From the NCBI RefSeq assembly GCF_014196455.1, contig NZ_JACIDS010000009.1, forward strand, positions 1 through 43,943: a stretch of 43,943 nucleotides of DNA. The letters are read 5' to 3'. This DNA is from Kaistia hirudinis (GTDB lineage: Bacteria; Pseudomonadota; Alphaproteobacteria; Rhizobiales; Kaistiaceae). The notes below the pieces were generated by a model. That model had not been told where the DNA came from, made no database searches, and worked only from the letters and a program-made list of their open reading frames with translations. Position numbers and translations under genes: made by a program. Below, in pieces: positions 1-43,943 of this stretch (position 1 is the first letter of the stretch; each line of letters begins with the position of its first letter).

Positions 1-27
1 ACGTCAGCACACCGCCTATTCGGGATA

Positions 28-37
28 TTGTATACCG
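28..37 (+). promoter_or_regulatory. GTATAC-type site upstream of the gamma-glutamyltransferase gene
   Basis: TTGTATACCG is seen here. A one-mismatch copy, TTGCATACCG, lies at 221-230, about 27 bases before the chosen start of the gamma-glutamyltransferase gene. The same core recurs at 7422, 7700, 8555, 11036 and 11054, always between genes. An operator of a shared regulator is inferred; a -10 element is the alternative. The rest of 1-256 shows no gene I can support. Confidence 0.4.
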
Positions 38-256
38 GACCAATCCCCGCGCAAGACCATTCTCGCGCCAAACCAACCACAAGGACGGTGATTTCAGGGG
101 CAATCCGGCGCTCGGAAGGGCATTCCGGTTGCACCGGCGCTTCACCCGTGCGCCTTCAGGCGCCACTTGCGACGCCGATGCGCTTGGACGGACCGAAAAT
201 ATGCGGTAACAACCTCCTAATTGCATACCGCTCCACTCCTTGACCGATCGAGCATC

Positions 257-1717
257 ATGACCCCCATTCCTCCCGAAGGCGCGCGCGGCAACGAGACGAT
301 GGTGGCGAGCGGCCATCCGCTGGCGGTGGATGCCGCGCTGCGCGCGCTGGAAGCGGGCGGCAGCGCCATCGACGCGGCAATCGCCGCCGATGCGATCCTC
401 GGCGTGGTGGAGCCGATGGCGACGGGGATCGGCGGCGACCTGCTCGCCATGATCGTGCCGCCGGACGGCGCGGCGCTCAGCTATAACGGCACCGGCCGCG
501 CGCCGGCCGGCCTCACCGCCGATCTGGTCGCGGCGCTGCCGAAGCAGCGCATTCCCGACCGCCATCCGCTCTCGACCACGGTTCCGGGCGCGGTGCGCGG
601 CTGGTTCGACCTGCATGCGCGCTATGGCCGCCTCGCCATGGCGGATCTGCTGGCCCCGGCGATCGCCCTCGCCCGCGACGGCTTCGTGGTCGCGCCGATC
701 TGCGGCCGCGAATGGACCATCTTCGAGAGCGTGATCGCGCGCGACCCGGTCGCCGCTGCGCTCTATCGCGCCGGCAATGTGCCCGGCGGCGGCGACGTCT
801 TCGCCAATCCCGAACTCGCCGCCTGCCTCGCGGCGATCGCGGCCGAGGGCCCCGACGCGTTCTATCGCGGCCGTGTCGCCGAGGCAGTCGAGGCGGCCTC
901 GCGCGCCCATGGCGGCGTGCTGCGGGCGACGGATTTCGCGGCGCATTCCGGCCATTTCGCCGCGCCGCTTTCGACGCGGTTCCGCGGCCTCGACATTCTC
1001 GAATGCCCGCCCAACACGCATGGCCTCGCCGTGCTGGAGGCGCTCGCCGCGCTGGAGCCGCTCACCCTCGATCCCGCGGATCCGCAGACGACCCTCGCCG
1101 CCGTCGCCGCCATGGGACGCGGCCTCGCCAAAGCGCGCGAGACCGTGGCCGATCCGGCCGGCAACACGGTCTGCACCGTCGTCGTCGATCGCGACGGCCT
1201 CGCCGTGACGCTGATGTCCAGCATCTTCAAGCGCTTCGGCTCCGGCATCGGCGTGCCCGGCTGCGGCTTCGTGCTGCAGAACCGCGGCTCCGGCTTTGCC
1301 GAGCCCGGCCATATCAACGGCCCGGCGCCCGGCAAGCGGCCCTATCACACGGTGATCCCGGCGGCCGCGCTGAAGGACGGCCGCTTCCATGCCGGCTTCG
1401 GCGTGGTCGGCGGCGCGATGCAGCCGCAGGGCCATGTCCAGCTCATGCTGCGCATCGCCGCCTGGGGCGAGCCGTTGCAGGCCGCGCTCGACGCGCCGCG
1501 CTGGCGCCTCGAAGGGCCCGGCGAACTCGCGATCGAGCCGGGCACCGACGCGGCGCTGGTGGCGGCGCTCCGCGCCGCCGGCTATGGCGAGCCGACCGGC
1601 GGGGAGATCGCCGGCCGCAGCGATTACGGCGGCGCGCAGATCGTCATGCGCGCTGCGGACGGTTCGCTCCGCGGCGCCTCCGACAAGCGCAAGGACGGGA
1701 CCGCGCGGGGCGCCTGA
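257..1717 (+). CDS. gamma-glutamyltransferase family protein (YwrD-like Ntn hydrolase)
   Basis: This is a 486-residue Ntn-hydrolase precursor of the gamma-glutamyltransferase family, which cleaves gamma-glutamyl bonds such as that of glutathione and matures by autocleavage before a threonine. The N-terminal core runs from MVASGHPLA through EAGGSAIDAAIAA and GIGGD. The cleavage-site region reads GNTVCTVVVDRDG, and the Thr of NTVC aligns with the nucleophile (TTHYSVVD in E. coli). It is followed by FGSGIGVPG and LQNRGSGF, as in the YwrD branch. I see no clear signal peptide, so the enzyme is probably cytoplasmic. ATG 257 is preferred to TTG 221, which overlaps a GTATAC-like site; neither has a good ribosome site. 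The gene converges on a peptide ABC operon, which suits import and hydrolysis of gamma-glutamyl peptides; that link is inferred. Confidence 0.88.
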   Translation: MTPIPPEGARGNETMVASGHPLAVDAALRALEAGGSAIDAAIAADAILGVVEPMATGIGGDLLAMIVPPDGAALSYNGTGRAPAGLTADLVAALPKQRIPDRHPLSTTVPGAVRGWFDLHARYGRLAMADLLAPAIALARDGFVVAPICGREWTIFESVIARDPVAAALYRAGNVPGGGDVFANPELAACLAAIAAEGPDAFYRGRVAEAVEAASRAHGGVLRATDFAAHSGHFAAPLSTRFRGLDILECPPNTHGLAVLEALAALEPLTLDPADPQTTLAAVAAMGRGLAKARETVADPAGNTVCTVVVDRDGLAVTLMSSIFKRFGSGIGVPGCGFVLQNRGSGFAEPGHINGPAPGKRPYHTVIPAAALKDGRFHAGFGVVGGAMQPQGHVQLMLRIAAWGEPLQAALDAPRWRLEGPGELAIEPGTDAALVAALRAAGYGEPTGGEIAGRSDYGGAQIVMRAADGSLRGASDKRKDGTARGA

Positions 1718-1727
1718 CATCAGACGG

Positions 1728-2735
1728 TCACCGGTGCCAGCAGGCGACCTTGTGGTCCTCGCCCTTGTTGATGAGCAGGGGCACCTGTAGCGAGCAGCGC
1801 TCGGTCGCGAGCGGGCAGCGGGCGTGGAAATGGCAGCCCGACGGCCAATGCGCGACGTCCGGAATGTCGCCGCGATAGATGAGGCGCTTCCGCGCTCTCT
1901 GGGTGCGCGGGTCCGGCACGGGCACGGCGGAGAGCAGCGCCTCGGTATAGGGGTGCTGCGGATTGTCGTAGAGCGCGTCGCGATCGGCGATCTCGACCAG
2001 ACGGCCCGAATGCAGGATCGCCACGCGGTGCGAGATGTGGCGCACGACCGAGAGATCATGCGCGATGAAGAGGTAGGCGATCCCCAGTTCCTTCTGCAGA
2101 TCCTGCAGCAGGTTGACGACCTGGGCGCGCACCGAGACGTCGAGCGCCGAGACAGGCTCGTCCGCCACGATCAGCTCAGGCTTCAGGGCGAGGGCGCGGG
2201 CGATGCCGATGCGCTGGCGCTGGCCGCCGGAGAAGGCGTGCGGATAGCGGTCATGCGCGTCGCGCGGCAGGCCGACGAGCCGCATCAGCTCGCCGATCTC
2301 GTCGCGCGCCTCATCGGCATTCTTCACGATGCCATAGACGATGAGCGGTTCGGCGACGATGTCGAGCACCCGCATGCGCGGATTGAGGCTCGCATAGGGA
2401 TCCTGGAAGACGAGCTGCATGTGGCGGCGGAGCTTACGCAGTTCCTCGCCGCGGACATTGGTGATGTCGCGGCCGCGGAAGAAGATGCGCCCGTCGGCGA
2501 GGTCGAGCCGGCGCAGCACGGCGCGGCCGATCGTGGTCTTGCCCGAGCCGGATTCGCCGACGAGGCCGAGCGTCTCGCCGGGCCGGATATCGAACGAGAT
2601 GTCGCGAAGCGCCTGCACCTTGCTCGGCTTCGACCAGAGGCCGCCGCGGCTGGCCTCATATTCGACCGTCATGCTGCGGACCGAGAGCACCGGCTCGCGA
2701 TCGGCCAGCGGCGGGAGGGAAAGAGCGGCTGACAT
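1728..2735 (-). CDS. dipeptide/oligopeptide ABC transporter ATP-binding protein (DppF/OppF type)
   Basis: This 335-residue ATPase is one of the two nucleotide-binding subunits of a peptide importer and acts on the inner face of the cytoplasmic membrane. Walker A is GESGSGKTT (residues about 60-68), the signature is FSGGQRQRIGIARAL, Walker B is LIVADE and the D-loop is SALD. The C-terminal oligo_HPY region with its Cys pair (CHFHARCP) marks the Dpp/Opp/Gsi group. It is the last gene of the operon, 8 bases after the dppD-type gene, whose stop lies inside its ribosome site (GAGG, 6 bases before ATG). The neighbouring gamma-glutamyltransferase makes glutathione or gamma-glutamyl peptides reasonable substrates, but the sequence does not fix specificity. 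Confidence 0.93.
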   Translation of the reverse strand: MSAALSLPPLADREPVLSVRSMTVEYEASRGGLWSKPSKVQALRDISFDIRPGETLGLVGESGSGKTTIGRAVLRRLDLADGRIFFRGRDITNVRGEELRKLRRHMQLVFQDPYASLNPRMRVLDIVAEPLIVYGIVKNADEARDEIGELMRLVGLPRDAHDRYPHAFSGGQRQRIGIARALALKPELIVADEPVSALDVSVRAQVVNLLQDLQKELGIAYLFIAHDLSVVRHISHRVAILHSGRLVEIADRDALYDNPQHPYTEALLSAVPVPDPRTQRARKRLIYRGDIPDVAHWPSGCHFHARCPLATERCSLQVPLLINKGEDHKVACWHR

Positions 2736-2743
2736 GGCGGACC

Positions 2744-3775
2744 TCAGGTGAGAGCGGCTTCGAGCGGCGGGCTTTCCTGCCAGGCCGGCACCGATGGCCG
2801 CCAGCAGGCGGCCGAGGCGCCGGGATGCACGACGGCCAACGGCGGCTGCTCGGTGCAGCGCTCCACGGCGATCGGGCAGCGCGCGCGGAAGGAACAGCCG
2901 ACCGGCGGCGACAGCAGGCTCGGCGGCGAGCCTTCGATCGCGATGAGGCGGTTCATGCGGTCGTCGAGGCGCGGCGTCGAGCGGATCAGGCCCTGCGTAT
3001 AGGGATGCGAGGGCCGTTCGAAGAGATCGTCGGCGAGGCCCATCTCGACGATCCGGCCGGCATACATCACCGCGACGCGGCGGCAGAGGCCCGCGACGAC
3101 GCCGAGATCATGCGTGATCAGGATGACCGAGAGATTGAGCGTCTCCTGCAGGCCCGCAATGAGCTCCAGCACCTGCGCCTGGATGGTGACGTCGAGCGCC
3201 GTGGTCGGCTCGTCCGCGATTAGCAGCTGCGGCTCGCAGGCGATCGCCATGGCGATCATGATGCGCTGGCGCATGCCGCCCGAGAGTTCGTGCGGATATT
3301 GGTTGGCGCGGCGCGGCGGCGCGGGGATGCCGACGGCCTCCAGCAGTTCGAGCACGCGGGTGCGCGCCTGCGTCTTGGTCATGCCGAGATGGCGCTGCAG
3401 CACCTCGGCGATCTGCGCGCCGACGGTGAGCAGCGGGTTGAGCGAGGTCATCGGATCCTGGAAGATCAGCGAGACCTCCTTGCCGCGGATCTCGCGCGCC
3501 CGCTTCGGACCGTCTCCGGTCAGCAGCGACTGGCCCTTCCACTTGATGTCGCCGCTGACGATGCGGCCGGGCACGTCGATGAGCCCCATCACGGCCTGCG
3601 CCGTGACGCTCTTGCCCGAGCCGGATTCGCCGACGATCGCCAGCGTCTCGCCGCGGCGGATCGAGAGGTCGACACCACGGAGGCCGTGAACGACGCCGGC
3701 CCGCGTATCGAACTCGACGCAAAGCCGCTCGACCTCGAGCAGAGGCATGTCGGAAATGGCGTCCATGGTCGTCAT
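2744..3775 (-). CDS. dipeptide/oligopeptide ABC transporter ATP-binding protein (DppD/OppD type)
   Basis: This 343-residue ATPase is the partner of the preceding NBD. Walker A is GESGSGKS (about residues 49-56), the signature is [15 protein letters not shown], Walker B is LLIADE and the D-loop is TALD. The C-terminal oligo_HPY segment contains [15 protein letters not shown]. The frame stays open upstream to 3958, but ATG 3775 gives the normal family N-terminus and overlaps the permease stop by four bases (ATGA), so translation is probably coupled. ATG 3766 is a second possibility. The longer start would add a basic, low-complexity stretch that mirrors the permease gene and is rejected. Confidence 0.93.
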
Positions 3776-4755
3776 GCCTCCACCGGGGCCGGAGCCGGCG
3801 CATCGTGCCGCTTGCCGCGACGGCGTTCGGCGGCCTTGGCGCGGGCGAAGCGCTTCTCGCGCTCCTGCGGATCCGTCGTGACGCGCATCCAGTTGGCGAA
3901 CAGGTTGATGGAAAGGACCGTGATCGAGATCGCCATGCCGGGGAAGGTGATCAGCCACCAGGCGACGAAAATGTAGTCCTTGCCATTGGCGACATCGAGG
4001 CCCCAGCTGGTCGCCGGCGGCTGCACGCCGAGGCCGAGGAACGACATCGCCGCCTCGGCGAGCACGACATTGGTGAATTCGAGGATGCCGAGGGTCAGCA
4101 GCGGCGAGGTCAGGTTCGGCAGGATGTGCCGGAAGATCACGCGGCCCGGCTTGCAGCCGATCATCTCGGCCGCCTCGACATAGGGCGTCTGGCGCAGCGA
4201 CAGCACTATGCCGCGCACCACGCGGGCATAGATCATCCAGTTGGTGATCGCGAGCACGACGATCATCGTGACGAGGCCGGGGCCGACCACCGAGACGATC
4301 AGCAGGATCATCAGCAGTCCGGGAAAGGCGACTTGGATATCGACGATGCGCATCAGCACCGAATCCGTGCGCCCGCCGCGGAAGCCCGCGACGAGGCCGA
4401 CCAGCACGCCGAACGCGCCGGCGAGCAGCACGACCGAGACGCCGGCGATCAGCGAGATGCGCGCGCCGGCGATGACGCGCGAGAACACGTCGCGGCCGAG
4501 ATGATCGGTGCCGAAGATATGGGCCCAGCTGCCGCCCGGCAGCCAGGCCGGCGGCTTGAGGCGCGCCACGACCGATTGGGCCGCCGGATCATAGGGCGTG
4601 ATCAGTGGACCGAAGATCGCCATCAGGATCAGGAGGACGATGACCGAGAATCCGAACAGGCCGGCCTTGTCGTAGCGCAGCTCCGTGAAAAAGTTGCGGA
4701 GCGCGCCGGGCTGGCCGGGAGACGGGGTGGACGATGTGGTGGTGGAGGCTGCCAT
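3772..4755 (-). CDS. peptide ABC transporter permease (DppC/OppC type)
   Basis: This 327-residue inner-membrane subunit has an N-terminal cytoplasmic arm rich in Ser, Thr and Pro. A first membrane segment lies at about residues 33-53, and the BPD_transp_1 domain with about five further helices follows. The coupling motif for the ATPase is [21 protein letters not shown], and the family sequences [22 protein letters not shown] and [13 protein letters not shown] are present in recognisable form. The C-terminus carries an unusual basic then Ala-Pro-rich tail (about 30 residues after the last helix). The gene lies 3 bases after the dppB-type gene and overlaps the dppD-type gene, so the four cytoplasmic and membrane subunits form one tight block. 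Confidence 0.92.
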
Positions 4756-4758
4756 CGG

Positions 4759-5679
4759 TCAGGCCAGTTTGATGCGAGGGTCGATGAGCTTGTAGATGAC
4801 GTCGAGCGTGATGTTCACGAGCACGATGCCGATCGCGACGGTGAAGACGATCGCCTGCAGCAGGAACAGGTCGCTGTGCCGGATCGCCTGCATTGCGGTG
4901 AGCCCGAGGCCGGGCCAGGCGAAGACGGTTTCGACCACCACCGTGTAGCCGGCGAGCGCCGAGATGAACTCCCAGCCGGCCAGCGTGATGAAGGGAACCA
5001 TCGCGTTGCGGAGCGCATGGCCAAACAGGACCTGGCTGAAACGCAGCCCCTTGGCCCGCGCGGTACGCACATATTGCTGGTTGAGCTCGTCGATCACCGA
5101 GGAACGCACCAGCATCATCAACCGCGCCGTCGCGGGGACGGCGAGGGTTATGGCCGGCAGGATGAAGTACTGCCAGCCGCCATAGCCCGATGTGGGCAGC
5201 AGCCGCCACTTCACCGCCACCAGCATGATCAGCAGCAGGCCGAGCCAGAACTGGGGTAGCGACAGGCCGAACAGCCCGCCGAACACGGTGATGCGGTCGG
5301 CGATGCCGCCAGGCCGGATCGCCGCGATCGCGCCGAGCGGCAAGGCGAGGATGATCGCGAGGCCGAGACCGGCCGCGATGAGCTTCAGCGTATTCGGCAG
5401 ACGGCCCGCGACCACATCCATGGCCGGGCGCCGCTGCCACATGCTCTCGCCGAAATCGAAGGTCGCGAGATCGCCGACAAAGGTGACGAACTGGTCCGCG
5501 ATCGGCCGGTCGAGCCCGAATTTGTGCTCGAAGGCGGCCCGCTGCTCGTCGGTGGCCGAGAGGGGCAGCATGACCTTGGCCGGATCGCCGACCAGTCGCG
5601 TCGCCACGAAGACGACGATCGTGACGCCCAGCACGACCAGAAAACCCTGGAAGATGCGCCGAAGGATGAACGCGCCCAT
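4759..5679 (-). CDS. peptide ABC transporter permease (DppB/OppB type)
   Basis: This 306-residue inner-membrane permease is the usual length for DppB. An N-terminal helix (FLVVLGVTIVVFVATRL) is followed by the periplasmic loop and a BPD_transp_1 domain with five helices. The coupling segment YVRTARAKGLRFSQVLFGHALRN and the SALAGYTVVVETVFAWPGLG region are typical. The start at 5679 has GAGG seven bases upstream. It is separated from the binding-protein gene by 138 bases that hold three inverted repeats, so its expression is probably lower than that of the binding protein. Confidence 0.93.
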   Translation of the reverse strand: MGAFILRRIFQGFLVVLGVTIVVFVATRLVGDPAKVMLPLSATDEQRAAFEHKFGLDRPIADQFVTFVGDLATFDFGESMWQRRPAMDVVAGRLPNTLKLIAAGLGLAIILALPLGAIAAIRPGGIADRITVFGGLFGLSLPQFWLGLLLIMLVAVKWRLLPTSGYGGWQYFILPAITLAVPATARLMMLVRSSVIDELNQQYVRTARAKGLRFSQVLFGHALRNAMVPFITLAGWEFISALAGYTVVVETVFAWPGLGLTAMQAIRHSDLFLLQAIVFTVAIGIVLVNITLDVIYKLIDPRIKLA

Positions 5680-5705
5680 TCCGCAACCTCGCTTGGAACT
5701 TCGAA

Positions 5706-5739
5706 GTGCTTCACCGCCTCGCTAGGAGCGGTGAAGCAC
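5706..5739 (-). other. intercistronic hairpin, 12-bp perfect stem
   Basis: GTGCTTCACCGC (5706-5717) is perfectly complementary to 5728-5739 around a 10-base loop. No T-run follows on the minus strand, so it does not look like a simple terminator. It lies between the binding-protein gene and the dppB-type gene and may stabilise the upstream message. Confidence 0.7.
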
Positions 5740-5750
5740 CTCGTTCGTTT

Positions 5751-5799
5751 GCATTGCCGCAATGCCTTCACGCGAGGCTGATGATGCCTCGCGTGAAGG
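5751..5799 (-). other. two adjacent intercistronic hairpins after the binding-protein gene
   Basis: CCTTCACGCGAGG (5765-5777) pairs perfectly with 5787-5799 around a 9-base loop, giving a 13-bp stem 18 bases after the binding-protein stop. Directly beside it GCATTG (5751-5756) pairs with CAATGC (5760-5765) around three bases, sharing base 5765. Hairpins in this place are known to protect the binding-protein message from 3' exonucleases and to cut downstream expression; that role is inferred here. Confidence 0.7.
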
Positions 5800-5817
5800 T
5801 GTCCGAGGAGGCTCCGA

Positions 5818-7302
5818 TTACTCGGAGACCTTCATTTCCTTGACCATCAGCTTGGCGTCGACGCGCGGCGCCCAGTCGAGGCGCTGCGAGAAGCCGTAGA
5901 TGTCCTGCATGTTCAGGAGCGGCACGAGATAGTTGTTGTCATGCGCCTTCTGCGTGATCTTCGCGTAGAGCTCCTTGCGCTTGGCAACGTCGGTCTCGAC
6001 GCGCGCCTGCTTGACCCACTCGGCCATCTCCTCGTCCTTGTTGGACGAAGCGGTGCCGCCGGCCTGATAGGCGAAGGAGGTCTCGCGATCGGCGTCGAGC
6101 AGCTCGTTCGAGTTCACGACGAAGACCGCATCGGGACGATGGTTCTTGTCGAAGAGCTGGTTCAGATACTCGCCGAACTCCTCGATCTTGAACTCGACGT
6201 TCAGCCCGGCATCCTTCCAGTAGGAGCCGACGGCCTCGATCAGCTCGCGATCCTTGAGCCAGCGGCCCGCCTCGCCGACGATGGTGATCGTCTTGCCTTC
6301 GGCGCCGGCTTCCTTGATCAGGGCCTTGGCCTGCGCGGGATCATAGGGATAGGGCTCGATCGCCTCGTTGAAGCCGAAGGCGCGCGGATTGACGAGCTGG
6401 CCCTTGGTCGGCGTCGCATAGCCGCCATAAAGGCTGTCGGCGAGCGCCTTGCGGTCGATGGCGAGGTTCAGCGCCTTGCGGACGCGCTCGTCCTTCGTCG
6501 CCTCGTTCTCCGTCGACAGGATGATGACGGCCGTCTCGACGCCCTGCACGGCGGCCGACTTCGGCACCGAGGAGACGAATTCCGGCAGCAGATTGGTGAT
6601 GACGTCGAGCTCGCCGGCCATCAGGCCGGACATGCGCGTTCCCGGCTCGCCGATGAAGCGGAAATGCACTTCGTCGATCGTCGGCTTGTCGCCCCAGTAA
6701 TCCGGGTTCTGGTCGAGCACGACTTCCTGGCCGCGCGTCCAGCTCGCGAGCTTGTAGGGGCCGGTGCCGGCCGGCTCGGTGGCGAATTTCGGATCGCTCG
6801 AATACTTCGCCGGAACCATCTTCATCCAGTACATGCGCGACGGCAGGATGGGGTCCGGACCCGACGTCTTGATGCGCACGGTGAGGTCGTCGACCTTCTC
6901 GGCGCCGGTCAGCGTGCCGAAATACGACATCTGCTCGGATGCGAAGGCCGGATCGATGATGCGGTCGACGCTGACGACCACGGCGTCGGCGTTGAACGGC
7001 TCGCCATTGGTGAACTTGACGCCGGGGCGCAGCTTGAATTCCCACGTCGTCGCGTCGATCTGCGTCGGCGGAGCTGCTGCGAGGCCGGGGACGAGCTCGC
7101 CCTGCGGCGTGCGCATCATCAGCGTCTCGTAGATATTGTCGTTGATGGCGCGCTCACCGCCGTCGTCGCGCTTCTGCGGGTCGAGCGTCGAAGCCTCGGA
7201 GCCGACCGCGATGGTGACCTGCGAGGCATGCGCAACCCCTGCGAACGGCAATGAAACCGCCGCCAGAAGCGCCACTCTGGAAAGCACTCTTCTTATTTTC
7301 AT
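5818..7302 (-). CDS. periplasmic peptide-binding protein of the ABC importer (SBP_bac_5 family)
   Basis: This 494-residue extracytoplasmic solute-binding protein delivers substrate to the permeases encoded downstream. The signal peptide is MKIRRVLSRVALLAAVSLPF with a likely cut after AGVAHA (about residue 26). The mature start (SQVTIAVGSEASTLDPQ), GTGPYKLASW and the FRFIGEPGTRMSGLMAGELDV segment are typical of the DppA/GsiB/NikA family. Two ATGs stand in tandem at 7305 and 7302; GGAG is three bases before the first and six before the second, so 7302 is preferred. A GTATAC palindrome at 7425-7430 overlaps the likely -10. The bound ligand cannot be read from the sequence. Confidence 0.92.
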   Translation of the reverse strand: MKIRRVLSRVALLAAVSLPFAGVAHASQVTIAVGSEASTLDPQKRDDGGERAINDNIYETLMMRTPQGELVPGLAAAPPTQIDATTWEFKLRPGVKFTNGEPFNADAVVVSVDRIIDPAFASEQMSYFGTLTGAEKVDDLTVRIKTSGPDPILPSRMYWMKMVPAKYSSDPKFATEPAGTGPYKLASWTRGQEVVLDQNPDYWGDKPTIDEVHFRFIGEPGTRMSGLMAGELDVITNLLPEFVSSVPKSAAVQGVETAVIILSTENEATKDERVRKALNLAIDRKALADSLYGGYATPTKGQLVNPRAFGFNEAIEPYPYDPAQAKALIKEAGAEGKTITIVGEAGRWLKDRELIEAVGSYWKDAGLNVEFKIEEFGEYLNQLFDKNHRPDAVFVVNSNELLDADRETSFAYQAGGTASSNKDEEMAEWVKQARVETDVAKRKELYAKITQKAHDNNYLVPLLNMQDIYGFSQRLDWAPRVDAKLMVKEMKVSE

Positions 7303-7421
7303 CATCCGCTCCGTTGCTCCAAGGCAATGGTTGTGGCGCAGCCCTGCGCTGCACCACGAGGCGGATCGACGGCATTCCCCGGGACCGCAGATTGGACATT
7401 CTCCAAATCCGAGTCAAGTCG

Positions 7422-7432
7422 TCAGTATACAA
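7422..7432 (-). promoter_or_regulatory. GTATAC-type operator overlapping the likely promoter of the peptide ABC operon
   Basis: On the minus strand this reads TTGTATACTGA. TATACT (7424-7429) makes a good -10, with TTGATC or TTTGAT 15-16 bases upstream as a weak -35. The site is about 120 bases before the binding-protein start. A repressor sitting on the palindrome would block the promoter; that is inferred. Confidence 0.45.
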
Positions 7433-7699
7433 CGCAATGATCTGGATCAAACTGGCCGGAAATCAACGCTGCGGCGGCGAAGCGTGACCGGTGCACGCTC
7501 TACGCAGCTGCGGCCGGCGGTGGTACCGGCGCCTCATCGAGGGCCTCGGGGACAAAAGCTCGGATTGCCGCCGCTATTCTCAGCACATGCCGTGTTTCTG
7601 GCCATGGGCCTCAAGGGCGTCGCGAAGGCTTGAATCCCAAGCGGGAATGGGTCTGCCGCGCTGCCGCCCATGAACAAAAAAAGGGCTGTTCGGCCGCAA

Positions 7700-7722
7700 T
7701 TGTATACGACATACTGAATACA
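7700..7722 (+). promoter_or_regulatory. GTATAC-type site with a second half-site
   Basis: TTGTATACGA at 7700-7709 is followed by ATACTGAATACA, so TGTAT (7701-7705) and ATACA (7718-7722) form an inverted pair 12 bases apart. It lies about 120 bases beyond the marR stop and about 400 bases before the binding-protein start. It could be an auxiliary operator or part of an unseen promoter. Confidence 0.35.
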
Positions 7723-7841
7723 TCGGATCGCGGCATTCCCCGGCGGCGCTTCCGGACCATGCGACAGGATCGTTTCCGCCTCAAGGCCATAAGAGCCGGC
7801 GGAAGCCGTCAGGCGCCAATCGCCGCGGCGAGACGCTCTTC

Positions 7842-8405
7842 TTAGGTGTGGTCCATCTTGGATGCACCGAGCGGCGCGCGTCCATAGCGATTGTTCGCCT
7901 CGAGCAGCTTGAGGATCGTCGCCACGAAGCGTTCGCGCTCATCCTCGTCCAGCGATTCGAGCAGCCGCGTCTGCGCCCGCGCCATGGCGGGGTGCATGCG
8001 CCCGACCAGTTCCTCCCCCTCCGGCGTCAGCCGCGCCAGAACCATGCGGCGATCCGCACGGCTGCGCATCCGCGCGACGAAGCCCCGCTGTTCGAGGCGC
8101 GCCAGCACATCCGCGACATTGGTCCGGTCGATCCCGAGCGCATTGGCGAGCGAGATCTGGTCGGTATCGGGATTGGTCGAGAGAATGGTAAGCAGCCCGT
8201 ATTGCACGGGGGTTATCCCGAACTCGGCGCATTCCTCGAAGAACAGCGCATAATGGATCTGGTGCAGCCGGCGCACGAGATAGCCGGGCCGCTTCCAGAG
8301 CGGCAGCCGCTCGGCCAGGGCCTGAAGGATCGGGTTGGGGCCGACCTCGGCCACCGGCGTTCCGCTCGCCCCCTCGCGCTTTGCTGCCGGTTCGGACCCC
8401 TTCAA
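7842..8405 (-). CDS. MarR family transcriptional regulator
   Basis: This winged-helix repressor-type protein has 187 residues from the start chosen here. The MarR fold covers RPGYLVRRLHQIHYALF (dimer helix), FGITPVQYGLLTIL, the recognition region ISLANALGIDRTNVADVLARL and the wing with ADRRMVLARLTPEGEEL. The frame is open up to 8609. TTG 8405 is chosen because GGGAG stands six bases upstream; GTG 8354 (shorter) and ATG 8519 (longer) are possible. MarR proteins often control aromatic or antibiotic catabolism genes beside them and sense the substrate. It is divergent from the ABM-GST pair and is the leading candidate to bind the GTATAC sites around it. Confidence 0.85.
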   Translation of the reverse strand: MKGSEPAAKREGASGTPVAEVGPNPILQALAERLPLWKRPGYLVRRLHQIHYALFFEECAEFGITPVQYGLLTILSTNPDTDQISLANALGIDRTNVADVLARLEQRGFVARMRSRADRRMVLARLTPEGEELVGRMHPAMARAQTRLLESLDEDERERFVATILKLLEANNRYGRAPLGASKMDHT

Positions 8406-8535
8406 TCGCAACTCCCATCGCCAGATGCAGCGCCGCAAGGCGCTCGCCCGCGCGCAGGATAGACCGAGACGGGCGAGCGCTACAGCCCGCCTGTCGCCTT
8501 GGGGCCCAAGCAGGCACATCCGCCGCCGGCGCGCA

Positions 8536-8565
8536 TTGTCCGAGATAAAAAAGGATGTATACTGA
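8536..8565 (+). promoter_or_regulatory. candidate promoter with GTATAC site for the ABM-GST operon
   Basis: TTGTCC (8536-8541), a 16-base spacer and TATACT (8558-8563) look like a sigma-70 promoter. The -10 lies within the palindrome GTATAC of ATGTATACTGA (8555-8565). The ABM gene starts 90 bases downstream and the MarR gene faces the other way, so a repressor here could act on both. Confidence 0.45.
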
Positions 8566-8652
8566 TGATTATCGGATGGGCGGCTTCCCCATCGACGCCT
8601 TCCGCGCACGAACTCTCATTCTCACGACAGTCCCGACCGAAGGAGCGAACTC

Positions 8653-9027
8653 ATGGCCCAGGAACCTCTCGCCAAGAAGGGCAACTTCCTGCACATCTAC
8701 GACTTCATCGTCGAAGCCGGCCGCGAGGAGGAGTTCATCAAGCTCTTCGAGGAATTCGACTATTCCGACGGCAACCCGATGCACAAATCCTCCGCCCAGG
8801 TGAAGGATGGCGTGCTGTGCCGCGACACGGAAAACCCGCAGCGCTTCTTCCTGATCGCCGAATGGGCCGACATCGTCGAGCATGCGCGCATCCGCAAGAT
8901 TCTCGCCGAGGAGATCAAGCCGGCCTTCGTCGGGCTGATCGAGGGCCGCAAATTCGTGCCGAAATATGTCGAGGTCGTCTCGTCGACCCCCGACGAGATT
9001 CTGAACGCGGCTGCCGCCTCCGCCTGA
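8653..9027 (+). CDS. small monooxygenase-like protein (antibiotic biosynthesis monooxygenase, ABM fold)
   Basis: This 124-residue single-domain protein resembles the ABM/dimeric alpha-beta barrel family: an opening strand (LHIYDFIVEAGREEEFIKLF), a middle strand that ends in RFFLIAEWADIVEHARIRK, and a C-terminal strand KYVEVVSS. Members act as cofactor-free quinol or polyketide oxygenases, as heme oxygenases, or as ligand-binding partners; which applies here is not visible. AAGGAG lies seven bases before ATG. Its stop shares one base with the start of the GST gene, so the two are co-translated. The place beside a flavin monooxygenase and a maleylpyruvate isomerase-like GST suggests a role in aromatic or quinol oxidation. 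Confidence 0.7.
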   Translation: MAQEPLAKKGNFLHIYDFIVEAGREEEFIKLFEEFDYSDGNPMHKSSAQVKDGVLCRDTENPQRFFLIAEWADIVEHARIRKILAEEIKPAFVGLIEGRKFVPKYVEVVSSTPDEILNAAAASA

Positions 9028-9668
9028 TGCGGACGCTCTACACCTTCTTCCGGTCCTCGACCTCCTACCGCGTGCGCATCGCGCTCGCGGTCAAGGGGCT
9101 GGAATGGGAGCCGCGCTATATCAGCCTGCCGAAGATGGAGCATCGCTCCGCCGCCTATATGGACATCAATCCGCAGGGCCTCGTGCCGGCGCTGATCGAC
9201 GGTGGCCTGCTGCTCGCGCAAAGCCTCGCCATCCTCGAATATCTCGACGAGGTCTATCCCGAACCGCGGATCCTCCCGGACGATCCCGCCGAGCGCGCCT
9301 ATGTCCGCGGCCTCGCGCAGATCGTCGGCTGCGACATGCATCCGCTCAACAATATCCGCGTGCTCAAATGGCTGAAGGCCCGCTGGGGCTTCTCCGACGA
9401 CGACACGAATGAATGGTACCGGCACTGGATCGCCGAGGGCCTGCGGGCCTTCGAAGCGACGCTGGTCCGCGAGGACCGGCACGGGCTCTATTGCCTCGGC
9501 GACGCGCTGACCATCGCCGATATCTGCCTCGTGCCGCAGGTCGCGAATGCCCGCCGCTTCGCCTGCGATCTCGCCGCTTTCCCGCTCACGACCGCCATTG
9601 CTGATCGCACCGCCGCGTTGCCGGCGGTCGAGAGCGTCGCGCCGCAGACCCAGGCCGACGCATTCTGA
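9027..9668 (+). CDS. zeta-class glutathione S-transferase, maleylacetoacetate/maleylpyruvate isomerase type
   Basis: This 213-residue cytoplasmic GST has an N-terminal thioredoxin-like domain with the zeta-class SSTSYRVRIAL motif (glutathione-activating Ser), NPQGLVPAL and the glutathione-binding SLAILEYLDE. The helical domain contains IVGCDMHPLNN and the N-capping YCLGDALTIADICLVPQV. Such enzymes use glutathione for cis-trans isomerisation of maleylacetoacetate (tyrosine breakdown) or maleylpyruvate (gentisate breakdown). The AQIVGCDMHPLNN segment resembles NagL-type maleylpyruvate isomerase as I remember it. No gentisate or homogentisate dioxygenase and no fumarylpyruvate or fumarylacetoacetate hydrolase lies in the window, so the substrate stays open. 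Confidence 0.85.
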   Translation: MRTLYTFFRSSTSYRVRIALAVKGLEWEPRYISLPKMEHRSAAYMDINPQGLVPALIDGGLLLAQSLAILEYLDEVYPEPRILPDDPAERAYVRGLAQIVGCDMHPLNNIRVLKWLKARWGFSDDDTNEWYRHWIAEGLRAFEATLVREDRHGLYCLGDALTIADICLVPQVANARRFACDLAAFPLTTAIADRTAALPAVESVAPQTQADAF

Positions 9669-9700
9669 AGCAGCCCGGCCCGCCGCCGGACGCGGCGCCC

Positions 9701-10948
9701 TCAGGCGACGCGCTGACCCGCCAGGCTCTGCTTGTCGTAGCCGGCGACCTTCTTGTAGCTGTTGGTGATCGCGGCGAGTTCCTCGGCCGAGATGACGTCC
9801 TCGATGCGGTCGAACGGCTTGTCGCCGCTCCTCAGATACACCTCGCGCAGGATCGCATCCGGCGGCGTGGTGCGGTTGGTGCGCACCACCTGCGCCGTCG
9901 CCGCGAGGCGCTTGTCCTCATAGAGCTTCAGCGCTGCCTCCGCGTCGGCATTGTCCGCCAACGCATCGGCGAGCGCGCGCGCGTCGAGGATCGCCTGGCC
10001 GGCGCCGTTCGAGCCGCGCGGATACATCGGATGGGCGGCATCGCCGAGCAGCGTGATCCGCCCGAAGCTCCAGCGATCCAGCGGATCCTTGTCGACCATC
10101 GGATATTCGAGGATCGAATCCGCCGCCCGGATCAGCGCCGGCACGTCGAGGAAATCGAAGTGCCAATCGTCGAAATAGCCGATGAAATCCTCGATCCGGC
10201 CCTGCTTGTTCCAGTCCTGCCGGTCGTGATCCGGCGTCTCGACCTCGGCGACCCAGTTGATCAACTGGTTGCCCTCGGCGTCGATATTGTTGCGGATCGG
10301 ATAGATGACCATCTTGCCATGCGTCAGCCAGCCGGCGCGGACATAGCTCGCGCCGGTCAGATAGGGCTTCCAGCGTGTCACGCCGCGCCACATGTTGACG
10401 CCAGAATAGATCGGCCCACCATCGCCGGGATGCAGCTGCTTGCGCACCTGGGAATGGATGCCGTCGGCCCCGATCACGGCGATGCCCTCGACCGTCTCGG
10501 TGTCGTCGTCGCGCCCGCCGATCGTGAAGGTCGCGCTCGCCTTGCCGTCGCCCTGGTCGACGCGCACGCAGCGCCGCCCGGTGACGACGCGACCCGCGCC
10601 CGCCTCGGCGACATAGGTCCGGTAGAGGATCTGCTGCAGGTCGCCGCGATGGATCTGGAACTGCGGCCATTCATAGCCGGCATAGGTTCCGACCGGCTCC
10701 TTGTAGACGAACTGCCCGAAGCGGTTGAAGAAGCAGGATTCCTGCGCCGTCACGGCCACGGCGGCGAGCGCGTCGCGCAGCCCGAGCTCGCAGAGCTCCC
10801 GGCTCGCATGCGGCAGGATGCTGATGCCGACGCCGATCGGCCGGATCTCGTTGGCGCTTTCATAGACGCGGGTGGAGATGCCGCGCCTGTGCAGCATCAG
10901 GGCGAGGGTGAGGCCGCCGATTCCGGCGCCGACGATGATGACGTCCAT
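9701..10948 (-). CDS. FAD-dependent aromatic-ring monooxygenase (PhzS/salicylate hydroxylase group)
   Basis: This 415-residue class A flavoprotein monooxygenase is expected to hydroxylate an aromatic ring using NAD(P)H and oxygen. It has GAGIGGL near the N-terminus (Rossmann GxGxxG), GADGIHSQVRKQL (the DG motif that binds both FAD and NAD(P)H) and GRITLLGDAAHPMYPRGSNG (the GD motif). IHRGDLQQIL, NMWRGVTRW and LINWVAEVETPD resemble the phenazine enzyme PhzS more closely than PobA. AAGGAG stands six bases before ATG. It is divergent from the SDR gene across a region with two GTATAC sites. No phenazine genes are present, so the aromatic substrate is unknown. Confidence 0.88.
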   Translation of the reverse strand: MDVIIVGAGIGGLTLALMLHRRGISTRVYESANEIRPIGVGISILPHASRELCELGLRDALAAVAVTAQESCFFNRFGQFVYKEPVGTYAGYEWPQFQIHRGDLQQILYRTYVAEAGAGRVVTGRRCVRVDQGDGKASATFTIGGRDDDTETVEGIAVIGADGIHSQVRKQLHPGDGGPIYSGVNMWRGVTRWKPYLTGASYVRAGWLTHGKMVIYPIRNNIDAEGNQLINWVAEVETPDHDRQDWNKQGRIEDFIGYFDDWHFDFLDVPALIRAADSILEYPMVDKDPLDRWSFGRITLLGDAAHPMYPRGSNGAGQAILDARALADALADNADAEAALKLYEDKRLAATAQVVRTNRTTPPDAILREVYLRSGDKPFDRIEDVISAEELAAITNSYKKVAGYDKQSLAGQRVA

Positions 10949-11020
10949 GGAATGCTCCTTGCCAGGTTCGCGGAACCTCGGGCTTCGATCCCCACGATAC
11001 TAATCGACGGTCCGCCCGGC

Positions 11021-11064
11021 CTGTCAAGAAAAAGGGGGTATACTGACGGAATTTTGTATACCGA
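11021..11064. promoter_or_regulatory. divergent control region with two GTATAC sites
   Basis: Two GTATAC palindromes begin at 11038 and 11056, 18 bases apart, within GGGTATACTGA and TTGTATACCGA. On the minus strand a perfect TTGACA lies just downstream of them (at about 11021-11027), pointing toward the flavin monooxygenase gene. The 171-bp region separates the flavin monooxygenase and SDR genes. Binding of one dimer per palindrome on the same face of the helix is a natural reading but is inferred. Confidence 0.45.
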
Positions 11065-11119
11065 ATTTGGCGGAGCCCGTTAGGATCGTGATGCCATCCC
11101 ATCAGACAGGAGACCAGCA

Positions 11120-11884
11120 GTGAGCGCAGCCTTCGACCGTGTCGTGATCATCACCGGGGCCGCCAGCGGAATTGGCGCGGAAACGGCGAGGACGCTGGCC
11201 AAGCCGGGGACGGCGCTCCTGATCCACACACGCAAGAACGAGGCCGGCCTCGCCGCGGTGGCCGAAAGCTGCCGGTCACTGGGCGCGCAAGTCGCGACGC
11301 ATATGGGCGATCTCGGCGATCCCACGGTGCCGGCCGCGCTCGTCGCAGCCGCCCGCGCTGCATTCGGCCGCGTCGACCAGATCGTCTCGAATGCCGGCCA
11401 GGCGAAGCGCTCCCGCTTCGGCGAGCTGACGCCTGAGGAACTCGTCGCCGCCTTCGATTCCATGCCGGTCGCGTTCCTGCGCCTCGTCACCGCGGCGCTG
11501 CCCGACATCGAGAGCTCGGCCTGCGGCCGCATCGTGGCGGTGAGCTCCTTCGTTGCCCACATCTTCGGCACGGCCGGCCTCAATTTTCCGGCGACATCGG
11601 CGGCGAAGGCGGCGCTCGAGGCATTGGTCAAATCGCTCGCCGTGCAGCTGGCGCCGACGGGTGCGACCGCCAATGCCGTCGTGCCGGGCTTCACGCGCAA
11701 GCAGGGCGGCGGCCATCTCGCCGCGACGCCGGATTCGCTGAAGACCGCCGTGGCGGTCACACCGACCGACCGCTTGACCGACCCGGCCGATATCGCCGCT
11801 ACGGTCGCCTTCCTGCTCTCCCCGGGCGCGCGGCAGATCACCGGCCAGGCCATCCATGTGAATGGCGGCCTCAACCTGCCGTGA
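11120..11884 (+). CDS. short-chain dehydrogenase/reductase family protein with altered active site
   Basis: This 254-residue Rossmann-fold protein has TGAASGIG (cofactor binding), VSNAG, the Ser of VAVSSF and a C-terminal GQAIHVNGG. In the catalytic YxxxK motif the tyrosine is replaced: residues 159-163 read TSAAK, from codon ACA at 11594-11596. Classical SDR chemistry needs that tyrosine as acid/base, so the protein may be inactive, may use another residue, or may bind rather than turn over its ligand. GTG is used as start with GGAG seven bases before it. It is divergent from the flavin monooxygenase gene and ends three bases before the DadA-like gene, with which it converges. Confidence 0.85.
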   Translation: MSAAFDRVVIITGAASGIGAETARTLAKPGTALLIHTRKNEAGLAAVAESCRSLGAQVATHMGDLGDPTVPAALVAAARAAFGRVDQIVSNAGQAKRSRFGELTPEELVAAFDSMPVAFLRLVTAALPDIESSACGRIVAVSSFVAHIFGTAGLNFPATSAAKAALEALVKSLAVQLAPTGATANAVVPGFTRKQGGGHLAATPDSLKTAVAVTPTDRLTDPADIAATVAFLLSPGARQITGQAIHVNGGLNLP

Positions 11885-11887
11885 CGT

Positions 11888-13144
11888 TCAGGCGCCGAAG
11901 CGGCTGGGACTGAAGCCCGCAATCTCGATCGGCGGCGTCCGGTCCGTCACGAGATCGGCAACGATCCGGCCCGTGAGCGGACCATTGGCGAAGCCGACAT
12001 GGCCGTGGCCGAAGGCGAAGACGAGACCGGGGTGGCGCGCGGCGCGGCCGATCACCGGCCGCCCGTCCGGCGTCGAAGGGCGGCTGCCCATCCAGGGCGC
12101 CGCCTCGATGGGCTCGGTCAGCGCGATGGTGCGGCCAGCATCGGCGGTCACGGCCTCGATCTGCCGATAATCCGGCGGATCGTCCGGCCGCGCCAGTTCG
12201 ACGCCGGTGAGCACGCGGATCGCGCCTTCCATCGGCGACATCACATAGCCGCCGGCGGCGTCATGCACCGGACGGCCGAGGACGACGTTCCCGGTTGGGC
12301 GATAGTGACGGTGATAGCCGCGTTCGGCCGCGAGCGGGATATGGTAGCCGAGCTGCCGTGCCAACCGGTCGGACCGCGCACCGGCGGCGAGCACGACGAA
12401 GCGCGCCTTGAGTGTTTCACCGGCGCCGCTAACCGTGAAGCCACCCTCGTTCGCCATCAGCCTGTCGACGGTGCCGGTCACGAAGCGGCCGCCGCGCTCC
12501 GCCACGGCGCGGGCATAGAGCGCCACCAGCGCGCCGGGGCTTTCGACCGAGCCGCTGTCGGCGAAGAAGATGCCATCGGTGAAGCGCGGCGCCAGATGCG
12601 GTTCCAGTTCGCGGATCGCGTCGGCGTCGACGGGTTCGGCCCGGACGCCGTGCTCGGCCAGGATCGCGCGCTCCAGCGCCGAGCCCTCGAAGGCCGCGCG
12701 AGTGCGATAGAGCCGGAGCCAGCCATTGCGGCGGATCATGTGGCGCGCGCCGAGGCGCTCGGCGAGCGCGACATGGCTGTCGAAGGCGCGGGCGACCAAA
12801 GGATCAAGCACCGCGGCGCTGGCGCGCCAATGCGCCGCGTCGGCGGCGGCGAGGAAGCGCCGCGTCCAGGGCAGGAGATGCGGCAGCGAGCCGAGGCGGA
12901 CGCGCACGCCGATATCGCGGCCGAGCGCATAGCCGGCGAGGCGGCTGCGGATGCCGGGGCTTGCGACCGGAAAGATCGAATTGCGGCTGAGCACGCCGGC
13001 ATTGCCGAACGAGGCCCGACCGCGCTCGTCGCCCGGATCGACCAGGACCACGCGCAGGCCGGCATCCTGGAGATGGAACGCCGCGGCGAGGCCGACAATG
13101 CCGGCTCCGATGACGACGACGTCTGCGTCATGCCGCGAGATCAA
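11888..13144 (-). CDS. D-amino-acid dehydrogenase-like FAD oxidoreductase (DadA/DAO family)
   Basis: This 418-residue flavoprotein has VVVIGAGIVGLAAAFHL near the N-terminus, then FGNAGVLSRNSIFPVASPG as in DadA, and a C-terminal WMGSRPSTPDGRPVIG and FGHGHVGFANGP. DadA enzymes oxidise D-amino acids or related imino acids and feed electrons to the respiratory chain. The open frame extends to 13240, but TTG 13144 has GGAG seven bases upstream and gives the expected N-terminus MISRHDADVVVIGAG. GTG 13150 is too close to the same GGAG. It may handle amino acids released by the peptide uptake system; no sequence feature proves the link. Confidence 0.85.
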   Translation of the reverse strand: MISRHDADVVVIGAGIVGLAAAFHLQDAGLRVVLVDPGDERGRASFGNAGVLSRNSIFPVASPGIRSRLAGYALGRDIGVRVRLGSLPHLLPWTRRFLAAADAAHWRASAAVLDPLVARAFDSHVALAERLGARHMIRRNGWLRLYRTRAAFEGSALERAILAEHGVRAEPVDADAIRELEPHLAPRFTDGIFFADSGSVESPGALVALYARAVAERGGRFVTGTVDRLMANEGGFTVSGAGETLKARFVVLAAGARSDRLARQLGYHIPLAAERGYHRHYRPTGNVVLGRPVHDAAGGYVMSPMEGAIRVLTGVELARPDDPPDYRQIEAVTADAGRTIALTEPIEAAPWMGSRPSTPDGRPVIGRAARHPGLVFAFGHGHVGFANGPLTGRIVADLVTDRTPPIEIAGFSPSRFGA

Positions 13145-13306
13145 ATCCACACTCCAGGGGTTGCTTCTCCGCCGGCAGGTCGCTCCCCTCCCGGCGCGAG
13201 CGTTCCGTACATGGATCGGCAGGAAAGCGATAGCGTGCAATCGCGCGTCACGCAGAGGGCCGAGGCCCTTTCGGTCACCTTGCGCGATCGCAATGCGGGA
13301 GCGGGA

Positions 13307-13337
13307 TTGGACTTGCAGACTGGCAAGCTCCTATAGA
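13307..13337 (+). promoter_or_regulatory. weak promoter with inverted repeat before the globin gene
   Basis: TTGGAC (13307-13312) and TATAGA (13332-13337) are 19 bases apart, which is long. Between them lies CTTGC-N6-GCAAG (13312-13327), a short inverted repeat that a regulator could read. The globin start is 50 bases further on. Confidence 0.3.
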
Positions 13338-13386
13338 GGGAGACCCGGCGCGCCGCGATGTGGCGGCCGGCCAAGGAGCAGGATCA

Positions 13387-13863
13387 ATGCGTGCGGATCT
13401 CTCGGTTCGATCGGCCTCGGCGCTTCCCGCCGAAGAAGACGAACGGGCGGCTTCGATCGACGAGACGGGCATCCGCCGCCTCGTCTATGGCTTCTATGAC
13501 GCGGTGCGCGGGGACCCGCTGCTCGGGCCGGTCTTCAACCGCGAGATCGCCGCCGAGGAATGGCCGCAGCACCTCGAGACGATGTGCGCGTTCTGGTCCT
13601 CCGTCCTGCTGCGCACCCGCGGCTATGACGGACGCCCGATGCGGCCACATCTCGGCCTCGCCGACATATCGGACGCGCATTTCCAGCGCTGGCTGGATCT
13701 TTTCAGCGTGGCGGCCCGCAATGCCTTCGACGAGGCCGGCGCCGCGATCGTGCTCGCCTATGCCGAGCGCATTGCGCAGAGCTTCCGCCTGGGCATCGCG
13801 ATGCACCGGGGCGAAAGCACGGTCCACATGCGCCCGCTGGCGGCCCGGCCGCAGCCGGACTGA
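13387..13863 (+). CDS. group III truncated hemoglobin
   Basis: This 158-residue cytoplasmic heme protein has an N-terminal extension of about 28 residues before the 2/2 globin fold. Landmarks of group III are DPLLGPVFN, the Trp of AFWSSVLL (W70), GYDGRPMRPHLGL with the proximal His (H88, aligned by eye with H72 of Campylobacter Ctb), and FQRWLDLF. Such globins bind oxygen or nitric oxide and are linked to nitrosative-stress defence or microaerobic life; the role here is not shown. ATG 13387 has AAGGAG eight bases upstream, so the longer frame from 13360 is not used. It is divergent from the DadA-like gene and convergent with the L,D-transpeptidase gene. Confidence 0.9.
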   Translation: MRADLSVRSASALPAEEDERAASIDETGIRRLVYGFYDAVRGDPLLGPVFNREIAAEEWPQHLETMCAFWSSVLLRTRGYDGRPMRPHLGLADISDAHFQRWLDLFSVAARNAFDEAGAAIVLAYAERIAQSFRLGIAMHRGESTVHMRPLAARPQPD

Positions 13864-13877
13864 GGCGCCCGCCAGCC

Positions 13878-14471
13878 CTACCGTGCGGTTCGGCCGGAGC
13901 GATCCGGGACCGCGACGCGGAAGCCGGGGCCGGTGTCGATCACCGCATCCGTGCCGAGATGGGCGAGCAGGAAGCGCATCGCCGCGGGCGTGACGGCGAC
14001 GCAGCCCTCCGTCGGCAGGAAGCCCGGCCTTGCGATGTGGAGGAAGATCGCGCTGCCGCGCCCCTTGGCGCGGCGACGGAAGTTCCAGTCCAGCACCACG
14101 ACGATATCGTAGAGCCCGTCGGCCCGCGCCATCGCCTCATGGCTCGCCGCATAGGGCAGCCGCACCGGACGGTTATAGTTCCTGTCCGCCGGCGCATCGC
14201 ACCAGCCGTCATCCGGCCGGATTGCCCGGACGGGCAGGCGGGTGCGCGGCGGGCGCACGCGATCCGCCCTATAGAGCACCTCGACGAGCGCCAGCGCACC
14301 CACCGGCGTCACGCCATCGCCCTCCCGCTTGCCGCCGGCGATCCCGGAGCGGCCGAGCGCGCAGGGAAAGATGTGGCCGGCGAAGGCGAGCGTGCCACGA
14401 TGCCGCGCGCCGGGCGCACGGCGAACCCACAGAATCGAACGGCTTTTGCGGGCCATGCGGCGGACCCTCAT
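13878..14471 (-). CDS. YkuD-domain L,D-transpeptidase-like protein
   Basis: This 197-residue protein carries the YkuD catalytic pattern: His145 in FLHIA and Cys157 in PTEGCVAV, with the short TEGC form instead of SHGC. KREGDGVTPVGAL near residue 55 is the usual substrate-pocket strand. Family members cross-link peptidoglycan through L,D bonds or attach proteins to it. I see no convincing signal peptide: the N-terminus is basic and lacks a long hydrophobic run, so export is uncertain. ATG 14471 has AGGG six bases upstream; ATG 14456 is an alternative. It is divergent from the response regulator gene. Confidence 0.82.
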   Translation of the reverse strand: MRVRRMARKSRSILWVRRAPGARHRGTLAFAGHIFPCALGRSGIAGGKREGDGVTPVGALALVEVLYRADRVRPPRTRLPVRAIRPDDGWCDAPADRNYNRPVRLPYAASHEAMARADGLYDIVVVLDWNFRRRAKGRGSAIFLHIARPGFLPTEGCVAVTPAAMRFLLAHLGTDAVIDTGPGFRVAVPDRSGRTAR

Positions 14472-14578
14472 TGTTCACCCTTGCTTGCGCCACGGCGCGG
14501 TTGGGGGCTACATCTTGACGAGATTCGGAACGGACGATCTCCGGTAGGCGGGCCCGGAGCTTGGAGTAAGGATGTAGC

Positions 14579-15262
14579 ATGGCGGCCAGGCGGATACTCG
14601 TTGTCGACGATGACGATCTGTTGCGCGAGAGCCTCGTCGAGCAATTGTCGCTCTATGAGGAATTCGAGCTGATCGAGGAGCCGACGGCGACCAAGGGAAT
14701 CCAGCGCGCCCGCGGCGAGCAGATCGACCTGATGATCGTCGATGTCGGCCTGCCCGACATGGACGGCCGCGAGGCGGTGAAGCTGCTTCGCAAGGGCGGC
14801 TTCAAGGCGCCGATCGTGCTGCTGACGGGCCATGATTCCGAATCCGACACGATCCTCGGCCTCGAATCGGGTGCCAACGACTATGTGACGAAGCCCTTCC
14901 GCTTCGCCGTCCTGCTCGCGCGCATCCGCGCACAATTGCGCCAGTTCGAGCAGAGCGAGGACGCGACCTTCCAGATCGGCCGCTATACCTTCCGTCCGAG
15001 CGCCAAGCTGCTGCTGGACGAGAAGGGCCAGAAGATCCGTCTCACCGAGAAGGAGACGTCGATCCTCAAATATCTCTACCGCGCCGGCGAGAAGGTGGTC
15101 GGCCGCGACATCCTGCTGCACGAGGTGTGGGGCTATAATTCCGGCGTCACGACGCACACGCTGGAAACGCACATCTATCGCCTGCGCCAGAAGATCGAGC
15201 GCGAGCCCTCGGTCGCCGAACTCCTCGTCACCGAGGCGGGCGGCTACAAGCTCGTTCCCTGA
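14579..15262 (+). CDS. OmpR/PhoB-family response regulator
   Basis: This 227-residue two-component regulator has a receiver domain with the acidic cluster VVDDDD, phospho-acceptor Asp55 in MIVDVGLPD, Thr in LLTGHD and Lys105 in VTKPF. The C-terminal winged helix follows: RLTEKETSILKYLYRAGEKV, then the recognition helix region THTLETHIYRLRQKIE and the wing TEAGGYKLV. No histidine kinase gene is adjacent, so it is an orphan within this window. The cyclic-nucleotide-binding protein gene follows 17 bases later and is probably co-transcribed. Confidence 0.92.
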   Translation: MAARRILVVDDDDLLRESLVEQLSLYEEFELIEEPTATKGIQRARGEQIDLMIVDVGLPDMDGREAVKLLRKGGFKAPIVLLTGHDSESDTILGLESGANDYVTKPFRFAVLLARIRAQLRQFEQSEDATFQIGRYTFRPSAKLLLDEKGQKIRLTEKETSILKYLYRAGEKVVGRDILLHEVWGYNSGVTTHTLETHIYRLRQKIEREPSVAELLVTEAGGYKLVP

Positions 15263-15279
15263 AGGAAAGCCAGAGGGCC

Positions 15280-15756
15280 ATGACGCTCGCGGACGACATC
15301 GCCCTCATCATGCGGGTTCCGCTCTTCTCCGATCTGTCGGGCGATCATCTGCGGCTGCTCGCCTTCAGCGCTGTGCGCCTCGAGCTGCCGGCGGGCCAGG
15401 TCCTGTTCCGCGCCGACACGAAGGCCGCATCGGCCTTCGTGATCATGAAGGGAGAGATCGCGTTCACGCGCGAACGCGACGAGAAGCAGGAGGAGCTCGG
15501 CCGTTACGGCGCGGGCGCGCTGCTCGGCGAGACCGCCCTCTTCACCGAGACCCTGCGGCCGGCGACGGCAACGGCCGTCGTCGAAACCGAGGTGATCGAG
15601 ATCGACGGTTCGCTCATCCGCCGCATGCTGTCGGAATATCCCGAACTCGCCGTGAAGCTCTATGCGAAGCTGCGCGAGCGTTTCGGATGGACGCTCGCCG
15701 AACTCGGCGCCGTGGGAGCGAAGCTGGAAATTCTCCGCTACCCCGGCGCGAGCTGA
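15280..15756 (+). CDS. single-domain cyclic-nucleotide-binding protein (Crp-like, no HTH)
   Basis: This 158-residue protein is a single cNMP-binding beta-roll of the Crp/Fnr type: VPLFSDLSGDHLRLLA, VLFRADTKAASAFVIMKGEIA, then the phosphate-binding-cassette region GALLGETALFTETLRPATATAV with a plausible GE...R pair. The remaining 40 residues are too short for a Crp DNA-binding domain and show no HTH pattern, so it is unlikely to act on DNA directly. It probably forms a unit with the upstream response regulator gene. The gene ends six bases before the convergent large exported-protein gene. Confidence 0.85.
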   Translation: MTLADDIALIMRVPLFSDLSGDHLRLLAFSAVRLELPAGQVLFRADTKAASAFVIMKGEIAFTRERDEKQEELGRYGAGALLGETALFTETLRPATATAVVETEVIEIDGSLIRRMLSEYPELAVKLYAKLRERFGWTLAELGAVGAKLEILRYPGAS

Positions 15757-15762
15757 GAGGCC

Positions 15763-18150
15763 TCAGCGGCGGAAACCGCCGCCGCCGAAGCCACCGCCAC
15801 CGAAGCGGCCGCCGCCGAACCCTCCGAAGCCGCCACCGCCGAAGCGGTCGCCGCCACCGAAGTCCCCGCCTCCGAAACGATCGCCGCCGAAATCGTCGCC
15901 GCCGCCGAAGCCGCCGCTGCGATCGAAATTGTCGACGCGGTCCTGGCCGGCGCTCTGGAACTGGCGCTGATTGTCGAGATCGCTCGTCGTCGCGCTGTCG
16001 TGCTCGCTCTGCCAGCCACTGTCCGTATGGGTCTGCCAGCCATCGGTATCGCTGTACTGATGGACGTTGCCGTCGTGATCCGTATAGACGTTGCCGTTGT
16101 TCCAGCCGACGGCGTTGCCGGTCTTGGTGTTCGCGACGACACCGCGGCTCGCCGCGTCGATATGGCCATTGTCGTCGGTGATGCCGGATTCGCTCGCATG
16201 GGCGATGCCGGTATTGGCATTGTAGCTCGCCGACTGGCGGCCGGCGGCACCAAAGCCCGTATAGGGGTTGTAGACTGCGCCGGAGCGGCCGGCGAAATCG
16301 GTGCCGCGGGCAGTCTCGCCGGCGACCGAGCGGGTCGACCACTCATTGCCGGTCCAGGCGTTATAGCCCCAGCTATGCGTAGCGGTCGCCACGCCGCCCC
16401 AGCGGCCATAGATATTCGTCTGCTCGACGTTCACATGGCTCCACGTGCCGCCCCACGGGCCGGCGCCCCAATAGGGACCCCAATAGGGTGCCGCACCGCC
16501 CCAGGCATAGCCGGCGGCGAAGCCGAAGGCGAAACCGACGGCCGAATCGAGCGCGAAATTGGCGCCATAGCCATAGGTCACCGGGCAGCCATACCAGACC
16601 GCGCCGACATAGCCCGCGCAGGGATAGCCGGTGCCGTAGACGACGAGACCGTCGGAGATGTTCACGCCGAAATAGCCCGGCGTATAGCCGACCACGACGG
16701 TATCCGGCGTCGCGGAATAGATCTGCACATAGGTCACGTAGTGGAGCGGCGACGAGACCGGAATCCCGTAGATCGCGTCGGGAACGATGTCGGCGACGAT
16801 CCAGGGGCCGAGCGGCGAGGTCGCCACGAACCAGACGCCGTCGGACAGGGCATAGAAGCGCTGCGAATCGAACTCGATGACCGGCGTCGCCGTATTCACC
16901 GCATAGGAGAGCCGCGTGCCGGCGATCGGCTCGAATTTCGGCGCGCCGCCATATTTGACGGTCAGCGTCGCCGAGCGATGCACGGTCGCCGTCTGGGGAA
17001 TGGTGGCGGCAACGGCCGCTTCCTTGGCCTGCGGCGTGCCGGGGACGGAGACGAGCGCCGAGGCGCCCGGATCGTTCGGCGCGATCTTGGCGAAGCTGGC
17101 CGGAAGCTGCGTGCCCGGCACGAAGGCCCAGGGATCGCTCGGCCCGCCGCGGCCCGAGAACCAGCGACCGGAGATCAGCACGTAATAGAGATTGCTGTCG
17201 GGATCCAGAAAGACGGTGTGGTCGCTGTTCGACATGCGCAGCAGGCTCGAGCCCGTGACCGGGGCCATCTGCGGCTCGCCCGTCGTCAGCACCAGCTCGG
17301 TCGGCTGTGTCTCGACCAGGATCTGCGGCGGCTGATCCGGCTTCTTGCCGCCCTCGGGCAGCATGGAATCGGGCGCGTCGGCCTGCGCCGCCACCTTCGC
17401 GGCATCGGCCAGGCCCTGGCTGATCTGGCTCGTCTCGACCCAGTTCCCGTCGAGGCTCGGCGACTGGTACCAATAGCCGGCGACCTGCACGTGATAGATG
17501 TTGTCGGAGCCCTGCAGGATGAGCGCGCGCGTGTTCATCACGCGATTGAAGGTCGATGCGCCCTCCACCGGCTTCAGCACCGGATCGCCGGCGATGAGCA
17601 CCAGATCGGTCGGCACCGAACGGAAAACGATGTGCGGCGGGTCGTTCTTGACCGGGACATTGAGCTCGGCCGTCAGCTCCTTGCCGGCGGCATAGCTGGT
17701 CTCGAGATGATCGAGGGCGACGGTCCAGCCCTGCGTCGGGATGCGCGACTGCAGCGTGCTCTTGAGCAGCGCCTCCTGGGCCGGGTCGGTCGGCACATCG
17801 ACCTTCACGACCGAAACCTGATTGAGATAGGCGAGGCGCGAGGGCTTGTTGATCGAGACCTCGGCCGAGAAATGCGCCGTGCCATAGACCGGCGTGCCGT
17901 TTTTGGGACCGAGCGCGATCGCAGCGCGGCCGCTGATCTGGTCGCCGGACCATTGCTCGATCAGCGGCTGATAGACCTCGAGCGTCTGGTCGCCGACCGG
18001 AAAGCTGCGCGGCCAGGCGAGCGCCTGCGCCGCGGTCTGGGCCGGCTGGGCAGCCTGGGCAAAGGCCGGGCTCGTCGCGATCGGCGCGACGATCGGCGTC
18101 AACGCCGTCGCCGCAAGCGCGACAGCGAGAAGGAATCCACGGTTCGACAT
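15763..18150 (-). CDS. large exported protein with three internal repeats and a Gly/Phe-rich tail
   Basis: This 795-residue protein has a signal peptide with a likely cut after SPAFA (about residue 31). I find three tandem repeats of about 60-70 residues, at roughly 172-237, 274-344 and 394-452 from ATG 18150. Each runs from a PPxI/PTxLVL-type strand through GxPxxxPV to a GxW...GPW ending. A glycine/tyrosine/tryptophan-rich hydrophobic part follows (GFAFGFAAGYAWGGAAPYWG), then a tract of GNxY/TG-type short strands. The last 55 residues are almost only G, F, D and R (FGGG units). Similar Hyphomicrobiales proteins are annotated, as I recall, as carbohydrate-binding or autotransporter-like; no function is shown. 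ATG 18168 is an alternative start. Confidence 0.75.
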   Translation of the reverse strand: MSNRGFLLAVALAATALTPIVAPIATSPAFAQAAQPAQTAAQALAWPRSFPVGDQTLEVYQPLIEQWSGDQISGRAAIALGPKNGTPVYGTAHFSAEVSINKPSRLAYLNQVSVVKVDVPTDPAQEALLKSTLQSRIPTQGWTVALDHLETSYAAGKELTAELNVPVKNDPPHIVFRSVPTDLVLIAGDPVLKPVEGASTFNRVMNTRALILQGSDNIYHVQVAGYWYQSPSLDGNWVETSQISQGLADAAKVAAQADAPDSMLPEGGKKPDQPPQILVETQPTELVLTTGEPQMAPVTGSSLLRMSNSDHTVFLDPDSNLYYVLISGRWFSGRGGPSDPWAFVPGTQLPASFAKIAPNDPGASALVSVPGTPQAKEAAVAATIPQTATVHRSATLTVKYGGAPKFEPIAGTRLSYAVNTATPVIEFDSQRFYALSDGVWFVATSPLGPWIVADIVPDAIYGIPVSSPLHYVTYVQIYSATPDTVVVGYTPGYFGVNISDGLVVYGTGYPCAGYVGAVWYGCPVTYGYGANFALDSAVGFAFGFAAGYAWGGAAPYWGPYWGAGPWGGTWSHVNVEQTNIYGRWGGVATATHSWGYNAWTGNEWSTRSVAGETARGTDFAGRSGAVYNPYTGFGAAGRQSASYNANTGIAHASESGITDDNGHIDAASRGVVANTKTGNAVGWNNGNVYTDHDGNVHQYSDTDGWQTHTDSGWQSEHDSATTSDLDNQRQFQSAGQDRVDNFDRSGGFGGGDDFGGDRFGGGDFGGGDRFGGGGFGGFGGGRFGGGGFGGGGFRR

Positions 18151-18247
18151 TCGCAGTGCTACCCCCAAGGAGCGTTCGGTCTTGTCCGATCCGCCGGAGG
18201 CGCCCGCTTTCGGACTCTTCCGGCGGGCTTCAATCGATTTCCCCGCC

Positions 18248-18616
18248 TCAGCGATGAGCCTTCACGGTTGCAGCAGCGTGACGGTCGCCGAGCAGGATAT
18301 AGCGCAGGAACGCGGCGTCGTCATTGTCGAGGCCGCGCCGGGCGAGTTCGACATACTCGACCGATTCCGGGCGCGTCAGCCCACGGAGGCACTCCTGGCC
18401 CTCGACGTCCAGCGTCAGAGCGCCATCGCGCTGGTAGCGGCTGCGCTCAGCCTCCAGCAGCGGCAGGAGGTTGATCTCCGCCGGGCCCGTGCCGCGCATC
18501 CGCCGGCTGGAGGAAACCGGGCGCTCGCGCCGCGTGGGCGCGGCGTTGGGCCCGGGACTGTGTTCACCGCCTGGTCGTCCGACTCCGCGCTGCACGGTCT
18601 GGGTTCCTCCCGACAT
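18248..18616 (-). CDS. hypothetical protein, 122 residues
   Basis: I do not recognise a family. The N-terminal 40 residues are basic and Pro/Arg-rich with low complexity. From about residue 40 the sequence looks like a folded helical protein ([18 protein letters not shown], then [20 protein letters not shown]). No ribosome site supports ATG 18616; ATG 18499 would keep only the folded-looking part. The opposite strand is also open here but reads less like protein. It lies between the large exported protein gene and the patatin gene on the same strand. Confidence 0.45.
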
Positions 18617-18674
18617 CGGGCCGATATCGTTCCCCGATTCCTAGGCTCGAACCCTTTACGAAACGAGAATCCGG

Positions 18675-19829
18675 TCAGTCCGGATCCTCGCGATGCATGT
18701 CGTGCACCGTGACGCCGACGTCGCGCGGCGGCGGTTCCAGCCATGCGGTATGGGCGAGCGTCTTCAGCGTGTCCTCGAGCCCGCTATCCCAATGTTCCTG
18801 CATCGATCGCGCCGAAAACTCGTAGTCCGCCGCCTGGCTTTCGTAATTCTTGCGCTGGTAGATGAGGTGGATGATGTTGACCACGCCGGCCTCGGCGAAA
18901 TCGGCCAGCAGCGCGCGATCCTCGTCCGTGCGCTCGGCCTCCGGCACGCGTTCGAGCGCCTCGGCGAGCTTCATCTTCAGCTTGTGCACGCGACGGAAAG
19001 TATCGGTGTTGTGCCGGGTCCGGCTCGAATAGGCGATCTCCTTCTGCCGGGCGATCACGTCGCGCATGCTGCGCGGCAATTCGCCCCGCGAGCTGAACAG
19101 ATCGACCTGGAATACGAGCGAGCTGCGGTCCTCTTCCTGTTCGAGCAGATGCTGCAGCGGCGTGTTCGAGACGATGCCGCCGTCCCAATAATCCTCGCCG
19201 GCGATGCGCACGGCCGGCAGGCCCGGCGGCAGCGCGCCGCTGGCCATGATGTGCTCCGGCCCGATCTCGATCTCGTCGCTGTCGAAATAGACGAAATTGC
19301 CGGTCCGCACATTCACCGAGCCGACGCTGAACCGCTTCGCGCCGTCGTTCAGGATGTTGAAATCGACGAGCGCCTCCAGCGTGCCGCGCAGTTCCGAGGA
19401 ATCGTAGAAGCTCGTCGCTCCGTCCGCGCCCGGCGGCAGCAGCCAGGGGTTCGGGAAGCGCGGCTTGAAGAAGCCGGGCTGTCCCATCAGCACGGTCATC
19501 GTCGCGCTCATCCGGTTGCGCATGTCGCGCTCGAAATCGCTGTAGGCCTGGGCCGGCCAGGCGTTGCGACCCGAGACGGTTTCCCAGAACTGGCGCAGCC
19601 GCGGCAGGCGATCGCTCGGATGGTTGCCCGCGACGATGGCTGCATTGATCGCGCCGATCGAGACGCCGGAGATCCAGTTCGGCTCGCACCCGGCATCGGC
19701 GAGCGCCTGGTAGACGCCGGCCTGATAGGCGCCGAGCGCGCCGCCGCCCTGGAACACGAGGGCGACGCGGTCATATTTCGCCGATATCGCGGCGATCGAG
19801 GGGCCTTCCTTGCCCTTGCGTTTCAGCAT
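18675..19829 (-). CDS. patatin-like phospholipase (DUF3734 group)
   Basis: This 384-residue serine hydrolase has the oxyanion loop FQGGGALGAYQAGVYQAL, the nucleophile Ser57 in GVSIG and the dyad Asp216 in YWDGGIVSN. After the patatin domain (about residues 20-230) comes a charged helical region that matches the DUF3734 extension as I know it. Patatins of this type sit beside acetoacetate decarboxylase and 3-hydroxybutyrate dehydrogenase genes in several proteobacteria and have been linked to polyhydroxybutyrate or lipid breakdown. Only the decarboxylase is present here, 14 bases upstream. GGAGG lies seven bases before ATG. Confidence 0.9.
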   Translation of the reverse strand: MLKRKGKEGPSIAAISAKYDRVALVFQGGGALGAYQAGVYQALADAGCEPNWISGVSIGAINAAIVAGNHPSDRLPRLRQFWETVSGRNAWPAQAYSDFERDMRNRMSATMTVLMGQPGFFKPRFPNPWLLPPGADGATSFYDSSELRGTLEALVDFNILNDGAKRFSVGSVNVRTGNFVYFDSDEIEIGPEHIMASGALPPGLPAVRIAGEDYWDGGIVSNTPLQHLLEQEEDRSSLVFQVDLFSSRGELPRSMRDVIARQKEIAYSSRTRHNTDTFRRVHKLKMKLAEALERVPEAERTDEDRALLADFAEAGVVNIIHLIYQRKNYESQAADYEFSARSMQEHWDSGLEDTLKTLAHTAWLEPPPRDVGVTVHDMHREDPD

Positions 19830-19843
19830 GTCGCGCCCTCCGC

Positions 19844-20590
19844 TCAGCTCTCGGGCGCCAGATAGTCATAGACCACGGAGCCGAGGCCGAGGGTCAGGTC
19901 GGCCTTGAAGTGCACGGCGGACAGCACCTCCAGGACCGGAAGGCGCGCGACATCGCAGCTCACATGGGGACGGAGATCCAGCGCCGCCGGGCCCGAATAG
20001 GCCCATTTCAGCGTGATGTCCTCGGTGTAGTAGCGCACCAGCTCGCAGATGCGCGGCGTGCCGTCGACATGCGGGATGATCTTGATCAGGAAGTTCGGCG
20101 CCTGCAGCGATGCGAGGATGGCCTTCTCGTCCGCCGGCTGGTGCTTGTAGCCCATCGTGCCGATGGCGCAGAGCACGCTGCCATAATGCAGCGTGCCGAC
20201 GATCACTTCGCTCTCATGGCTGATCTGCGGCTTGGCGAGCTTCTTCGGGAAACCCCAGAGCTCGCGCCCGCCGGCGATCGGCGCATCGTCGTCGAGATAC
20301 ATCGAATGGACATAGCCGCCGCTCTGCCCGTTGAAGCGGACAGGGATCACCTGGCCTGTCTCGGTATAGTCGCCGAAGCCGGTCGAGTCCGGCATGCGGA
20401 TGAACTCGTATTTCACGATCGGATCGACGATCTCGAGCGGCGCGGGCACCACCGCCTCCAGCGCCTCGCGGCTGGTGCGGTAGGTGATCACGATGAACTC
20501 GCGATCAAAGAAACGATACGGCCCCCGCGGATAGGACGGGTTGTTCAGCGGCATCGCATAGGCGCGGCGCCGGACCTCATCGATGTCCAT
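19844..20590 (-). CDS. adc: acetoacetate decarboxylase
   Basis: This 248-residue cytoplasmic enzyme converts acetoacetate to acetone and carbon dioxide. The Schiff-base lysine is Lys116 in [12 protein letters not shown], equivalent to Lys115 of the Clostridium enzyme, with the pKa-lowering neighbour Lys117. Other family landmarks are [28 protein letters not shown] and the C-terminal strand with VYDYL. GGGAG is six bases before ATG. The gene leads a two-gene unit with the patatin gene, which fits turnover of acetoacetate released from storage polymer or lipid; that link is inferred. Confidence 0.93.
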
Positions 20591-20701
20591 CTTCCACTCC
20601 CTCGCTGACGGCGCGGCGCAATGCCGGCCGCCCGGTTGTGCTGCAGAGCAACATAATGCCCGAAGCTTAACCGTTCGGCCATGACCGAGCGAAGACGGGT
20701 G

Positions 20702-22189
20702 TCAGGCGGTCAGCGTGCGGCGGACGGCATCGTGCCAGCCGGCGAGCTTGCGCTCGCGCTCGTCCGACGTCATCGCTGGGAGGAAGCGATGCTCGCGGCG
20801 CCAGCCGGCGGCAAAGCCCGCCTCGTCCGGCCAGACGCCGCGCTGGCGGCCGGCGAGCCAGGCGGCGCCGAGCGCCGTGGTCTCCAGCACGACCGGACGG
20901 TCGACGGGCGCATCGAGAATGTCCGCCAGCCGCTGCATGGTCCAGTCGCTGGCGACCATGCCGCCATCGACGCGCAGCACCGTATCCCCGGCCGAGGCCC
21001 AGTCGCGCCGCATGGCGTCGAGCAGGTCGCGGGTCTGGAAGCAGACGGATTCGAGCGCCGCCTTGACGATCTCGTTCGGCCCGCTCGACCGCGTGAGGCC
21101 ATAGAGCGCGCCGCGGGCATGGGCATCCCACCAGGGCGCGCCGAGGCCGGTGAAGGCGGGCACGAGATAGAGCTGCTGTTCGGGATCCGCGGCGTCGGCC
21201 ATCCCGCCGGACTGATCGGCGCGCTGGATGATGCCGAGCCCGTCGCGCAGCCACTGGATTGCCGATCCGGCGACGAAGATCGAACCCTCGAGCGCATAGC
21301 TCGTCTTGCCATCGAGGCGATAGGCGATCGTGGTCAGCAGCCGGTTGCGCGAGGCGACGCGCTCAGTGCCGGTGTTGAGCAGCGCAAAGCAGCCCGTGCC
21401 ATAGGTCGCCTTCATCATGCCGGGGCCGAAACAGGCCTGTCCGAGCGTCGCGGCATGCTGATCGCCGGCAATGCCCGCGATCGGCACGGCCGTACCGAGA
21501 ATCGCCGGATCGGTGGAACCGAAATCTGCGGCGCAGTCGCGCACATCGGGCAGCAGCGCGCGCGGCACGCGGAACAGGCGGAGCAGGTCCTCGTCCCATT
21601 CGCCGCGGGCGATGTCATAGAGCAGCGTCCTCGACGCATTCGTCGCGTCGGTGGCGTGCACGGCGCCGCCCGTCAGACGCCAGAGGAGATAGCTGTCGAC
21701 CGTGCCGAAGGCGAGCTCGCCGGCCTCGGCGCGGAGACGAGCGCCGGGGACATTGTCGAGCAGCCAGGCGATCTTGGTTGCCGAGAAATAGGGATCGAGC
21801 AGCAGGCCGGTCCGCTCCGTGACCAGCGCCTCGGCGCCCTCCGCCTTGAGGCGTTCGCAGACATCCGCGGTGCGCCGGTCCTGCCACACGATGGCGCGAT
21901 GAATGAGCTGCCCGCTGGCGCGGTCCCAGATCAGTGTCGTCTCGCGCTGATTGGTGATGCCGATGCCGGCGAGGTCGGAGGCCGCGATCTTGGCCCCGGC
22001 CAGGGCGAAGCGGATCGTCTCCAGCGCCGTGCGCCAGATATCCTCGCCATCATGCTCGACCCAGCCCGAGGCCGGAAAATGCTGCGGGAATTCCTGCTGG
22101 CCGACGCCGCAGATGCGATAATCGGAATCGAAGACGATCGACCGCGTCGAGGTCGTGCCCTGATCGATCGCGAGAATGAAGCCGCTCAT
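20702..22189 (-). CDS. glpK: glycerol kinase
   Basis: This 495-residue enzyme of the FGGY family phosphorylates glycerol to sn-glycerol 3-phosphate with [16 protein letters not shown] begins the first actin-like domain. [27 protein letters not shown] and [14 protein letters not shown] form the glycerol site, and the second domain has [45 protein letters not shown] and [12 protein letters not shown]. Length and motifs match E. coli GlpK. The ribosome site GGGGAGGA is strong. No glpF, glpD or glpR lies next to it; it stands alone and divergent from the ABC-like gene. Confidence 0.96.
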
Positions 22190-22385
22190 AGATCCTCCCC
22201 ATGGTCTCGCGAAACCTCGGGCGGGTCGAGATGTCGCGCTTCTCCTCCGAAGCCTTCGCTCTATAGCGGCGTTCAGGGCGAGCGACCACCGGCATCACCA
22301 CACCCATCCGTGACGGACCGTGCCGATTGAAACGAGATTTCCCCGCACCATTGGTTATGGTGGAGCGGCGGAGGAGCGCAACGGC

Positions 22386-24170
22386 ATGACGGAATCGAGC
22401 GTGCAGTCGGGCGAGCGCCAGGCCGAAGAAGGGCTCGGCGCTGAGTTCACGGAATTTGCCAGGCAGTTCAAGGGCTTCATCGGCGCCCTCTGGTATTCCT
22501 CCGGCCGGCGCACCTTCCTGCTGCTGACGGGCGGCATCATCACGGTCATCGTCGCCACCGCCGGCATGCAGGTGGTGCTCAACGCCTGGAACAAGCCGTT
22601 CTACGACGCGATCGAGCAGAAGAACGTCCACCTCTTCCTCTATTACCTGCTCCAGTTCTGCGGCATCGCCGGCGTCCTGCTCGCGCTCAACGTCGCGCAG
22701 GCCTGGCTCAACCAGACCATCACGCTGCAATCGCGCAAATGGCTGACGCGGGACTTGCTCGATCAATGGCTGGCGCCGCGGCGCCTGGTACTGCTGCAGG
22801 AAGCCGGCGACATCGGCATCAATCCAGACCAGCGCGTGCATGAGGATGCCCGCCATCTCGCCGAGCTGTCCGCCGGCCTCGGCATCGGGCTGTTCCAGTC
22901 GACCTTGCTGCTGATCGGCTTCATCGGCGTGCTCTGGGTGCTTTCGAGCGGCATCGTGCTGACCTTCGACGGCACCAGCATCGTGGTGCCCGGCTACATG
23001 GTCTGGTGCGCGCTGATCTTCGCGACCACGGGCTCGCTGGTGAGCTGGCGCGTCGGCCGGCCGCTGATCGCGATCGGCGTCGAGCGCTATGCCCGCGAGG
23101 CGGATATGCGCTTCGCCCTCGTCCAGGTCAGCGAGAATGCCGACGGAATCGTGCTCAATGCCGGCGAGCAGGATGAAAAGTCGCGGATGAACGACGAGCT
23201 CGAACGGGTCGTCGCTATCACACGCCGTCTGGTCTCGTCGATCACCAAGCTCACCTGGGTCACGTCGGGCTATGGCTGGCTCGGCATCGTCGCGCCGATC
23301 GTCATCGCCGCGCCGGGCTATTTCGGCGGCCAGCTCTCCTTCGGCCAGCTGATGATGGTCGTCGGCGCGTTCAACCAGGTGCAGAACTCGCTGCGCTGGT
23401 TCGTCGACAATTTCAGCGCCATCGCCGACTGGCGCGCCACGCTGTCCCGCGTCATGGCCTTTCGCGAGGCGCTGGTCGACATCGAAAATCCGCCTGCGGC
23501 CAGCGAGCGGATCGACTACCGCTTCGGCGAGAACAGCCACCTCTCCTTCGATCATGTCCGCATCGTCACCTCGGGTTCGGAACTCCGGCTCGAGGAGGAC
23601 AACGTCACGATCGATCCGGGCGACCGGGTCGCGGTGATCGACCGCACGGGCACGGGCCGCAGCGCCTTCTTCTCCGCGCTCGCAGGGCTCTGGCCCTGGG
23701 GCGCAGGCTCCATCGAACTGCCCTCGCGCGACAAGGCGATGTTCCTGCCCGAGCGGCCCTATGTCCCGGACGGGTCATTGCGCGCCGCAATCACATATCC
23801 CAGCACCGCCGGACGCTTCACCGATCCGGAGCTGGTCAATGCGCTCGAGCGCGTGGGGCTCGGACGCCTCTCGACCTCGCTCGACCGGCGCTCGCGCTGG
23901 GGACGGGAGCTTTCCTTCGACGAGGAGGAGCGGCTGACCTTCGCCCGGCTGCTGCTGCTGAAGCCGGAATGGATCTTCTGCGAGCAGTCCATGGACCAGA
24001 TCGAGGAGAATCTGCGCGAAATCCTGCGCTCGATCCTCGACGGCGAGCTGGCGAAATCCACCTTCGTCACCCTGTCCCGCGCTCCCTCGACGGACCCGTT
24101 CTATAATCGCTCGGTCCAGCTGGTGGCGACACCGGTGGACGAGGCCGCAATCGAGGTGGAGAAGCCATGA
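22386..24170 (+). CDS. SbmA/YddA-like ABC transporter protein with degenerate nucleotide-binding domain
   Basis: This 594-residue protein fuses an ABC_membrane_2/SbmA-BacA-type membrane domain (helices from about residue 40 to 330; NKPFYDAIEQKN and LTRDLLDQWL are family signatures) to a C-terminal ABC ATPase fold. Every nucleotide motif is changed. Walker A reads DRTGTGRSA with Arg425 for the lysine. The Q-loop is FLPERPY (Glu456 for Gln). The signature is LSFDEEER for LSxGExQR. Walker B reads WIFCEQS with Glu533-Gln534 for Asp-Glu, and the H-loop His is absent. ATP hydrolysis is therefore unlikely; SbmA/BacA relatives run on the proton gradient. ATG 22386 follows AGGAG by nine bases. The stop overlaps the next gene. 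Confidence 0.88.
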   Translation: MTESSVQSGERQAEEGLGAEFTEFARQFKGFIGALWYSSGRRTFLLLTGGIITVIVATAGMQVVLNAWNKPFYDAIEQKNVHLFLYYLLQFCGIAGVLLALNVAQAWLNQTITLQSRKWLTRDLLDQWLAPRRLVLLQEAGDIGINPDQRVHEDARHLAELSAGLGIGLFQSTLLLIGFIGVLWVLSSGIVLTFDGTSIVVPGYMVWCALIFATTGSLVSWRVGRPLIAIGVERYAREADMRFALVQVSENADGIVLNAGEQDEKSRMNDELERVVAITRRLVSSITKLTWVTSGYGWLGIVAPIVIAAPGYFGGQLSFGQLMMVVGAFNQVQNSLRWFVDNFSAIADWRATLSRVMAFREALVDIENPPAASERIDYRFGENSHLSFDHVRIVTSGSELRLEEDNVTIDPGDRVAVIDRTGTGRSAFFSALAGLWPWGAGSIELPSRDKAMFLPERPYVPDGSLRAAITYPSTAGRFTDPELVNALERVGLGRLSTSLDRRSRWGRELSFDEEERLTFARLLLLKPEWIFCEQSMDQIEENLREILRSILDGELAKSTFVTLSRAPSTDPFYNRSVQLVATPVDEAAIEVEKP

Positions 24171-25435
24171 TGGCGAAGACCGGACAGCGGACGGCGCGGG
24201 ACGGCGCGACGCTCGACGACGAGGCGTTGCTGGACAAGGTGCAGCGCCAGACGTTCCGCTATTTCTGGGATTTCGGCCACCCGGTGAGCGGCCTCGCCCG
24301 TGATCGCTTCGGCGGCGATGACGAATGGACCGCGACCGGCGGCACCGGCTTCGGTGCCATGGCGATCATCGTCGCGGCCGAGCGTGGCTGGATCGAGCGC
24401 AGCGAGGCCGTCGAAAGGCTGCACCGCATCGTCGGCTTCCTGCAGCGCGCCGACAGCTATCACGGCGCGTTCCCGCATTTTCTGAATGGCAGCACGGGCC
24501 GGACCATCCGCTTCTGGGGCAAGGATGACGGCGCCGACATTGTCGAGACCGCGCTCCTGCTGCAGGGCCTGCTCGCGGCCGAAGTCTATTTCGATGGCGA
24601 CGGCCGCGAGGCCGCTTTGCGCGGGAAGATCGCCGGCCTCGCCCGGTCGGTCGAGTGGAATTGGTTCACACAGGGCGGCCGCGAGGCGCTCTATTGGCAC
24701 TGGAGCCCGAATAACGGCTTCGCCATGAACCACGAACTGCTCGGCTGGAACGAGTGCCTGATCGTGTTCGTCCTCGCGGCGGGCTCCGAGGACTACGCGA
24801 TCGGGCCGCGCGTCTATCACAATGGCTATGCCCAGAGCCGCACCTTCATCAACCGCCGCCGGCACGAGGGCATCGAGCTACCGCTCGGCCCCGATGGCGG
24901 CGGGCCGCTCTTCTTCGCCCATTATTCCTTCTGCGGCCTCGATCCGCGCGGCCTCACGGACGCCTATACCGACTATTGGCGCCAGAACCTGGCGCATGCC
25001 CGGATCAACTACGAATATTGCGTCCGCAACCCGAAGGGCTATGCCGGCTATGGCCCGGATTGCTGGGGCCTGACCGCGAGCGACAGCGTGCATGGCTATT
25101 CAGCGCATGCGCCCGACAATGATCTCGGCGTGATCGCGCCGACGGCCGCCCTGTCGAGCCTGCCCTACCTGCCGGACGAGGCGATGCGGGCGCTGCGCCA
25201 TTTTCATGACGATCTCGGCGAGAGGATCTGGCGCGACCTCGGCTTCGTCGACGCGTTCAGCGAGACGGAAGACTGGTATGCGACGACGCATCTCGCCATC
25301 GACCAGGGACCAATCATTGCCATGATCGAGAACCACCGCACCGGCCTCCTCTGGAAGCTGGTGATGCGGCATCCGCAGGTGCGGCGCGGGCTCGAAAGGC
25401 TCGGCTTCACGAGCCCGCACATCGTCGGCGTCTGA
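24167..25435 (+). CDS. GH144-like glycoside hydrolase (glycoamylase domain, PF10091 type)
   Basis: This 422-residue protein is an (alpha/alpha)6-barrel-type hydrolase: [19 protein letters not shown] at the N-terminus, then [47 protein letters not shown] (here split by family landmarks), and [12 protein letters not shown] with a C-terminal [12 protein letters not shown]. The PF10091/GH144 family contains enzymes acting on beta-1,2-glucans, a polymer made by many Hyphomicrobiales. No signal peptide is visible, so it is probably cytoplasmic and would act on imported or internal glucan. Its ATG overlaps the stop of the ABC-like gene (ATGATG), which implies coupled translation. Substrate and catalytic residues cannot be assigned by eye. 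Confidence 0.8.
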
Positions 25436-25440
25436 CGCGC

Positions 25441-26757
25441 TCAGACCAGAACGGGCTGACGCGCGATCTCGTCCTGGCCGAAGACGCGGCGATAGCGCGC
25501 GATCTCCTCGGCCGGGCCCGTCGCCTTGTTGGCATTGTCGGAGAGCTTGACCGCCGGCCGTCCATTGGCCTCGACCACCTTGCAGACCAGCGAGATGGCG
25601 GCGAGGCGGTCGTCCTTGCCGTCAGGGGCGCAGTCGCGGAAATCATTGGTGACGTTGGTGCCCCAGCCGATGGAGAGATTGACGCGACCGCGGAAATGGC
25701 GGACCGCATCCTCGATCGTGTCGATGTCCATGCCGTCGGACAGGACGATCAGCTTCTCGCGCGGATCGAGCCCATGCGAGGCCCACCAGGCGATCGCCTC
25801 TTCGGCGCCTTCGATCGGCGGCTTCGAATCCGGCCTGATGCCCTTCCAGGCGAGAATCCACTCCGGCGCATCCTTGAGGAACGCCGTGGTGCCATAGGTA
25901 TCCGGCAGGATGACGAGCAGATTGCCGTCATACATCTCGGCCCAGTCCTTCAGCACCGCATAAGGCGCCTGATGCAGCGCCGCGTCGGTCTCGGCCAGCG
26001 CGGCATAAACCATCGGCAGCTCATGCGCATTGGTGCCGATCGCCTCGAGGCCCGCATCCATCGCCATCTTGACGTTGGAGGTGCCGACGAAATTCTCGCC
26101 GAGCCCCTCCTGCAGCGCCTCGACGCACCACTTTTGCCAGAGGAAGCCGTGGCGGCGGCGCGTGCCGAAATCCGCGATCTTGAGCGGCCCCTCGCGGCCG
26201 AGCAGACGCAGCCGCTCGATCTTGCCCCAGAGCTTGGCCTTCGCCTTGGCATAGAGCACGTCGAGCTCGAAGCGGCTCATGCCCTTGACCGCGGCGCGGG
26301 CGCGCAATTCGCTGACGATCGCAAGCGCCGGGATTTCCCAGAGCGTCGTCTCGCACCAGGGCCCCTCGAACAGCAGCTCATACTGTCCGTCCGCGGTGCG
26401 GTGCAGGTCATATTCGGGCAGCTGAAAATCCGCCAGCCAGTCCAGAAACTCGGGCTTGAAGATCTGCTTCACGCCATAGAACGAATTGCCGGCGAGCCAG
26501 ATCAGTTCGTTCTTCTGGAAGCGAATGGTGCGGGCATGATCGAGCTGGTCGCGCAGCTCGCGCTCGTCGATCGCATCGGCGATCCGCACCGATTTGGTCC
26601 GGTTGATCAGGCCGAATGTCGCGCGCACATCGGGGTTCTTCTCCCGAATCAGCTGCAGCATCAGGAATTTGTAGAAATCGGTGTCGAGCAGCGAACGGAT
26701 GATCGGATCGATCCGGAAGCCGTGATTGTAGACGCGTGTCGCAATATCGAGCGTCAT
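25441..26757 (-). CDS. pncB: nicotinate phosphoribosyltransferase
   Basis: This 438-residue cytoplasmic enzyme joins nicotinate to PRPP, with ATP, to make nicotinate mononucleotide in NAD salvage. The N-terminal [16 protein letters not shown], the middle [16 protein letters not shown] and GTNAHELPM, and the C-terminal [15 protein letters not shown] and [12 protein letters not shown] are all present, and the length is right for the bacterial PncB1 group. It ends six bases before the convergent GH144-like gene. The ribosome site before ATG 26757 is weak (GGAC). Confidence 0.96.
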
Positions 26758-26997
26758 GAAGTGTCCGTCCGGCGAAGCGGAGGAACGGCGGTGGCGTTCC
26801 CTCCTGAAGGCATGGCGACCGGTGGGCCCGGCCGTCCGACGTCACGCTTTGAAGCGTTTCACGCAATCAATCAGGCTGAAAGGCCCACCGCAAGGCCCGC
26901 GAGTCTCAGGCTGGCAATTCGGCCGGCCATCCGCCATATAGTCGCCCATGGCGGTCCGACGAGCGAGGCTCGGAACGCCCGTGGCAGCAGGCGCGGC

Positions 26998-27879
26998 ATG
27001 ACCATCCCCTTCGTCAAGATGAACGGAATCGGCAACGAGATCACCGTGGTGGACCTCCGCGGCGCCGGTCGTCGCCTGGATGGAGAGACCGCACGCCGCC
27101 TCGCCGCCGACCCGCGCACCGCCTTCGACCAGTTGATGGCGATCGAGCCGCCGCGGAGCGCCGGCACCGACGCGTTCATGACGATCTTCAACACCGATGG
27201 CTCGGTCTCCGGCGCCTGCGGCAACGGAACGCGCTGCGTCGCGCTGGTCCTCGCCGATGAGAGCGGCCGGCCGGAGCATGTGCTGGAGACCTCGGCGGGG
27301 CGTCTCGCGGTGCGCGCCGAGAATGCGTCGCGCATCACCGTTGACATGGGCACGCCGCGCTTCGGCTGGCAGGAGATCCCGCTCGCCGAGCCCTTCGCCG
27401 ATACGCGCGCGATCGAACTGCAGGTCGGCCCGATCGACGCGCCGATCCTGCATTCGCCGTCAGTCGTCAATGTCGGCAATCCGCATGCGATCTTCTGGGT
27501 CGACGATGTCGAGGCCATCGACCTCGCGCGGATCGGCCCAATGCTGGAGCATCATCCGCTCTTCCCGGAGCGCGCCAATATCTCGCTGGCTTCCGTCACG
27601 TGCGACCATGCGCTGACGCTCAAGGTCTGGGAGCGTGGCGTCGGCCTGACGCGGGCTTGCGGCTCGGCCGCCTGCGCCGCCGCCGTCTGCGCCGCACGGA
27701 CCGGTCGCACCGGGCGCAGCGTCGACGTCACGCTGCCGGGCGGTGTGCTGTCGATCGAATGGCGTGCCGACGACCACATCCTGATGACCGGCCCGGCCGA
27801 ATATGAATGGTCCGGGACGATCGCGCTCGGGGACGAACTGGCGATCACCGTGGCCGAACAGCACGCGGTTCCGGCCTGA
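26998..27879 (+). CDS. dapF: diaminopimelate epimerase
   Basis: This 293-residue PLP-independent epimerase converts LL- to meso-diaminopimelate for lysine and peptidoglycan synthesis. The catalytic pair is Cys74 in [10 protein letters not shown] and Cys221 in TRACGSAAC, each in one half of the pseudo-twofold protein. [11 protein letters not shown] starts the enzyme correctly, and [11 protein letters not shown] and [11 protein letters not shown] are typical. The frame is open far upstream across pncB, but that part is the shadow of pncB. The ribosome site is weak. It begins the core block dapF-mtaB-ftsY-yciB. Confidence 0.96.
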
Positions 27880-27917
27880 GGCTGGCCTTTCCGCCGGCTT
27901 TCGGCCATTAACGAGCC

Positions 27918-29189
27918 ATGACCGCAGCGCGCCAGTCTCTCGACGTCCTCACATTCGGTTGCCGCCTGAACGCCCTCGAATCCGAGGTCATGCGCCAGCG
28001 CGCCCGCGAGGCGGGTCTCGAGGATGCCGTGCTGGTCAATAGCTGCGCCGTGACGGCGGAAGCCGTGAGCCAGGCGCGGCAGGCGATCCGCCGGGCGCGG
28101 CGGGAGCGGCCCGATGCGCGGATCGTGGTCACCGGCTGCGCGGCACAGATCGACCCGGCCGCTTTTGCCGCCATGCCCGAGGTCGACCGCGTGCTCGGCA
28201 ATGCGGAGAAGCTGCTCGGCGCCTCCTACGATTTCTCCAACACGTTGGAAAATAAGGCGAATGTCGCCGACATCGCCGCGGTGCGCGAGACGGCCGGCCA
28301 TCTCGTCGCCGGCATGGACGGGCACACCCGCGCCTTTGTCGAGATCCAGAACGGCTGCGACCATCGCTGCACCTTCTGCGTCATTCCCTATGGCCGCGGC
28401 CCGTCGCGCTCCGTGCCGATGGGCGCCGTGGTCGAGCAGATCCGCCGCCTGGTCGAGGCCGGCCATGGCGAGATCGTGCTGACGGGCGTCGACATCACCG
28501 CCTATGGCGCGGACCTGCCGGGCAAGCCGACGCTCGGCACGCTGGTCACCAAGATCTTGAAATTCCTGCCGGAATTGCTGCGCCTCCGCCTGTCCTCGCT
28601 CGATACGATCGAGGTCGACCCGGCACTGATGCGCGCAATCGGGACGGAGGAGCGGCTGATGCCGCATTTCCATCTCTCGCTCCAGGCCGGCGACGACATG
28701 ATCCTGAAGCGGATGAAGCGGCGGCACCTCCGCGCCGATTCGCTCGCCTTCTGCGAGGCCGTGCGTCGCGAACGGCACGACGCGGTATTTGGGGCGGATC
28801 TGATCGCCGGCTTCCCGACCGAGAGCGAGGCGATGTTCGCCAATACGCTTCGCCTCGCGGAGGATTGCGGCCTCACCTTCCTGCATGTCTTCCCCTTCTC
28901 CGCGCGGCCGGGCACGCCCGCCGCCCGGATGCCGTCCTTGGCGAAAGAAGAAGTGAAGGCGCGGGCGGCGCGGCTGCGCGCCGAGGGCGCACGCCGGCTT
29001 TCGGCCTTTCTCGACGGCGAGATCGGGCGCACGCGGTCCGTCCTGGTCGAGCGCGGCGGCAAGGGACGGACCGAGCAGTTCGCGCCCGTCCGCATCGACG
29101 GCGTGGCGCCCGGGACCATCCTGCCGGTCCGGATCACCGGACGATCCGGCGGGGAACTTATTGCAGCGGCATTGGAACAGGCGGCCTGA
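27918..29189 (+). CDS. mtaB: tRNA t6A37 methylthiotransferase MtaB
   Basis: This 423-residue radical-SAM enzyme converts N6-threonylcarbamoyladenosine to its 2-methylthio form at tRNA position 37. The N-terminal UPF0004 domain carries the three auxiliary-cluster cysteines C15 (TFGCRLN), C43 (NSCAV) and C74 (TGCAA). The radical-SAM cluster is C147, C151 and C154 in CDHRCTFC. GADLIAGFPTES and HVFPFSARPGTPA follow, then a short TRAM-like C-terminus. It lies 38 bases after dapF and three bases before ftsY. Confidence 0.95.
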   Translation: MTAARQSLDVLTFGCRLNALESEVMRQRAREAGLEDAVLVNSCAVTAEAVSQARQAIRRARRERPDARIVVTGCAAQIDPAAFAAMPEVDRVLGNAEKLLGASYDFSNTLENKANVADIAAVRETAGHLVAGMDGHTRAFVEIQNGCDHRCTFCVIPYGRGPSRSVPMGAVVEQIRRLVEAGHGEIVLTGVDITAYGADLPGKPTLGTLVTKILKFLPELLRLRLSSLDTIEVDPALMRAIGTEERLMPHFHLSLQAGDDMILKRMKRRHLRADSLAFCEAVRRERHDAVFGADLIAGFPTESEAMFANTLRLAEDCGLTFLHVFPFSARPGTPAARMPSLAKEEVKARAARLRAEGARRLSAFLDGEIGRTRSVLVERGGKGRTEQFAPVRIDGVAPGTILPVRITGRSGGELIAAALEQAA

Positions 29190-29192
29190 CCC

Positions 29193-30320
29193 ATGAGTGA
29201 AGAGAAGAAGGGCTTCTTCCGCCGCATCTTCAGCGGCGGCAAGGAGACGACGGTCGAGACGCCCGAGACCGAGCTGCCGGAAATCGAGGCCGAGGCCGAA
29301 GAGACCTTCGAGGCGGCGGCAAGCGAACCGACGTCCCCGGAGCCACCCGCGCTTCCCGTGATCCCGGAGGCGCCGGTCGTTGCCGAGGCACCCGCGCCGC
29401 GCCTTTCCTGGTTCCAGCGCCTCAAGGCGGGATTGTCGCGGTCCTCGAGCGCGATCACGGACGGCATCGCCTCGGTCTTCACCAAGCGCAAGCTCGATGC
29501 CGCGACGCTGGAGGAGTTCGAGGATCTGCTGATCCAGGCCGATCTCGGCGTCGCCACCGCGAGCGCGATCACGGAGGCGCTCGCCAAGGGCCGCTTCGAC
29601 AAGGAGATTGAGGGCGACGAGGTCAAGGCGATCCTCGCCGAGGAAGTCGGCCGCGTCCTAACGCCCGTCGCCCGGCCGCTGGTGATCGACGGGGCGCGGA
29701 AGCCCCATGTCATCCTGGTGGTCGGCGTCAACGGCACCGGCAAGACGACGACGATCGGCAAGCTGGCGGCGAAGTTCCGCGCCGAGGGCCGTTCCGTGAT
29801 GCTCGCGGCCGGCGACACGTTCCGCGCCGCGGCGGTCGAGCAGTTGAAGATATGGGGTCAGCGCACCGGCGCGAGCGTCATCGCGCGGGCGACCGGGGCC
29901 GACGCGGCCGGCCTCGCCTTCGACGCGCTGAAGGAAGCGCAGGCCAACGGCACCGACGTGCTGCTGATCGACACGGCCGGCCGGCTGCAGAACCGCGCCG
30001 AGCTGATGGCGGAACTCGAAAAGATCATCCGCGTCATCAAGAAACACGATCCGAGCGCGCCGCACACCGTGCTGCTCACCCTGGATGCGACGACGGGCCA
30101 GAACGCGCTCTCGCAGGTCGAGATCTTCGGCCGCACAGCCGGCGTCACCGGCCTCGTCATGACCAAGCTCGACGGCACGGCGCGCGGCGGCATCCTGGTG
30201 GCGATCGCGGCGAGATTCGGCCTTCCCATCCACTTCATCGGCGTCGGCGAAGGCGTCGACGACCTCGAGCCCTTCGAGGCGAACGACTTCGCCCGCGCCA
30301 TCGCCGGCATCGCGACGTGA
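29193..30320 (+). CDS. ftsY: signal recognition particle receptor FtsY
   Basis: This 375-residue SRP-family GTPase receives ribosome-SRP complexes at the cytoplasmic membrane. An acidic A domain of about 70 residues (rich in Glu and Pro) precedes the N domain (four-helix bundle, about 75-155) and the G domain. G1 is GVNGTGKTTTIGKLA, the SRP insert follows in DTFRAAAVEQLKIW, G3 is DTAGR, G4 is TKLDG and the C-terminal motif is GVGEGVDDLEPF. The start lies three bases after the mtaB stop, so the genes are co-transcribed. Confidence 0.97.
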   Translation: MSEEKKGFFRRIFSGGKETTVETPETELPEIEAEAEETFEAAASEPTSPEPPALPVIPEAPVVAEAPAPRLSWFQRLKAGLSRSSSAITDGIASVFTKRKLDAATLEEFEDLLIQADLGVATASAITEALAKGRFDKEIEGDEVKAILAEEVGRVLTPVARPLVIDGARKPHVILVVGVNGTGKTTTIGKLAAKFRAEGRSVMLAAGDTFRAAAVEQLKIWGQRTGASVIARATGADAAGLAFDALKEAQANGTDVLLIDTAGRLQNRAELMAELEKIIRVIKKHDPSAPHTVLLTLDATTGQNALSQVEIFGRTAGVTGLVMTKLDGTARGGILVAIAARFGLPIHFIGVGEGVDDLEPFEANDFARAIAGIAT

Positions 30321-30339
30321 CGAAAATCCTTTAACCCGA

Positions 30340-30360
30340 CCGAGATCCGCCCTATCTCGG
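30340..30360 (+). other. small hairpin between ftsY and yciB
   Basis: CCGAGAT (30340-30346) pairs with ATCTCGG (30354-30360) around seven bases. There is no T-run, so it is at most a weak attenuator in the 65-bp gap. Confidence 0.35.
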
Positions 30361-30385
30361 ACCGACCACCACACGAAGGCGGACG

Positions 30386-30988
30386 ATGACGAACCTGCTC
30401 GAACGCGCGCCGAACGATCCCAAGCACAAGGATCTGAACCCGATCCTCAAGCTCGCCCTCGAGCTCGGCCCGCTCGGCGTGTTCTTCTTCGCCAATGCCC
30501 GCCTCGACATCTTCTGGGCGACAGGCGCCTTCATGGTCGCGACGCTGGTGGCGCTCGCCGTCTCCTTCGCGCTGACGCGGCGCCTGCCGATCATGCCGCT
30601 GGTCACCGGCATCGTCGTCGTCGTCTTCGGCGGGCTGACCCTCTACCTGCACGACGAAACCTTCATCAAGATGAAGCCGACCATCGTCAACGCGCTGTTC
30701 GGGCTCACCCTGCTTGGCGGCCTTCTCTTCGGCAAGGCGCTGCTCGGCTATGTCTTCGATTCCGTCTTCCACCTGACCGATGAAGGCTGGCGCAAGCTCA
30801 CCTTCCGCTGGGGCGTCTTCTTCCTCGTCCTCGCCGTGCTCAACGAAGTGATCTGGCGGACCTTCCCGACCGATATCTGGGTGAATTTCAAGGTCTTCGG
30901 CATCATGCCGCTGACCTTCGTCTTCACGCTGCTGCAACTGCCATTGATCAACCGGACGACGATCGAGGACAAGAAGGCGGCGGAGTAG
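30386..30988 (+). CDS. yciB: inner membrane-spanning protein YciB (septation protein A / IspZ family)
   Basis: This 200-residue integral membrane protein has about five helices, among them [19 protein letters not shown] (family signature), [18 protein letters not shown] and [36 protein letters not shown] and [14 protein letters not shown] are also typical. The family acts in cell-envelope growth and septation in enteric bacteria; direct biochemical activity is not known. Its place after ftsY is the standard Hyphomicrobiales order. The C-terminus is short and charged. Confidence 0.93.
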
Positions 30989-31017
30989 TCTTTCGACAGC
31001 CGTTCGCTGAGCGCCCT

Positions 31018-31140
31018 TCATTCATCCCGAACAGGTGTCATTGCCGGGCTCGACCCGGGATCCCTACAGCCGAGGCGGCAAGCGGCCACGCGCTTCAGGC
31101 TGCATGGATCCCGGCTTTCGCCGGGATGACGGAGAATGAA
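31018..31140. repeat. intergenic palindromic repeat element, about 123 bp
   Basis: The segment opens with TTCATTCATCCC and ends with the inverse GGGATGACGGAGAATGAA. Inside, CCGGGCTCGACCCGGGATCC and GGATCCCGGCTTTCGCCGGG form further complementary arms, so the whole can fold into one long imperfect hairpin. Elements of this look are common between genes of alphaproteobacteria. It separates the convergent yciB and ccmG genes and could end transcription from both sides. I saw no second copy in the window. Confidence 0.7.
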
Positions 31141-31156
31141 CGATGCCGACGGTGCG

Positions 31157-31750
31157 CTAGCCCGCAACCGCCTTCTCGATCTCCGGCATCAGCTTTGCCT
31201 TGAGGCTTTCCTCGTCCAGCGGGCCGATGAATTTGTAGCGGATGGTGCCGTCGGGGCCGAGGAGGAAGGTTTCGGGGACGCCATAGACGCCCCAGTCGAT
31301 CGCCGTGCGGCCGTTTGCGTCGACGCCGATCGCGGCAAAGGGGTTGCCGAGCTGGCCAAGGAAGCGGGCGGCGTTGTCCGCCTGGTCCTTGTAGTTGATG
31401 CCGACAAGACGGATGCGCGGGTCGCTCGCGAGCTGCTCCAGGATCGGATGCTCGGCGCGGCAGGGCGCGCACCAGGACGCCCAGACATTCACCAGCGTGG
31501 GCTTGCCCTTCAGCGCCTCCGTATCGAGGCCGGGAAGGTTCATGCCCGCGAGCGGCGGCAGCTTGGTCAGGGGGGCCGGCTTGCCGACCAGCACCGAGGG
31601 GACGAGCGCGGGATCGCCGCCTTTTTCGAGGCTGACGAGGAAGATGGTGAACAGCGCGGCGACGACGACGAGCGGCGCGAACATCACCACCCAAAAAAGC
31701 GGATGGCGCCGCGGCCGCGCCGTCTCGCTCGCGCTCTTGGGATCGCTCAT
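31157..31750 (-). CDS. ccmG: cytochrome c biogenesis thiol:disulfide reductase CcmG/DsbE
   Basis: This 197-residue membrane-anchored periplasmic thioredoxin reduces apocytochrome c thiols before heme attachment. One N-terminal helix (about residues 19-41) is an uncleaved anchor. The thioredoxin domain has NVWASWCAPCRAEHP with Cys94 and Cys97, then the CcmG-specific YGVPETFLLGPDGTI. Its ATG overlaps the ccmD stop by four bases (ATGA). The open frame continues upstream to 31846, but only as the shadow of ccmD. Confidence 0.95.
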   Translation of the reverse strand: MSDPKSASETARPRRHPLFWVVMFAPLVVVAALFTIFLVSLEKGGDPALVPSVLVGKPAPLTKLPPLAGMNLPGLDTEALKGKPTLVNVWASWCAPCRAEHPILEQLASDPRIRLVGINYKDQADNAARFLGQLGNPFAAIGVDANGRTAIDWGVYGVPETFLLGPDGTIRYKFIGPLDEESLKAKLMPEIEKAVAG

Positions 31751-31926
31751 GACGCGCTCCCGCCTTTCGCCGAGCGGCGGCGGATGCCGCGCGCTTCCAG
31801 CGCGGCGAGGCGGCGGCGCTGCGCCCGACCATCGAGCACGATCCACAGCGCCAGCGCGATCACGATGACGGCCGTCGCGCCATAGGCGGCGAGGATGAAG
31901 GACGCATGATTGCCGAGGTCGATCAC
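31747..31926 (-). CDS. ccmD: heme exporter protein CcmD
   Basis: This 59-residue single-helix membrane protein stabilises the CcmC-CcmE heme complex. It reads MIDLGNHASFILAAYG from a GTG start, followed by one helix (about residues 13-31) and a basic tail RAQRRRLAALEARGIRRR, all typical of CcmD. The GTG overlaps the ccmC stop (GTGA) and its own stop overlaps ccmG (ATGA), so three genes are chained by four-base overlaps. Confidence 0.9.
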   Translation of the reverse strand: MIDLGNHASFILAAYGATAVIVIALALWIVLDGRAQRRRLAALEARGIRRRSAKGGSAS

Positions 31927-32666
31927 GCGGCGGCCCCCGAGGCGGAGGCGACGGCGACCAGTTCCAGCGCGCGGATGCGGCGGCGCAGGATCTCGTTGCG
32001 CATCGCCATCAGCGCGAGCGCGAGGAAGAGCAGCGTCGCGCCGACGGCGCAGATGAAAAGCGGATAGAGCAGGCTCGCATCGATCGTCGAGCCGCCCATG
32101 CGGAAGACCGAGGCCGGCTGGTGCAACGTGTTCCACCAATCGACCGAGAACTTGATGATCGGGATGTTGACCGAACCGACGAGGATCAGCACCGCCGCGA
32201 CGCGTCCGGCCCGGTTCGGATCCTCGACCGCGCTCCAGAGCGCCATCAGGCCGAGATACATCAGGAAGAGCACGAAGACCGAGGTGAGCCGCGCATCCCA
32301 AACCCACCATGTGCCCCACATCGGCTTGCCCCAGAGCGAGCCGGTGACGAGCGCGATCAGCGTGAAGGCGGCGCCCACGGGCGCGATCGCCTTGGCGGCG
32401 ACATCGGCGAGGGGATGGCGCCAGACCAGCGTGCCGAGCGCCGAGGCCGCCATCAGCCCATAGCCGAACATGGACAGCCAGGCGGCCGGGACATGGATGA
32501 ACATGATCTTCACCGTCTCGCCCTGCTGGTAATCGGGCGGGGCGACGAACAGCGCCAGATAGAGGCCGAGGCCGAGCACGACGGCCGTCGCCGCCCAGAG
32601 CCACGGCAGGATCCGGCCGGCGAGCGCCATGAAGCGGGTCGGGTTTGCGAGGTCGATCAGCGCCAT
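31923..32666 (-). CDS. ccmC: heme exporter permease CcmC
   Basis: This 247-residue membrane protein has six helices and loads heme onto CcmE. The WWD heme-handling motif is WGTWWVWDARLTS, with conserved histidines in FIHVPAAW and in the loop WWNTLHQPAS. ATG 32666 is preceded by GAGG at six bases; ATG 32702 would add 12 residues. In related genomes ccmA and ccmB stand upstream. Here the 293 bp upstream show neither, and a divergent DUF1254 gene follows, so ccmAB must be elsewhere if the system is complete. Confidence 0.95.
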   Translation of the reverse strand: MALIDLANPTRFMALAGRILPWLWAATAVVLGLGLYLALFVAPPDYQQGETVKIMFIHVPAAWLSMFGYGLMAASALGTLVWRHPLADVAAKAIAPVGAAFTLIALVTGSLWGKPMWGTWWVWDARLTSVFVLFLMYLGLMALWSAVEDPNRAGRVAAVLILVGSVNIPIIKFSVDWWNTLHQPASVFRMGGSTIDASLLYPLFICAVGATLLFLALALMAMRNEILRRRIRALELVAVASASGAAA

Positions 32667-32959
32667 GTCCACCTCAATAGGCGGGGTGCCGGCTTCCCGC
32701 AACGCTCCGCACTCCCGAACGGATCAAATTGCCGCGCACAACCCGTCATCGCGCGGGCGACGCCGGGGCAGGGCCGGCCGGACACGGCTCGATGGCGGCC
32801 GGGACAAGAGGGCAGAGGGTGGGTCCGTCCGGCAACGATAGCGATCAATCGCGACGAACTGTCGTGATTTGGCAAGTGAATCGCCACTGCCTTCCCTATT
32901 GATGGAAGTACCTTCAGCGGAGTGCCGAAGGCGAGCATGTGCATTCGAGGAAGAAAATT

Positions 32960-34390
32960 ATGACGATCTCGCGTCGAAATCTGATGCTGGGCGGCGCTGC
33001 CGCGCTGGCCATGCCCGCCTTGTCGGGCGCGGCGTTCGCGCTCGACGGGCCGATCCATGATCTCGTCGAGACGACCGACGAGTTCCGGATTGCTTCGGAC
33101 GCCTATGTCTTCGGCTATCCGCTCGTCACCATGGAGATGACGCGGCGGATCGTCACCAATGTCGCGAAGCAGGAAGGATCCCGCGGCCCCGAGGGCACGC
33201 TGATCAAGCTGCGCAGCTATCCGGATGCGAGCTTCCGCGACGTGACCGCGCCGAACGCGGACACGCTCTATACGACCGCCTTCTTCGATGTCGGCGACGA
33301 GCCCTGGGTGGTCAGCGTCCCCGACATGAAGGGCCGCTATTTCCTGCTGCCCTTCCTCTCCGGCTGGACCGACGTCTTCCAGGTCCCCGGCTCGCGCACG
33401 ACCGGCACCGGCGCGCAGACCTATCTCGTCACCGGCCCCGGCTGGTCGGGCACGGTGCCGGACGGCATGGTGCAGCTCAAATCGCCGACCAGCATGGTCT
33501 GGATGCTCGGGCGCATCTATTGCACGGGCACGCCGGAGGATTATGCCGCCGTCCATGCGCTGCAGGACCAGTTCAAGCTCTACCCGCTCAGCAAGGGCCC
33601 GGACTATGTTCCGCCGGCCGGCAAGGTCGATCCGTCGATCGACATGAAGACGCCGGTCCGCGACCAGGTCAACGCGTTCACGGCGGCGGAGTATTTCACG
33701 CTCCTGGCCGATCTCATGAAGCGCAACCCGCCCGCGCCCGCCGACGCGCCGGCGCTGGAACAGTTCAAGACGATCGGTCTCGTCGCGGGCGAATCCTTCG
33801 ATCCGAAGTCGGTCGACAAGCGCTGGGATAAGCGCCTGCCGTCGCTTTCCTTCGATCGCATCATGCTGCACTTCAAGGACAGCCATGGTGACGTCGAGGA
33901 GATCAATGGCTGGGGTTATACGACCAAGACCGGCGTCTATGGCACCGACTATCTGCAGCGCGCGCTCATCACCGCGATCGGCCTCGGCGCCAACCGGCCG
34001 CAGGACGCCGTCTATCCGACGTCGCTCAAGGATGAGCATCACCGGCACTATGACGGATCGAAGAACTATGTGCTCCGCTTCCCGGCCGGCCAGCTGCCCC
34101 CGGTCAAGGGCTTCTGGTCGCTGACCATGTATGACGAGGCGATGTTCTTCGTCGCCAACCCGATCAACCGCTACTCCATGAGCATCCGGACCAACCCGGT
34201 CTACGAGGCGGATGGTTCGCTCGTGATTCTCATCCAGAACGAGAGCCCGGGTGCCGGCAAGGAAGCCAACTGGCTGCCTTCGCCTAAGGGCCGCTTCAAC
34301 CTGATGCTGCGCCTCTACTGGCCCGACGAGAGCCAGCCTTCCATCCTCGATGGATCCTGGGTCATTCCCCCGGTGACCAAGGCGGGCTGA
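32960..34390 (+). CDS. Tat-exported DUF1254/DUF1214 protein
   Basis: This 476-residue protein begins with a twin-arginine signal: SRRNLMLGG, a hydrophobic run and a cut after AAFA (about residue 24). DUF1254 covers about residues 40-180 (YVFGYPLVTMEMTRR, APNADTLYTTAFFDV, GRYFLLPFLSGWTDVF). DUF1214 is at the C-terminus (GFWSLTMYDEAMFFVANPINRYS, LPSPKGRFNLMLRLYWP). The biochemical role of these domains is poorly known; Tat export suggests folding or cofactor binding before export. ATG 32960 follows GAGGA at nine bases, better than the earlier ATG at 32939. The gene stands alone; the 293-bp upstream region holds no other gene. Confidence 0.88.
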   Translation: MTISRRNLMLGGAAALAMPALSGAAFALDGPIHDLVETTDEFRIASDAYVFGYPLVTMEMTRRIVTNVAKQEGSRGPEGTLIKLRSYPDASFRDVTAPNADTLYTTAFFDVGDEPWVVSVPDMKGRYFLLPFLSGWTDVFQVPGSRTTGTGAQTYLVTGPGWSGTVPDGMVQLKSPTSMVWMLGRIYCTGTPEDYAAVHALQDQFKLYPLSKGPDYVPPAGKVDPSIDMKTPVRDQVNAFTAAEYFTLLADLMKRNPPAPADAPALEQFKTIGLVAGESFDPKSVDKRWDKRLPSLSFDRIMLHFKDSHGDVEEINGWGYTTKTGVYGTDYLQRALITAIGLGANRPQDAVYPTSLKDEHHRHYDGSKNYVLRFPAGQLPPVKGFWSLTMYDEAMFFVANPINRYSMSIRTNPVYEADGSLVILIQNESPGAGKEANWLPSPKGRFNLMLRLYWPDESQPSILDGSWVIPPVTKAG

Positions 34391-34404
34391 GTCTTCCAGG
34401 GCCA

Positions 34405-34435
34405 GGACTCCCGCGCCCCCGAGGCGCGGGAGTCC
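34405..34435. terminator. bidirectional hairpin between convergent genes
   Basis: GGACTCCCGCGCC (34405-34417) pairs perfectly with 34423-34435 around a five-base loop. It lies 14 bases after the DUF1254 stop and 22 bases after the end of the arabinofuranosidase gene on the other strand. No T-run is present, so termination strength is uncertain. Confidence 0.65.
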
Positions 34436-34457
34436 ATTCCGGCCGTTTCCCGGCCGC

Positions 34458-35972
34458 TCAGTGCACGGCCTTGGTCGTGATCACGTTGAACGAGGCCGGC
34501 TTCAGCTTGATGCGAAGCGTCTCGCCGTCCACGACCACGTCGCCATTTTCCTTCGGCACCACGGTGTTCGGCGCGTCCTTGGTATTGACCGCCTTCAGAT
34601 TGGAATGGTGGATCTCCGTCGCGCCGACCAGCGCGCGGTTCTTGCCGAGCCCCCGCAGCTCGACCTCGACCTCGAGCGGATCGGAGAGGCTGCGATTGAG
34701 CGCGAACACCGTCGTCGTGCCGTCGGCGGGATTATCGACCACCGTCGCGTAGAGATACGGAATCTCCGGGAACGACTTGGCGATATAGGACGGTGAGTCC
34801 ACGACCGTCCGCATCACGCGGCCATGGCCGAACTTCGAGGCGAGCGCGAAGGGGTGGAAGATCGTCTGGCGCCAGGCGGCGCCGCCGGTCTCGGTCATGA
34901 TCGGGCCGATGACGTTGACGAGCTGCGCCAGGCACGCGGTCTTCACCCGATCGGCATTGTTCATCATCGCGATCAGTGCGCCGCCGACGACCAGCGCGTC
35001 CTCGGCATTGTAGACTTCCTCGATGAGGGGCGGGGCCTCGGGCCAGCCGGGCTTGCGCATATGCTCGATCTTGTGGGTCTTGTACCAGACGTTCCACTCG
35101 TCGAAGGACAGCATGATCCGCTTCTGCGAGCGGCGCTTGGCGCCGACGGCGTCGCAGATCGCGACGACCTCCTTGATGAAGGCGTCCATCAGCTCGATGA
35201 CGCCGAAATATTCGGCGGTCGAATCGGCGTTGTTGTTGAAATAGGTGTGCAGCGAGATGAAATCGACCTCGTCATAGCAATGCTCGAGCACCTGATATTC
35301 CCAGGCGCCGTAAGTCGGCATGTTGCGATGCGATGAGCCGCAGGCGGCGAGCTGGATCGTCGGATCGACCCAGCGCATCACCTTCGCCGTTTCAAGCGCG
35401 GCGCGGCCATATTCCTCCGCCGTCTTGTGGCAGATCTGCCAGGGGCCATCCATCTCGTTGCCGAGGCACCAGAACTTGATGTCGTGCGGCTTCTCGTAGC
35501 CATGGGTCTTGCGCAGTTCCGAGAGCGTCGAGCCGCCGGCATGGTTGCAGTATTCGAGGAACTGGCGCGCCTCGTCGGGGCCCTTGGTGCCGAGATTGAC
35601 GCCGAACATCGGCTCGATGCCCGCCTTCTTCGACCAGTCCATGAATTCGTTGGTGCCGAACTGGTTCGTCTCGGTCGAGAACCAGGCGAGGTCGCGCCGC
35701 ACCGGCCGGTCTTCCTTCGGCCCGACGCCGTCCTCCCAATTATAGCCGGAGAGGAAGTTGCCGCCGGGATAGCGAATGATGGTGGGCCCGAGCTCGCGCG
35801 TCAGCTCCAGCACGTCGCCGCGGAAGCCCTGCTCGTCGGCAGTCGGATGGCCGGGCTCATAGATGCCGCCATAGACGCAGCGGCCCATATGCTCGACGAA
35901 AGCGCCGAACATGCGCCGGTCGAGGTCGGAGAGGACGAAATCGCGATCGACGATCAGGCGGGCTTTCAGCAT
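34458..35972 (-). CDS. GH51 alpha-L-arabinofuranosidase
   Basis: This 504-residue enzyme removes terminal alpha-L-arabinofuranose from arabinan or arabinoxylan oligosaccharides. The acid/base is Glu173 in FWCLGNEMDG and the nucleophile Glu292 in LSFDEWNVW, almost the same positions as in the Geobacillus enzyme (E175 and E294, as I recall). RYPGGNFLSGYNWEDG, with the catalytic-site Asn and Tyr, and the C-terminal beta-sandwich are complete. There is no signal peptide, so it acts in the cytoplasm on imported oligosaccharides. It is the last gene of the transport operon, 65 bases after the second permease. The ribosome site is poor. Confidence 0.95.
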   Translation of the reverse strand: MLKARLIVDRDFVLSDLDRRMFGAFVEHMGRCVYGGIYEPGHPTADEQGFRGDVLELTRELGPTIIRYPGGNFLSGYNWEDGVGPKEDRPVRRDLAWFSTETNQFGTNEFMDWSKKAGIEPMFGVNLGTKGPDEARQFLEYCNHAGGSTLSELRKTHGYEKPHDIKFWCLGNEMDGPWQICHKTAEEYGRAALETAKVMRWVDPTIQLAACGSSHRNMPTYGAWEYQVLEHCYDEVDFISLHTYFNNNADSTAEYFGVIELMDAFIKEVVAICDAVGAKRRSQKRIMLSFDEWNVWYKTHKIEHMRKPGWPEAPPLIEEVYNAEDALVVGGALIAMMNNADRVKTACLAQLVNVIGPIMTETGGAAWRQTIFHPFALASKFGHGRVMRTVVDSPSYIAKSFPEIPYLYATVVDNPADGTTTVFALNRSLSDPLEVEVELRGLGKNRALVGATEIHHSNLKAVNTKDAPNTVVPKENGDVVVDGETLRIKLKPASFNVITTKAVH

Positions 35973-36037
35973 GGCAGAGGTCTTTCGGGTCTCGAGGGAA
36001 TGGCGGCGGTTCGCGGTGCGGGATTGCGTGGAAGGGG

Positions 36038-36907
36038 TCAGCCTTTAATGCCGGCCGACAGCGTGATCGCCTGCGTCACGCGGCGCTGGAACAGGAGATA
36101 GGCGGCCGTGACGGGGAAGCCGGCGAGCACGGCTCCGGCGAGGAGCTTGGCGTAATAGACGCCGAACGCGTCCTGCACCGAAGTGATGCCGACCGTCACG
36201 GTCATCATCCGCTCGTCCTGCGCGGCGAGAAATGGCCAGAGAAACGCGTTCCAGGCGCCGATGAAGGTGATGATCGCGAGGGCGGTGGTAATGCCCCAGT
36301 TCATCGGCAGGAAGATGCGGAACAGGAGCTGGAACTCGTTCGCGCCGTCGATGACGGCCGCCTCGCGGAATTCCTTCGGCACGGAATCGAAGAACTGCTT
36401 GTAGATGATGGCCGTCACCGGGGCGATCAGCATCGGCAGGATGATGCCGAGATGCGTGTTCACCAGCCCGACGCCGGCGATGATCACGAAATGGTTCACG
36501 ATCAGCGCCGGAACCGGGATCATGAAGCTGGCGAGGATCATCCACCAGAGCGCGGTGCGGCCGGGGAAGCGGAGCTGCGAGATCGCATAGCCGCAGCAGG
36601 CCGAGAGCAGCACGACCAGCGCCGTGACGGACACGGAGACGATGGTCGAATTGACGTACCAGATGGCGAGGTTCGAATTGCGGATCATGTAGAGATAGCC
36701 GTCCAGTGTCGGCTGGAGCGGCAACACGCTCATGCTCTTCACCGTCTCGTCCTCGGGCCGGAAGCTCGTCACCAGCGCCCAATAGATCGGGAAGAACCAG
36801 AGACAGGCGCAGATCACCGTCAGGATCGTCAGAAGGACGGCGCCGGCATCGAAATGGCCGCGGCGGCCAGCGATGTAAGCGCGCGAGGCGGGCGATGTCT
36901 CGGTCAT
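36038..36907 (-). CDS. sugar ABC transporter permease (MalG/AraQ type)
   Basis: This 289-residue inner-membrane subunit of a CUT1 importer has six helices, the first at about residues 23-43 (VLLTILTVICACLWFFPIYW). SFRPEDE is the family mark after helix 1. The coupling motif for the ATPase is EFREAAVIDGANEFQLLFRIFLP, and ITFIGAWNAFLWPFLAAQD is typical of MalG-type proteins. The start overlaps the stop of the preceding permease gene (ATGA). The frame stays open upstream as a shadow of that gene and is not used. Confidence 0.93.
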   Translation of the reverse strand: MTETSPASRAYIAGRRGHFDAGAVLLTILTVICACLWFFPIYWALVTSFRPEDETVKSMSVLPLQPTLDGYLYMIRNSNLAIWYVNSTIVSVSVTALVVLLSACCGYAISQLRFPGRTALWWMILASFMIPVPALIVNHFVIIAGVGLVNTHLGIILPMLIAPVTAIIYKQFFDSVPKEFREAAVIDGANEFQLLFRIFLPMNWGITTALAIITFIGAWNAFLWPFLAAQDERMMTVTVGITSVQDAFGVYYAKLLAGAVLAGFPVTAAYLLFQRRVTQAITLSAGIKG

Positions 36908-37782
36908 GTGCCCCTCCGCAGACGGGCCGCCTGGAGCTGCAGCACGGACACGGCGACGACGATCACGAACAGCGCCACGGCGATGGTCGCGGCATAGCCG
37001 CCATTGTTGCGCTGGAAGCCCTGCTCGAAGATGTACTGGACCATCACCATGGTCACCTGCGTCCGGCCGCCCATCGAGAACAGATAGACCTGGTCGAAGA
37101 TCTTGAGCTGCAGGATGAGCTGGATCGTCAGGCAGAGCACCGTGACCGGCCACAGCAGCGGCCATGTCACCCGCCAGAACACCTGGGTCCGCGACGCGCC
37201 GTCGAGCAGCGCCGCCTCGTAGATCTCCTTCGGGATATTGCGGATGCCGGCGAGGAAGAGGAGGATCGAGAACCCATTGGTCCACCAGATGGTGACGATG
37301 GCGACGCCCGGCATGAACCAGGGGATCGTTCGCCAGACATTGACCGGCTTGCCTGTGAACAGCGCGATGACGGGCTGCAGCACGCCGAACTGCACATTCA
37401 CCATCCAGTCCCAGAGGATGTAGACCACGGTCACGGGCAGGACGTAGGGCACGAAGAACATGGCGAGGATGATGCTCTGGAACCAGCCATTGAGGCGGCT
37501 TACCATCAGCGCGATGGCGAGGGCCACCGCCGTGCCGGGGACGACCGTCAGCAGCACGAAATAGGCGGTGTTCCAGACCGCGGTCTTGAACGTGCGGTCG
37601 GAGAGCAGCTTCGTATAGTTCTTGAGTCCGGCCCAGGTGCCTTCGCCGATCAGCGGCGCGTTCTGGAAGCTCAGATGGACCATCTGGATGGTCGGGTAGA
37701 TGAACATCCAGGCATAGAGGGCGACGAAGGGGCCGGCGAGGACGATCGCCGCCAGGACTTCGCTCTTCCGGCTTTTCAGCAT
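36904..37782 (-). CDS. sugar ABC transporter permease (MalF/AraP type)
   Basis: This 292-residue permease is the partner of the MalG-type subunit. It has six helices, the first at AAIVLAGPFVALYAWMFIYP. The coupling motif is EIYEAALLDGASRTQVFWRVTWPLL, and SFQNAPLIG follows helix 1. ATG 37782 has GAGG five bases upstream. ATG 37806 and 37833 are further upstream, but the DNA there forms the perfect hairpin at 37801-37827, so they are less likely. Confidence 0.92.
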   Translation of the reverse strand: MLKSRKSEVLAAIVLAGPFVALYAWMFIYPTIQMVHLSFQNAPLIGEGTWAGLKNYTKLLSDRTFKTAVWNTAYFVLLTVVPGTAVALAIALMVSRLNGWFQSIILAMFFVPYVLPVTVVYILWDWMVNVQFGVLQPVIALFTGKPVNVWRTIPWFMPGVAIVTIWWTNGFSILLFLAGIRNIPKEIYEAALLDGASRTQVFWRVTWPLLWPVTVLCLTIQLILQLKIFDQVYLFSMGGRTQVTMVMVQYIFEQGFQRNNGGYAATIAVALFVIVVAVSVLQLQAARLRRGT

Positions 37783-37800
37783 TGCGGCCTCGTTCCACTG

Positions 37801-37827
37801 TCCCATGGCCGGAGACCGGCCATGGGA
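37801..37827 (-). other. intercistronic hairpin, 12-bp perfect stem
   Basis: TCCCATGGCCGG (37801-37812) pairs perfectly with 37816-37827 around three bases. It lies between the binding-protein stop and the first permease start, the same place as the hairpins of the peptide operon. It probably protects the binding-protein message and lowers permease expression; this is inferred. Confidence 0.7.
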
Positions 37828-37843
37828 GCGCAATGGGATCGCG

Positions 37844-39118
37844 TTACTGGAGGTCGTTCAGCGTGTCGCGGAACTCGGTGACGGCCGTCGTCACATCGAC
37901 CTCGCCATTGATCGCGGGCGTCAGCGCATTGCCGGCGGCGTCGAACAGCGGCGAGGCGACGCCGGCGAACTTCGACTGCGGATCATAGATCATGTTGGCG
38001 GTGAGCGGCGCATAGGTCGCCTGCGGCTGCATGGCCTTGTACTCGGCCGAGTCCGTCACGGCCTTGTTCGCAGGAATGTGGCCGGCCGTCGCCCAGAAGA
38101 GCGCATGATCCTCCATCCACTTGATCACCTCGAGCACGGCGGCGTGCTTCTCCGGCGTCTGCGGCTTGCCCTTGTTGTTCGGGATCGCGAAGGTATGCGA
38201 GTCCGAATAGGTGCAGGGCTTGTCGAACAGGACGGGCAGCTCGATGGCGCCCCAGTTGAACAGCTTGCCCTGCGCCTGGAGGTCGGTCATCGTCGGTACT
38301 TCCCAGACGCCGTTGACCATCATGGCCGCATCACCCGTCGTGAACAGCGCGACGGTCGACGGATAGTCGGTATTGGCCGGCGCATGGCCGTTCTTCACCC
38401 AATCGGCCTCGACCTGGACCGCATTGACCATCTTCTGCAGATTGTCGCCCGGCAGCCAGTTGCCGTCGCCGCCGACCACGCCGCCCTGCTGGCACAGGAG
38501 CGAATAGAAGGTGCGATACGCGAAGTCGCCATTGGCGGTGACCGTCGCCAGACCGTATTTGGTGCCGCCATCCTGCAGCTTCTTCATCGCGGCGGCGAAA
38601 TTGTCGACGCCGTTGAGGCCCTTGGGCAGGCCGTCATCGCCGATCAGCCCCGCGGCCGCCAGCTTGTCCTTGTTGTAGTAGAGAACGATCGGATGCTGAT
38701 CGAACGGCACCGCATATTGCTTGCCGTCGACATGGACCGCGGCCCAGGGCGCCTTGGCGAAGCTGGCCTCGCTGAGCCCCATGACGGTCATGTCCTCGGG
38801 CGTGATCTCGGTCAGCGTGTCCTGGCCCACCGCGAGCGGGATGCGCGAGGAGTGATAAGTCATCAGGTCCGGGCCGGCGCCGACAGCGGCCGAGGTCTGG
38901 ACCTTGGAATAGAAGGGCGTGCCCCAGTCGAGCGTCGTCGCCTGGATCTCGATCGTGTCCTTGTGATCGGTGTTGAAGTCCTCGATCAGCTTCTTCATGC
39001 GGACGCCGTCACCGCCGCCGAGGAAGTCCCACCAGACGACGGTTTCCTTCGCCTGGGCGCCGGCGGTGAGTGCCAGAAGCGCCGCGGTGGCGAGAGCCTT
39101 TCGCAAGAATCCACGCAT
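37844..39118 (-). CDS. sugar-binding protein of CUT1 ABC importer (SBP_bac_1 family)
   Basis: This 424-residue periplasmic protein captures the oligosaccharide for the two permeases downstream. The signal peptide MRGFLRKALATAALLALTAG is cut after AQA (about residue 23), and the mature part opens KETVVWWDF. PDLMTYHSSRIPLAV, YAVPFDQHPIVLYYNKD and FTTGDAAMMVNGVWEV are typical of the maltose/arabino-oligosaccharide group. The ribosome site AAAGGAGGAGGAAACG is very strong. The open frame runs on to 39328 but without protein-like sequence. The neighbouring arabinofuranosidase suggests arabinose-containing oligosaccharides as ligand. Confidence 0.93.
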   Translation of the reverse strand: MRGFLRKALATAALLALTAGAQAKETVVWWDFLGGGDGVRMKKLIEDFNTDHKDTIEIQATTLDWGTPFYSKVQTSAAVGAGPDLMTYHSSRIPLAVGQDTLTEITPEDMTVMGLSEASFAKAPWAAVHVDGKQYAVPFDQHPIVLYYNKDKLAAAGLIGDDGLPKGLNGVDNFAAAMKKLQDGGTKYGLATVTANGDFAYRTFYSLLCQQGGVVGGDGNWLPGDNLQKMVNAVQVEADWVKNGHAPANTDYPSTVALFTTGDAAMMVNGVWEVPTMTDLQAQGKLFNWGAIELPVLFDKPCTYSDSHTFAIPNNKGKPQTPEKHAAVLEVIKWMEDHALFWATAGHIPANKAVTDSAEYKAMQPQATYAPLTANMIYDPQSKFAGVASPLFDAAGNALTPAINGEVDVTTAVTEFRDTLNDLQ

Positions 39119-39514
39119 GTCGTTTCCTCCTCCTTTGAGTCGCCTCCCCAGGCCTTCCATAAGGCCTCTCCTCCGGCGACGTTTCTCGGCGTCCGGGCTT
39201 GGCCGTGACGCTTTGTTCCGGCCGTCTCCGGCCGGCGCAACGCAAAGAAAACTCTGCGGCGGCCCGTGCGGGCGCCGTTCATTTCGTCCTGCGAAGTCGG
39301 ATCGGGAGATGCCGCTCCTCCGGGTCACGCCTTGGCGATTTTTCCCGACGACCTTTCCCTAATTCCTCCCAATGGTATTATCATATGCATGGGATCATGG
39401 TTTTGATCGCCGCCTTTGTCAACCGGCGGTCGGCAGCCGCGACGGCCACCCGGGGCAGGGATGGCCGAACGAGAAGAAACCGCGTAGGGGAAGAGCGTGT
39501 CGGGAGAGCGCGGG
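39119..39514. other. divergent control region between the sugar operon and the GntR gene
   Basis: No gene is seen in these 396 bases. The centre (39361-39415) is much more A+T-rich than its surroundings and carries the operator-like sequence at 39373-39383. The flanks are G+C-rich, with a small CCGGCCGTCTCCGGCCGG inverted repeat at about 39216-39233. Confidence 0.6.
39373..39383. promoter_or_regulatory. candidate GntR/FCD operator over the promoter
   Basis: TGGTATTATCA is an imperfect palindrome of the form TGRTA-N-TAYCA, like operators of FadR/FCD-type GntR proteins. TATTAT within it (39377-39382) is a fair -10 for the GntR gene, and GATAAT on the other strand is a fair -10 for the sugar operon. 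A regulator bound here could control both directions. Confidence 0.4.
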
Positions 39515-40243
39515 ATGCTTGAGCGGGAAATCCTTGCCGGAACGATGAGCTCCCAGGTGGCGAACCATCTTGGTGTGCGGATCGTCTCGGGGGATTTCGG
39601 GCCGGGTGCGGCGCTCCCGATCGAGAGCGAACTCTGCGAATATTACGGCGTTTCGCGCACCACGGTCCGCGAGGCGGTGAAGAGCCTCGCCGGCAAGAGG
39701 CTGATCGAGGTGTCGCCGAAAGTCGGCACCCGCGTGCTGCCCTTCTCGGAATGGAACCTGCTCGATCGCGACGTGCTCGCCTGGCGGCTGCAGGCCCAGT
39801 TCGACGTCAAGATCGTCGAGGACATCTTCGAGATGCGGCTATGCTTCGAGCCGCGCGCATCCTATCTCGCCGCCCGCGACGGGACGGCTGAGGATCATGC
39901 GCTGATCGATCATCATTTCGTCGAGCTCGCCGCCGCCCATGAGCAGAGGCTGCCGGTGAAGACGATCTCGGAATCGGCGCTCGAATTCCACCTGGCCGTG
40001 ATCAACGCCTCGCATAACGGCCTGTTCGTGACGATCGGCAGCGCGGTCAAATCGGCGCTGCGCGTTTCCTCCGAGATGCTGCAGCGCCATGCCGGCCCGC
40101 CGAGCGAGGACATCGCGCTGCACGACGCCGTCCGCACCGCGATCGTCGGCCGACGGCCGAAGGAGGCGGCGCGGGCGATGGAGAACCTGCTGGCCGCGGC
40201 CCGCGAGCGGCTGCTGCCGCTCACGGTCGACGCAGCCGAATAG
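39515..40243 (+). CDS. GntR-family regulator, FadR/FCD subgroup
   Basis: This 242-residue regulator has an N-terminal winged helix (VRIVSGDFGPGAALPIESEL, CEYYGVSRTTVREAVKSLAG with the recognition helix, then PKVGTRVLP) and a C-terminal all-helical FCD ligand domain. The metal-binding histidine pattern is plausible in EFHLAVINASHN and ALHDAVRTAI. It is divergent from the arabino-oligosaccharide operon and is its likely local regulator, with a sugar or sugar acid as effector. GTG 39497 (GGGGA five bases upstream) and ATG 39515 (GGGAG eight bases upstream) are both good starts. Confidence 0.9.
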   Translation: MLEREILAGTMSSQVANHLGVRIVSGDFGPGAALPIESELCEYYGVSRTTVREAVKSLAGKRLIEVSPKVGTRVLPFSEWNLLDRDVLAWRLQAQFDVKIVEDIFEMRLCFEPRASYLAARDGTAEDHALIDHHFVELAAAHEQRLPVKTISESALEFHLAVINASHNGLFVTIGSAVKSALRVSSEMLQRHAGPPSEDIALHDAVRTAIVGRRPKEAARAMENLLAAARERLLPLTVDAAE

Positions 40244-40254
40244 GCGCGCAGGCT

Positions 40255-40578
40255 TCAGCCGACGACCGGAAGACCCGCGGCCATCCAGGCGCGGATGCCA
40301 CCGCGCATATGCTGGTTGTTGGGCAGGCCGGCATCGAGGCAAGCCTCGACCGCCCGCGCCGAACGCCCGCCGACAGCGCATTGGAACACGATCGGCTTGT
40401 CGCCCGGCGGGATCGCCGCCGGATCGAAGGTCGAGAGCGGAAAGAGCTCGGCGCCCTCGATATGGGCGGCGTCATATTCCTGCGGCTCGCGCACGTCGAT
40501 CAGGCGGATCTCGCCGGCGGCGAGACGGGCGGCGACATCAGCAGGGGCGAGTTCGACGAGCGTCAGGGTTGACGTCAT
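40255..40578 (-). CDS. single-domain rhodanese-like sulfurtransferase
   Basis: This 107-residue cytoplasmic protein has the rhodanese fold: IRLIDVREPQEYDAAHIEGA, then the active-site loop QCAVGGRS with Cys67, and the C-terminal MRGGIRAWMAAGLPV. Single-domain rhodaneses carry persulfide sulfur between thiols, with roles in sulfide or thiosulfate handling. Upstream lies an 18-bp inverted repeat with ATTC-N8-GAAT, which fits sulfide-responsive control. The gene converges with gntR, 11 bases apart. Confidence 0.9.
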   Translation of the reverse strand: MTSTLTLVELAPADVAARLAAGEIRLIDVREPQEYDAAHIEGAELFPLSTFDPAAIPPGDKPIVFQCAVGGRSARAVEACLDAGLPNNQHMRGGIRAWMAAGLPVVG

Positions 40579-40639
40579 TTCCTATTGAACCTCATGCGGA
40601 GTCCGGCGTGGCCGGACGGGGATAGCAAGTCTCGGACGG

Positions 40640-40681
40640 GGACCGTCTTTACATTCACAGATATGAATGTAAGGACGGTCC
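40640..40681. promoter_or_regulatory. 18-bp inverted repeat with ATTC-N8-GAAT core upstream of the rhodanese gene
   Basis: Arms 40640-40657 and 40664-40681 match at 17 of 18 positions around the loop CAGATA. The inner part reads ATTC (40653-40656), eight bases, GAAT (40665-40668). From memory this is the operator consensus of the ArsR-type persulfide sensor SqrR/BigR. It lies 62 bases before the rhodanese start and one base after the Gfo/Idh stop. It could instead act as an RNA hairpin ending the Gfo/Idh message, but no T-run follows. Confidence 0.55.
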
Positions 40682-40682
40682 G

Positions 40683-41768
40683 TCAAGGCGTGCCGAGCGC
40701 GCTCCAGGGCTGCGTCGTCGTGGTCACCGGCGCGCGCCGTGCGGCGGCTTCGTCCATCGTCAGCGCGAGATAGTGATCCTGCGCCGCTTCCGCGAAGGAA
40801 TAGAACGGCACGCCCGTCTCGACATAGGTCCGCATGCCATCGAGACAGGCCGCGACCGCGATCTCGTCGTCGCTGAACCGCGCCTCGGGGTAGGGGTTGC
40901 GATAGGCCCAGTCGCCGCCGGCGAGGATACCGTCATTGTGATAGCCCTCGAGATTGGCGAAATGGCCGGTGTCGCGGCGCTCGAGCTTCAGGAAGACGGG
41001 CGTGCGCTGGTCGCGCAGATAAGTCAGCGCGTCGCCGGCGATCTCGCCGCGTTCGCCGCGGACGGTGAGGCGCGGCGTGCGGATCCAGCCGTGATACTGG
41101 TCGCCGGTGAAATCGAAGACGCCGAGGCGATCGCCGAAATCGAAGGTCGCGATGGTCTGCGCCGACGGCACGATCTCTTCGTTCGCCGGCGGCTGATAGC
41201 GGTCCGGGCTCTTCACGATCGGCAGCGCGAAGGCCTGGGCGGCGATCGTCGCGTTCTCGAAGCCGATGCCGAGATATTTCCGGATCAGGCTGGTGCCGTG
41301 ATAGCCATGCGCGACCGCGACATGGGCATAGCTCGGCGTGCCGATGCGGCCGGATGCGATCAGCGCCAGCCGCGCGGCATGGGTCGGCTGCAGGAAATAT
41401 TGCTCGGCGACCTGCACGCGCGCGCCGCCAGCGACGAGCGCGCCGACGCGGAGCAGCCCGGCGAGATCCTCGGCCGGCGGCGTTTCCGCCAGGATCGGCA
41501 TGCCGCAGGCGGCGAGCGCCGCAATCTGGTCGACGACCGCCGCGCGCGGCACCGAGACCACCGTGAAGCCCGCCTCCGCCGTCGCCGCCATAGCCTCGAT
41601 CGAGGCAAAGACCGGCACGCCCCAGTCTCGTGCATACGCCTCGCGCCGCTCGGCGCTGCGCGACACGAGGCCCGTGACCCGGAAGCGCTCCGGCAGGCTC
41701 GCGGCGATGCGCAGGAAGAATTCGCTCCGCCAGCCCGTACCGACGATCGCGAAGGGATAGGGCGCCAT
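40683..41768 (-). CDS. Gfo/Idh/MocA family protein lacking the EKP lysine
   Basis: This 361-residue protein has an N-terminal Rossmann domain (FAIVGTGWRSEFFLRIAASL) and the C-terminal alpha/beta domain of sugar dehydrogenases of this family. The usual EKP motif, whose lysine takes part in catalysis, reads AETPPAED (residues 94-101) with Thr96 for Lys. YHNDG and AEQYFLQPTHAARL are visible later. It may be a dehydrogenase with changed chemistry, a non-redox member or a sensor. ATG 41768 has GAGG seven bases upstream. No partner sugar genes adjoin it directly; the arabino-oligosaccharide cluster is 2 kb away. Confidence 0.82.
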   Translation of the reverse strand: MAPYPFAIVGTGWRSEFFLRIAASLPERFRVTGLVSRSAERREAYARDWGVPVFASIEAMAATAEAGFTVVSVPRAAVVDQIAALAACGMPILAETPPAEDLAGLLRVGALVAGGARVQVAEQYFLQPTHAARLALIASGRIGTPSYAHVAVAHGYHGTSLIRKYLGIGFENATIAAQAFALPIVKSPDRYQPPANEEIVPSAQTIATFDFGDRLGVFDFTGDQYHGWIRTPRLTVRGERGEIAGDALTYLRDQRTPVFLKLERRDTGHFANLEGYHNDGILAGGDWAYRNPYPEARFSDDEIAVAACLDGMRTYVETGVPFYSFAEAAQDHYLALTMDEAAARRAPVTTTTQPWSALGTP

Positions 41769-41882
41769 CAACTCACCTCGGGTCTCGGATCACCGCCGGC
41801 CGGCGGCCTCGCGGAGATTATATCGTTTCAAGCGGCAGGAAAACCGATGCCTCCGTCACCCACGGGCGCGCCTCCGGCGTGA

Positions 41883-41915
41883 TTGACAGGCCCTCGCAAA
41901 GGCAATACTTAAGTA
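41883..41915 (+). promoter_or_regulatory. promoter and ArsR operator for the ArsR-SRPBCC operon
   Basis: A perfect TTGACA (41883-41888) is followed after 15 bases by AATACT (41904-41909). The perfect palindrome TACTTAAGTA (41906-41915) covers the -10 and the expected transcription start, and ends one base before the ArsR ATG at 41917. No ribosome site fits between, so the message may be leaderless. Autorepression by the ArsR protein is the natural reading. Confidence 0.5.
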
Positions 41916-41916
41916 C

Positions 41917-42267
41917 ATGCTTAACAGTCAGTCCGCTCTCGACCTGATGTTTCAGGCTCTGGCCGATGCCTCGCGGCGATCCATGGTCGAACGGCTCTGC
42001 CGCGGCCCGGCCTCCGTGAGCGAGCTTGCCGCGCCGCTGGCCATGTCGCTGCCTGCGGTCGTGCAGCATCTGCAGGTGCTGGAGGCGAGCGGGCTGGTGC
42101 GGAGCGAGAAGGTCGGCCGCGTTCGCACTTGCGCGATCCAGCCGGCGGCGCTGCGCGCGGCCGAGACCTGGATTCACGAGCGGCGCCTGTTTTGGGAACA
42201 CCGGCTCGACCAGCTCGGCGCGTTTCTCGCCGAACAAGGCGACGAGGACAAAGGGAGGACACCATGA
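41917..42267 (+). CDS. ArsR-family HTH regulator
   Basis: This 116-residue winged-helix protein has FQALADASRRSMVERL, the HTH SVSELAAPLAMSLPAVVQHL and the wing VRSEKVGRVRTCAIQP. It belongs to the metal-independent ArsR group found beside SRPBCC/AHSA1 genes; there is no CxC metal motif. Its stop overlaps the start of the SRPBCC gene (ATGA). A palindrome in the promoter suggests autoregulation. No ribosome site is seen before ATG 41917. Confidence 0.92.
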   Translation: MLNSQSALDLMFQALADASRRSMVERLCRGPASVSELAAPLAMSLPAVVQHLQVLEASGLVRSEKVGRVRTCAIQPAALRAAETWIHERRLFWEHRLDQLGAFLAEQGDEDKGRTP

Positions 42268-42737
42268 GCCCACGATCCGCCGTTCACGCGACTTTCGTCA
42301 TCGAGAAGCACTATCCGGCGACGCCCGAACGGGTCTTCGCCGCCTTCGCCGATCCGAAGCTGAAGGCGCGCTGGTTCGTCGGCCCGTCGGAATGGGGACC
42401 GAGCGAACATCGGGTCGATTTTCGCGTCGGCGGGCGGGAGCTGAACGCCGGCGGCCCGGCCGAGGGACCGAAACACCGCTTCGACGCGCTCTATCAGGAC
42501 ATCGTGCCGAATGAGCGCATCGTCTTCACCTATGACATGCACCTCGACGCGAACCGGATTTCGGTGTCGCTCACGACGATCGAGTTTGCGCCGGCGGATG
42601 GCGGCACGGCACTCAAGTTCACCGAGCAGGGCGTGTTCCTGGACGGCTATGACGATGCCGGCAGCCGCGAGCACGGCACGCGCCTGTTGCTCGACCAGCT
42701 CGGCGCTGCGCTCGCCCATGGCGACGCCGCCCACTGA
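42264..42737 (+). CDS. SRPBCC/AHSA1 domain protein
   Basis: This 157-residue single-domain START-like protein reads FVIEKHYPATPERVFAAFAD, then PKLKARWFVGP, DFRVGGREL and a C-terminal helix REHGTRLLLDQLGAAL. The fold binds hydrophobic ligands; AHSA1-type members next to ArsR genes are common, yet their ligands are mostly unknown. It is coupled to the ArsR gene by a four-base overlap with a good GGGAGG site, and the SnoaL-like gene follows 20 bases later. Confidence 0.9.
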   Translation: MSPRSAVHATFVIEKHYPATPERVFAAFADPKLKARWFVGPSEWGPSEHRVDFRVGGRELNAGGPAEGPKHRFDALYQDIVPNERIVFTYDMHLDANRISVSLTTIEFAPADGGTALKFTEQGVFLDGYDDAGSREHGTRLLLDQLGAALAHGDAAH

Positions 42738-42757
42738 CCCCCGAGGAGGACGCTTCG

Positions 42758-43117
42758 ATGGAGAACGCAATCGCGGGATTGGCCCGGCGCTATTTCGATG
42801 CCTTCCAGGCCGCCGATCGCGCGGCGATGGAAGCGCTGCTCGCGCCCGACTTCACCTTCACCAGCCCGTTCGACGACCACATCAGCCGCGAGGCCTATTT
42901 CACGCGCTGCTGGCCCCATGCCGGCTCGTTCCGCTTTCGCGACGACAAGGCGATCTTTGTGGACGGGTCGAACTGCGTCATCGTCTATGAAACCGAGGGC
43001 AAGTCGGGCGGAACCTTTCGCAATGCGGAGCTGTTCCGCTTTGCCGATGGACAGTTGCGCTCGATCGACGTCTTCTTCGGTTTCATACCGAAAGAGATCC
43101 TCAAGCAGTCGGATTGA
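42758..43117 (+). CDS. SnoaL/NTF2-like protein
   Basis: This 119-residue protein has the cone-shaped NTF2-like fold: ARRYFDAFQAADRAAMEALL, APDFTFTSPFDDHISREAYF, then a strand pair CVIVYETEGKSGGTFRNAELF and RSIDVFFGF. Such proteins act as small-molecule isomerases or cyclases, or only bind ligands. It is the third gene of the ArsR operon and its stop is 14 bases before the chosen start of the next gene. Confidence 0.85.
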   Translation: MENAIAGLARRYFDAFQAADRAAMEALLAPDFTFTSPFDDHISREAYFTRCWPHAGSFRFRDDKAIFVDGSNCVIVYETEGKSGGTFRNAELFRFADGQLRSIDVFFGFIPKEILKQSD

Positions 43118-43131
43118 TGGGAGACGTGACC

Positions 43132-43713
43132 ATGCGCAAGGTGATCCTGTCGATGTTCATGAGCCTCGATGGCTTCATCGAGGGGCCGAACCACGAATTC
43201 GTGCCGCCGGACTGGTCGGACGACCTGTCGCGGTACTGGGTCGAACCCAATCTCGCAACGACCGGGACGATCCTCTATGGCCGCGTCTGCTATCTGATGA
43301 ACGCCGCCTTCTGGCAGCCCGCCGCAACCGACCCCGACAGCCCAGCCGCGCGGATCGACCATGCGCCGCTGATGAACAGGCTGGAAAAGGTCGTGTTCTC
43401 GCGCTCTCTGGAGACTCCGGTCTGGGACAATTCGCGGATCGTCAGCGGCGATGTCGCCGCGGAGATCGAGCGGCTCAGAACAGAGCCCGGCGGCGACATC
43501 GTCATGTTCGGCGGCGCGGGCATCGCATCCTGGTGCATGCGACACCGTTTGTTTGACGAATATCGCTTCATGATCACACCCCTCGTTCTCGGCGCCGGCA
43601 ACCCGCTCTTTCGCGGCGGCCATGAGCGCTTCAAACTCGAACTGATCGAGAGCCGCACGCTCGATACCGGCGCGATCATCCTGCACTACCGCGATCCTCA
43701 CCGACGCGCCTGA
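43132..43713 (+). CDS. dihydrofolate reductase family protein (RibD C-terminal-like)
   Basis: This 193-residue protein starts MRKVILSMFMSLDGFIEGPN, the normal opening of the DHFR/RibD-C family. TTGTILYGRVCYLMNAAFW, EKVVFSRSLETPVWDNSR and DIVMFGGAGIASWCMRHRL (the nucleotide-binding loop), plus the C-terminal PLVLGAGNPLF, follow. It is a likely NADPH-dependent reductase with unknown substrate; true folate reduction is doubtful. ATG 43132 has GGGAG eight bases upstream and is preferred to ATG 43117. It ends the ArsR operon. Confidence 0.87.
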   Translation: MRKVILSMFMSLDGFIEGPNHEFVPPDWSDDLSRYWVEPNLATTGTILYGRVCYLMNAAFWQPAATDPDSPAARIDHAPLMNRLEKVVFSRSLETPVWDNSRIVSGDVAAEIERLRTEPGGDIVMFGGAGIASWCMRHRLFDEYRFMITPLVLGAGNPLFRGGHERFKLELIESRTLDTGAIILHYRDPHRRA

Positions 43714-43836
43714 GCGGCACGGCTGGACTTCGCCTGTCGCGCGAGCTATCGGGTCGGACGGTTTCACGGCTGTCCCGATGGGTGATGGCCCAGCCGCAGC
43801 CATAGGGTCGCGGGACTGCCCGCGCGAGGGTCGAGG

Positions 43837-43943
43837 ATGAATCAGCCTCTGATGGAAGTCCGTCCCGCCGATCTCGTGCCCGAGCTCAGCGTCGTCATCC
43901 CGACCTTCAACGAGTGCGGCAATGTCGCGCCGCTGGTCGAGCG
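43837..43943 (+). CDS. family 2 glycosyltransferase, N-terminal part (cut by the window end)
   Basis: The 35 codons visible include the family 2 opening LSVVIPTFNECGNVAPLVE, as in dolichyl/polyprenyl-phosphate sugar transferases and related GT2 enzymes. GAGGG stands six bases before ATG. The sugar donor and acceptor cannot be judged from this part. The 123 bases between it and the DHFR-like gene show nothing I can name. Confidence 0.8.
   Translation, partial: MNQPLMEVRPADLVPELSVVIPTFNECGNVAPLVE

Follow-up and report, generated by a model that had tools for sequence, protein, structure and literature searches.

Why should one rare hexamer recur in the intergenic DNA of a single gene cluster? 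In the 43,943-bp stretch of Kaistia hirudinis DNA analysed here (the window), an exact search finds GTATAC at 30, 7425, 7702, 8557, 11038 and 11056, in each case between genes, and at no further place in the other 33 kb. This agrees with what an earlier note had noticed by eye. GTATAC is a real motif, and it probably marks switch sites of an uncharacterised gene cluster for import and oxidation. The hexamer alone would merge two sets of sites that its flanks separate, and the question becomes which regulator goes with which set.

Frequency and placement of GTATAC

In 100 dinucleotide shuffles of the window the word occurs 0.81 times on average and 4 times at most, and none of the shuffles reaches six. 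The genome (5,259,388 bp) holds 63 copies of GTATAC versus 385 of the reversed word CATATG. At the genome-wide rate 0.13 copies are expected in 11,061 bp (Poisson P for at least six, about 7e-9, for a stretch chosen after sight). Intergenic DNA makes up 11.3% of positions 1-11884, and the probability that six out of six sites fall between genes is about 2e-6, with the same reservation about the choice of the stretch. The genome-wide count proposed in the earlier note thus upholds the rarity of the hexamer; it is not confined to this region, however, since only 4 of the 10 genomic places with the longer GTATACYGA fall in the window, and contig C8 has 3 more. The near-copy reported upstream of the gamma-glutamyltransferase gene is indeed there:

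221..230, no strand: near-copy TTGCATACCG

It lies within a 35-base stretch identical in congener G347. Its score is low in both operator models described below, neither of which it fits, and its G347 counterpart is also low (37 and 31 of 300 shuffles in the two models).

Genes of the cluster

257..1717, plus strand: gamma-glutamyltransferase (GGT)-family protein (PF01019, 3e-110)
1728..7305, minus strand: peptide-type ABC importer, OppF, OppD, OppC, OppB and substrate-binding protein (PF00005, PF08352, PF00528, PF00496)
7842..8462, minus strand: MarR-family regulator, candidate class A binder (PF01047, 7.2e-15); start codon uncertain, perhaps 8354
8653..9027, plus strand: 124-aa conserved protein, earlier labelled ABM (81-95% identity in eight aligned relatives)
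9027..9668, plus strand: zeta-class GST, maleylacetoacetate-isomerase type (TIGR01262, 259.3 bits, above the cut-off of 171.05)
9701..10948, minus strand: FAD monooxygenase (FMO), PhzS-like group (NF005720, 582.4 bits, cut-off 400)
11120..11884, plus strand: short-chain dehydrogenase/reductase (SDR; PF13561, 1.2e-46)
11888..13150, minus strand: FAD-dependent amino-acid oxidase-like protein (PF01266, 2.7e-60 for 11888-13240)

The GGT-like protein belongs to family PF01019 and falls short of the equivalog TIGR00066 (267.8 versus 357.85 bits). The 124-aa protein has no Pfam match at 1e-3 and no NCBIfam match at 0.01; it matches 3gz7 weakly (E 0.26), and its predicted structure (pLDDT 58.5) is too low in confidence to use. 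The solved structures nearest to FMO are 2rgj and 3c96, tabled as flavin-containing monooxygenase, which we take to be PhzS. The amino-acid oxidase-like gene also adjoins SDR in K. dalseonensis and P. pneumaticum.

A pathway of import, cleavage and oxidation had been read from these genes. The gene families make it plausible. The cluster extends beyond the genes visible in the window. By the gene order of a relative, we infer that contig C10, which carries a GntR gene, adjoins the window. The cluster also includes a CADD-like iron enzyme, HDO, encoded together with two ferredoxins, an aldehyde dehydrogenase and an ornithine-cyclodeaminase-family protein; these additions narrow the search for the substrate. 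Judged from the sites, the importer, the GGT-like protein, the PhzS-like monooxygenase, the CADD-like enzyme and the ferredoxins are probably regulon members. According to the records, the cluster occurs in Kaistia, Prosthecomicrobium, Bauldia, Aminobacter, Devosia and Novosphingobium.

Class A sites and the MarR gene

Three of the sites belong to a 24-bp even-centred palindrome around GTATAC, approximately AAATARKCAGTATACTGMYTATTT. A model of this class built from 23 sites of other genomes ranks them as the three best matches in the window:

8548..8571, no strand: class A operator, MarR/ABM-GST divergent promoter; core GTATAC at 8557; 31.2 bits, rank 1
11029..11052, no strand: class A operator, FMO/SDR divergent promoter; core at 11038; 22.6 bits, rank 2
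7416..7439, no strand: class A operator before the importer substrate-binding protein; core at 7425; 17.7 bits, rank 3

The score at 8557 is reached in none of 300 shuffles of its interval. A class A site is present in the MarR/ABM interval of all 9 genomes tested, with the core GTGTAC in three of them and with amidase/MarR as the interval in Novosphingobium. The site before FMO is likewise found in 9 of 9 genomes tested (0/300 shuffles in each). The score at 7425 does not reach the highest top score among 40 shuffles (19.1); the site is kept in 6 of 6 genomes, with 0/300 interval shuffles in each.

These sites go with the MarR gene. GTATAC stands closely upstream of FMO in 11/11 loci known to have this MarR versus 0/69 loci where none was seen, the search for MarR in the 69 having covered the locus itself. 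Among 80 FMO relatives, 10 loci contain a MarR at 55% identity or more, and in all 10 the 250 bp upstream of FMO include GTATAC. In the other 70 it is found only in L003, the genome of which has the MarR about 21 kb away. The 11 site-bearing loci also rank among the closest FMO relatives, and those of the same genus (4 Aminobacter, 2 Bauldia, 2 Novosphingobium) are not independent. The pattern TCAGTATACNNCYTTT, counted in 397 genomes and derived partly from the same genomes, occurs within the genus and family in 4/4 genomes with MarR versus 0/17 others, and its five places in those four genomes are all FMO/SDR or MarR/ABM promoters. Outside the family it has 5 places (L158-L161, L166); the reversed control pattern has 9 across the whole set of 397 genomes.

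The protein has a MarR winged-helix domain (PF01047, 55.1 bits, cut-off 24.6), and a palindromic operator is predicted at its own promoter. It falls below the cut-offs of the named equivalogs HpaR (49.6 versus 121.2), BilQ (53.7 versus 125) and Saro_0803 (63.8 versus 200), the last being its best NCBIfam match. Its closest solved relatives by phmmer are PcaV (4fht) and CouR (6c28); there is no PcaV or CouR model among the NCBIfam matches listed for it. Residues of the recognition helix go together with the operator flanks: TNVADV with CAG/CTG, TSGADV with GTATACTCC and TTTTGA with GAAGYATRCTTC. Related palindromes are still seen beside some distant MarRs that have other neighbour genes. Among 20 distant homologues (L113-L132) only 5 have GTATAC nearby, and no convincing related palindrome was found near those of L117 and L129. 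The homologue in G242 (64%) has the TNVADV helix without GTATAC, and GCATGC-type palindromes only. This set, pairing helix residues with operator letters across species, is a natural data set for MarR-DNA recognition.

Class B sites and the GntR gene

A different, odd-centred palindrome, approximately GTATACnGTATAC, matches the sites at 30 and 11056 and, with less clarity, the one at 7702:

17..41, no strand: class B operator at the contig edge; core at 30; class B score 17.2, class A score -3.3; 0/300 shuffles
11043..11067, no strand: class B operator, FMO/SDR promoter; core at 11056; class B 17.3, class A 6.5; 0/300 shuffles
7696..7727, no strand: class B-like operator, distal importer promoter region; core GTATAC at 7702; class B 15.4-15.5, class A 12.3

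The site at 11056 is kept in K. dalseonensis and P. pneumaticum, reads GTATCC in G347, and is not aligned in the two Bauldia. In the region of 7702 the island GTATnnAGTATGnnGTATACAAT is conserved in most of 6 aligned genomes, and the class B score there (15.5) is smaller than the largest of 60 shuffle tops (16.7). The site at 30 resembles the HDO promoters of K. dalseonensis in alignment. It more likely serves a CADD-like iron-enzyme gene reading leftward beyond the contig end than GGT, and as a GGT operator it is the less likely candidate. The earlier description of the sites as preceding the GGT, importer, ABM-GST and FMO/SDR genes fits the site at 30 less well.

The best class B match on each of three contigs, C10, G347:C8 and G334:C20, lies 46-66 bp upstream of a GntR gene. 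These three contigs were outside the class B training; the GntR-promoter sites of two other genera were inside it. A class B operator is predicted at the promoter of the GntR gene itself in 5/5 genomes (0-4 of 300 shuffles); that of K. dalseonensis is the weaker one (10.7, 4/300). The GntR was found in 11/11 cluster genomes tested versus 0/5 congeners without the cluster. Its Devosia orthologue (L011), 73% identical to the C10 protein, has both PF00392 and PF07729, by which the C10 protein is placed as FCD-type; it misses the PhnR equivalog TIGR03338 (124 versus 271.5 bits). The FCD-type GntR encoded on C10 probably binds class B.

Leave-genome-out scores agree with the split into two classes, although near-copies from the same genus stay in the model when one such genome is dropped. 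The separation is imperfect: L011:1263 scores 22.6 in class A and 28.0 in class B, the score of 8557 in the class B model is reached in 5/300 shuffles, and that of the Devosia GntR promoter in the class A model in 2/300. Given the two kinds of site, the single consensus TTGTATACyGA of the earlier note mixes them and was abandoned. Class A and class B sites are also seen in pairs, 7425 with 7702 and 11038 with 11056 (18 bp apart), and on the same bases at L011:1263.

Likely promoter boxes

8536..8563, plus strand: probable ABM-GST promoter TTGTCC-16-TATACT; -10 box inside the class A operator
11022..11027, minus strand: probable -35 box TTGACA of the FMO promoter (plus-strand TGTCAA in 6/6 aligned intergenic regions)
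7412..7417, minus strand: possible -35 box TTGACT of the importer, overlapped by the class A operator 7416..7439

An alignment of 7 ABM-GST promoters has the arrangement TTGnnn-16-TAyACT, with TACACT in K. dalseonensis. The caution in the earlier note that TATACT may overlap promoters is well taken, since at 8557 the motif doubles as the likely -10 box of ABM-GST. The FMO and importer promoters share a conserved TTGAC, which begins beyond the site, 10-13 bp from its centre.

Proposed regulation and alternatives

The two operator classes, their conservation and their linkage to two regulator genes, all established by comparing sequences, suggest that MarR and probably GntR share one regulon. 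We consider it likely that these two local regulators control a catabolic regulon through the GTATAC sites as operators, MarR by way of class A and probably GntR by way of class B. MarR (7842-8462) would bind at the MarR/ABM-GST, FMO/SDR and importer promoters, and it is the best candidate regulator for 8557, 11038 and 7425. The C10 GntR probably binds at its own gene and at three other places, the CADD-like operon (30), FMO/SDR (11056) and the distal importer region (7702). Both would most likely act as repressors, with repression lifted by a compound of the pathway: the MarR site would cover the -10 box of ABM-GST and abut or overlap the -35 box at the FMO and importer promoters. The regulon proposed in the earlier note is supported, the three class A sites and the MarR gene travelling together across genera. 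A single regulator for all six sites is not supported: those at 30 and 11056, and with less clarity 7702, go with the second operator, whose best match on each of three contigs is at the promoter of an FCD-GntR gene. A motif spotted by eye has become a testable two-regulator map of an uncharacterised oxidative pathway.

That MarR alone binds every site, with class B as its weak or degenerate form, seems to us improbable, though it has points in its favour: GTATAC, and often ATACTG, is common to both classes, and some sites (L011:1263, 7702) score in both models. The MarR and GntR genes occur together in 11/11 genomes, so co-occurrence alone cannot separate the two regulators. Against it, class B has an odd centre and, in a longer palindromic form, reappears at HDO promoters of low class A score (Aminobacter HDO2, 2.4 in class A and 30.2 in class B), the GntR promoters have class B without class A in 4/5 genomes, and class A-type palindromes lie beside the MarRs of G181, G237 and G351, which lack such a GntR at E 1e-30. 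It is very unlikely that the sites are mere sigma-70 -10 boxes (TATACT/TATAC) conserved as such, as the ABM-GST arrangement might suggest. By the position of TTGAC, if the boxes are read rightly, TATAC would not be the -10 box of the FMO and importer promoters; moreover, what is conserved is a 24-bp dyad that tracks the regulator gene and goes with its helix, and the word is rare across the genome.

The chance that a rare word has merely clustered, or that the sites belong to a mobile element, is close to nil. The latter draws on the window edge, where the bases around site 30 equal the first 95 bases of contig C6; duplication of an enzyme gene accounts for this repeat. The shuffle and Poisson statistics oppose chance clustering, and the sites are conserved at equivalent promoters in several genera. 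Activation or anti-activation at some promoters is compatible with two regulators, and we regard it as a minor possibility. From the centre of the FMO operator to the likely -35 box downstream is about 13 bp, a placement also used by activators, whereas the ABM-GST operator covers the likely -10 box, and most characterised MarR catabolic regulators repress. Returning to the two-regulator reading, the MarR and the FCD-GntR, members of unrelated families, may conceivably have converged on GTATAC-core operators wired into the same promoters, where they could cross-bind or compete; we hold this only tentatively. If true, the cluster would compute a two-signal decision through look-alike sites.

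Comparison with known systems

Like PcaV and CouR, the Kaistia protein is a winged-helix MarR encoded beside oxidative genes for organic compounds, with a palindromic site at its own divergent promoter; it differs in its gene set and in its 24-bp GTATAC-centred site. The GntR resembles FCD-GntR regulators (PhnR-like, NanR, McbR) in its GntR and FCD domains and predicted self-regulation. TIGR03338 is its nearest NCBIfam model, and McbR is among its solved relatives. In contrast to these families, the cluster GntR has a CADD-like enzyme operon as its linked partner, and none of the 15 NCBIfam matches listed for it reaches the cut-off, that to TIGR03338 being the best. GTATA-type operators are used by FCD regulators such as NanR. 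FMO is similar to PhzS-type FAD monooxygenases: PhzS is its nearest solved structure, and its score exceeds the NF005720 cut-off. Unlike in PhzS systems, the proteins scanned in the window (to 19829) include none of a phenazine biosynthesis family, and the setting looks catabolic. HDO matches CADD/4-aminobenzoate synthase and PqqC by sequence, but is below the CADD subfamily cut-off (98.8 versus 200) and differs from both in the genes encoded with it. Among the literature matches listed (titles and abstract openings), none concerned the GTATAC motif or the cluster; PMC13273656 concerns an IclR regulator.

Other candidates and sites elsewhere in the genome

The LysR gene beside FMO was considered as a regulator. 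Among the loci shown, its homologues are labelled only in the Aminobacter loci L006 and L007, so it is not a general regulator of the cluster. The GTATACYGA sites on C8 adjoin a different GntR gene and an importer, and C8:38048 scores 23.4 in the class A model though it is beside that other GntR. Their membership in the regulon is doubtful because GTATAC persists near the orthologs of the C8 GntR in the MarR-less congeners G278 and G099. The site C6:141947, before another importer, scores 24.0 in class B and 16.2 in class A. Of C2:937841 and C4:716026, one lies within a small doubtful ORF and one within a long ORF.

Clustering of GTATAC sites and gene content

An exhaustive search of the 43,943-base window returned the six exact GTATAC sites listed in the earlier note (30, 7425, 7702, 8557, 11038 and 11056) and no further one. 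None of 100 shuffles of the window reached six or more. The whole genome contains 63 copies of the word in 5.26 Mb, versus 385 for the reversed word. The 11,061-bp stretch holds six copies versus 0.13 expected at the genome-wide rate (Poisson P ~7e-9). All six sites are intergenic, while intergenic sequence makes up 11.3% of the DNA (P ~2e-6); both P values are uncorrected and refer to a stretch picked after inspection. The GTATAC core is also common to at least one further system, on contig C8 of the same genome. Among the matches listed from the open-licence literature, there was no description of the motif or the cluster.

Gene families were assigned from Pfam and NCBIfam; the window annotation covers genes up to 19829:

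Gamma-glutamyltransferase-family protein (GGT), below the equivalog cut-off
Peptide-type ABC importer, five genes
7842..8462 (-), MarR regulator
Conserved 124-aa protein, putative ABM protein by its earlier label, without a family match in either database
Glutathione S-transferase (GST), maleylacetoacetate-isomerase type
FAD monooxygenase (FMO), nearest to PhzS
SDR
Amino-acid-oxidase-like protein

Linkage of the sites to the MarR gene

Of 300 relatives from an FMO protein scan, the best 80 were kept. A GTATAC site lies within 250 bp upstream of the FMO gene in 10/10 loci that encode a MarR >=55% identical, versus 1/70 of the other loci (Fisher P 6.7e-12, a value that ignores kinship and in which the MarR status of the other 69 was read from fetched loci, some on short contigs). 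The single case is Prosthecomicrobium pneumaticum, where the MarR gene, ~21 kb from the FMO gene, has its own site. Two similarly close FMO relatives (L010, 69%; L012, 66%) have neither the MarR gene in the fetched stretch nor the GTATAC site.

The pattern TCAGTATACNNCYTTT was found at 10 places in 9 of the 397 genomes searched in the order, 21 of which, including our own, encode a MarR homologue at E <=1e-35. Within the genus and family (21 genomes including our own), it occurs in 4/4 genomes with the MarR and 0/17 others, and each of its five places there is an FMO/SDR or a MarR/ABM promoter. These same four genomes were among the sources of the pattern, so it is the absences that carry information. 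The remaining genomes contain 5 places, versus 9 for the reversed control across all 397. As a strict pattern, it fails to match the FMO site in the congener G347, and likewise the MarR/ABM sites in K. dalseonensis and in P. pneumaticum.

Two candidate operator classes

The class A model, an even-centred palindrome, was built from 23 distinct sites, all from other genomes. In the window it ranks 8557 (31.2), 11038 (22.6) and 7425 (17.7) first to third, with weaker matches at 7709 (12.3, fourth) and 11056 (6.5, sixth); site 30 and the near-copy at 221 are outside its best 25 matches. Across 40 Markov shuffles the top score had a mean of 7.0 and reached at most 19.1; on score, 7425 by itself is therefore not distinctive. 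Comparison of sites at the promoters of HDO (a CADD-like iron enzyme), GGT and HbpS gave a second, odd-centred form, ATACnGTAT (in Aminobacter, for example, TTTGGTATACAGTATTCCAAA). The class B model of this form, from 13 non-window sites, has TTTTGTATACAGTATACAAAA as its middle consensus and ranks 11055 (17.3), 29 (17.2) and 7715/7708 (15.5/15.4) first to fourth (60 shuffles: mean top score 9.6, maximum 16.7). By the ranks in both models, 8557, 11038 and 7425 are candidate class A operators and 30 and 11056 candidate class B operators; 7702 leans towards class B.

The two models were also applied, leaving out the genome being scored, to 36 hand-chosen promoter intervals with 300 shuffles each.

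Shuffles reaching the score of the promoter interval
Class A, ABM/MarR: 0-1/300 in 9/9 genomes
Class A, FMO: 0/300 in 9/9 genomes
Class A, importer: 0/300 in 6/6
Class A, GntR: unremarkable in 4/5 (54-128/300); Devosia 2/300
Class B, HDO: 0/300 in 5/5
Class B, importer: 0-3/300 in 6/6
Class B, GntR: 0-4/300 in 5/5 genomes
Class B, ABM/MarR: 4 to 121 of 300
Class B, FMO/SDR (weaker): own genome 0/300, P. pneumaticum 2/300, K. dalseonensis 1/300, G347 3/300, Bauldia 5/300 and 15/300

The GGT interval of G347 showed neither class (37 and 31 of 300 shuffles).

MarR as the candidate class A regulator

Of the 14 genomes whose MarR is >=56% identical, 10 have a GTATAC site no more than 500 bp upstream of the match. 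The equivalent word in K. dalseonensis and two Bauldia is GTGTAC, and G242 (MarR 64%) has no GTATAC, with TTTTAATCAGCATGCTGATAAAAA elsewhere in its cluster. GTATAC palindromes, such as AAATAGGTAGTATACTACTAATTT (L113) and AAATAGACAGTATACTGACTATTT (L122), also lie close to the MarR gene in five of the 20 more distant homologue loci (L113-L132), where the neighbouring genes are different. Related palindromes (for example ATATCGTCAGTATGCTGACGATAT in L126 and GCGAAGTATGCTTCGC in L132) occur ~20-360 bp from the MarR match in further distant loci; L117 and L129 have no convincing palindrome near MarR. In our own genome, 0/8 of the MarR paralogs searched (out of 14) have GTATAC within 500 bp.

The MarR protein would read the centre of the class A operator. 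In selected rows, described here without a statistic, recognition helices TNVADV or ANVADV pair with operator flanks CAGTATACTG, TSGADV (L114, L116) with GTATACTCC, NTAADV (L113) with TAGTATACTA, TTTSNV (L123, L126) with CAGYATRCTG, and TTTTGA (L127, L128, L130-L132) with GAAGYATRCTTC. There are exceptions: G242 has TNVADV yet a GCATGC centre, and L115 has TNVADV with CTG on one side only. A separate genome, G185, has ATAAAGGCAGTATACTGACGGAAA (L166 1508; 26.9 bits in model A), and no MarR homologue is listed for it at E 1e-35 in the order scan.

GntR as the probable second regulator and a proposed neighbouring contig

The GntR was found at E 1e-30 in 11/11 tested genomes with MarR and FMO, in 0/5 congeners without the cluster and, of five genomes carrying other MarR relatives, in one (G216), at a distance of ~590 kb from the MarR gene. 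The top class B match lies 46, 54 and 66 bp upstream of the GntR gene on our contig C10, G347:C8 and G334:C20, respectively; the training set included the Devosia and Novosphingobium GntR-promoter sites and none of these three.

In K. dalseonensis, GGT is followed by HDO (CADD/PqqC-type), two ferredoxins, a 97-aa protein, aldehyde dehydrogenase and TauE, then an ornithine-cyclodeaminase-family protein, GntR, a reductase, HbpS and a second HDO. The two HDO copies, 98.3% identical over 764 bp, are inverted (L139:7694-8457, 16618-17381) and flank the ferredoxin-ALDH-GntR-HbpS genes. Aminobacter (L181) likewise has two copies. HDO was not found in the assemblies of our genome, G347 or G334. C10 (6,886 bp) runs from the ATG of the ferredoxin gene next after HDO to a point immediately upstream of HbpS; in G347 and P. 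pneumaticum, small contigs (8,137 and 6,961 bp) carry the same genes and end in about the same places. The first 95 window bases also start contig C6 (99% identity over 103; window 1-103, L001 1-103), a shared end that is probably an assembly break caused by a repeat. On the simplest reading, HDO would be duplicated and lost as a repeat, site 30 would be an HDO operator and C10 would lie between the window contig and C6. By inspection, C6 beyond the shared end is presumably a ring-hydroxylating-dioxygenase cluster; its start (L001 276-5763, L108 230-5949) would encode a LysR, the dioxygenase system and meta-cleavage genes similar to those of the phenylpropionate (hca/mhp) pathway. C6 also has a strong class B match (L105 5951, 24.0 bits) before the substrate-binding gene of another importer.

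Probable mechanism and putative pathway

The probable ABM-GST promoter, TTGTCC-16-TATACT, retains its arrangement among the aligned relatives. Its TATACT lies within the class A palindrome, so bound MarR would block this promoter. A TTGACA box starts ~13 bp away from the class A centre in the FMO promoter; the importer promoter has a TTGAC box ~10 bp from its own class A centre. Both classes are present at the importer and FMO/SDR promoters. Two repressors, each answering one of two pathway signals, probably act in this system; activation at FMO is a less likely mode. All evidence on regulators, sites and pathway is sequence comparison; as read from gene families, the pathway would take up a compound that is peptide-like or conjugated, cleave it with the transferase-family enzyme (or an amidase in Novosphingobium) and carry out an oxidation.

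On contig C8 (L104 1-16369), a further peptide importer is encoded together with hydantoinase-like and GGT-like (41%) proteins, a GntR and, judging by inspection, presumably a DapA-like protein. This contig has GTATAC sites of its own, including a TCGGTATACCGA palindrome at 12802.
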